Source: Acidithiobacillus sp. (lineage in GTDB: Bacteria; Pseudomonadota; Gammaproteobacteria; Acidithiobacillales; Acidithiobacillaceae). From it: 37,461 nucleotides of DNA. The translations under genes were made by a program, and so were the position numbers. The stretch's first letter is position 1; each line of letters opens with the position of its first letter. Positions 1 to 37,461 of the stretch are shown here, piece by piece. The notes under the pieces were generated by a model, which searched no databases, was not told the DNA's origin, and worked only from the letters and a program-made list of their open reading frames with translations. Where the stretch lies: NCBI GenBank assembly GCA_027365525.1, contig DAHXMJ010000012.1, positions 1 through 37,461 of the forward strand, read 5' to 3'.

Positions 1-421
1 GTGTGGCCATGTGCAGCAGCTTGAGCACTACCGTGCAGACGCCGGTGAAATGACCAGGCCGGAAAGCGCCACAAAGGATGCCAGCCAGCCCCCGGGGGGG
101 GAGAACGGTACACCGGTCCTCCCGGTCCCCCTGGTACATGACCGCATCCTCTGGCAGAAAAACGGCGTGGCAGCCATTTTCCCTGAGTTTCTGGAGATCC
201 TCTGCGGGCGTCCGGGGGTAGCGGGAAAAATCTTCTCCTGGGCCAAACTGCAGCGGACTGACATAGATGCTTGCCAGTACCCGGTCGGTCCGCGAGCGGG
301 CCAGACGCACCAGGGAAAGATGCCCCTCGTGGAGATTTCCCATGGTGGGTACGAAAGCCAGATTTCCGCTTGCCCGATGGCGCCAGTGCCGCAGTGCAGC
401 CGGATCCCGGAAAAGTTCCAT
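1..421 (-). CDS. panC: Pantothenate synthetase, N-terminal part (cut by window edge)
   Basis: PanC condenses pantoate with beta-alanine using ATP in the cytoplasm, the last step of pantothenate synthesis. Reading the minus strand from the ATG at 421 gives 140 residues that begin [13 protein letters not shown]. They contain the nucleotide-binding segment [14 protein letters not shown] (about residues 25-38), then [13 protein letters not shown] and [16 protein letters not shown], all typical of the family. The usual length is about 280 residues, so half the gene lies outside the window. The start overlaps the panB stop by one base (TGATG), which indicates translational coupling. No damage is visible in the part present. 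Confidence 0.93.
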
Positions 422-1209
422 CAGCCCTCCGTCCGTCCTTCGGGAAACCGGCCGCTACGGACGGCTTCCGCATAATCCGACAGCGCATCGCCGAGCACTT
501 TGGCGCCTGGCGCAAAGGCCTTTGCAAAAGGCGGAATCCGGCTTCCCAGACCCAGAACATCATGCAGCACCAGGACCTGGGCATCGGTATCTGGACCGGC
601 ACCGATCCCGATGACTGGAACCGGTACCGAACGCGCAATCTCCCGGGCAAGCTGTTCTGGCACCGCTTCCAGAAGCAGGAAGCGGGCACCGGCCCCGGCC
701 AGCTGCTCCGCTTCCTGGTACAGGCGTTCAGAGGCTTCTGGCGTGGCTCCCTGCCTCTGGAACCGCCCCCACTGGCGCACACGCTGCGGGGTCAGGCCAA
801 TGTGGGCGCAGACGTTGAGACCACGGTCAGCACAGAAAGATACGGTTCCGGCCAGTTCTGTCCCACCTTCCCACTTGATGACATCAGCTCCAGCCCGCAG
901 CAGCGCCATGGAAGATCTCCATGCCTGCTGTGGCGACTCCTCGTAGGTTCCCAGGGGGAGATCAGCAAGGACCAGACAGTCTCCTGCACCGCGGCTGACC
1001 ACTCCCGTGTGGTAGACCATCTGCCGCAGAGTGACGCCAAGGGTGTCCTGGTGCCCCTGGACAACCATGCCCAGTGAATCTCCAACCAGCAGGCCATCCA
1101 TTCCGGCAGCGGACGCCAAAGCAGCAAAGCCATGGTCGTATACGGTCACCAGCACCCGCTTCCGGCCGCTTTTCTTGTCCCTGAACCATGCATCGATTTT
1201 TTTCGTCAC
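421..1209 (-). CDS. panB: 3-methyl-2-oxobutanoate hydroxymethyltransferase
   Basis: PanB transfers a hydroxymethyl group from methylene-tetrahydrofolate to alpha-ketoisovalerate, making ketopantoate, the first committed step of pantothenate synthesis. The 262-residue product has the family signatures [16 protein letters not shown] near the N-terminus, [20 protein letters not shown] with the metal-binding Asp, the strand [11 protein letters not shown], and [19 protein letters not shown] near residue 200. Length is normal for the family. The start is a GTG at 1209 with only a weak GGAA behind it. The neighbour folK makes a folate precursor, and PanB consumes a folate cofactor. A 198-base gap separates it from folK; I see no gene in that gap. 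Confidence 0.95.
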
Positions 1210-1407
1210 CCAGTTCCGCGCTGGAAGCCCCGTCTTCAGGTGTGGGGCAGAAAGCGCAGCCTCCTTTTGTTTTCAGTACGCATAGCTGTCATAGCATTGA
1301 CCGGATCTGTGCATCAATACCCGACCAAACAGGTCAGAATTCTACCATGCCCCCGGTTCCACAGGGAAACCCGTACCGCCCGGTGCGGCACCTTCCCGGG
1401 TGGCGGC

Positions 1408-1980
1408 TCATGTATTCCCCAGGACCGGCTGGAGTACCGGATACTCCCTCCGGGCAGGGCTCTCTGTCAGAACCTGGACTGCCTGATGCTGGACTTTTGG
1501 CAGGAAATCCGAAATGGCGCCCCTGCCAGGGATCTGCCAGTGAGGATCGTATTCGGCCAGTGGGATGAGGACAAATGCACGTTCATGGAGCCTCGGGTGG
1601 GGTAGTACCAGATCCGGTGTCGACATCTGCAGATCACCGTAGCTGAGCAGATCCAGGTCCAGAATGCGTGGCCCCCAGAAAATTTCCTCGGAACGCCGTC
1701 TGCCTGCGGCAATTTCGGTCTGGTGGAGCAGGTCCAGCAGCGCCCGGGGGGACAGGCGGGTTGCGATCCGGGTCACAGCGTTGACGAAGGGAGGCTGGCG
1801 CACCCCACCTACCGGTGCTGTTCCGTACAGGCGGGACGACCAGAGAACCTCAAGCTGTGGACGGTAGCTGCCGAGGGAGGCAATGGCTGACACCACCTGG
1901 CGGCGCGGATCGTCCAGATTGCTGCCGATCCCGATCCAGGCTGTTATGGTGGAGTCAGTAATCCGTTCTCTTTCAGCCAT
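1408..1980 (-). CDS. folK: 2-amino-4-hydroxy-6-hydroxymethyldihydropteridine pyrophosphokinase
   Basis: FolK transfers pyrophosphate from ATP to 6-hydroxymethyl-dihydropterin in folate synthesis. The 190-residue protein carries the family core: WIGIGSNLDDPRRQV near the start, PFVNAVTRIAT, then the signature RSEEIFWGPRILDLDLLSYG with the catalytic Asp pair, and LVLPHPRLHERAFVLIPLAE. I chose the ATG at 1980 because homology begins just after it. The open frame continues upstream, but that part lies antiparallel-in-phase over cca and looks non-coding. The start lies inside the last 37 bases of cca, so the two are probably cotranscribed. The C-terminal 25 residues after PKVQHQAVQ look poorly conserved. 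Confidence 0.93.
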   Translation of the reverse strand: MAERERITDSTITAWIGIGSNLDDPRRQVVSAIASLGSYRPQLEVLWSSRLYGTAPVGGVRQPPFVNAVTRIATRLSPRALLDLLHQTEIAAGRRRSEEIFWGPRILDLDLLSYGDLQMSTPDLVLPHPRLHERAFVLIPLAEYDPHWQIPGRGAISDFLPKVQHQAVQVLTESPARREYPVLQPVLGNT

Positions 1981-3236
1981 TTCCGGGCGCCATCCCTGTC
2001 GTGGAACTCTCCATTCCAGCGCGCGTCCTGAAGACGCGCAAGCATACGGCCTATACCGGGTCCCTGGGGAACGCCCAGGGCCTGCAGATCGCGGCCATCC
2101 AGGGGGACATCCTCGTAACGCATCCGTTCGAGGTAGTCCCAGGCGCTTTCCTGCAGGGCAGGATCCCCATGGATGGCCAGTGCCGCCAGAATACCCGCGA
2201 TACCGAGATCGCGCCAGCAGCGTGCCTGTGCCGCCGGGGTTCCCTTGCGGGGAAAGTGTTCTGCAAGTCTGCGCAGGAGGGCCAGCTGCCGGGGGCCATG
2301 GGGGAAAGACAGCTGCCAGTGGGACCATTCCTGTTCCGCAGCTCCTTCCCCGAGAAAATATCCAAGCAGCAGCAGGAGGCTCTGGCTGTCTGCCGGATTC
2401 CGTGAATCTCCGGTTCCCTGAAAGCGCTGCAGGACCTGGTCGTGGGCAGCAAGGGCCTTCCACAGGTCTTTCGATGCCTGGTCCACCGGCGGCAGCAGCC
2501 CCCCCAGACCCCAGTTCCGGAGCGTGGCAAGAGACCTGGCCGTGTCCTGGAGTGCCAGCAGCCGTTCCAGCTCCCGCCAGAGCCGGGTCCCGCTGAGCCG
2601 GGAAAAAATCTGCTGTTCAAGAGCTTCTGCGCGGAGGTGGTCTGCCTGCGGGTCCAGACGAAAACCGAGCACCAGATGGAAACGGAGCCCACGGAGAATC
2701 CTGGTCGGATCGTCGAGAAAGGAACGGGGGTGCAGTACGGAAAGAATTTTCTGTTCAAGGTCTTTTCTGCCTCCATAGGGATCTTCGATCCCACCAAAGG
2801 CCTTTGGGTCCAGGGCAATGGCCATGGCATTGACCCGGTAGTCCCGCCGGTACAGATCCTCCCGGAGGGAAGCTGGCGCAGTAACGGGCAGGGCCGCTGG
2901 ATGGGGGTAGGATTCCGTGCGGCAGCGTGCCAGATCCCAGACCAGCCCGGTCGGACTGGCGAGGACCATGGTCCCGAATGCCGAGCGTTTGCAGATCCGG
3001 TACCCAAGGCTCCTGTCCACCAGCCGGGCGGCGATCCGCTCCACATCACCCTCCACGGCAATGTCCCAGTCCTGTACAGGACGGTGCAAGAGAAGGTCGC
3101 GGACGGCGCCACCGACCAGATGGGCCTGGGCACCCTCCTGCCAGGACAGCTTACCGATGAGCTGGAGTTCGCGGAGCCGTTCCGGGCTCCAGCGCCGTTC
3201 CATCTCCGCCTGCAGGGCGGGAAGCGGAGCGCTCAT
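1944..3236 (-). CDS. cca: tRNA nucleotidyltransferase / poly(A) polymerase family protein
   Basis: This is a class II nucleotidyltransferase, most likely adding CCA (or part of it) to tRNA 3' ends. The 430-residue product has HLVGGAVRDLLLHRPVQDWDIAV at about residues 40-62, with the GG motif and the DxD metal-binding pair. YRRDYRVNAMAIAL and DDPTRILRGLRFHLVLGF follow, then a helical neck and body. The gene begins inside the end of pcnB with an ATGA overlap, and both belong to the same superfamily, so this looks like a tandem pair of related enzymes. I cannot tell from sequence alone whether it adds CCA, CC, A only or poly(A). Its intactness matters because the neighbouring pcnB is interrupted. 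Confidence 0.82.
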   Translation of the reverse strand: MSAPLPALQAEMERRWSPERLRELQLIGKLSWQEGAQAHLVGGAVRDLLLHRPVQDWDIAVEGDVERIAARLVDRSLGYRICKRSAFGTMVLASPTGLVWDLARCRTESYPHPAALPVTAPASLREDLYRRDYRVNAMAIALDPKAFGGIEDPYGGRKDLEQKILSVLHPRSFLDDPTRILRGLRFHLVLGFRLDPQADHLRAEALEQQIFSRLSGTRLWRELERLLALQDTARSLATLRNWGLGGLLPPVDQASKDLWKALAAHDQVLQRFQGTGDSRNPADSQSLLLLLGYFLGEGAAEQEWSHWQLSFPHGPRQLALLRRLAEHFPRKGTPAAQARCWRDLGIAGILAALAIHGDPALQESAWDYLERMRYEDVPLDGRDLQALGVPQGPGIGRMLARLQDARWNGEFHDRDGARKWLKENGLLTPP

Positions 3237-4738
3237 CCGTCCGTGGAAGAATCCCCGGCGGGGTTTTCGCGGTCGGGAAAAATGGCTGCGCGGGAGGCAC
3301 CGTCCCTGCGGTTCCTTCCCTGGCGCCTGCGGGGACGGCGGCTTCTGCCTGCCTTTCCGGAGAGGGGACCCAGTGTTGGTTCTGTGGCGTGGTCCTCCTC
3401 ACGTGCCTGTTCGATTAGCGCACGGCGTTCCTCGCTGCCGGCTGCCTGGAAACGGGTCCACCAGTCTCCGAGCGTCCCCGGGAGCTCGCCGGCCTGCTGG
3501 CGCAGGATTAGAAAATCGTAGGCGGCGCGGAATCCTGGCTGTGCTAGCAGGGCATAGGGGCGGCGCCCCCCCCGGCGGGAAAAGCGGATCTGCATATCCC
3601 AGATCTGGCGCATGGCCAGTGTGAACCGCCGCGGGATGGAAACCTGCATGTGATGGCCTTCCAGCAGGGTGGAAGCTGCAATCTGCAGTGCGAGGGATTC
3701 CGGACGGTCTTCTGTCATGATCCGGGTTTTCTCCTGCTGCAGGACCGGCCAGAGCAGTGCGGCAAACAGGAATGCCGGATTGACGGTTTTTCCGGCGGCC
3801 AACCTTTCGTCGGTTCCTTTCAGGGCGAGAGAAACAAGTTCCCGCGCTGCCTGCTGGTCGGGCTGTTCCAGTAGTGGCTCCAGCCGGGGGAAGAGGATAT
3901 CGAAAAGCTGGTACCTGCGCAGAAGCTCAAAGCTCTGCTGTGCAAAACCGGCCATGAAAAGCTTGAGAATTTCCTCGTACAGCCGGGCTGGCGGAACTTC
4001 CGAAAGGAGTTTCCGGCAGGGAGCCATCCCCAGGGCCACCCCTTCGTCGATCTGGAACCCCAGTTTCGCGGAAAAACGGATGGCACGGAGCATCCGGACC
4101 GGATCCTCGCGGAAACGTTCCTCCGGATCGCCAATCATGCGCAGCCGCGTGGCGCGCAGATCGTCCCAGCCCGTTGAGAAATCGATGATGCTACGGCTGG
4201 CGATACTCTAGTAGAGGGCGTTGGCGGTAAAATCCCGCCGTCTGGCATCTTCCTGGAAACTGCCATAGACGTTGTCGGAGAGGATGCGTCCTGTGGCGCT
4301 GCGCTCGGCACTGCCAGATGCCGTTCCCCCATCGCCGCGGAAGGTCGCGACCTCAATAATTTCCCGCCCAATCTGGACGTGGGCCAGGATAAACCTGCGG
4401 CCAATCAGCCGGGCGTTGCGGCGGAAAAGCTTGCGGACTTCCTCCGGCCGGGCGTCGGTACACACATCGAAATCCTTGGGCTCCCTGCCCAGCAGCAGGT
4501 CCCGGACACTTCCACCAACCAGGTAGGCCTGGTAGCCAGCCCGGTGCAGTCCGTTAAGGACCTGGAGCGCCGGTTCGCTGATCTGGCGGCGGGAAATGGC
4601 GTGCTCTTCCCGGGGAATGAGCCTTGCCCCTTCCGGGATCTGTGGACCGCTTCCAGCCACCGGTCCTGCCGGGGCGGTCTTTTCCGCCTCCTGGCTGCTG
4701 TCAAGCACTTCGGCTATGAAACTCTTCAGGGATACCAC
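3233..4738 (-). pseudogene. pcnB: Poly(A) polymerase I interrupted by an in-frame amber codon
   Basis: PcnB adds poly(A) to RNA 3' ends and so promotes decay. Read straight through, the frame encodes about 501 codons with all family parts in order: [22 protein letters not shown] (nucleotidyltransferase GG and DxD), then [10 protein letters not shown], and after the interruption IGDPEERFREDPVRMLRAIRFSAKLGF and the neck and body. A TAG at 4210-4208 (codon 177) falls exactly where homologues have the second Tyr of an ALYY/SLYY motif, so one base change from TAC or TAT explains it. The reading frame is the same on both sides. The product as written would stop after 176 residues, inside the head domain. 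Alternatives are a sequencing error, readthrough, or reinitiation at the ATG at 4138. Its end overlaps cca by ATGA. Confidence 0.85.
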
Positions 4739-4912
4739 AGTCTCTCTCTAGGTCTGGCCTTCCGTGAAGGCCGGGTTATGGTAACTGAAATGGGCCGGAA
4801 ATGCATTGCCAGATAGTGGAGTTTCCGACGGTTTCCGGTTATGATCCCACATGCCTCACGGGGCTGGGCTGAATGGATCCTCCCGGCCCTTTTCCTTTTT
4901 GGGGAATGCACG

Positions 4913-6376
4913 ATGCAACTGATTGGTGAAGCCCTTACTTTTGACGATGTTCTACTGGTGCCCGCCCATTCTGCAGTCCTGCCCAGGGATGTGCAGGTTG
5001 GCACCCGACTGACCCGCCACCTGTCCATCCGAATCCCGCTGGTTTCTGCGACCATGGATACAGTCACGGAAGCGGCTATGGCCATCTGCATGGCCCAGGA
5101 AGGCGGGATTGGCATCATCCACAAGAACATGAGCCCGGAGCAGCAGGCCGCCCAGGTGCGCCGGGTCAAGAAATTTGAAGCGGGTGTCATCAAGGACCCC
5201 ATCACCACGCGTGCCAATGCCAGTATCCGCGAGGTCCTGCAGCTGATGGCGGAGCATGGCATTTCTGGAGTTCCGGTGGTGGATGGCGAGCGCCTGCAGG
5301 GAATTGTTACCAACCGGGACCTGCGGTTTGAAACCCGCATGGATGCACCGGTCAGCAGCGTGATGACTCCCCGGGAGCGTCTGGTGACGGTAGCCGAGGG
5401 CAGCAGTCTCGACGCTACCAAGGACCTGCTCCACCACCACCGGATTGAGAAAATTCTGGTGGTCAACGACCGCTTTGAGCTGCGGGGGCTCATTACGGTC
5501 AAGGACATCAGCAAGGCGACGGAATATCCTTCTGCCTGCCGGGATTTTCAGGGCAGGCTGCTGGTCGGGGCCGCTGTCGGGGTGGGACAGGGAACGGAGG
5601 AACGGGTAGAACGGCTGGTGGAGGCTGGGGTTGACCTGATTATCGTGGACACGGCCCATGGCCACAGCCAGGGTGTCCTGGACCGTGTCCGCTGGATCAA
5701 GGAACGCTTTCCTGCCCTGGATGTTATCGGAGGAAATATCGCCACGGCCGAAGCAGCCCTTGCGCTGGTGGATGCAGGTGCTGACGGGGTAAAGGTCGGT
5801 ATTGGACCGGGATCCATCTGCACTACGCGTATCGTGGCCGGCGTGGGTGTCCCCCAGGTGACAGCGATCGCCAACGTCGCAGAGGCTCTTGCCGCAACAG
5901 ATGTTCCCCTGGTGGCCGATGGTGGCGTCCGGTTCTCGGGAGATTTCGCCAAGGCCCTGGCGGCCGGCGCCCAAAGTGTCATGGTCGGGGGGCTTCTGGC
6001 AGGGACTGACGAAGCTCCCGGGGAAATCGAGCTCTACCAGGGCCGCTCTTTCAAGGCCTACCGTGGCATGGGTTCGTTGGGGGCCATGCAGCAGGGTTCT
6101 GCAGACCGCTATTTCCAGGACGCCAGCAGCACCGAGGCTCCCAAGCTGGTACCAGAAGGTGTGGAAGGACGCGTAGCCTACAAGGGACCGGCCGCCCAGG
6201 TGATCCACCAGCTGATGGGGGGGCTGCGGTCCAGCATGGGATATCTGGGCGCGGAAAGCCTTGATGCCTTCCGGCAGCGGGCGCGGTTTATCCGGATTAC
6301 CCAGGCCGGGACGCGGGAGAGCCATGTACACGATGTGCACATTACTAAAGAAGCCCCCAATTACCGTGTAGAATAG
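4913..6376 (+). CDS. guaB: Inosine-5'-monophosphate dehydrogenase
   Basis: GuaB oxidises IMP to XMP with NAD+, the branch point to guanine nucleotides. The 487-residue protein starts with [20 protein letters not shown]. It carries two CBS domains at roughly residues 95-205 ([12 protein letters not shown] lies between them), the XMP-loop [18 protein letters not shown] containing the catalytic Cys, and the flap region GMGSLGAM...DRYFQ. I chose the ATG at 4913, preceded by GGGGAA at a good distance. An in-frame ATG 72 bases upstream would add residues outside the family. guaA follows after 15 bases, so the two form the usual guaBA operon. It is divergent from pcnB; the 174 bases between hold both promoters, but I could not place convincing boxes. 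Confidence 0.97.
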
Positions 6377-6391
6377 CAGGGCAGAAAGGCC

Positions 6392-7936
6392 ATGACCCAA
6401 CGAATACTGATTCTGGATTTCGGCTCCCAGTTTACACAGCTGATTGCCCGGCGGATCCGGGAAACCCGGGTGTACTGCGAAATCCACCCCCACCACATGC
6501 CGGTTGAAGCCATCCGGGGCTGGGGTCCGCAGGGTATCGTGCTTTCCGGAGGTCCCGCATCGGTTCACGACCAGGAGGCCCCCTCAGTAGATCCCGGGAT
6601 TTTCTCTCTGGGGATTCCGATTCTTGGAATCTGTTATGGCCTGCAAATCATGACCCATCTTCTGGGCGGTCGGGTGGCGGCCTCCGAGCACAGGGAGTAT
6701 GGCCGGGCGCGGCTGGAAATTCTGGAAGCCTCCGGACCACTGCTGTCTTTTGCCGCTGGCAGCCAGGAGGAGGTCTGGATGAGTCACGGCGACCGCATTG
6801 AAAGCCTGCCAGACGGTTTCCGGCCAATTGGACGTAGCCCTGGATCGCCGCTGGCTGCCATTGCCGATCCCTCGCGGCATCTGTACGGTGTCCAGTTCCA
6901 CTTGGAAGTAGCGCATACTCCCCAGGGTGCGCAAATGATGGACGATTTTGTGCGTGGAGTATGCGGCTGTACCGGGGACTGGACCATGCATTCCTATGCC
7001 GATATGGCCATTGCGACGGTCCAGAGCCAGACCAGGAATCAGGGGCGCGTTATTTCAGCGCTCTCTGGCGGGGTCGATTCGGCAGTAGCCTCAGTACTGG
7101 TACACCGTGCCATCGGGGACCAGCTGACCTGCATTTTTGTGGATAACGGCCTGCTGCGTCACGGTGAGGCGGAGCAGGTGGCCCAGGCGTTCCGAAACCA
7201 TTTCCATATCCCGTTGCAGGTCGTGGACGCCCGCGAGCGGTTTCTCGTTGCGCTGGCTGGTATTACCGATCCGGAGCGCAAGCGAAAGATCATCGGGAAC
7301 CTGTTCATTGAACTGTTCGAGGAAGCAGCAGCCTCGCTTGGCGGGGCCGATTTTCTGGTCCAGGGTACCCTCTATCCGGATGTCATCGAGTCTGTATCTT
7401 TCCGGGGACCCAGTGCCACGATCAAGTCCCACCACAATGTGGGTGGACTCCCAGAGCGCATGCGCCTGCGCCTGGTGGAACCGCTTCGGGAGCTTTTCAA
7501 GGATGAGGTACGGGAACTCGGGCGGGAACTGGGTATGCCGGAAGAAATCATCCGGCGTCAGCCCTTCCCGGGGCCTGGACTTGCCATCCGCTGCCTGGGT
7601 GAGGTGACAGCCCCCCGCCTTGAAGTGCTGCGCCGTGCCGACCAGATTGTTCTGGAGGAAATACGGGAGGCAGGGCTGTACGACCGGATCTGGCAGGCAT
7701 TTGCCGTACTGTTGCCCGTTCGCAGTGTCGGCGTTATGGGTGATGCACGCACTTACGATGAAACCATTGCCATCCGGGCTGTGGAATCCAGCGATGGCAT
7801 GACGGCTGACTGGGTACATCTGCCGCACGAACTTCTTGCGCGCGTGTCCACCCGGATTATCAACGAGGTCAGCGGAGTTAACCGGGTCGTATACGATATT
7901 TCAAGCAAGCCGCCTGCCACGATCGAGTGGGAGTGA
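6392..7936 (+). CDS. guaA: GMP synthase (glutamine-hydrolysing)
   Basis: GuaA converts XMP to GMP using glutamine and ATP. The 514 residues show a class I glutamine amidotransferase domain (about 1-190) with the nucleophile Cys81 in [11 protein letters not shown] and the His170/Glu172 pair. The ATP-pyrophosphatase domain follows, with the P-loop [11 protein letters not shown], and then the C-terminal dimerisation domain ending in KPPATIEWE, the canonical end. One oddity is [10 protein letters not shown], where Leu171 replaces the Pro of the usual FHPEV motif; the catalytic His and Glu are kept. Length is typical. It lies 15 bases after guaB. Confidence 0.97.
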
Positions 7937-8106
7937 CTGGTATCCGAAGCAGAACGAATTTATTAAGCACTATCAGTGAGTTGCATATTTTTTGACGATC
8001 ACTTCGTCTACATCGTCAATTGCGCAGATTTTCAATGATAACCGTTTGATGTAGATAGGCTTCACGCCTTCCATCTGTCGGGAGTTCAGGCACGCAGCGT
8101 GAATAT

Positions 8107-9736
8107 TTGACGGTAAACCTGACGGTAGATTTGCTCTTGAAGGCTGAAAACGCCCGTTTGATCGCCCTGCTGGAAGCGAATGGCATTCCATGGCGCGCGC
8201 AGCCTGAGCATGTAGCACCGCCAGTTTCGGCGCCGGAGCCCTCGCGACTCTCCACGGACGAGAAGGTGGCGTTGTTTCGCCGGTTGTTCCGAGGACGCAC
8301 GGACGTTTATCCAGTTTCGTTGGGAAGGCAAGACTTCGGCCAAATCGGGTTACTCGCCGGCCTGCGCTAACGAATGGCGAATGGGTGTCTGTGAGAAACC
8401 GCGAATCAAGTGCGGGGACTGTGGCAGCCGGCTACTGATCCCGCTATCGGATGCAGTCCTGTACGACCATCTGGCCGGCAAGCACACCGTCGGTGTCTAT
8501 CCTCTGTTGGAGGACGATACCTGTCATTTTCTCGCCATCGATTTCGACGAAGCCGAGTGGAAAGAAGATGCCCGGGCCTTTTTGCAATCCTGTACCGAAC
8601 TCGGTGTCCGGACAGTGCTTGAGGTTTCACGATCCAGCAAAGGGGCGCACGTCTGGGTGTTCTTTGCTGGCCGTGTGCCGGCACGCGATGCCCGACGCCT
8701 AGGCACGGCCATCATCAGCCATACCTGCTCGCGCACCCGGCAATTGAAGCTCGCGTCCTACGACCGCCTGTTCCCCAATCAGGACACGATGCCCAAGGGT
8801 GGCTTCGGTAACCTGATCGCCTTGCCGCTGCAGAAAATACCCCGCTAGAACGGTTGCAGCGTATTTGTCGATGTGGAACTGTGCCCGTTCGACGATCAAT
8901 GGGCGTTCCTCTCTTCAATCGAGCCCATGGAACCGCACGACATCGAGCCGATCATTTGCTTGCTACGGGTGGGGTGCATCCACTGGATGTCACATTCATC
9001 GACGATGAGGATATGGCTAAGCCGTGGCAACGTTCGGTGCCGTTGGCGAAACAGTTGCCGGGGGCAATGCCGAAGTCGCTCACTATGACGCTGGCCAACC
9101 TCATCTACTTCGAGAAAGCGCAGTTGCCACAGGCGCTGACGAACCGCCTGATTCGCCTTTCCGCGTTCCAGAACTCTGAGTTCTACAAGGCACAGGCGAT
9201 GCGGCTGTCGGTCTGGGATAAGCCGCGCGTGATCGGCTGTGCCGAGAACTATCCGCAGCACATTGCCTTGCCCCGCGGTTGCCTGGATGCCGCGCAAGAG
9301 TTGTTGAGAGACAACGGCATCCGCTGCGAATTGCGTGATGAGCGGTGCGGCGGCGAGCCGATGGAAGTCGCCTTCGGCGGCCGGTTGCGTCCGGACCAGC
9401 AATCAGCGGTTTTGGAAATGCTGAGCTACGACGTCGGCGTGCTGTGTGCGCCTACCGCCTTCGGCAAGACGGTCATCGCGGCAGCGATGATCGCCAGTCG
9501 TGGCGCGAACACTCTGGTGTTGGTGCATCGCACGGAGTTGCTCAAGCAGTGGCAGGAGCGTCTGCGGGCTTTTCTTTGCCCCGACAAGAGTACGATCGGC
9601 ACGATCGGCGTCGGCAAGGCCAAGCCCGCAGGAAAGATCGACATCGCAGTGATGCAGTCCCTGTCGTGGCAGGGCGAAGTGAATCCGCTGGTCGAACATT
9701 ACGGTCATGTCATCGTGGACGAATGCCACCATATTA
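8107..9736 (+). pseudogene. Decayed TOTE-type primase/helicase gene
   Basis: The pieces together match proteins usually annotated as TOTE conflict system archaeo-eukaryotic primase plus a superfamily 2 helicase. Segment order: LLKAENARLIALLEANGI (start about 8107); RWEGKTSAKSGYSPACANEW and VCEKPRIKCGDC; a primase core with FLAIDFDEAEW and SRSSKGAHVWVFF; YDRLFPNQDTMPKGGFGN; then the helicase motifs LRPDQQSAVLEML, CAPTAFGKTVIAAAMIA (Walker A) and VIVDECHH (DEAH box). Visible lesions are an extra base near 8314, a TAG at 8846-8848, and a second frame change around 8950-8990. Homology stops right after DECHH at about 9732, so the rest of the helicase and everything after it is gone. This is a remnant of a mobile conflict system. 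The 170 bases between guaA and it, and the 195 bases after it, hold nothing I recognise. Confidence 0.85.
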
Positions 9737-9931
9737 TCATGACTGGATAGGTGTGCCAGTATCACCTGGCGGTGCCGCCACTTTTCGTATCATGGAGTCT
9801 TCCTGCAGGACTTTTTCCTTTTGGCTTTTCCCCATCCCGTCCCCCTGTTTCCCCCGGCAGCAGGCCATGCCGCCGCAGCCTGTCCCCAGATCTGGTCCAT
9901 CAATGGGAATATTGGGCAGGATGCAGATTTT

Positions 9932-10492
9932 TCAGGAGGATTTTGGGGGTTTGGCCATCCGGGAAAGCATCAGCAGGGCGATTCCGTCAAATATCAGGTT
10001 GACGCCCACAAAAATTCCCACCAGGACGAGGGAACCCTTGGGCCAGGTGGCAATGAAGAGGAGCGCGATCAGGATGTCCAGAATCCCGCTAAAAATGAAC
10101 CATGGCCGTCCCAGGCCGTTAAATGCCCTGTGGGCAGTAAAATTCCGGTAGGCATCAATCAGGAAATAGAGGGTGAAAAGCAGACCGAGACTGGCGATGC
10201 CTGCGGCTGGTTCTGCAACAATGACCATACCGGTGACCAGCAGAAGAACGGGACGAAGCCAGTCGCCCAGGGATTTTGAGTGCATCTCGAGGCTGTGCAC
10301 TGCCCACATGGCACCGGAAATGATCAGTATGGCGGCAGTGATTCCCACAGTCAGTGTGGAGAGGAGTACCGGGCTGGCAACCCCTGCGAGGCCAAACACG
10401 ATGAGCATGACGGCAACGGGACGCAGGAATCTCCCCAGGTGTTTCTGCTCCACCTCAAGCAGGGTCTGGATGTTGGGAGGCTCGATATTCAC
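9932..10492 (-). CDS. HdeD family (DUF308) acid-resistance membrane protein
   Basis: The 186-residue protein is almost all hydrophobic, with about six membrane segments in three repeated pairs, such as FLRPVAVMLIVFGLAGVASP, TVGITAAILIISGAMWAVHS and PVLLLVTGMVIVAEPAAGIA. This is the DUF308 repeat pattern of HdeD. HdeD sits in the inner membrane and helps E. coli survive acid at high cell density; its biochemical role is not established. Length matches the family. It is a lone minus-strand gene between the decayed primase/helicase gene and a tRNA, so context says little beyond an acidic habitat. The start at 10492 begins MNIEPPNIQTLLEVEQ. Confidence 0.8.
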   Translation of the reverse strand: MNIEPPNIQTLLEVEQKHLGRFLRPVAVMLIVFGLAGVASPVLLSTLTVGITAAILIISGAMWAVHSLEMHSKSLGDWLRPVLLLVTGMVIVAEPAAGIASLGLLFTLYFLIDAYRNFTAHRAFNGLGRPWFIFSGILDILIALLFIATWPKGSLVLVGIFVGVNLIFDGIALLMLSRMAKPPKSS

Positions 10493-10766
10493 TTCGGAAC
10501 CCTCGATGGACGGACTGGGGGAAGTCTAGCACATCTTCCTGCGCGGCCTGTCAGCCGGTCTACCAAGGGTGGGTATGGCCCCCTGCTGCGGGATTCTGAA
10601 TGGCCCTTCCTCTTCGCGGGGACAGAATCACGTTAAGGAAACGGCCGCACCTTGCGGGAAACAGGGATTCCACCATGGACAAAAAGGTGGCAATCGCGCA
10701 TATTAGGCCCGGATTGATCGGGGCAGGACTAGGGATAGCATGACGGGAAAATTTGGAGAGAAGGTG

Positions 10767-10853
10767 TGGTACCGAGGACTGGATTCGAACCAGCACAAGC
10801 TTTCGCTCACTAGGACCTGAACCTAGCGCGTCTACCAATTCCGCCACCTCGGC
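10767..10853 (-). tRNA. tRNA-Leu (anticodon CAG)
   Basis: The minus strand reads as an 87-base tRNA with acceptor GCCGAGG paired to CCTCGGT, the D-arm GTGGCGGAATTGGTAGACGC, the anticodon loop TTCAGGT (anticodon CAG), a long variable arm typical of leucine tRNAs, the T-arm GGTTCGAATCC, and an encoded ACCA end. It is divergent from rnr, which starts 38 bases away on the other strand. Confidence 0.97.
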
Positions 10854-10891
10854 AATACGTCGCATTATCGGTTATCAAGGAGCTTTTGTCA

Positions 10892-13186
10892 ATGCCGGAA
10901 CCTGAATCCACCCCTTCACTCTGCGATCGGGATCCCATGTATGCCCGGGAAAAAGAAAAATATGAACATCCCATTGCCAGCCGGGAATACATTCTTGCCT
11001 ATCTGCAGGGGCTTGGGCGTCCGGTGACCCTTGAACGCCTGCTTGAAGAGCTTGAGGTTTCCGAAGAGGACCATGAGGCCCTGCGCCGGCGCCTGCGGGC
11101 CATGGAAAGGGATGGGCAGGTTGTCCGTAACCGCCGCGGGGCCTACGGCATCGCGGAGTCCATGGAACTGATCCGGGGCACTGTCAGTGCCCATCCGGAC
11201 GGATTTGGTTTTCTGGTGCGGGATGACGGCGGAAAAGACCTGTTTCTGTCCCCCAGGGAAATGCGCCGTGTCCTGCATGGCGATCTCATCCTGGGACGGG
11301 TAGTGGGCGAGGACCGTCGGGGGCGTCTGGAAGGATCGGTGGTGCGCATTCTCGAGCATACGCTCCACCAGGTGGTTGGGCGGTTTTTTTCGGATGCTTC
11401 TGTCCACTATGTTGTTCCGGAAGACCGGCGCATCTCCCAGGAGTTTGCCATTGTGGACAATCCGGACCTGCAGCCTGTGCATGGGCAGATTGTCGTGGTC
11501 GAAGTCGAAAAGTATCCGGATGGCCGCAACCTGCCAGAAGGCCGGGTGATCGAGATCCTGGGCGAGCACATGGCCCCGGGGATGGAAGTGGAAATCGCAG
11601 TCCGCACATATGGACTGCCGTTCCACTGGCCGGAAGCAGTTGTGGCAGAAAGCGGGACCCTGTCGCCAGAAGTTCCAGAGGAGATGAAACAGGGCCGGAA
11701 GGATGTCCGTGAGCTGCCCCTCGTGACCATTGATGGTGCGGATGCACGGGATTTTGACGACGCCGTGTTTGTGGAACGTCTGGAAAACGGAGGATTCCAT
11801 CTGTACGTGGCCATTGCCGACGTGGCCAGCTATGTGACCCCCGGTTCGGCACTGGATGCGGAAGCACGTCTGCGTGGAAATTCTGTCTATTTTCCACGGC
11901 GGGTCATCCCGATGCTGCCGGAGGTGCTGTCCAACGGGCTCTGCTCCCTGAATCCCCATGTGGACCGCCTGTGCATGCTGTGCGAGATAGAACTGGATGC
12001 CGCCGGCAATATCGGGCGCTTCCGCTTCTCGCGGGCAGTCATGCGGTCCAGGAGACGTTTCACGTACGACGAGGTGGCCGCCATTCTGGAGGGAAACCAG
12101 GCCCTACGGGAGCAGGACCAGGAACTGGTGCCCCATCTGGAAACTCTGCATGCCCTGTTCCTGGCTCTGGCACAGGCCCGGGAAGCCCGGGGCACGATCG
12201 AATTCGATACGCAGGAAAGCCGGATTCTCTACAACGACCAGGGTCGAATCGACAGTATTGTTCCACTGCACCGCAATGTGGCTCACCGCATTGTGGAAGA
12301 ATGCATGCTGGCCGCAAATGTCTGCGCCGCCCAGTTTTTCCGGATTCACGAGTTCCCGATGCTGTACCGGGTGCATCCGGAGCCCAGTTCCGACCGGATC
12401 GAGGATCTCCGCCGGTTTCTGGGTGAACTTGGGGTCCCACTGCGTGTTCCGGCTCGGCCCAGGAGCAGGGATCTGGCCAAAATTCTCGAGCAGACCCGTG
12501 AGCGGAGCGATGCCAGCCTGATCCAGACGGTGATCCTTCGCAGCCTCTCCCAAGCCTATTATACCGTAGACACGGGAATGCATTTCGGTCTGGCTTTTCC
12601 GGCCTATACCCACTTTACCTCTCCCATCCGGCGTTACCCCGACCTGCTGGTCCACCGGGGCATCCAGTCCCTCCTGGATGCAGCACCCACTGGCCGGCCA
12701 GTGGAGTTTCCAGCTGCCGGTGCGCTGAAGGATCTGGGCCAGCACTGTTCCATGACCGAGCGCCGTGCCGATGAGGCTACCCGCGAGGCCGTACAGTGGC
12801 TCAAGTGCGAGTTTATGCTGGACAAGACGGGCAGCGAGTTTGCGGGGATTATTACCGGGGTGACCGGGTTTGGCCTTTTTGTGGCCCTCCAGGATGTCAA
12901 TGTGGAGGGGCTGGTCCACATCAGCACTCTGGGCGAGGATTACTACCATTTTGACAGTCAGCATTATCGGATTGTCGGGGAAAAAAACCGGGAAACTTTC
13001 CAGCTCGGGGACGGGATCCAGGTCCGGCTGGTTCAGGTCAACCTCGACGAGCGCAAGATCGAGTTTGAACGGGTAGCCCAGGAATCGGTCCAGAAAAAGG
13101 CCGCACGGACGCCAAGAAAGCGCCGCCGCACTCCGCGATCCCGGGAAAAGGGGCGCGCAGAAGGGGATGTCCGGGACGCTGGCTAG
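10892..13186 (+). CDS. rnr: Ribonuclease R
   Basis: RNase R is a 3'-to-5' exoribonuclease that degrades structured RNA, including polyadenylated mRNA fragments and defective rRNA. The 764-residue product has an N-terminal winged-helix part (YILAYLQGLGRPVTLERLL), cold-shock domains, and the RNB catalytic domain with IDGADARDFDDAVFVER (catalytic Asp cluster). HFTSPIRRYPDLLVHR, a C-terminal S1 domain (FAGIITGVTGFGLFVAL) and a Lys/Arg-rich tail complete it. I chose the ATG at 10892 with AAGGAG nine bases before it; a TTG six bases upstream is too close to that site. The gene is convergent with ppk2 and the two stop codons share the bases CTAG. A link to the broken pcnB is possible, because RNase R acts on tailed RNA. 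Confidence 0.96.
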   Translation: MPEPESTPSLCDRDPMYAREKEKYEHPIASREYILAYLQGLGRPVTLERLLEELEVSEEDHEALRRRLRAMERDGQVVRNRRGAYGIAESMELIRGTVSAHPDGFGFLVRDDGGKDLFLSPREMRRVLHGDLILGRVVGEDRRGRLEGSVVRILEHTLHQVVGRFFSDASVHYVVPEDRRISQEFAIVDNPDLQPVHGQIVVVEVEKYPDGRNLPEGRVIEILGEHMAPGMEVEIAVRTYGLPFHWPEAVVAESGTLSPEVPEEMKQGRKDVRELPLVTIDGADARDFDDAVFVERLENGGFHLYVAIADVASYVTPGSALDAEARLRGNSVYFPRRVIPMLPEVLSNGLCSLNPHVDRLCMLCEIELDAAGNIGRFRFSRAVMRSRRRFTYDEVAAILEGNQALREQDQELVPHLETLHALFLALAQAREARGTIEFDTQESRILYNDQGRIDSIVPLHRNVAHRIVEECMLAANVCAAQFFRIHEFPMLYRVHPEPSSDRIEDLRRFLGELGVPLRVPARPRSRDLAKILEQTRERSDASLIQTVILRSLSQAYYTVDTGMHFGLAFPAYTHFTSPIRRYPDLLVHRGIQSLLDAAPTGRPVEFPAAGALKDLGQHCSMTERRADEATREAVQWLKCEFMLDKTGSEFAGIITGVTGFGLFVALQDVNVEGLVHISTLGEDYYHFDSQHYRIVGEKNRETFQLGDGIQVRLVQVNLDERKIEFERVAQESVQKKAARTPRKRRRTPRSREKGRAEGDVRDAG

Positions 13187-13962
13187 GGGGTAATCCGGCC
13201 ATTGCCCAGGAAGGTGGGATCAAAATCGAAAACGATGTTGCGGTCCGGGGTGACGAGGGACACATCCTTGTCCTGGTATTCAAGCCGGCTCAGGATGTCC
13301 CGGATAATCCCAAGGCGGGCGCCTTTCTTGTCGTCCGCACGGAGGATGGTCCATGGGCAGATCGCGGTGTGGGTGCGCATGAACATGGTGTCCCGCGCCT
13401 CACTGTAGTCCTTCCAGTGGTGAAGAGCCTTCTGGTCAATCGGGCTCACCTTCCACTGTTTCAGCGGGTCGGTCCGCCTGGCCTCCAGCCGGGCCTTCTG
13501 TTCCTCGCGGCTGATGTCCAGATAGAATTTCCGCAGATGGATGCCGGACCCGATCAGCATGCTTTCAAGGTCATTGACCTGAAGGAAAAATTGCTCCACG
13601 TCCTGGGGTGTGCAGAAGCCCATGACCTTTTCCACTCCCGCCCGGTTGTACCAGCTGCGGTTAAAAAGCACGAACTCGGAAGCGGCAGGCAGATGTTTCA
13701 CATGACGCTGGAAATACCACTCGCTTTCTTCCCGGTCTGAGGGTTTCGGGAGGGCGACCACCCGGGTTTCCCGGGGGCTTAGATGGGCGACTACCCTCTT
13801 TATGGTCCCATCCTTGCCCGCCCCGTCCCGTCCTTCCAGAATGACCAGAATGCGGTCCCTGTTCCGGATAATCTCGCGCTGCAGCTTTACCAGTTCGATC
13901 TGGAGCAGCCGAAGCTGCTCCCGGTAGCTGTCCCGTTCCTTGCCAGAATGCCCGTGGGTCAT
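13183..13962 (-). CDS. ppk2: Polyphosphate kinase 2 family protein
   Basis: PPK2 enzymes move phosphate between polyphosphate and nucleotides, often making GTP or ATP from the diphosphate. The 259-residue product shows Walker A ILEGRDGAGKDGTIKR at about residues 41-56, Walker B FVLFNRSWYNRAGVEKVMGF near 97-116, and the helical lid after it (LEARRTDPLKQWK). This single-domain layout is class I-like. I chose the ATG at 13962, preceded by GGAGG at good spacing; an in-frame ATG at 13992 is possible. Polyphosphate is abundant in acidophiles and linked to metal and acid stress, so the context is plausible but not specific. Preferred nucleotide and direction cannot be told from sequence. Confidence 0.92.
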   Translation of the reverse strand: MTHGHSGKERDSYREQLRLLQIELVKLQREIIRNRDRILVILEGRDGAGKDGTIKRVVAHLSPRETRVVALPKPSDREESEWYFQRHVKHLPAASEFVLFNRSWYNRAGVEKVMGFCTPQDVEQFFLQVNDLESMLIGSGIHLRKFYLDISREEQKARLEARRTDPLKQWKVSPIDQKALHHWKDYSEARDTMFMRTHTAICPWTILRADDKKGARLGIIRDILSRLEYQDKDVSLVTPDRNIVFDFDPTFLGNGRITP

Positions 13963-14278
13963 GCCTCCACTCCTCCTGCATCCGTCCTGCACCCTGCAGG
14001 GCAGTCCTGTGCCATATCCTGCGACAGTTCCCGCCGCAGGGATTCCTTCCGGAAGACGGTTTCTTCCTGGTCGGAGCAGGATTCCCCCTGGGTGGCATAA
14101 AAGTCAACCATGTGGTTCCGAAAGATCTAGTGGAGCGGATATCCCTGCCAGCCGTCGCCAGGGCGGTTCCCCGGATTCCGTACTACAATGGAATATCAGG
14201 GGAATTGTCTGGGATGGGGCAGATAGTGGCCTTGGCCGGGCTGTTTGCCTGGTTCCCGAGACGGAAAGGGGGCAGCAT

Positions 14279-15025
14279 ATGGGCGGATGGGCAGGAGTGA
14301 TGCAGCGGGAGTGCGGACCGGAATCCAGGACTCTGGTGAGCAGCAGGGAGGTCACGGAATATCTGCTGGATCTGGAGACCCGGCGGCAGACTATCCAGGT
14401 TGGCGACGGTCAGGAAGCGGTCTGGCTGTTTGCCAGGGTCGTCCGACTGGGGGCGCGGGACATGGTGCTGGTTCCTTGCTGGACCCAGCAGTCTGGTCTT
14501 GTCGAGGCCGCCGCCGCAGAAACGGTGCAGGTGGCCGTACGCGGAAAACCTGCGTATGCCACCTTTGACGCTGACATACTGGGACAGGACCGTGAGGGAC
14601 TTCACCTGGCCTACCCGGAACGGGTCCATCTTTCCCATGAACGGATCCATTCCCGGTATCTGCCGCAGGGCACTGTCGAAGCCAGCTGGTATCCTGACAT
14701 GGGAAGCCCCATTACCGGAAATGTCATGGACTTGGGTCTGGGGGGCATTCTGGCAGGCATGTCCTCTGGCGGACGGGTGCGGGCGGGTGAAATCTGCTGC
14801 ACCGGAGGGGCTGGTCTGCTGGAACTGCGCCGGGGAAATGGGTGTTCCTGGCGGGGGCGTGCGCGGGTGCGTCATGCCCAGACCTTCTCTCCCGAAGGCG
14901 AAAATCCCGGGTCCCGGGACAGCAGCTGGTTTCTTTTGCTTGGTTTCGCATTTCAGTACGGGGATGATGGCCAGGTGAGGGAAATGGCCGAATTTTCCCA
15001 GGGCCTTTTGGGCTCGTTGGTCTAG
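14279..15025 (+). CDS. PilZ-domain protein, YcgR-like
   Basis: The protein (248 residues from the ATG at 14279; an ATG at 14300 is also possible) has the two-part layout of flagellar-brake proteins. An N-terminal beta domain contains FARVVRLGARDMVLVPCW. A PilZ-like domain follows, with the arginine motif ERIHSRYLPQG (Arg122-x3-Arg126) and NVMDLGLGGILAG. PilZ domains bind cyclic di-GMP and change motility, pili or exopolysaccharide. The second motif is normally D/N-x-S-x2-G, but here the Ser is Gly153, so ligand affinity may be altered. No flagellar or c-di-GMP genes lie nearby. The 316 bases upstream, towards ppk2, hold no gene I can support and probably both promoters. Confidence 0.68.
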   Translation: MGGWAGVMQRECGPESRTLVSSREVTEYLLDLETRRQTIQVGDGQEAVWLFARVVRLGARDMVLVPCWTQQSGLVEAAAAETVQVAVRGKPAYATFDADILGQDREGLHLAYPERVHLSHERIHSRYLPQGTVEASWYPDMGSPITGNVMDLGLGGILAGMSSGGRVRAGEICCTGGAGLLELRRGNGCSWRGRARVRHAQTFSPEGENPGSRDSSWFLLLGFAFQYGDDGQVREMAEFSQGLLGSLV

Positions 15026-15127
15026 GACGCGACCAGAAATTTCTTTCCGGTCTGTCTGCCAGAGGATATGCAGCGGGATCCGGGTTTTTCTTTGTGCTGC
15101 TGTGCGTAAACGGAAGCGTCGTAAAAA

Positions 15128-16495
15128 TTACAGTTTTGGCTCTGCGTTCTTCTCGATGCCAGTTATCTGGCCTGTGAGTACACCCCGGTAAAGGGTTGCG
15201 CGGATCTCGGTTCCTACCGCGACTCTGGACGCATCCATCAGAATACGGCCTTCCGCATCCCGGACTATCGCGTATCCCCGCTGCAGAACGGCTGTGGGGT
15301 CGGCCATGCACAGGGCAGCCTGCAGGGGTTCCAGATAGCGCTGATACTGGTCCATCAGGCGGCGGATGGCGTGGACCAGCCGGTCCTGCTGTTTTTCCAG
15401 GCGGCTTTCCAGCCGTCCATACTGGATGCGGGGATCTAGGCGGAGCAGCTGCCACTCTGCCTGGCGGAGATGGTCTCCGGCATCCTGCAGCCGCCGTTCC
15501 ATTTCCCGGCGGAGTGTCTGGCGACGCATGGCGAGAAGCAGTTCTCCCAGGTTCAGGGTTTCCCCCGGATGGCGGAGGCGGGAACGGAGATGGTCCAAGG
15601 TCTGGGTTTCTTCCCGCAGGCGCCTTTCTACAGCTTGGCGGAGTCTTCTGCGCAGCATGGTGGTCTGGAGGAAATATTCCTTCTGGTCGGGACTGATGGC
15701 CTCGGCCGCTGCCGTCGGGGTAGCTGCCCGGAGATCAGCGGCAAAATCGGCAATGGTAAAGTCGGTTTCATGGCCGATTCCGGTCACCACAGGCAGGGGA
15801 GAGGACCGGATGGCCCGGGCGATTCTTTCGTCGTTGAAACACCAGAGATCCTCCAGGCTTCCCCCGCCGCGGGCCAGAAGGAGGATATCTTCCCGTTTCC
15901 GGGCGCCAGCCCGTGCGATGGCCGTGCAGATCTGCCCGGCGGCCTGGTCGCCCTGGACTGGGACCGGATAGACGGTGACCTCGAGTAATGGCCAGCGCCT
16001 GCGCAGCGTGATCCGGATATCATGAAGCGCTGCGCCACTGGCCGAGGTCACGACGGCCACCCTGCGTGGCCAGCGGGGAAGAGGGCGCTTGATGTCCTCG
16101 GAAAACAGCCCCTCCCGGGCAAGTTTTTCCCGTATGGCCTGAAACTGGGCATGGAGATCGCCTACTCCCAGATCAGCGAGAGATTCGACGACCAGCTGGA
16201 ATTCTCCCCGCCCTTCATACAGGGTTGGCTGCGCAAGAACCTGCACGCGCATGCCGTCACGGGGGCGCAGACGGACCAGGGCATTGCGGTTCCGGAACAT
16301 GGCGCAGCGGACCTGGGCGCGGCTGTCCTTGAGGGAAAAATACCAGTGACCAGAAGCTGGATGGGAAAAGTTCGAGATTTCGCCTTCTACCCGCAGAAAC
16401 GGAAAGTTGCCCTCGATGATTTCCCGGACCGCGCCGTTCAGGGCGCTGACGCTAAGGACCGGAAGGGCACCATGGGGGGGGGGTAGGTCGGGCAT
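15128..16495 (-). CDS. xseA: Exodeoxyribonuclease VII large subunit
   Basis: XseA is the catalytic subunit of exonuclease VII, which cuts single-stranded DNA from both ends into oligonucleotides. The 455 residues show the N-terminal OB fold (FLRVEGEISNFSHPASGHWYF), the catalytic domain with RRVAVVTSASGAALHDI, LLARGGGSLEDLWCFNDE and VTGIGHETDFTIADF, and a long coiled-coil region. A C-terminal segment PTAVLQRGYAIVRDAEGRIL ends the family pattern. The start is set at the ATG at 16495; the open frame continues upstream into trx territory without family residues. The small subunit gene xseB is about 17 kb away in a different operon. It is divergent from the thioredoxin gene, with 97 bases between. 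Confidence 0.96.
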   Translation of the reverse strand: MPDLPPPHGALPVLSVSALNGAVREIIEGNFPFLRVEGEISNFSHPASGHWYFSLKDSRAQVRCAMFRNRNALVRLRPRDGMRVQVLAQPTLYEGRGEFQLVVESLADLGVGDLHAQFQAIREKLAREGLFSEDIKRPLPRWPRRVAVVTSASGAALHDIRITLRRRWPLLEVTVYPVPVQGDQAAGQICTAIARAGARKREDILLLARGGGSLEDLWCFNDERIARAIRSSPLPVVTGIGHETDFTIADFAADLRAATPTAAAEAISPDQKEYFLQTTMLRRRLRQAVERRLREETQTLDHLRSRLRHPGETLNLGELLLAMRRQTLRREMERRLQDAGDHLRQAEWQLLRLDPRIQYGRLESRLEKQQDRLVHAIRRLMDQYQRYLEPLQAALCMADPTAVLQRGYAIVRDAEGRILMDASRVAVGTEIRATLYRGVLTGQITGIEKNAEPKL

Positions 16496-16592
16496 GGTAA
16501 AATTTGCGGAAAATGACAGAATTTCCTTGACCTTATGATGGACAGGATTTAAGGTCAACCCTCTATTCGGCCCTGTCAGGAAAGGACACCCT

Positions 16593-16979
16593 ATGCCACT
16601 GCTGGAAATTACCCAGCATAATTTTGAGGCGGTTATCGCCGGCAATGAAATGGTTGTCCTGGATTTCTGGGCTCCGTGGTGCGCACCCTGCAAAGCCTTT
16701 GCCCCGGTTTTTGAGGCTGCTGCAGAAAAATATCCGGACATGGTGTTTGGCAAGATCAACACCGATGTGGAACAGGAGCTTGGCAGTATTTTCCAGATCC
16801 GCTCCATACCGACCCTGACCATTTTCCGCCAGCAGATCGGCATTTTTTCCCAGGCCGGTTCGCTTCCCGCGTCGGCCCTGGAACAGGTGCTTCAGCAGGC
16901 CCTTGCGCTGGATATGGATCAGGTCCGGGCGGAAATTGCTGAGCAGCAGGATGGGGAAGGAGATTTGGGGGCCGTCTAG
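16593..16979 (+). CDS. Thioredoxin-like protein with WCAPC active site
   Basis: The 128-residue protein has a thioredoxin fold: LLEITQHNFEAVI, LDFWAPWCAPCKAFAPVFE with Cys30 and Cys33, KINTDVEQELGSIFQIRSIPTLTIF with the cis-Pro73, and no signal peptide. It should reduce disulfides in cytoplasmic proteins. Two things differ from textbook TrxA: the active site is WCAPC instead of WCGPC, and there is an acidic, Gln/Glu-rich tail of about 20 residues. The ATG at 16593 has AAGGACA behind it. It is a lone gene, and a 13-bp inverted repeat follows it. It could be a standard thioredoxin or a specialised co-chaperone-like relative. Confidence 0.85.
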   Translation: MPLLEITQHNFEAVIAGNEMVVLDFWAPWCAPCKAFAPVFEAAAEKYPDMVFGKINTDVEQELGSIFQIRSIPTLTIFRQQIGIFSQAGSLPASALEQVLQQALALDMDQVRAEIAEQQDGEGDLGAV

Positions 16980-17063
16980 CGCACGGTCACTCTCTCATCT
17001 TTCGTTCTTGCCAGACGGCACCTGCAGAAAAGGTCCCGCCGGAATCCAGGAACCCCCCGAACA

Positions 17064-17103
17064 CGTCTGTCTGAAGGAGAAATCTGTCTTCTTCAGACAG
17101 ACG
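17064..17103. terminator. 13-bp perfect inverted repeat between convergent genes
   Basis: The arms CGTCTGTCTGAAG (17064-17076) and CTTCAGACAGACG (17091-17103) pair perfectly around a 14-base loop. The repeat lies between the thioredoxin gene and the stop codon of the TonB-like gene, which are convergent, so a bidirectional terminator is the natural reading. There is no T run on either side, so it may instead be a structural block or a protein site. Confidence 0.6.
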
Positions 17104-17105
17104 AC

Positions 17106-17957
17106 TCATATGGCACGTACATGCCGGACCCCCAGAAAATGCATGTCCAGTGGAATTTCAATCCGTGATGTTTCCTTCCGAAGCTGTTTCGAGAATGGTG
17201 TGTAGGGAAAGGACAGGCGGATGATGCGCTTGGCTGCCGCATCCAGTGCAGCATTTCCCGAGGATTTCACCATTATGATTTTTTCCAGGTTGCCCTGGCG
17301 ATTCAGGACTACCCGGACCTTGAGGTGACCTACGAGATCTCCCGGATAGTTGAGGTCGCCAATACGCTCCAGTTTCTGGATCCATCCGGCAATGTAGAAA
17401 CCGGCGACCGGGCCCTTGGGGTTGTGGAATTTTGGCAGGGCCGGGCTTGTGGTGGCCTGTCCAGCGGCTTGGGCAATCTGTTCTTCCAGATGGCCGAGAT
17501 CAATGTGTGGAAGATGACGCCCCGCGCCACTTTCCTGGGCCCGCTGTGCGGGCGCTGCAGGTAAGGGCTGGATTCCCCGGTGGGGGGCCGGGTGTTGTGC
17601 TCTTGCCTTAGGCTGGTGTGGAACTTCAGGATGTGCTCGACTGGGGACTGCTGGCCTGATGGGAACGGTCTGGGTGATCCTGTGGTGTGGAGCCGGCTGG
17701 GGAACCGGCTGGACCGGGGCGACCCTCGGCCGTGCCAGCGGGCGGGTGGGAGACAGGGGTTCCGGCATGATCTGGAAGGTTTTGTGTTCTTTGCGGGGGC
17801 CGGCAAGGTGCAGAGACCGGTGGGAACTGGCGTGTACAAACCAGACCAGGAAGGCGGCAACCAGCAGTGCGGAGAGGAGAAGCCAGGGCATCAGGCCATC
17901 TGCCCAGTGTGGCTTTTCTTCCGGCACGAGAAAATAGAAGGGCTGGTGCGTATTCAA
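17106..17957 (-). CDS. TonB family protein
   Basis: The 283-residue product has one N-terminal membrane segment (about residues 24-43, MPWLLLSALLVAAFLVWFVH). A long Pro/His/Arg-rich stretch (about 50-150) could span the periplasm, and a C-terminal TonB domain follows, with LVGHLKVRVVLNRQGNLEKI, SSGNAALDAAAKRII and SFPYTPFS. TonB passes energy from the inner membrane to outer-membrane transporters. No exbB, exbD or receptor gene is adjacent. The linker is rich in histidine as well as proline, unlike the usual Glu-Pro/Lys-Pro repeats. The apparent start is a TTG at 17957 and is uncertain. Confidence 0.8.
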   Translation of the reverse strand: MNTHQPFYFLVPEEKPHWADGLMPWLLLSALLVAAFLVWFVHASSHRSLHLAGPRKEHKTFQIMPEPLSPTRPLARPRVAPVQPVPQPAPHHRITQTVPIRPAVPSRAHPEVPHQPKARAQHPAPHRGIQPLPAAPAQRAQESGAGRHLPHIDLGHLEEQIAQAAGQATTSPALPKFHNPKGPVAGFYIAGWIQKLERIGDLNYPGDLVGHLKVRVVLNRQGNLEKIIMVKSSGNAALDAAAKRIIRLSFPYTPFSKQLRKETSRIEIPLDMHFLGVRHVRAI

Positions 17958-18508
17958 GTGAGATCCACCCCATCACAGGGTATCAGACAGCAAACCGGGC
18001 TAGATTGAAGCATTGTCTGGCCAGAGTAAAGGTGTCTGAAATCTGGTCGCCCCTGCCTTTCCTTCCCTGTTTCGGTGGCGCCGCAGCGGGGTATGTCCTG
18101 TCCGTGCGGCGTCCTGCGATACAGGAACTGGGGAGCTGCTGCATCAGAAACTGGCAATCTCCAAATTCTCCGATATAATAAGATAAAAGGGTGCTCATAT
18201 AATACAAAAGTGGGAGGGCTGAAAAACGATGAAGCCAACCAGCCTTGGGGAAAAAAGGATCCTGCCGTCCGGCACCAGGCAACGGTATGTTTCCACCAAT
18301 TCCCTAAAGATATGAGGATGGACAAGAAATTGCGGCTTTGGGTCCGCCCGCTGTGCCATTCCTGTCACGGTTTCCTGCAGTTCTGGCCCTTTTCCCGGGC
18401 GCATCAGGGTTGGCCGTGCTCTCCTGCGATTTGCGCGGAAAGAATGCAGTTTCCCCCTATTCTTTATCCGGATACCAGACGTGCAGGGGAGACTCCCTTA
18501 TCGCATTA

Positions 18509-18520
18509 CCCCGCTGCAGG
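18509..18520 (+). repeat. Direct repeat copy 1 (CCCCGCTGCAGG)
   Basis: The 12-mer CCCCGCTGCAGG occurs here and again at 18763-18774. It is preceded in both places by a loosely similar stretch (GACTCCCTTATCGCATTA versus GATTCCCTGTTTATTTTACT). Two related sites 254 bases apart upstream of an operon could bind a regulator; this is inference. Confidence 0.4.
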
Positions 18521-18762
18521 ACTGTAACCGCGGGGGGGCAGAAAAAACATGGCGGTACCCATGTGCCCTGAAATTCAGGATTAAATAGGATGTTTGCGAG
18601 AAGTTTTCGGGACATGCTGCATCTGTTCTTTTGGCAGCCTTCTCATGAAGAAACCCTATTTCCGCAAGAACACGGGAGCAGTTGCGGCCCTTTTTGCCAA
18701 AAAAAAATTTGTGGAATAAAACAGTTTTTTATGGTTACTGGGGATTCCCTGTTTATTTTACT

Positions 18763-18774
18763 CCCCGCTGCAGG
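18763..18774 (+). repeat. Direct repeat copy 2 (CCCCGCTGCAGG)
   Basis: This is the second exact copy of the 12-mer at 18509-18520. It lies about 93 bases before the promoter-like site upstream of the Cyc2-like gene. Confidence 0.4.
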
Positions 18775-18866
18775 GTTCCGTATTGTCCTGTGGGAATATT
18801 TGCAAGGCTGATACCCGGAATTTACCCTATCTTCTTTATCGCACGCTTATATTCTGTATTTTACAG

Positions 18867-18894
18867 GTGACATTTGTGTTGCATCATGCATAAT
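18867..18894 (+). promoter_or_regulatory. Candidate promoter of the respiratory cluster
   Basis: GTGACA (18867-18872) and CATAAT (18889-18894) resemble -35 and -10 boxes with a 16-base spacer, and TG precedes the -10 box by one base. It is in the AT-rich part of the leader. Transcription from here would leave a 5' untranslated region of about 220 bases before the Cyc2-like gene, containing a small upstream frame. This is a pattern match only. Confidence 0.35.
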
Positions 18895-19048
18895 GGTAAA
18901 AGGAGGGTAATAGGTAAAGCTTTGTTAATAGGAGGATAAAGAAAAAGATCTATTTGAATAATGTAATTTGTTTATGAAGGTGTGTTTTGTTCCGGTAGCA
19001 CCAGGTCGGAGGAAAGCCAAACCGGTCTGGGGACTGAGGAGGAAGAAG

Positions 19049-19108
19049 ATGCGCCAGGGTTGGCGGCCCCGGTGTTCCTGCCGGATTCGCCGAAAGAGAA
19101 CAAAATAG
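19049..19108 (+). CDS. Candidate 19-residue upstream leader peptide
   Basis: An ATG at 19049, preceded by an excellent ribosome site (GAGGAGGAAGAAG), opens a 19-codon frame, MRQGWRPRCSCRIRRKRTK, that stops with TAG at 19106-19108. The stop abuts the GGAGA that serves the next gene, whose ATG is 12 bases on. The peptide has eight arginines, two lysines and two cysteines. It could couple or attenuate translation of the Cyc2-like gene, or be accidental. It is in a different frame from that gene. Confidence 0.35.
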   Translation: MRQGWRPRCSCRIRRKRTK

Positions 19109-19119
19109 GGAGAACAAAC

Positions 19120-20628
19120 ATGAGGATCACGAACGAAAATCTGCGGAAACGCAGAGGCAGGGTCTGGAAGGCAGCTGGTGCCACCCTTGCCATCGGGGCG
19201 GCCCTGTACTCGGTCAGCGCCGAGGCTCTGCCGACCTTCGCCCGCCAGACCGGATGGTCGTGCGCAACCTGTCACACATCCTATCCACAGCTGACTCCCA
19301 TGGGCCGGATGTTCAAGCTCCTGGGCTATACCACCTACAACGTGCAGCGGCAGCAGAAAGTCGAGGCGAAGCTCGGCAAGAGCGTCGGCCTGCTGCTGAT
19401 GCGCCTGTCGCAGTTCTCGGTTTTTGTCCAGGGCGCCTATACCAATGTGAATGGCGCGCCGGTCAACTCCAGGAGCAATACGGTCAAGTTCCCCGAGCAG
19501 CTCAGCCTGTTCTACTCCGGAGAAATTACGCCGCATATCGGCACTTTCATGCACATCACCTACAACGGGACTTCGGGCGGGATGGCCTTTGATGACAGCT
19601 CGATTGTCTGGTCCCATCCCTGGAGCGTGGGCAGCAACAAGATGCTGATCACCGCGGTCGATGTGAACAATACCCCTTCGCAGACTGACATCTACAATAC
19701 ATCACCAGACTGGGTTGCGCCCTTCTACAATCCGGACGCTACCCCGGGTGGACCATCCACCTTTATCCAGCAGGCTGCTGGTGCAGGTCTTCCTCTTGTA
19801 GGCGTTGGGACTTATGAAGCCTATCTGTTTGGCCCGAACAAGGCCAACTGGATTTACTTCGAGGCGGATGCCTATGCCGCAGGTTATGGTACGGGCTCGA
19901 ATCCGAATGCGGGCTATATCCCAGGTCCTACGCCGCCAACAGATTCGCAGACCGATTCGCCGACCTACAACGGTACTGGTCCTTATGGTACTGGTCCGCT
20001 TGCAGGGGCAGGCAATTTCCCCTATGGTGCCGGCCGGCTCTCCGGTGTGGCTCCGTATGTCCGTCTGGCCTACCAGCACGACTGGGGCAACTGGAACTGG
20101 GAAGTGGGCACATTTGGCATGTGGAGCCGGGTCTACGATGCCCCCGGGGATATCAAAACCGGGCAAACGGACCGTTTTGCCGACTACGACCTGGACACCC
20201 AGCTGCAGTGGCTGGATATCGCCAACAACAACAACCTGACGGTCCATGCGTCCTGGATTCATGAAGACCAGACCTTTGCGCCAGGAACAGCGCTTTCCAG
20301 CGCATCCAGTGGCCACCTGAACTCGCTGAATGTCAATGCGGAATACTGGTACCACGACCACTATGGTGCAGAGGCTGGCTACCAGAATGTGTGGGGATCC
20401 GCAAATCCCGGTCTGTATGGCACAGGATCCATGATCAGTGCGAATGGTTCACCTGATACGACCGATGAATGGGTGGAAGCCTCCTACCTCCCCTGGTGGA
20501 ATACGCGGTTTGCAATCCGTTACACCATCTTCAACAAGTACCAGGGTCTGGGGGGTAACAGTCCAGTAGGAACCTATGATGCCTCAGCGTTCAACACGCT
20601 GCAGCTTCTGGCCTGGCTGGCATTTTAA
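19120..20628 (+). CDS. Fused monoheme cytochrome c-porin, Cyc2-like
   Basis: The 502-residue protein has a basic N-terminus and signal peptide (KAAGATLAIGAALYSVSAEA). A single heme site, GWSCATCHTSYPQLTPMGRM (Cys48, Cys51, His52), is followed by about 440 residues of alternating polar and aromatic sequence rich in Tyr, Trp, Asn and Gly, ending in LLAWLAF with a C-terminal Phe. Heme-then-barrel is the layout of Cyc2, the outer-membrane cytochrome of iron oxidisers (485 residues in A. ferrooxidans, from memory), which takes electrons from extracellular Fe2+. Similar proteins occur in non-iron oxidisers, so the substrate is unproven. It is first in the bc1 cluster, 17 bases before c4 cytochrome 1. 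The ATG at 19120 has GGGAGA behind it; the frame is open upstream, but the signal peptide supports this start. Confidence 0.75.
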   Translation: MRITNENLRKRRGRVWKAAGATLAIGAALYSVSAEALPTFARQTGWSCATCHTSYPQLTPMGRMFKLLGYTTYNVQRQQKVEAKLGKSVGLLLMRLSQFSVFVQGAYTNVNGAPVNSRSNTVKFPEQLSLFYSGEITPHIGTFMHITYNGTSGGMAFDDSSIVWSHPWSVGSNKMLITAVDVNNTPSQTDIYNTSPDWVAPFYNPDATPGGPSTFIQQAAGAGLPLVGVGTYEAYLFGPNKANWIYFEADAYAAGYGTGSNPNAGYIPGPTPPTDSQTDSPTYNGTGPYGTGPLAGAGNFPYGAGRLSGVAPYVRLAYQHDWGNWNWEVGTFGMWSRVYDAPGDIKTGQTDRFADYDLDTQLQWLDIANNNNLTVHASWIHEDQTFAPGTALSSASSGHLNSLNVNAEYWYHDHYGAEAGYQNVWGSANPGLYGTGSMISANGSPDTTDEWVEASYLPWWNTRFAIRYTIFNKYQGLGGNSPVGTYDASAFNTLQLLAWLAF

Positions 20629-20645
20629 GGGGAGGAACAGAAGCA

Positions 20646-21308
20646 ATGTTTACAGGCAATTCTTTGCGGAAAATCCTCTCCTTCAGGGGTGCCCTTGGGG
20701 GTGCCGGCGCTGCGACGCTGGCCATGCTGGCGGTTTCAGGCGTCCCGGCGTCGGCTGCGACAAAAGCACCGCTTCCGATGCCTTCCATCGTCGAGCATTC
20801 CTGTATGGTCTGTCATGGCGGTATGGGGCATAACACGATCTATCCCATTGTGCCCAGGCTTGCCGGACAGCAGGTCCAGTATCTGGAATGGCAGCTGAAG
20901 CAGTTCCACAAGCATACCCGTGCGGACCAGAATGGGCAGATCTACATGTGGCCGGTGGCCCAGTCGCTGACGCCTGCGGAGATCACCACGCTGGCGAAGT
21001 ATTATTCGTCCCAGACGCCCATGCACAATGAAACGGGCGCAAGGCCGGAAGCTGCTGCCGGAGAGAAGATCTTCATGAACGGAATCGGTGCCAATGTTCC
21101 GGCCTGTATGGCCTGTCACGGCCCGACCGCAGGTGGCATTGGTACGTTCCCCCGTCTGGCGGGGCAGCGCTACCACTATATCATCCAGCAGCTGGAGTAT
21201 TTCCACGCCGGCAAGCGGGTGAATCCCATCATGCAGCCTATTGCAGCAGCGCTGACGGTTCCGGAGATGCACGACCTCGCAGCGTACCTGTCCAGCCTGA
21301 AAAAATGA
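20646..21308 (+). CDS. Diheme cytochrome c4 (first copy)
   Basis: The 220-residue protein has a signal peptide (GAATLAMLAVSGVPASA) and two homologous cytochrome domains. The heme sites are HSCMVCH (Cys53, Cys56, His57) and PACMACH (Cys154, Cys157, His158), each followed by PRLAGQ and a likely axial Met (Met101 in IYMWPVAQSL and Met196 in PIMQPIAAAL). Cytochromes c4 are periplasmic electron carriers; in Acidithiobacillus they link outer-membrane or periplasmic donors with oxidases and bc1 complexes. AGGGGAGG lies upstream of the ATG at 20646. It is separated from its paralogue by a 103-base spacer full of stem-loops. Confidence 0.93.
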   Translation: MFTGNSLRKILSFRGALGGAGAATLAMLAVSGVPASAATKAPLPMPSIVEHSCMVCHGGMGHNTIYPIVPRLAGQQVQYLEWQLKQFHKHTRADQNGQIYMWPVAQSLTPAEITTLAKYYSSQTPMHNETGARPEAAAGEKIFMNGIGANVPACMACHGPTAGGIGTFPRLAGQRYHYIIQQLEYFHAGKRVNPIMQPIAAALTVPEMHDLAAYLSSLKK

Positions 21309-21318
21309 TGGGCAAAAG

Positions 21319-21392
21319 GACCGGTTCCGGTCCCATACGGGAAAAACTGTTCTGATCCGGTTCTAAAACCGGCATGGCCTTCGGGCCATGCC
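21319..21392 (+). promoter_or_regulatory. Three consecutive stem-loops between the two c4 genes
   Basis: Three perfect hairpins follow each other: GGACCG-GTTC-CGGTCC (21319-21334), CCGGTT-CTAA-AACCGG (21357-21372) and GGCATGGCC-TTCG-GGCCATGCC (21371-21392). The last has a 9-bp stem with the very stable UUCG loop and shares two bases with the middle one, so those two cannot both form fully. No T run follows, so this is not a classical terminator; partial termination, mRNA protection or processing are likelier. Confidence 0.7.
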
Positions 21393-21411
21393 ACCAACCC
21401 AAGGTGACTCT

Positions 21412-22176
21412 ATGACAGGAAAAAGGTTGTCGTTGTTCGCGGTACCCTGGCTGGTGACGCTTTCACTATTTTCGGTCGCCCATGCAGGAGTAGCAGCCAA
21501 GGCTGTATCGGGAAAAGCGGTTTCTGCTGCTGTTTCGGCAGCGACAGCGTCTTCAGCTTCGGCTGCTAGCGCAGTATCTGCCAGTACAACGTCTGCTGCT
21601 TCGGCCTCTGCTGCCGCCGGTGCCGCAACCGTGGCTGGGGTTCCGGCGGTTGTGCAGTCGACCTGCATGGCCTGCCATGGCATGCAGGGAATTGCCGCTG
21701 ACGGGGGAATGTTTCCCAATCTGGCGGGTCAGGTACCCCAGTACCTGTTGCGGCAGCTGCACCATTTCCAGACCCATGTCCGTGCGGATCCGGATGCTCC
21801 GATCATGTGGGGTATGGCAGCGCCGCTGACGCCTGCCCAGATCAGCCGGGTCGTGGAATATTTTTCCAGCCAGAAACCGGCTACTGGCCATGTGTATGAT
21901 CCGAAGCTGGTGGCGGAGGGCAGGAAGCTCTACTACGGTGGTCTTCCAGCGAAGCAGATGCCTGCGTGCATGGCCTGCCATGGAACGGGCCTTGCTGGAC
22001 TGCCGCCCTTCTTCCCAAGACTCGCCGGGCAGAAGCGGACCTATGTCATCAACCAGCTGACGTATTTCAAGAGTGGACAAAGGGTAGCTACCCATAAAGG
22101 CATCATGAACTATATCGCTTCAAGACTCACACCGCAGCAGATTACCGAGCTGGCTGCGTTTATTAGATCCCGGTGA
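21412..22176 (+). CDS. Diheme cytochrome c4 (second copy) with Ala/Ser-rich linker
   Basis: This 254-residue paralogue of the preceding gene has a signal peptide (FAVPWLVTLSLFSVAHA). About 50 residues of Ala, Ser, Val and Thr follow (roughly 27-76), then two heme domains with TCMACH (Cys85, Cys88, His89) and PACMACH (Cys186, Cys189, His190); Met residues in IMWGMAAPLT and IMNYIASRLT are the likely axial ligands. The flexible low-complexity tether is absent from copy 1 and could hold the heme module away from a membrane or partner. The ATG at 21412 has AAGGTGA behind it. The SDR gene starts six bases after its stop. Confidence 0.93.
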   Translation: MTGKRLSLFAVPWLVTLSLFSVAHAGVAAKAVSGKAVSAAVSAATASSASAASAVSASTTSAASASAAAGAATVAGVPAVVQSTCMACHGMQGIAADGGMFPNLAGQVPQYLLRQLHHFQTHVRADPDAPIMWGMAAPLTPAQISRVVEYFSSQKPATGHVYDPKLVAEGRKLYYGGLPAKQMPACMACHGTGLAGLPPFFPRLAGQKRTYVINQLTYFKSGQRVATHKGIMNYIASRLTPQQITELAAFIRSR

Positions 22177-22182
22177 TTTTCT

Positions 22183-22992
22183 ATGAAAATGGATGAAAAG
22201 GCAAGTCCTGATAAACCCGGAATGCTGGGTGGAAAAACCATTCTGGTCACCGGTGCCGGTGAGGGAATCGGCAAGGCCGTCTCCCTGGAGTATGCACGGC
22301 AGGGCGCAACAGTCATCCTGCTGGGCAAGACCAAGCGCAATCTGGAAGGGGTATACGATGAAATAAAGGATTCCGGCTATCCGGAACCGGCCATACTGGT
22401 CGTGGACCTGTCCGAGCCCAAGAGTGATGCCTTTAAAACGATCGGGGCTGCCATCGCCAGTGAATTCAAAAGTCTGGATGGTATTGTCCACAATGCCGCA
22501 GAGCTCGGAATGCTGACTCCGCTGGAAATGTACGACGGAGATCTCTGGGACCAGGTTTTCCAGGTCAATGTAAAGGCCCCTCTGCAGATTCACCAGCAGT
22601 GTCTGGGACTTCTGCGGGAAAGTGCCTATGCCTCGGTTGTCTTTACAACGGACGAATCGGGCAGAAAGCCAAAGGGGTACTGGGGAGCCTACGGCATTAG
22701 CAAAGCCGCAGTTCTCCATATGGGAAAAATGATGGCCATCGAGTATGCCAATACGTCCATCCGGGTCAATGTTGTGGATCCAGGCCCCTGCAGGACCGGA
22801 CTCCGGCTCATGACGCATCCGGGAATGCCAATGAAAAGCTATGTTCCCCCTGAAGCCATCACCGGGATTTATACCCGTCTGATGACCGACGAGGTCCAGG
22901 CGCACAATGGGGAGGTCTTTTTTGCCCAGGAGTGGATCAATCCGGAGCTGGATGACCGGACAGAACGTGATCTGGCAGCACTGGCACATTAA
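22183..22992 (+). CDS. sdrA: Short-chain dehydrogenase/reductase-like protein (SdrA-type)
   Basis: The 269-residue cytoplasmic protein has a Rossmann fold with the nucleotide motif TGAGEGIGK (about residues 23-31), the structural HNAA motif (about 103-106) and Tyr170-x3-Lys174 (YGISK). It resembles the YciK-like SDR branch. By memory, a gene of this type sits between cytochrome c4 and the Rieske gene in Acidithiobacillus pet operons, with unknown role. The catalytic Ser expected about 13 residues before Tyr170 is not there: the stretch reads FTTDESG, with Asp157 at that spot and Ser159 at -11. It starts six bases after the c4 stop, with little ribosome site of its own, so coupling is likely; ATG at 22189 is an alternative. 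Confidence 0.8.
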   Translation: MKMDEKASPDKPGMLGGKTILVTGAGEGIGKAVSLEYARQGATVILLGKTKRNLEGVYDEIKDSGYPEPAILVVDLSEPKSDAFKTIGAAIASEFKSLDGIVHNAAELGMLTPLEMYDGDLWDQVFQVNVKAPLQIHQQCLGLLRESAYASVVFTTDESGRKPKGYWGAYGISKAAVLHMGKMMAIEYANTSIRVNVVDPGPCRTGLRLMTHPGMPMKSYVPPEAITGIYTRLMTDEVQAHNGEVFFAQEWINPELDDRTERDLAALAH

Positions 22993-23021
22993 TCAGAGAC
23001 ATCTTTGACAGGACGTTACCC

Positions 23022-23663
23022 ATGACAGAAGAGATAAAGAACACCCAAAAAAGCATAGAACCGCAGACTTCACCTGCGGTGATCACAAGACGCCGCTTCC
23101 TTACTGCAATGACAGCTGTGACCGGAACCGCAGTTGCGGGCGCCGTGGTCGTGCCGATGGTCCAGTCCCTGGAACCTACCGCGGCAGCATCGGCCCTCGC
23201 TACAACCACGATTGACCTGACGCCCATCGAGCCTGGCATGCAGGTCACGGCTATGTGGCAGGAAAAACCGGTCATTGTTATCAACAGGACACCAGAGATG
23301 CTCGCCACGCTGGACGAGACCATGCAAAAGGGACTCCTCAAGGATCCCAACTGCAATGTCCCCCAGCAGCCGCCCTACTGCAAGAACAAGTACCGTTCGC
23401 GTATCCCCGAGTGGTACGTAGGCATACGCATCTGCAACCACCTCTGCTGTATTCCCCATTACCGTCCAAAAAAGGGCAGTGTCGCCCCTTGGTGGCTGGG
23501 CGGCTTCCACTGCCCGTGTCATGGGTCCATGTACGACCTTTCCTGCCGGGTAATCAAGGGTTCACCCGCACCCCACAACATGGCAGTACCAGAATATGAA
23601 ATTGATATTGCCAAAAAGAAGGTGGTGGTGACCCATATGTACCCGCTGGCACATCTCTGCTGA
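23022..23663 (+). CDS. petA: Rieske iron-sulfur subunit of the bc1 complex
   Basis: PetA carries electrons from quinol to cytochrome c1. The 213-residue protein begins with a Tat-type region (ITRRRFL, about residues 21-27) and one membrane anchor (about 30-50). The cluster sites are CNHLCC (Cys138, His140, Cys143) and CPCHGS (Cys164, Cys166, His167). In homologues Cys138, His140, Cys164 and His167 bind the cluster and Cys143-Cys166 form a disulfide. The usual first box is CTHLGC; here the Gly is Cys142, an extra cysteine next to the cluster. Further cysteines are at 111, 120, 175 and 213. About 40 residues precede the first box without the usual pattern. It is followed 31 bases later by petB. 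Confidence 0.93.
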   Translation: MTEEIKNTQKSIEPQTSPAVITRRRFLTAMTAVTGTAVAGAVVVPMVQSLEPTAAASALATTTIDLTPIEPGMQVTAMWQEKPVIVINRTPEMLATLDETMQKGLLKDPNCNVPQQPPYCKNKYRSRIPEWYVGIRICNHLCCIPHYRPKKGSVAPWWLGGFHCPCHGSMYDLSCRVIKGSPAPHNMAVPEYEIDIAKKKVVVTHMYPLAHLC

Positions 23664-23694
23664 TCTGTGTGCAAAGGAATAAGGAGGAGGAAAA

Positions 23695-24909
23695 ATGGGT
23701 CTGAAAGAGTGGGTTGACAAGCGGTCTCCGCTTCCCGACATGTGGCGTGAGCATATGGCGGAGTACTATGCTCCCAAAAACTTTAACATTTTCTATTATG
23801 CAGGTTCCCTGCTGCTGCTGATGGTAGCGCTCCAGTTCCTGTCGGGGTTTCTGGTGCTGGCGCACTATGTGCCCTCGGCCGAGGATGCCTACAATTCCGT
23901 GTTTGGCATCATGTACGACGTGAAATATGGCTGGCTGATGCAGTACATGCACGTCGACGGTTCTTCCCTGATTTTCGTTCTGCTGTACGTGCACATGGCC
24001 AGAGGCATGATCTATGGCTCCTATAAGGCGCCGCGGGAACTGGTCTGGATCATCGGCTATATCCTCTATCTGATATTTATGGCCGAGGCGTTCTTCGGCT
24101 ATGTGCTGCCCTACTCGAACCTCTCCTACTGGGCGGGTACGGTGATTACCTCCCTGCTCAAATCCATACCTTTCATCGGGAACTGGGTCACGATCATTGC
24201 CCGTGGTGGTCCGGGCATCAGTGGGGACACTATCGGCCGGTTCATGGCACTGCACGTCACCCTCGTGTTTATCCTGATTATTGGGCTGATCGCCGTGCAC
24301 ATCCTCTACCTGCACAAAGTCGGGTCGAACAATCCTGATGGCATTGATATCAAGGAGAACAAGGACAGTAACGGCCATCCGCTGGACGGAATTCCCTTCC
24401 ATCCGTACTACACCGTCAAGGATCTTTCCGGGTTCGGGGTCTGGCTGTTCATTTTTGCGGCGGTCATTTTTTATGCCCCGACGTTCCACCACATTTTCCT
24501 GGAACGCACCATGTCGACTCCGGCCAACGCGCTGAAGAGCCTTCCCGATGTGACGCCGCCCTGGTACCTGTCGCCGTTCTACGCGATGCTGCGTTCCATT
24601 CCCAACAAGAACGGCGGCATTCTGCTAATGCTGTTTGCGGTTCTGGTGCCTTTTCTCATGCCCTGGCTGGATCGCAATCCCGTCCGGTCCACCCGGTTCC
24701 GCCCGGTGACCCGGATCATGCTCATCATCTTCTTTCTCAACTTTTTCCTTCTGGCCTGGGTGGGAGAACAGCCGCCGCTGCCGAAATATTTTTTCCCGGA
24801 GCGGCTGGGTTCCGTGATCTATGTCGGCTTTTTCCTGCTGCTCCCCATAGTGACAATGTTCGAGCCCACGCGGAAACCGCCGGCCCGGGTCCGTTACCGT
24901 GCGCACTGA
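23695..24909 (+). CDS. petB: Cytochrome b of the bc1 complex
   Basis: PetB holds the two b hemes and both quinone sites in the inner membrane. The 404-residue protein has the eight-helix layout of a full-length cytochrome b. His86 and His100 are in the second helix (13 residues between) and His187 and His202 in the fourth (14 between, as in cytochrome b6; mitochondrial and most proteobacterial b have 13). The quinol-oxidation motif is TPPWYLSPF (residues 287-295): PPWY where most have PEWY, so the Glu is missing. AAGGAGGAGG sits just before the ATG at 23695. petC follows after 30 bases. The extended loop SNNPDGIDIKENKDSNG is normal for the family. Confidence 0.96.
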   Translation: MGLKEWVDKRSPLPDMWREHMAEYYAPKNFNIFYYAGSLLLLMVALQFLSGFLVLAHYVPSAEDAYNSVFGIMYDVKYGWLMQYMHVDGSSLIFVLLYVHMARGMIYGSYKAPRELVWIIGYILYLIFMAEAFFGYVLPYSNLSYWAGTVITSLLKSIPFIGNWVTIIARGGPGISGDTIGRFMALHVTLVFILIIGLIAVHILYLHKVGSNNPDGIDIKENKDSNGHPLDGIPFHPYYTVKDLSGFGVWLFIFAAVIFYAPTFHHIFLERTMSTPANALKSLPDVTPPWYLSPFYAMLRSIPNKNGGILLMLFAVLVPFLMPWLDRNPVRSTRFRPVTRIMLIIFFLNFFLLAWVGEQPPLPKYFFPERLGSVIYVGFFLLLPIVTMFEPTRKPPARVRYRAH

Positions 24910-24939
24910 TACTGGCACGCAGAGAAGAAAGGACGACTT

Positions 24940-25641
24940 ATGAAAAAGCTTCTTGTCATTGGTACCCTGGTGGCTGGGCTGGGTATGGGGGGTATGGTGG
25001 CGGCGGAGGCGGAAACGGCTCCAGTGCTCATGAAACCGAAGTATACCTACGACGCCAAAACCATTATTGCGGGGGCCAAGCTGTTTGCCATGCACTGCAT
25101 GGTGTGCCACTCGGTCCAGTTCATGCGCTATGAGTTCCTGACCAAGGATCTCGGCATGTCGAAGGCGGATGTCCACAAATACATCATGCTGCCGACCGGT
25201 GCGGGATATAAGGCAAACATGGTTTCTGCCATGCCGGTCAACATGGCCAGCAAGTGGTTTGGACGGCCGCCGCCAGATCTCAGCCAGATGGAGCGCTACA
25301 AGAGCCAGGACTGGATCTATACCTACCTGCTCTCCTTCTACCAGGATTCGAAAAGGCCCTCGGGATGGAATAACCATGTATTTCCCAACGTGGCCATGCC
25401 GGATGTCCTTGCCCCGATGGGCGGAACCTGGAGTGAGAAAGGCAAGCTTCTGAAGGCGGGTAACGAGTCGCAGCAGAAGTTCCGGAAGCAGGTGACTGAT
25501 ATTGTTGCCTTCCTGCGGTTTGTCTCGGATCCCTCAGTAATTCAGCGGCACGAGGATGGGCCCTGGGTTCTTGGGCTGTTTGCCCTGTTTACGGTCTTCG
25601 CCTATCTGCTCAAGAAGGCGTACTGGAAAGATGTAAAATAG
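24940..25641 (+). CDS. petC: Cytochrome c1 of the bc1 complex
   Basis: PetC accepts electrons from the Rieske protein and passes them to periplasmic carriers, here presumably c4 cytochromes or HiPIP. The 233-residue protein has a signal peptide (LLVIGTLVAGLGMGGMVAAEA), the heme site HCMVCHSVQFMRY (Cys53, Cys56, His57), a likely axial Met in FPNVAMPDVL, and a C-terminal anchor (PWVLGLFALFTVFAYLLKKA). It is slightly shorter than typical c1 but complete. In autotrophic iron oxidisers a second bc1 complex can run in reverse to reduce quinone; which direction applies here cannot be read from sequence. A stem-loop follows the gene. Confidence 0.95.
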   Translation: MKKLLVIGTLVAGLGMGGMVAAEAETAPVLMKPKYTYDAKTIIAGAKLFAMHCMVCHSVQFMRYEFLTKDLGMSKADVHKYIMLPTGAGYKANMVSAMPVNMASKWFGRPPPDLSQMERYKSQDWIYTYLLSFYQDSKRPSGWNNHVFPNVAMPDVLAPMGGTWSEKGKLLKAGNESQQKFRKQVTDIVAFLRFVSDPSVIQRHEDGPWVLGLFALFTVFAYLLKKAYWKDVK

Positions 25642-25665
25642 TTGCTGTTGTTGTAGTGCAGTTTG

Positions 25666-25704
25666 CCGTCTCTCCATGCGGATTTTCTCCGGAAGGGGAG
25701 GCGG
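25666..25704 (+). promoter_or_regulatory. Stem-loop between petC and hip 1
   Basis: CCGTCTCTCC (25666-25675) pairs with GGGGAGGCGG (25695-25704) over ten base pairs, two of them G-U, around a 19-base loop. TTTCTC follows, a weak T run. A partial terminator or a 3'-end protector of the pet message is plausible. Confidence 0.5.
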
Positions 25705-25735
25705 TTTCTCATGTAAGAGGTAAAGGAGAAATCTA

Positions 25736-26053
25736 ATGGATAGTAAAAAAGATGGAATTGGGAGCCAGAAATCGCAGGTCATGACCCGTCGTGATCTGCT
25801 CCGTGGAATGGCCATGACAGCCGGTGCCCTGGCGGTCGGCGCTGCGGCCGGGATCAGTCCTATTGGCTTTGCCGAAGCGGGAAAGTGTCCTGGAATGACG
25901 CCCAAGGCAACCCTGCATTATCAGGACCATCCCAACGGTGCAGAGCATTGCGCGGTATGTACCAACTTTATTTCTCCAGGCTGCTGCAAGGTGGTGGCCG
26001 GTCCGGTAGTGCCGGCTGGCTACTGTCTGGCGTTTTCTCCAAAAGTTGCCTGA
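25736..26053 (+). CDS. hip: High-potential iron-sulfur protein (HiPIP), first copy
   Basis: HiPIP is a small periplasmic 4Fe-4S electron carrier. The 105-residue precursor has a Tat signal (MTRRDLLRGMAMTAGALAVG, about residues 16-35). The mature part has cysteines 72, 75, 83, 84 and 97 in HCAVCTNFISPGCCKVV and GYC, matching C-x2-C-x8-C-x12-C if Cys84 is used, plus Cys51 near the mature N-terminus. Cys51 and Cys83 could form an extra disulfide that helps acid stability; that is inference. AAAGGAG precedes the ATG at 25736. It lies behind petC, consistent with taking electrons from cytochrome c1 or c4. Confidence 0.93.
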   Translation: MDSKKDGIGSQKSQVMTRRDLLRGMAMTAGALAVGAAAGISPIGFAEAGKCPGMTPKATLHYQDHPNGAEHCAVCTNFISPGCCKVVAGPVVPAGYCLAFSPKVA

Positions 26054-26073
26054 GGATATGATCTGAAGTGCTG

Positions 26074-26101
26074 CCCCGCCTGGTTTTTGGACCAGGTGGG
26101 G
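26074..26101 (+). promoter_or_regulatory. Stem-loop after hip 1
   Basis: CCCCGCCTGGT (26074-26084) pairs with ACCAGGTGGGG (26091-26101) over 11 base pairs with one G-U and a six-base loop. AAATTTC follows instead of a T run, so it is more like an RNA-protecting or attenuating hairpin than a simple terminator. The next gene starts 170 bases on, and I see no gene in between. Confidence 0.6.
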
Positions 26102-26270
26102 AAATTTCTGGAAAGCGGTCCTGGTGGCCTGCCACGACCGGATGGAAGAACAGGCTGCAGGGTGCCTGTCTGGAGGTTCGGCTCCCATGGGTTCGGGAGC
26201 ATGGCCGTGCTGGCAGCCTGGAGCCTGGCGTTTCAGCCGGGCCACGCTGACTATAAATAAGGAGTATGCC

Positions 26271-26717
26271 ATGAAGAGAAAAATGACTGCCATTGCAGGT
26301 GCTACAGTGGCCGGAATGCTTGCGCTCACCGGCGGGACGGGAGCAGCCATGGGTGCCGATGCAGGAAAAATCATGCAGAAGACGATCCACAGTGGGTCCC
26401 TGCTTTTTGCCTCATCTTCCCTCGGGAGTAATGGCCGGTCCTGCATGACCTGCCACCGGGGTGGAGGTATGGTCCAGGGTCGCCTGCCCAATGGCAAGAT
26501 TATCCCGAGCCTCAAGGGAGTCGCCGCAAAGTTCCCGCAGTACAATGCCAGGGCCGGAAAGGTCATTACTCTGGACATGAGGATCAACTCCTGTATCCAG
26601 AATGCCCTTGGTGGAATGCCTCTGAGCTTCAATGGGAAAAGGATGGTATCCATGGTGTCCTATCTGACTTCCCTGTCCGAAGGAGACCGTATCCATCTGG
26701 CTGGCGCGAAGTCCTGA
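26271..26717 (+). CDS. Small monoheme c-type cytochrome
   Basis: The 148-residue precursor has a signal peptide (MTAIAGATVAGMLALTGGTGAAMGA) and one heme site, GRSCMTCHRGGG (Cys58, Cys61, His62). The following pattern FPQYNARAGKVITLDMRINSC...GMPLSFNGKRM...VSYLTSLS resembles cytochromes of the SoxA/SoxX and thiosulfate dehydrogenase (TsdA) group; there a Cys or Met provides the distal ligand, here possibly Cys108 or a Met after it. AAGGAG precedes the ATG at 26271. It sits between two HiPIP genes, so it may pass electrons from a sulfur compound or from bc1 to HiPIP. The family assignment is tentative; the heme and export are firm. Confidence 0.8.
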   Translation: MKRKMTAIAGATVAGMLALTGGTGAAMGADAGKIMQKTIHSGSLLFASSSLGSNGRSCMTCHRGGGMVQGRLPNGKIIPSLKGVAAKFPQYNARAGKVITLDMRINSCIQNALGGMPLSFNGKRMVSMVSYLTSLSEGDRIHLAGAKS

Positions 26718-26731
26718 GGCCACTGTCCGGA

Positions 26732-26759
26732 GGAGGATGGCCGTCTCTGGCCGTCCTCC
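26732..26759 (+). promoter_or_regulatory. Stem-loop between the small cytochrome and hip 2
   Basis: GGAGGATGGCC (26732-26742) pairs with GGCCGTCCTCC (26749-26759) over 11 base pairs, one G-U, around a six-base loop. No T run follows. This repeats the arrangement seen after hip 1. Confidence 0.6.
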
Positions 26760-26852
26760 ACCGGCGGGGGCATCCGCCAGGTGGAATGACTGACCCGAAA
26801 GATTTTCTGGATATAGGTGGTGTTACCTCTAGGATGGCAAAGGAGTACCACA

Positions 26853-27167
26853 ATGGACAGCAGGAAAGATGGAAAGAGCTCCCAACCACGGGTCCTGAGC
26901 CGGCGTACCCTGCTTAGGGGAATGGCTGTGACGGCCGGAGTCCTGGCCGCAGGAGCGGCGGTTGGGGTCAGTCCAATGGGCATTGCCGAGGCAGGGAAAT
27001 GTCCTGGGACTACACCCAAGACTGCAGTAGCCTATCAGGATCACCCGAATGGCGGGGAGCATTGTGCGACCTGCGCGTTTTTCATCGCCCCGGGCTGCTG
27101 CAAAGTTGTTGCAGGGCCAGTCGTCGCATCTGGGTACTGCAAGGCCTTTTCACCGAAAATGGCCTGA
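26853..27167 (+). CDS. High-potential iron-sulfur protein (HiPIP), second copy
   Basis: This 104-residue paralogue of the first HiPIP has the same layout: Tat signal (LSRRTLLRGMAVTAG) and cysteines 50, 71, 74, 82, 83 and 96 in HCATCAFFIAPGCCKVV and GYC. It clearly arose by duplication, since both start MDSxKDG and end AFSPKxA. The extra Cys50 and Cys82 are kept. AAAGGAG precedes the ATG at 26853. Differences cluster around the cluster-binding loop (TNFIS versus AFFIA) and near the signal, so the two may differ in potential or partner. Confidence 0.93.
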   Translation: MDSRKDGKSSQPRVLSRRTLLRGMAVTAGVLAAGAAVGVSPMGIAEAGKCPGTTPKTAVAYQDHPNGGEHCATCAFFIAPGCCKVVAGPVVASGYCKAFSPKMA

Positions 27168-27192
27168 CGTTCGTGCCGGTGTAGTTTCTGTT

Positions 27193-27215
27193 CCCCCTTC
27201 CCCGGGGAGAGGGGG
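27193..27215 (+). promoter_or_regulatory. Stem-loop after hip 2
   Basis: A G/C-rich inverted repeat (CCCCCTTCC and GGAGAGGGGG around CCGG) gives about nine base pairs with one bulged G. It lies 26 bases after the hip 2 stop and is the likely end structure of the respiratory transcript, although only TCTGC follows and not a T run. Confidence 0.45.
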
Positions 27216-27343
27216 TCTGCATATATGGCCACAGGAATGTAGCCAGGGCTATAGGGATGTTTTAAGGTTTCCGGAAAGGCATGCCGGACAGTTTATGGTG
27301 CTCGGGCCCAAAAGCCCTCATCAAGGTATGGAGGATTATCTGA

Positions 27344-27775
27344 ATGGGCAGTAGAGGGTTGTTGATGTCTGGAGTACCGATGATTGCGGTTCTGCTGCTG
27401 GGTGGATGTGGAACAGATGGCAGCGCACAGAAACTCCAGAATGTGGCCTATGAAGGCATGGCCGACCAGAACCAGATGCAGCAGATCGCAGTTCCCCCAC
27501 GTGCTGCGGCAGTGCCGGCAGAGCAGCCAGAAGCTGCCGTCCCGCCTTCCGGTTCCGTGGCGTACCGGACGCCCGAAGTGCCCCGCGCTTCCCTGATCCT
27601 GCCGGCTGCCCCGCAGAGTCCGGGAACAGGCGTGACCCTGGGTTCCCGTTACCCATGTGGACTGGTAATCAAGATCCGCGGTCCACTGGCCAAGGTCCAG
27701 CGGGGCTACAGGACCTACTGGATTTCTATTTCCAGGCTGAAAACCATCACATCGGTGAACCAGTGTGTAGAATAG
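27344..27775 (+). CDS. Predicted lipoprotein of unknown function
   Basis: I do not recognise this 143-residue protein. It starts with a lipoprotein signal (VPMIAVLLLGGCG, lipobox LGGC around residue 22). The middle is Ala/Pro/Gln-rich and probably disordered (PRAAAVPAEQPEAAVPPSG). The C-terminal part is compact, basic and aromatic, with two cysteines (RYPCGLVIKI and SVNQCVE) that may form a disulfide. GGAGG lies upstream of the ATG at 27344; ATG at 27365 is also possible. It follows the HiPIP gene after 176 bases, so a role with the cluster is possible but unproven. Confidence 0.65.
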   Translation: MGSRGLLMSGVPMIAVLLLGGCGTDGSAQKLQNVAYEGMADQNQMQQIAVPPRAAAVPAEQPEAAVPPSGSVAYRTPEVPRASLILPAAPQSPGTGVTLGSRYPCGLVIKIRGPLAKVQRGYRTYWISISRLKTITSVNQCVE

Positions 27776-27883
27776 CTACTGTACAGGTCACCCAAAAATG
27801 GTCCCGATATGCGGGAAAGAGGCGGCTGGGAGACCATTTCTCCGGTTGCCGGAACAGCGTCTTTACAGAGGATGGTGACAGTG

Positions 27884-28330
27884 ATGCGCTGGCGTGAGCA
27901 GGTTTTGCTGTCGGGAGGGCGTCAGCTCCCCGAAATTCGGGTCAGCCGGATGGCTTTTTTCCGCCCATTGGCCATTTTTCTGGTTTCTCTCCTACTGTTC
28001 TGGGGAGATACGAAACTCGCGGACATGACCGGGACGGTGGTCCTTGTCCTGTCCTTCATTGATGCCTCTACCATAGCGGCCCTGATGCTTTCCACGGCCT
28101 GCTGGGCGAACGGCACCCAGCTTTTTGTGCGATATGGGGTAGTACGTCCGGTCTATGCTTCGGTCGACGCGGCGGACATCCGCAATATCGGCATAGACCA
28201 GTCTCCGGCTGGCCGTCTGCTGGGGTATGGATCGTTGATTATCCTTGGCAGATCCGCTGGGATCCGGATGCAGTTTATCCGCAATCCGGCCACGGCTGCG
28301 GACCGGATCAGGGAAAGCCTTCAGACCTGA
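27884..28330 (+). CDS. Small membrane protein with PH-like C-terminus
   Basis: The protein (148 residues from the ATG at 27884; starts at 27872 or 27809 are possible) has two central membrane segments (FFRPLAIFLVSLLLFWGD and TVVLVLSFIDASTIAALMLSTACW). A hydrophilic C-terminus with ASVDAADIRNIGIDQSPAGRLLGYGSLIIL resembles the bacterial PH-like (bPH2/YdbS) fold, in which the domain repeats the pattern 'V...I..I.v.qs...r.lGyG.v.i'. Function is unknown for most of these. It follows the lipoprotein after about 110 bases. Confidence 0.5.
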   Translation: MRWREQVLLSGGRQLPEIRVSRMAFFRPLAIFLVSLLLFWGDTKLADMTGTVVLVLSFIDASTIAALMLSTACWANGTQLFVRYGVVRPVYASVDAADIRNIGIDQSPAGRLLGYGSLIILGRSAGIRMQFIRNPATAADRIRESLQT

Positions 28331-29128
28331 CCATGCCGCGCCTGACGGTGGAAGCCGTGGGCACGGGTTTCTCGGCTGGCACAACGGCAGCCTGGGATGT
28401 CCTGTCCAGAAAACTGGCGCTGTCTGGCTGTACAGCAGGGACAGGTCGCCGAAATCGCCGAGTGGAATACACACATGGAATCTGATCTGTCCAGTCTGAT
28501 GGCCGGGGCTTGCACGGTTTCCTTCAAGCCCGGCTGGATCTGCTGCAGATCCACATTGAACAGGCTGGCTAGCCTGGGCGAAGAGCATCGAAAGTGTCAG
28601 GCCTTGTCCATAATGGCCTTGCGGCCGGAGTGGTTTCCCGGTTGATGCGGCGTTCCGTAATACCTTCGTCTATGCGGATGTTCCCAGTCCTGATCAAAAG
28701 AAAGGCCTGCAACAGCACGATTGGGTGCTGGGATGCCTGGAAGTCTACTGCGTCTGCCAGGCTGGGCTTTAAGCGGCTGCCAGAACGCGTGATGGAAAGA
28801 CCAGTTGGCCTGCGGGTCGGGTCGTCGCCCAAAAGGTCTACCTGCGGCGTTTCAGGACAGAACTGAACGTCCTTTATCTGCGAAGCGTATCGGGGTGGTG
28901 ATACTGGACCAGGATGGGCACCACGCTTAATGTGGCCAGAAATTTCCTGGCCTCTGGCCTGCATCCTAAACCGGCATGCGGCGAGTTCCAGTGGATGGGA
29001 GCCTGTGGAGAGGGACGCTATGGCATTGTCCGCCTGGCCACATGGAACCGGCCCGGATGAAGCAGGAGATTCGCGCTGGTTCTCCCTGCTGGTAGAAATG
29101 AGACAGGTCTAACTGAACGGAGGAAGTG
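28331..29128 (+). other. Stretch without a supportable gene; possible gene ruin
   Basis: About 800 bases contain only short frames. Coding-like fragments appear in changing frames, for example a 51-residue frame from 28333 (MPRLTVEAVGTGFSAGTTAA), a frame from about 28644 (AFRNTFVYADVPSP) and a frame near 28915 (NVARNFLASGLHPKPACGEF). None has a matching ribosome site, and I recognise no family. A decayed gene is possible; so is non-coding spacer. Confidence 0.35.
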
Positions 29129-29725
29129 ATGACAGAATCAAGCAAGGATTTTGATGCGGTCACGAAAACCATTCACCTTGGGATGGCGACTGTCCTGCCG
29201 CTCCAGATGGTTGGGGGACTGTTTGTCCACGATCCCCACACGCTCCTGTACCTGTATGTCCACGAGTATGTGGGCATTCTGGCGATTGTGATTCTGCTTG
29301 CCAGGTGGCTGTGGATCTACACCGCGAGCCAGACCAGCGTTCTGTTTCCGTGGGGATCTGCCGGAAGAAAGAAGGTGCTGGCCGATTTTCGTAACCTGCG
29401 TTCCGGCATTCTGCCAGACCACCAGTATGGGGTAGGACTGCCCGGCTTCTGGCACGGAATCGGACTGATCGTGTATTCCGTTCTGGCGGCAACCGGACTG
29501 GTCCTGCTGTTCGTGCTTCCCGGCCACCATTCGGTTCTCGGGGTTTCGTCCCACAATTTCCATCTGTATACCGAGACGTCCCTGATCCACAAGGCTGCTT
29601 CCTACCTCGGATGGGTCTATCTGGCAGGCCACATCGGACTGGCCATCTTTCACCAGGTTGCCGGAGACAACGTCCTTGGCAAGATGTTTTTTCTGGGAGG
29701 ACGGCGGAGTATGTCCAGACGCTGA
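29129..29725 (+). CDS. b561-type membrane cytochrome
   Basis: The 198-residue protein has four membrane segments and several histidines in helix positions suited to b heme: DAVTKTIHLGMA (His16), LYLYVHEYVG (His45), GFWHGIGLIVYSVLA, and YLGWVYLAGHIGLAIFHQVAGD. This is the layout of the prokaryotic cytochrome b561/YceJ group, which passes electrons between quinone and a periplasmic partner. GGAGG lies before the ATG at 29129. It is close to the bc1 cluster but separate. Partner and substrate are unknown. Confidence 0.75.
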   Translation: MTESSKDFDAVTKTIHLGMATVLPLQMVGGLFVHDPHTLLYLYVHEYVGILAIVILLARWLWIYTASQTSVLFPWGSAGRKKVLADFRNLRSGILPDHQYGVGLPGFWHGIGLIVYSVLAATGLVLLFVLPGHHSVLGVSSHNFHLYTETSLIHKAASYLGWVYLAGHIGLAIFHQVAGDNVLGKMFFLGGRRSMSRR

Positions 29726-29819
29726 CGTTCCCTGCCTCTCCATAGATGTGCCATTTAATGGTATGATTTATGCTTAAAATTTCTTTCAAGCCCTGCAGAC
29801 AAAAAAACGGAGCAGAACC

Positions 29820-30359
29820 GTGTATGCCTGGATAATTGGCACCCTGACAGGAATGGTGCGTGCGACCTCACCCATCCTCCACCATTATGGAGTAGCAGCT
29901 ATTGTCGCCGTGCTTCTGGCCGAAAATCTCGGTCTCATCTTTGCTCCTGGCGAGTCGGTCATTGTGGCCGGAGGATTTCTGGCGGCAAAGGGGATCCTGT
30001 CCATCTGGGTGGTCATTCCGGCCGGCATCATGGCGTCCATTCTCGGGGGGTACGCGGCCTACGCTCTGGGTACCCGCTATGGACATGAAAAAATGCTGCG
30101 CTATGGCCGGTACCTGCGGATCACTCCATCCATGCTGGACCGGGTGCACCGTTTTTTCCAGAGGTTTGGCGCGCCTGTGGTAACGGTTGGGCGGTTTATA
30201 GTCCCATTGCGCCAGCTGCAGGGGTATGTAGCTGGAGCCGCTGCCATGGGCTTTCCACGGTTTGCCCTGTGGAGCGCTGTTGGAGCGGTGCTATGGGTTT
30301 CGGTTTGGGGCCTTGGATCCTGGGCCCTTGCGCAGCAGATTCCTGTCCATCTCACCTGA
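29820..30359 (+). CDS. DedA family membrane protein
   Basis: The 179-residue protein matches DedA/SNARE-associated (VTT) proteins, some of which move undecaprenyl phosphate or phospholipid across the inner membrane. Visible are the reentrant element LLAENLGLIFAPGESVIVAGGFLA with the family Glu residues, GGYAAYALGTRYGHE, the conserved FGAPVVTVGRFIVPLRQLQGYVAGAAAMGFPRF with Arg residues, and a last membrane segment. The start is a GTG at 29820 with GGAG upstream. The gene is just after the b561 cytochrome. Confidence 0.9.
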   Translation: MYAWIIGTLTGMVRATSPILHHYGVAAIVAVLLAENLGLIFAPGESVIVAGGFLAAKGILSIWVVIPAGIMASILGGYAAYALGTRYGHEKMLRYGRYLRITPSMLDRVHRFFQRFGAPVVTVGRFIVPLRQLQGYVAGAAAMGFPRFALWSAVGAVLWVSVWGLGSWALAQQIPVHLT

Positions 30360-30573
30360 ATGTCCCAAGCTGGAAAAGATTCCTTTCACGGGCCCAGGTT
30401 CATTGTGGCTGCCGGCCGTCTCGAAGGCCTTCTGCCTTTCCCCCCCGGTTCCTCACCCTGCCAGTGCGGTTTTGCCCACTTTAATCCCCCTTGCCTTTGG
30501 GGTTTCTGGCTGGGAGTTGTCCAGCAGCGACGCCGTTTGTGGTTGTAGTTTTGCTGCGCGGGATCCGCGTCGT

Positions 30574-30645
30574 GACTGGCCGTAGGCCAGTCGTCTCGGC
30601 ATTCCTGGCTGGCGGGAAAACGGGAAAATTTTTTTCCCTGTTTTC
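30574..30645 (+). promoter_or_regulatory. Two hairpins between dedA and a tiny exported-protein gene
   Basis: GACTGGCC-GTA-GGCCAGTC (30574-30592) is a perfect 8-bp stem. A second hairpin (30616-30645) pairs GAAAACGGGAAAA with TTTTCCC-T-GTTTTC over 13 base pairs with one bulged T and a TTT loop. They may end the dedA transcript or form part of the leader of the small gene at 30824. The surrounding 460 bases (30360-30823) hold no gene I can support. Confidence 0.55.
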
Positions 30646-30823
30646 ATCGGGTTGGTCGGATTCTTCCAGATCTGTCTCCCATAGGCAACAGAATAGAAAG
30701 GTGTTTTCTTCCTCACTTCTCTGGAAAAGCAGGAAAACTGGAATCTGGGCCGAATTTCGGCGGCTGGTATGGGTATTGCTCTGTTTCCGGACAGGTGTTC
30801 TGTCACGCGCAAGGAGGATCTGC

Positions 30824-31033
30824 ATGTCTGCATCAAGAGTTTCCGCGACGGTTGTGGCCCTGGTGTCCGTATTTGCAGTATCCCCTGCTTTTGCTTCCGC
30901 TGACGGGGTAGAATCCCGTATGGTCGCTCCAAGCGCTGCCAGGGTACCCGGGTTGCTGGGGACCAAAAGGGTTGTTGCCCAAGGGGCGTCTCTGGCGGGA
31001 GCCCTGGTTACCCGTAGCAGGGGGAGCGGGTGA
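30824..31033 (+). CDS. Tiny predicted exported protein
   Basis: An ATG at 30824 preceded by AAGGAGG (ideal spacing) opens 69 codons. The product starts with a clear signal peptide (SASRVSATVVALVSVFAVSPAFA) and, after cleavage, has about 45 residues rich in Ala, Val, Gly, Ser and Arg (for example RVPGLLGTKRVVAQGASLAG) with no cysteine. I do not recognise it. It might be a small periplasmic or secreted factor. The ribosome site and the signal argue that it is real; no homologue can be checked here. Confidence 0.55.
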   Translation: MSASRVSATVVALVSVFAVSPAFASADGVESRMVAPSAARVPGLLGTKRVVAQGASLAGALVTRSRGSG

Positions 31034-31193
31034 TAGCTCTTCCGGGGTAGGGTGGGAATGCCCTCTGCCCAGACTCTGCCCAGACTCTGCCAGAACTGCG
31101 GCGGAATTTCTGATCCCCCTGGAACCGGACGGAGACGATGTTTTTTTGGCGGATGACGTCCGCTTTCCTCTTTGAGAATGGAGAGAATTCCTG

Positions 31194-31706
31194 ATGCATT
31201 TCCGTGCTGTCTCCCTGTTTGCGGCCTTCAGCCTCGTATCTGCCATCGCGCTTTCGGGCTGTGCTCCCCTCGGGAAGAAGCCAAAGGTCCAGCTGAAGGG
31301 CGTACAGACCCTCACCACGGGGGCAAAAGGGACCCGTCTGGGAGTAGACGTGTCGGTGTACAACCCAAACCGGTTTGCCATCCCCCTGGAATCTGGGCAG
31401 GCTACACTCCATGCAGATGGTGGCACTGCCGGATGGGGGGCCCTCGCAAGGCCGGTCCGTCTTCCTCCGGGAAAGACCGTGGATGTGGTGGTTCCGGTCA
31501 CCCTCTCAATGGCTTTTGTCCAGCAGCACTGGATGGATCTTCTGAGTTCCAGGACCCTGACCTGGAGTGTACGGGGTTCGGTATCAGTCAAGGGGTTTCC
31601 AGGCCCCCTTCCAGTATCCTGGAAAGGGAGCATCCCCCGGAAAACCCTGGAGCAGCTGGCAGAAATGGAAATGGGCCGGCTGCTCCGTGCGCAGCCGGCC
31701 GGGTAA
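31194..31706 (+). CDS. LEA14-like (WHy domain) lipoprotein
   Basis: The 170-residue protein has a lipoprotein signal (FAAFSLVSAIALSGCAPLG). A domain follows with VQTLTTGAKGTRLGVDVSVYNPNRFAIPLESGQATLH, the conserved NPN pattern and beta strands typical of the LEA2/WHy fold, which is linked to desiccation and stress in bacteria and plants. It would be anchored to a membrane facing the periplasm. GGAGAG lies upstream of the ATG at 31194. The 278 bases after it contain an 8-bp hairpin (CACCATGG...CCATGGTG, about 31871-31891) but no gene. Confidence 0.75.
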   Translation: MHFRAVSLFAAFSLVSAIALSGCAPLGKKPKVQLKGVQTLTTGAKGTRLGVDVSVYNPNRFAIPLESGQATLHADGGTAGWGALARPVRLPPGKTVDVVVPVTLSMAFVQQHWMDLLSSRTLTWSVRGSVSVKGFPGPLPVSWKGSIPRKTLEQLAEMEMGRLLRAQPAG

Positions 31707-31984
31707 GTGTCTTCCTGGAACAGGCATATGCAGGCACGCCGGCCTGCGGCGGCCTTCCTGACCAGGGTTCCAGCCCTGGTGTCTGTGTTTGCCTGAAGAT
31801 CTGACCGTCCGGATTCCTGCAGGGACAGGAACCCTGTTCTAGACTGTCAAAAAGGGGAGGAAATTCTGGCACCATGGAAAGCCCATGGTGCGGCGAGCGT
31901 GGAAGTGCCGCCTTCCGGGTTTTCAGCGTTCCATCTGGGAGTATGGCACTACCCGTGCCGGGTATGGGCAGGCGGAGGTGACAG

Positions 31985-32680
31985 GTGTGTGCGACAAAGA
32001 CAGAAGCCCGGGTCGTGATTTCCCGGGATGGACCCTATCTGGTGACTGGAGAATTGCCGCTTGGCGGGCAGACCATTGTGACGGATGCGGCAGGAGGGGC
32101 GGAGTCGTGGGAGACAGGGAGGATTTATCCGACGCGGGAAAGTTATGCTCTCTGCCGCTGTGGACGGTCGAACAGCCGACCGTTCTGTGACGGCTCGCAT
32201 CTTGGTTCCGGCTTTGATGGAACGGAGACGGCGCGCCGTGTGCCCTATGCCGGGCAGGCCGAGGTACTGGAGGGTACTTCGGGCCTTTCTCTCCTGGATG
32301 TAGAAGAACTGTGCGCTTCCGCCCGTTTCTGTGATCCCCACGGCAAGGTATGGAACCAGATCCGGCATACGGATGACCCGGAGGTGCGCGCACGTTTCCT
32401 CGGGCAGGTGGGGAACTGTCCGTCCGGGCGACTTGTGGCCTGGGACCGGGAGTCCAGCCAGGCTGTAGAGCCGGAATTCCCTCTCTCGATCAGTGTAGTG
32501 GAAGACCCGGCCCAGGACTGCAGCGGCCCACTCTGGCTGCGCGGCGGTATTCCCCTGATCTCGTCTGACGGATTCGAATATGAAGTGCGCAACCGCGTTA
32601 CCCTCTGCCGTTGCGGGGCATCACGGAACAAGCCTTTCTGCGACGGTTCCCACATCACGGTAAGGTTCCCCGCGCGCTGA
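31985..32680 (+). CDS. Two-CDGSH iron-sulfur protein with a central cysteine module
   Basis: The 231-residue protein has two CDGSH sites, CRCGRSNSRPFCDGSH (Cys57, Cys59, Cys68, His72) and CRCGASRNKPFCDGSH (Cys208, Cys210, Cys219, His223). Each should hold a 2Fe-2S cluster with three Cys and one His. Between them lies a segment with Cys110, Cys116 and Cys145 (DVEELCASARFCDPHG and QVGNCPSGRL), the pattern of the family often fused to CDGSH domains. The start is GTG at 31985 behind GGAGGTGA. There is no signal peptide. Probably an electron-transfer or cluster-transfer protein; the partner is unknown. Confidence 0.88.
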   Translation: MCATKTEARVVISRDGPYLVTGELPLGGQTIVTDAAGGAESWETGRIYPTRESYALCRCGRSNSRPFCDGSHLGSGFDGTETARRVPYAGQAEVLEGTSGLSLLDVEELCASARFCDPHGKVWNQIRHTDDPEVRARFLGQVGNCPSGRLVAWDRESSQAVEPEFPLSISVVEDPAQDCSGPLWLRGGIPLISSDGFEYEVRNRVTLCRCGASRNKPFCDGSHITVRFPAR

Positions 32681-32722
32681 CCCGGCGGATACAGCAGTCT
32701 GCCTCTGGCAGTCTGGAATGGT

Positions 32723-32754
32723 ATAAGGGCCCACGGTGTTCTGTGGGCCCTTAT
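32723..32754. terminator. 12-bp perfect hairpin between CDGSH gene and tRNA-Glu
   Basis: ATAAGGGCCCAC (32723-32734) pairs perfectly with GTGGGCCCTTAT (32743-32754) around an eight-base loop. It lies between two convergent genes and has A/T-containing ends on each side, so it fits a bidirectional terminator. Confidence 0.8.
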
Positions 32755-32760
32755 CTGGTT

Positions 32761-32836
32761 TGGCGTCCCCAGGGGGGTTCGAACCCCCGTTACCGCCGTG
32801 AAAGGGCGGTGTCCTAGGCCACTAGACGATGGGGAC
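32761..32836 (-). tRNA. tRNA-Glu (anticodon TTC)
   Basis: The minus strand reads a 76-base tRNA with acceptor GTCCCCA, the anticodon loop around CTTTCAC (anticodon TTC), T-arm GGGTTCGAACCC and an encoded CCA end. Stem pairing is complete. The following 475 bases (32837-33311) hold no gene I can support, only overlapping unconvincing frames. Confidence 0.97.
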
Positions 32837-33311
32837 CTGAGAGTCTTGGGATCATACCGGCAAGTTGCCCTGTGAGGCAAGACCTGCCAGCATGGAAACT
32901 CAGATTTCAGACCGGACTGATGGCGTGGCCGGCTGTTTCGCGCTCCGGATGTCCGGAGCTCTCCCCGGGTCCGGCGGCCAGGAAAACACCAGGAATTCTG
33001 GGGCAGAAACGGGGGGATCTGCTACTCGCCAGAAGAAAGGGGCAGAGCGGTCCGTACACCGTCTCACGGGGGCTGCATGAGGGATGGGCTCCTCTGATAG
33101 ACTTCGACAATGGTGCCAATTGTCCAAAGGCAGGAAAAAAGGTATTCCGTGTGGGGGTAGACGGCCAGCAGGCGCGTCTGGGTCTGCTCCGGGGAAAGGC
33201 GAGGCATGCCCGATGCTTCACTCCTGTTTTCACTGCCGGGCCCTTTCTCGGGAGCGGGATGCCAGATCCCCGCTTGCCCAGGGGAGGGAGCCTAGTGTTT
33301 AATTGGTTCGC

Positions 33312-33584
33312 ATGAAGAAAACCATTTCAGCCGGCAGCGGTGTCCAGGAGGATTCCGGCGGCGATACCCAGGATTTTGCCAGCACGCTGGCCGCCCTTGA
33401 ACAGACCGTACAGCGAATGGAAGCCGGGCAGCTGGGACTGGAGGAATCCGTTGCGCTGTTCCAGCGTGGCATGGAACTGGCTGGCCGTGCTGAGGCACAG
33501 CTGCGCGGCGCGCGGCAGAAAGTCGATCTCCTGCTGGGCGACAGCGACATACCTGTGCCCCTTCCCGAAGAAGAGAGTCCATGA
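33312..33584 (+). CDS. xseB: Exodeoxyribonuclease VII small subunit
   Basis: XseB binds several copies to XseA in exonuclease VII. The 90-residue product has the short helical family pattern DFASTLAALEQTVQRMEAG, GLEESVALFQRGMELAGRAE and LRGARQKVDLLLG, with variable ends. The ATG at 33312 lacks a strong ribosome site; a TTG at 33303 is also open. The stop overlaps the ispA start (ATGA), and dxs follows, the classic xseB-ispA-dxs order. Its partner xseA lies about 17 kb away. Confidence 0.93.
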   Translation: MKKTISAGSGVQEDSGGDTQDFASTLAALEQTVQRMEAGQLGLEESVALFQRGMELAGRAEAQLRGARQKVDLLLGDSDIPVPLPEEESP

Positions 33585-34501
33585 AACCCCAACCGACTGC
33601 GAGTCCCGAATCTTTTTCCTGTTTCCGTGAGCGTATCGCCCTGCGTGTGGAACATGTGCTGGAGGAACTGCTGCCGGCGGTCAATGCCTTTCCGGCCCGT
33701 CTGCACGAAGCCATCCGCTACAGCACGCTGGGCGGCGGGAAACGCATCCGGCCTCTGCTCGTGTACGCGGCCGGCGCCAGCCTCGAAGTGCACGAGAGCC
33801 TGCTGGATCGCCCGGCAGCCGCCCTGGAAATGGTACATGCCTACTCCCTGGTGCACGACGACCTGCCGGGAATGGACAACGATGATCTGCGCCGCGGACG
33901 GCCGACCTGTCACCGGGCCTACGATGAGGCGACAGCCATTCTGGTGGGCGATGCCCTGCTGACGGCTGCCTTTGGGGTGCTGTCGGCTCCGGGGTCGGGA
34001 CTTTCGCCGCTACAGCAGCTGTCCATGGTCCATGTGCTTTCCCAGGCGGCAGGTTCACACGGCATGGTGGGTGGCCAGGCCATTGATCTTGCCTCAGTGG
34101 GACACGAGCTGGCGCAACCGGCCCTTGAGCAGATGCATCTGCTCAAGACAGGGATGCTGATCCGCTGTGCCGTCCAGCTGGCCCTGCGTGCCGCAGGGGT
34201 GGAAGAGCAGTCCCGGGATGGCAGTGCGCTGGTCCGCTATGCGGACCGGATCGGTCTGGCTTTCCAGGTTCAGGACGATATTCTGGACGAGGTGGGCGAT
34301 ATCCGGGAAACCGGCAAGGCTGTCCAGGGAGCAGACCGGAGCCGGAAGAAGCCCGGATTTGTCAGCCTGATGGGGCTTGCACAGGCGCGGGACTATGCCC
34401 GCAACCTTCTGGGCGAAGCCCTGGAGGCCTTGGCACCGTGGGGGCCGGAGGCCGACCACCTGCGTGCCCTGGGCAGGCTCGTGGTCGAGCGCAGCCGATG
34501 A
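33581..34501 (+). CDS. ispA: Farnesyl/geranyl diphosphate synthase
   Basis: IspA condenses IPP with DMAPP and GPP to make farnesyl diphosphate for quinones and undecaprenyl carriers. The 306-residue protein shows [15 protein letters not shown], the first Asp-rich motif DDLPGMDND and the second motif [13 protein letters not shown], plus [13 protein letters not shown]. Length is typical. The start overlaps xseB and the stop overlaps dxs by ATGA at each end, so the three are cotranscribed and translationally coupled. Confidence 0.95.
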
Positions 34502-36372
34502 ACGGTTCACTGCTGGATAAGATTCCTGATCCCGAAACATTGCGGCATCTTTCTCGCCAGGATCTCCGTCAGGTGGCCCGTCTGGTCCGCCAGTTTCTTC
34601 TGGAGACCGTCAGCCAGACCGGTGGCCACCTGTCCTCCTGTCTGGGGGCAGTGGAACTCACGGTAGCGCTCCATGCGGTGTTCCAGACCCCGGAAGACCG
34701 GCTGGTCTGGGATGTGGGCCACCAGGCCTATCCGCACAAGATTCTGACCGGTCGGGGCCCCCAGTTTGCGACCCTGCGCCAGAAAGACGGCCTGTCCGGG
34801 TTCCTCAAACGTGAGGAAAGTCCCTTTGATACCTTTGGTGCCGGACATTCCAGCACATCGATCAGTGCTGCCTTGGGCATGGCTGTCGCATCTTCCCTGG
34901 AGAAAAGCCGCCGCCAGGTGGTGGCCATCATCGGCGATGGCGCCATGACCGCAGGACTCGCCTATGAGGGCCTGAACAATGGCGGAGTGCTGGATGCGGA
35001 TCTGCTTGTCGTGCTCAACGACAATGAAATGTCCATCTCACCCAATGTGGGCGCCGTGTCGAAATACCTCACGCGTGTGCTGTCCGGGCCCTTCTACAAC
35101 AGTGTTCGGGAAGGTGCTGGCCAGGCCCTGAGCCTGGTCCCGCCGTTGCGTGAACTGGCGAGGAAGGCGGAAGAGGGGGTGAAGGGCCTGGTGTCCCCTG
35201 GTGTGCTCTTCGAGGAAATGGGGTTCCACTATTTTGGCCCCATCGATGGACACGATCTGGATGTCCTGATACCGACTCTGGAAAATCTCCGCAAAATCCG
35301 GGGGCCGCGGCTCCTCCATGTGATCACCCGCAAAGGCAAGGGCTTTGCCCCGGCCGAGGCGGATCCCTGTGCCTACCATGGGGTGCCCCCGTTCGACCGC
35401 GAAAGCGGAAGGATGAAGAAATCTGCGGCCGGACCGGCCTATACCCAGATTTTCGGCGACTGGCTCTGCGAGAAGGCAGCCGCCGAGGACCGTCTGGTAG
35501 CAATTACTCCCGCCATGCGGGAGGGATCGGGACTGGTGCGGTACGAACAGATGTTTCCGAAACGCTATTTTGATGTAGGAATTGCCGAACAGCATGCCGT
35601 GACCTTTGCAGCTGGACTCGCCTGCGAGGGATTCCACCCGGTGGTGGCCATCTATTCCACCTTCCTGCAGCGGGCCTATGACCAGCTGCTGCACGATGTG
35701 GCCCTGCAGAACCTGCCGGTGCTCTTTGCGGTGGACCGGGCCGGGATTGTGGGGGCGGATGGTGCCACCCATCAGGGGGCCTATGACCTCTCCTATTCCC
35801 GCTGCATTCCTGGAGTGGTGATCATGGCCCCGAAAGATGCCCAGGAGCTCCGGGACATGCTCAATACGGGTTATGCCTATCCGGGACCGGCGCTGGTGCG
35901 CTACCCGCGGGGGACAGCGTCCGGCGACATCCGGGATCCGGACCTGGGCCGTACGGTGCCCCTTGGGAAGGCAGAAATTCTGCGCCACGGGAAACGCCTG
36001 GCCATTCTCTCTTTCGGTACCCGGTCTGCGGACGCCCTGGCCGCTGGGGAAGCCCTGGACGCCACAGTGGTCAACATGCGTTTTGTCAAGCCGCTGGATA
36101 CGGAACTGCTGGACACCCTGGTGCAGGGGCACGGCGCCTTCCTGACGGTCGAGGAGGGTGCGGCGATGGGCGGTGCGGGCAGCGGGGTGGCCGAATGGCT
36201 CCTGAACGCAGGGCATCGCCCTTTCGTGCGAATTCTGGGGATTCCGGACGCGTTTATCGAGCAGGGCGATGCCGCCGCATGGATGGCCGATCTTGGACTG
36301 GATGCCGCCGGCATCCGCCGCTCCGGGGAGGAGCTTCTGGCGCGCCTTGCCGCATCCGGTCCGTCCGCGTAA
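34498..36372 (+). CDS. dxs: 1-deoxy-D-xylulose-5-phosphate synthase
   Basis: Dxs joins pyruvate and glyceraldehyde 3-phosphate with thiamine diphosphate, the first step of the MEP isoprenoid pathway. The 624-residue protein shows [16 protein letters not shown], the cofactor motif [17 protein letters not shown] ending in [13 protein letters not shown], then [18 protein letters not shown] with the catalytic Glu, and the C-terminal domain through [15 protein letters not shown]. It is complete. The ATG at 34498 overlaps the ispA stop. The stop at 36372 is followed at once by the damaged transporter gene. Confidence 0.97.
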
Positions 36373-36376
36373 AATC

Positions 36377-37414
36377 CTGACGGCGGCGGTCCAGTTCAGC
36401 AAAATTCTTGCCCCGAACCTCTGGGGATGGGTAGGGCAGCACCGGGGATACGGGCGGGCGGTGGTCCAGGCGTCGCTTGCGGCGGCCCTGGCCTTTCCCC
36501 TACTCGGGCTCGCCCATGGCCATTTCTGGCCGCTGCTGGCCATCACGCTCGTTTTTTCCTTTTTCTGGTCCGCTACCCTCCCCCTGGTGGACGCAGCCAC
36601 ACTCGTCTGGGCGGAGCGGACCGGAAGAGTCTATGGCCGCATTCGCCTGTGGGGATCCCTGGGGTTCATCGCCCTGTCGCTCGGAATGGGAGTCCTGGCC
36701 GCCCATTCCGGCATGGCGGTGTTCCTGCCCGCGATGACCGCCTTCCTGCTGCTGGGGTGGTGGAGCAGCCGCCATCTCCCGTTCCCGCAGGAAGCCGCTG
36801 CGCAGGAGGAAAGAACCCCAGCGCCGGATTTCCTGCGTTGGCTCCAGGACCGGAGGCTCTGGTTTTTCCTCTTGGCCGGTTTGCTGGAACAGGCCAGCCA
36901 CGGTGCCTATTACGCCTTCTATTCCATCGACGTCGAACGGCACGGGTACAGCAGTGGCCTGGTGGGGCTGCTCTGGGCGCTGGCGGTGCTCTGTGAGGTG
37001 GGGTTTTTCTGGTTCGGTGACCGGTGGATCCGCCGGATGGGTCTTCCGGTCACCTTTTTTCTGGCTTTTCTGCTTACGGTTTTCCGCTGGGGCGTGATTG
37101 GCTGGTGGCCAGGGCTGCTCTGGATCGTACTGGTCCAGTCGCTGCATGCGGCGAGCTATGGTGCCTTCCATCTGGCGGCAGTCCGCTGGGTCTACGGCCA
37201 TTTTCCGCCGGAAGTGCGCTCCCGGGGGATGGCCCTGTACGCGAGTACAGTCTATGGCGCCGGTGGCGCCCTGGGAGCGCTGGGCGCGGGCTGGACCTGG
37301 AGCCACTGGGGGCCGTCCGGTACTTTCTTCGCGGCCGCCTCAGTAGCTTTTCTCGGCCTCCTCCTGCTGTTTGCTGCGCCGGGAGGTGGTTCTGCCCTTG
37401 AAAAACCGGCCTGA
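36377..37414 (+). pseudogene. MFS transporter (HcaT/MFS_1-like) lacking its N-terminus
   Basis: The frame reads KILAPNLWGWVGQHRGYGRA, then about eleven hydrophobic segments, including TLPLVDAATLVWAERTG and YGRIRLWGSLGFIALSLGMG, which match the HcaT-like branch of the major facilitator superfamily. The family normally has about 45-50 residues before the APNLWGW part (first membrane helix and most of the second). Here that part is absent: just upstream is the end of dxs in another frame. No ATG, GTG or TTG lies in the short stretch between; in-frame ATGs at 36269 and 36302 lie inside dxs. The rest is intact, ending with TGA at 37412-37414, so the loss may be recent. It could be a pseudogene, or expressed from within dxs. 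Confidence 0.75.
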
Positions 37415-37415
37415 C

Positions 37416-37461
37416 ATGCCCATTTCCAGGACAGAATCCACTGCCCACGGAGCCGACCGAT
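37416..37461 (+). CDS. Possible start of a further gene at the window edge
   Basis: An ATG two bases after the transporter stop opens MPISRTESTAHGADR and runs off the window. The spacing suggests the first residues of a following gene, but there are too few to name it, and no clear ribosome site is seen. Confidence 0.25.
   Translation, partial: MPISRTESTAHGADR

Follow-up and report, generated by a model that had tools for sequence, protein, structure and literature searches.

A predicted gene row linking an outer-membrane iron cytochrome, Cyc2, with a full cytochrome bc1 complex

Gene content of the locus

The window, a stretch of 37,461 nucleotides (contig DAHXMJ010000012.1), derives from an uncultured acidophile. 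ORF calls and profile searches place ten ORFs in a single plus-strand row at 19120-27167, encoding, in order, a Cyc2-like protein, two c4 cytochromes, a short-chain dehydrogenase (SDR), a Rieske protein, cytochrome b, cytochrome c1, a HiPIP, a SoxA/TsdA-type cytochrome, and a second HiPIP (Table 1). The same ten genes had been listed in this order by an earlier reading made from the DNA letters (hereafter, the sequence-only reading), and both the ORFs and the protein families agree with it. Together, the predicted products pair an outer-membrane iron cytochrome, Cyc2, with a full bc1 complex, an arrangement that would allow electrons to move between the respiratory quinones and extracellular iron. 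Gene order and sequence recur in a related metagenome-assembled genome (MAG), YF4.bin20 (L031), at 82-98% identity, and purifying selection acts on each of the ten genes (dN/dS of 0.02-0.16, window versus L031, two species). Given this low dN/dS and the recurrence in L031 and three Acidithiobacillus MAGs, the ten-gene order is not a product of chance.

Table 1. Features of the cyc2-petII locus and its immediate surroundings.
Feature	Position	Strand	Basis or remark
Upstream block of cyc2; promoter-like hexamers GTGACA-16-CATAAT at 18867-18894	18846..19119	+	Conserved with L031
Cyc2-like outer-membrane monohaem cytochrome-porin, 502 aa	19120..20628	+	Homology, tree
Dihaem cytochrome c4, Cyc1B type, 220 aa	20646..21308	+	PF00034, tree, PDB 1h1o match
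Dihaem cytochrome c4, CycA2 type, 262 aa	21388..22176	+	PF00034, identity
Short-chain dehydrogenase, SdrA2 type	22183..22992	+	PF00106, identity
Rieske protein PetA	23022..23663	+	TIGR01416, motifs
Cytochrome b PetB, petII type	23695..24909	+	PF00033/PF00032, identity
Cytochrome c1 PetC	24940..25641	+	PF02167
Spacer, strong stem-loop, no U-tract	25642..25735	+	z -3.26
HiPIP 1, Tat signal, CxxC-x7-C-x13-C-type cluster cysteines	25736..26053	+	NF041615
Spacer, 12-pair stem-loop	26054..26150	+	z -3.2; stem of different sequence at same place in L031, z -3.7
Monohaem SoxA/TsdA-domain cytochrome c, 148 aa	26271..26717	+	PF21342; start refined
Spacer with stem-loops	26718..26849	+	z -2.6 (L031, -5.25)
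HiPIP 2, 104 aa	26853..27167	+	NF041615; start refined
Lipoprotein-like gene	27344-27775	+	Downstream of cluster
bPH_2 protein gene	27809-28330	+	Downstream of cluster
Cytochrome b561 gene	29126-29725	+	Downstream of cluster

The first product carries an N-terminal signal and a single CXXCH motif (CATCH, residues 48-52), whose haem cysteines and histidine are invariant across 15 homologues. Its membership in the Cyc2 family is supported by full-length homology, with 53-64% identity to Acidithiobacillus-type Cyc2 proteins (53-62% to those of rus operons), whereas the Pfam and NCBIfam models returned no match. A C-terminal beta-barrel is predicted from homology and from the barrel model that has been published for AfCyc2 (PMC10654088). 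AlphaFold2 modeling, with an alignment of 15 sequences, gave a pLDDT of 27.9, too low for the model to be used, and a crude count of beta-strand alternation was no better than for shuffled sequences. Both c4 cytochromes match PF00034 and contain two CXXCH motifs each; the first also matches cytochrome c-552 (PDB 1h1o, E 2e-62). PetA displays a TRRRFL Tat motif and a CNHL/CPCH cluster box and scores 204 bits against TIGR01416 (cut-off, 97). The two HiPIPs, which share 75 of about 104 residues, are probably of the Iro/Hip type and retain the cluster cysteines, scoring 98.8 and 85.2 bits against NF041615, just below its cut-off of 100. HiPIP 1 additionally matches PioC (E 1e-6).

Affiliation of the bc1 genes and the Cyc2-Cyc1 pair

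Acidithiobacillus bc1 complexes fall into petII, reported as induced by sulfur and anaerobiosis, and petI, for which reverse flow has been reported. By homology, the bc1, SDR, and second c4 genes are assigned to petII rather than petI. The c4 is 70-84% identical (aligned part) to petII CycA2 versus 51-55% to petI CycA1, the SDR 76-78% versus 48-51%, and PetB 81-84% versus 63-64%; the PetA sequence does not discriminate between the two. The cycA-sdrA-petABC-hip order is present as well. The sequence-only reading had given this as the Acidithiobacillus petII order, as is indeed found in A. ferrooxidans ATCC 23270 (cycA2-sdrA2-petA2B2C2-hip, AFE_2727-2732, L156). From CycA2 onward, that operon parallels the window, with 72-85% identity for SDR, PetA, PetB, and PetC and with hip followed by bPH_2 and cytochrome b561, two genes that also trail petII in several Acidithiobacillus genomes. 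It differs in having a nitronate-monooxygenase-like gene in front instead of cyc2-cyc1, one hip, and no small cytochrome. Of the supposedly expanded tail, only the second HiPIP is extra, hip and the small cytochrome already being part of A. ferriphilus petII (L128). The twin-HiPIP tail is a modest expansion of an ordinary petII.

The head of the cluster has a separate affiliation. The Cyc1 sequences from the window, the four further fused clusters, and three stand-alone pairs form a single clade (support 100/100) apart from every rus-operon Cyc1 in the tree, and the Cyc2 proteins of the window and L031 group with Cyc2B (99/96). These groupings rule out a rus-operon Cyc2 relocated to a bc1 operon. 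Given that the ATCC 23270 genome holds just two cyc2 loci, rus and a stand-alone cyc2-cyc1 pair, this pair must correspond to Cyc2B/Cyc1B of the literature; it resembles the window's pair by clade but stands alone rather than heading a bc1 operon. The rus operon (cyc2-cyc1-cup-coxBACD-rus) also starts with cyc2-cyc1, yet it continues to an aa3 oxidase and rusticyanin, carries a Cyc1 of another clade, and lacks bc1. In the window, cyc2-cyc1 is followed by c4-sdr-petABC, and cup-cox-rus lies on another contig. We therefore annotate the cluster as a putative petII (bc1 complex II) operon headed by a Cyc2B-Cyc1B pair. The suggestion that a Cyc2-like gene leads a petII-type bc1 operon, unlike the textbook rus/petII split, is borne out.

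Recurrence, upstream element, and transcription

The fusion, described by the sequence-only reading for this locus, is not unique to the window. Gene-order comparison retrieved four other MAGs, YF4.bin20, WY1.bin85 (L032), clean429 (L037), and YP4.bin20 (L039), for a total of five from two genera. All share cyc2-cyc1-c4-sdr-pet, along with hip and the small cytochrome where the contig reaches far enough. Besides the window, a second hip occurs only in L031; the L032 (cut by a contig end), L037, and L039 clusters lack it. In L037 and L039 Cyc2 is chimeric, its mature part being of the rus type, and the link between B-type Cyc2 and the fusion is accordingly not a strict one. In cultured species the fusion is split, as in ATCC 23270, whose cyc2B-cyc1B pair is stand-alone, with petII at another site. 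Comparison with further genomes of the genus revealed no clean empty site: tonB and xseA are neighbors throughout, the opposite flank varies, and no simple insertion is demonstrable. Near distant Cyc2 homologues from three other families of the class, no bc1 genes of the petII kind were found.

Upstream of cyc2, the window and L031 share 236 of 275 positions (BLASTN 9e-87). Promoter-like matches in this region do not exceed the chance expectation (6 against 5.7), FNR-type sites are fewer than chance with none upstream of cyc2, and an Rfam search of 17000-28500 returned no family. In relatives, an element of ~70 nt precedes cyc2B, whether stand-alone or fused, as well as stand-alone petII; ATCC 23270 carries it at both of its separate units. 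No further copies occur across the 1.34 Mb examined, nor was the element found in the window. With this element in common, and absent from the rest of that sequence, cyc2B-cyc1B and petII appear to form a single regulon or to have once been a single unit.

Gaps between the cluster genes span 6-217 nt. A single transcript is plausible, as it fits these spacers and the conserved upstream block, although the stem-loops of the tail spacers could split it. The three Acidithiobacillus MAGs (L032, L037, and L039) have a longer cyc1-cycA2 spacer that retains the old petII leader, and two promoters are possible there. This leader is what speaks for a chance neighborhood, with cyc2-cyc1 merely preceding petII as an independent unit under its own promoter. 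We regard that explanation as very improbable: the same junction recurs in five MAGs of two genera, the corresponding spacer in the window's genus (79 nt) is highly conserved without the petII leader, and the upstream element is common to the split units.

Oxidase complement and direction of electron flow

As far as the MAGs go, three of the five fusion carriers, G005 (91% complete), G024 (90%), and G027 (85%), encode haem-copper oxidase subunits exclusively of the CyoB type (bo3 quinol oxidase). Profile searches of these incomplete MAGs found no aa3 oxidase, rusticyanin, or petI. In ATCC 23270, petI sits within about 40 kb of rus, and a single event may thus account for the absence of both; accessory regions also bin poorly, a caveat for the cox-rus absence. 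The window's genome (G000) encodes an aa3-type cox with rusticyanin on contig C30 and a second rusticyanin on C9, with neither cyc2 nor cyc1 beside them. As for other sinks and donors, cytochrome c peroxidase was found neither in these four MAGs nor in ATCC 23270, which makes its absence uninformative. Searches of G000 and G005, both incomplete, detected no hydrogenase large subunit, such that hydrogen is not the favored donor there.

In A. ferrooxidans cells respiring Fe3+ anaerobically, Cyc2B/Cyc1B and the products of petII have been reported (PMC8790237, PMC7735108), although for petII the literature extends to aerobic growth on sulfur (PMC2754497). Together with the bo3-only carriers, the anaerobic proteomics favor outward flow from quinol through bc1, c4, and Cyc2 to Fe(III). 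The sequence-only reading had left the conduit free to run forward or in reverse; its conduit is retained here with outward flow favored. Ferric-iron respiration at low pH is, in our assessment, the probable main use of the operon, if only by a modest degree of confidence. Electrons from sulfur compounds would enter the quinone pool, bc1 would conserve energy as quinol electrons pass, and Cyc2 would hand them to Fe(III) outside the cell.

An Fe(II)-oxidation module is a less probable reading, in which electrons taken by Cyc2 from Fe(II) would run partly uphill through reverse bc1 to quinone/NADH and partly, by way of HiPIPs/rusticyanin, to an aa3 oxidase whose genes lie outside the operon. A. 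ferrooxidans Cyc2 reportedly takes up electrons of Fe(II) (PMC2621215), and the cup-coxBAC-rus locus of G000 (L118) has no cyc2-cyc1 of its own, leaving the operon's Cyc2 as the sole one found able to feed it. Yet the bc1 is of the petII rather than the reverse-flow type, and G005, G024, and G027 show neither aa3 oxidase nor rusticyanin. Rather unlikely is a bidirectional conduit with no fixed role, reducing Fe(III) without oxygen and oxidizing Fe(II) with it, like the rus/pet proposal for A. ferrooxidans. The literature model does have components common to both directions, and G000 owns both sets; in the three bo3-only carriers, however, the sole downhill route from Fe(II) to oxygen would be reverse bc1 plus the quinol oxidase. 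Under the favored outward reading, an inward run may still occur in carriers that also own cox-rus, such as the window's genome.

In a review on how acidophiles reduce iron, the ferric reductase of the petII route (bc1 II - CycA2 - Hip) is listed as "still unknown" (PMC8790237). The fusion in five MAGs and the shared upstream element name a candidate, Cyc2B with Cyc1B, and the compact operon offers a system for testing the direction of electron flow. More tentatively, the fused cyc2B-cyc1B-petII could be the ancestral, dedicated Fe(III)-respiration operon of Acidithiobacillaceae, in cells without cytochrome c oxidase or rusticyanin; Cyc2B would then supply the terminal reductase that the petII pathway lacks, and a split of this unit would have given rise to the layout seen in A. 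ferrooxidans. A class-wide survey placed iron-redox genes exclusively in the Acidithiobacillus iron/sulfur clade (PMC8528912), whereas those described here sit in a genus outside Acidithiobacillus proper.

A petII-type cluster headed by Cyc2 and Cyc1 genes

The ten genes at 19120–27167 all lie on the + strand of the window, which is contig C8 of a 1.37-Mb MAG (G000; 62% complete) from genus g1, within the family that includes A. ferrooxidans. They encode a Cyc2-like protein, two c4 cytochromes (Cyc1B and CycA2), an SDR, PetA, PetB, PetC, a HiPIP, a small cytochrome, and a second HiPIP, with successive intergenic gaps of 17, 79, 6, 29, 31, 30, ~94–98 (petC–hip), 217, and 135 nt. This gene content is nearly certain, and the genes quite probably form a joint functional unit. 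The first protein retrieved no match among Pfam or NCBIfam models. It shares 53–64% full-length identity with Acidithiobacillus-type Cyc2 and has a single CXXCH (residue 48), which bears out the sequence-only reading of a Cyc2-like first gene. The second protein matches cytochrome c-552 (PDB 1h1o; E = 2e-62).

Identities were compared with the petII and petI types, named after the two bc1 operons of A. ferrooxidans: PetB, 81–84% versus 63–64%; SDR, 76–78% versus 48–51%; CycA, 70–84% versus 51–55%; and PetC, 70–74% versus 53–59%. PetA identity does not discriminate between them. Judged by these values, the bc1 part is of the petII type. The tail had also been considered expanded, which holds for the second HiPIP only: hip and a small cytochrome gene are already present in A. 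ferriphilus petII (L128), and several species have hip, bPH_2, and b561 genes downstream of petII, as in the window. Because these genes already follow other petII operons, the second HiPIP is counted as the sole tail addition. The small cytochrome carries a domain of the SoxA/TsdA type.

Tail spacers contain stem-loops beyond shuffled sequence (petC–hip, z −3.3; hip–cytochrome, z −3.2; cytochrome–hip, z −2.6), as do two comparable spacers (z −3.7 and −5.25) of L031, the fused cluster of YF4.bin20. The stems differ in sequence and occupy corresponding positions. No U-tract accompanies the tail-spacer stem-loops, which we read as putative hairpins for transcript processing or stability that would set the ratio of small carriers; they may alternatively be weak terminators. 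The L031 petC–hip spacer (16420–16831; 413 nt) is far longer than that of the window, reflecting an insertion of some kind.

Recurrence and relation to the split layout

L031 has the gene order of the window, flanks included, at 82–98% identity, and dN/dS between the two is 0.02–0.16 across all genes. Three Acidithiobacillus MAGs (L032, L037, and L039) have this order minus the second HiPIP, L032 being interrupted by a contig end. The cluster is thus a real, recurrent petII operon variant with a Cyc2B–Cyc1B pair at its head. Among 29 family genomes, 11 carry cyc2; within g1, cyc2 and petII-type bc1 occur in G000 and G005 only, and G002, G003, G004, G006, and G007 (98–100% complete) lack cyc2, this bc1, and rusticyanin. 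A class-wide survey placed iron-redox genes exclusively in the Acidithiobacillus iron/sulfur clade (PMC8528912).

A. ferrooxidans ATCC 23270 has cyc2 in its rus operon (L160) and in a stand-alone cyc2–cyc1 pair (L130), with petI at L159 and petII at L156. This second pair, which published work names Cyc2B/Cyc1B, is reported alongside the products of petII from cells respiring Fe3+ anaerobically, and the end point of the petII route is given as "a still unknown reductase" (PMC7735108, PMC8790237). The pair stands apart from petII in this strain, whereas in the window it heads petII. In a 19-sequence tree, one clade (100/100) comprised the Cyc1 proteins of the fused clusters (that of the window and four others) together with those of three stand-alone pairs, and every rus-operon Cyc1 fell outside it. 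The Cyc2 tree grouped L032 and the stand-alone pairs with the window and L031 (99/96). Because L037 Cyc2 joins a B-type signal peptide to a rus-type mature part (68–100% to L046 per 50-column block), it is a chimera, as is the nearly identical Cyc2 of L039.

A nitronate-monooxygenase-like gene precedes petII in the petII-only genomes examined (L126, L128, L155, and L156). In L032 and L037, cyc2–cyc1 is interposed between this gene and the petII genes, with the petII leader retained between cyc1 and cycA2 (84% over 90 nt to G025); the leader is absent from the 79-nt cyc1–cycA2 spacer of the window. At L155 (G025:C5), petII occupies the fused-cluster site, with cyc2 undetected in this 96% complete genome. 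The stand-alone cyc2B of G022 (L131 8670–10200) is spread over two frames and probably frameshifted.

An upstream element shared by cyc2B and petII

Pairwise BLAST matches (E down to 6e-13) first exposed a ~70-nt element 5' of stand-alone cyc2B (L130, L131, and L033), fused cyc2B (L032, L037, and L039), and stand-alone petII (L155, L156, L157, and L158; weak in L128). A profile trained on nine of its own matches retrieved no other match across 1.34 Mb, rus and petI operons included. The element is possibly the site of a regulator common to cyc2B and petII, perhaps for anaerobic iron respiration, or possibly a leftover of a once-joint unit; on both readings, the cyc2B and petII units would be linked. 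It is unrecognizable in the window, where a separate 274-nt block conserved with L031 lies 5' of cyc2. Between a tonB-like gene and this block, ~620 nt (18220–18845) contain no likely gene and are unconserved versus L031, though conserved blocks flank both sides.

Coordinates of features outside the window
Feature	Location	Remark
cup-coxBAC-rus	L118 5356–10526 (G000:C30:58000–73000)	after hprK-rapZ-like region
Second rusticyanin of G000	G000:C9:698–1123	
Chimeric Cyc2	L037 10013–11551; L039 9972–11522	B-type Cyc1 adjoining
~70-nt element	L156 5393–5457; L130 9276–9344; L033 9841–9907	also in relatives

Direction of electron flow

The cluster is a candidate ferric-respiration conduit. Three other carriers, G005 (91% complete), G024 (90%), and G027 (85%), have haem-copper oxidase subunits of the CyoB type only, CyoB being the best model for these subunits, yet with scores under its own cutoff. 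Rusticyanin and petI, which lie close together (petI and rus) in ATCC 23270, were not found in these three incomplete MAGs; every absence from a MAG is bounded by its incompleteness. With only quinol oxidases present, there is therefore no obvious sink but Cyc2 for electrons leaving bc1, and in such carriers bc1 would pass electrons to Cyc2. We lean toward outward flow as the main role of the cluster. G028 combines the fused cluster with a complete rus operon (L035). Given that G000 has cup-coxBAC-rus without cyc2–cyc1 upstream (proteins 48–73% identical to Acidithiobacillus counterparts) and a second rusticyanin, its operon Cyc2 might also be used for iron oxidation. In A. ferrianus MG, the rus operon occurs in two near-identical copies on separate contigs (L036 and L038).
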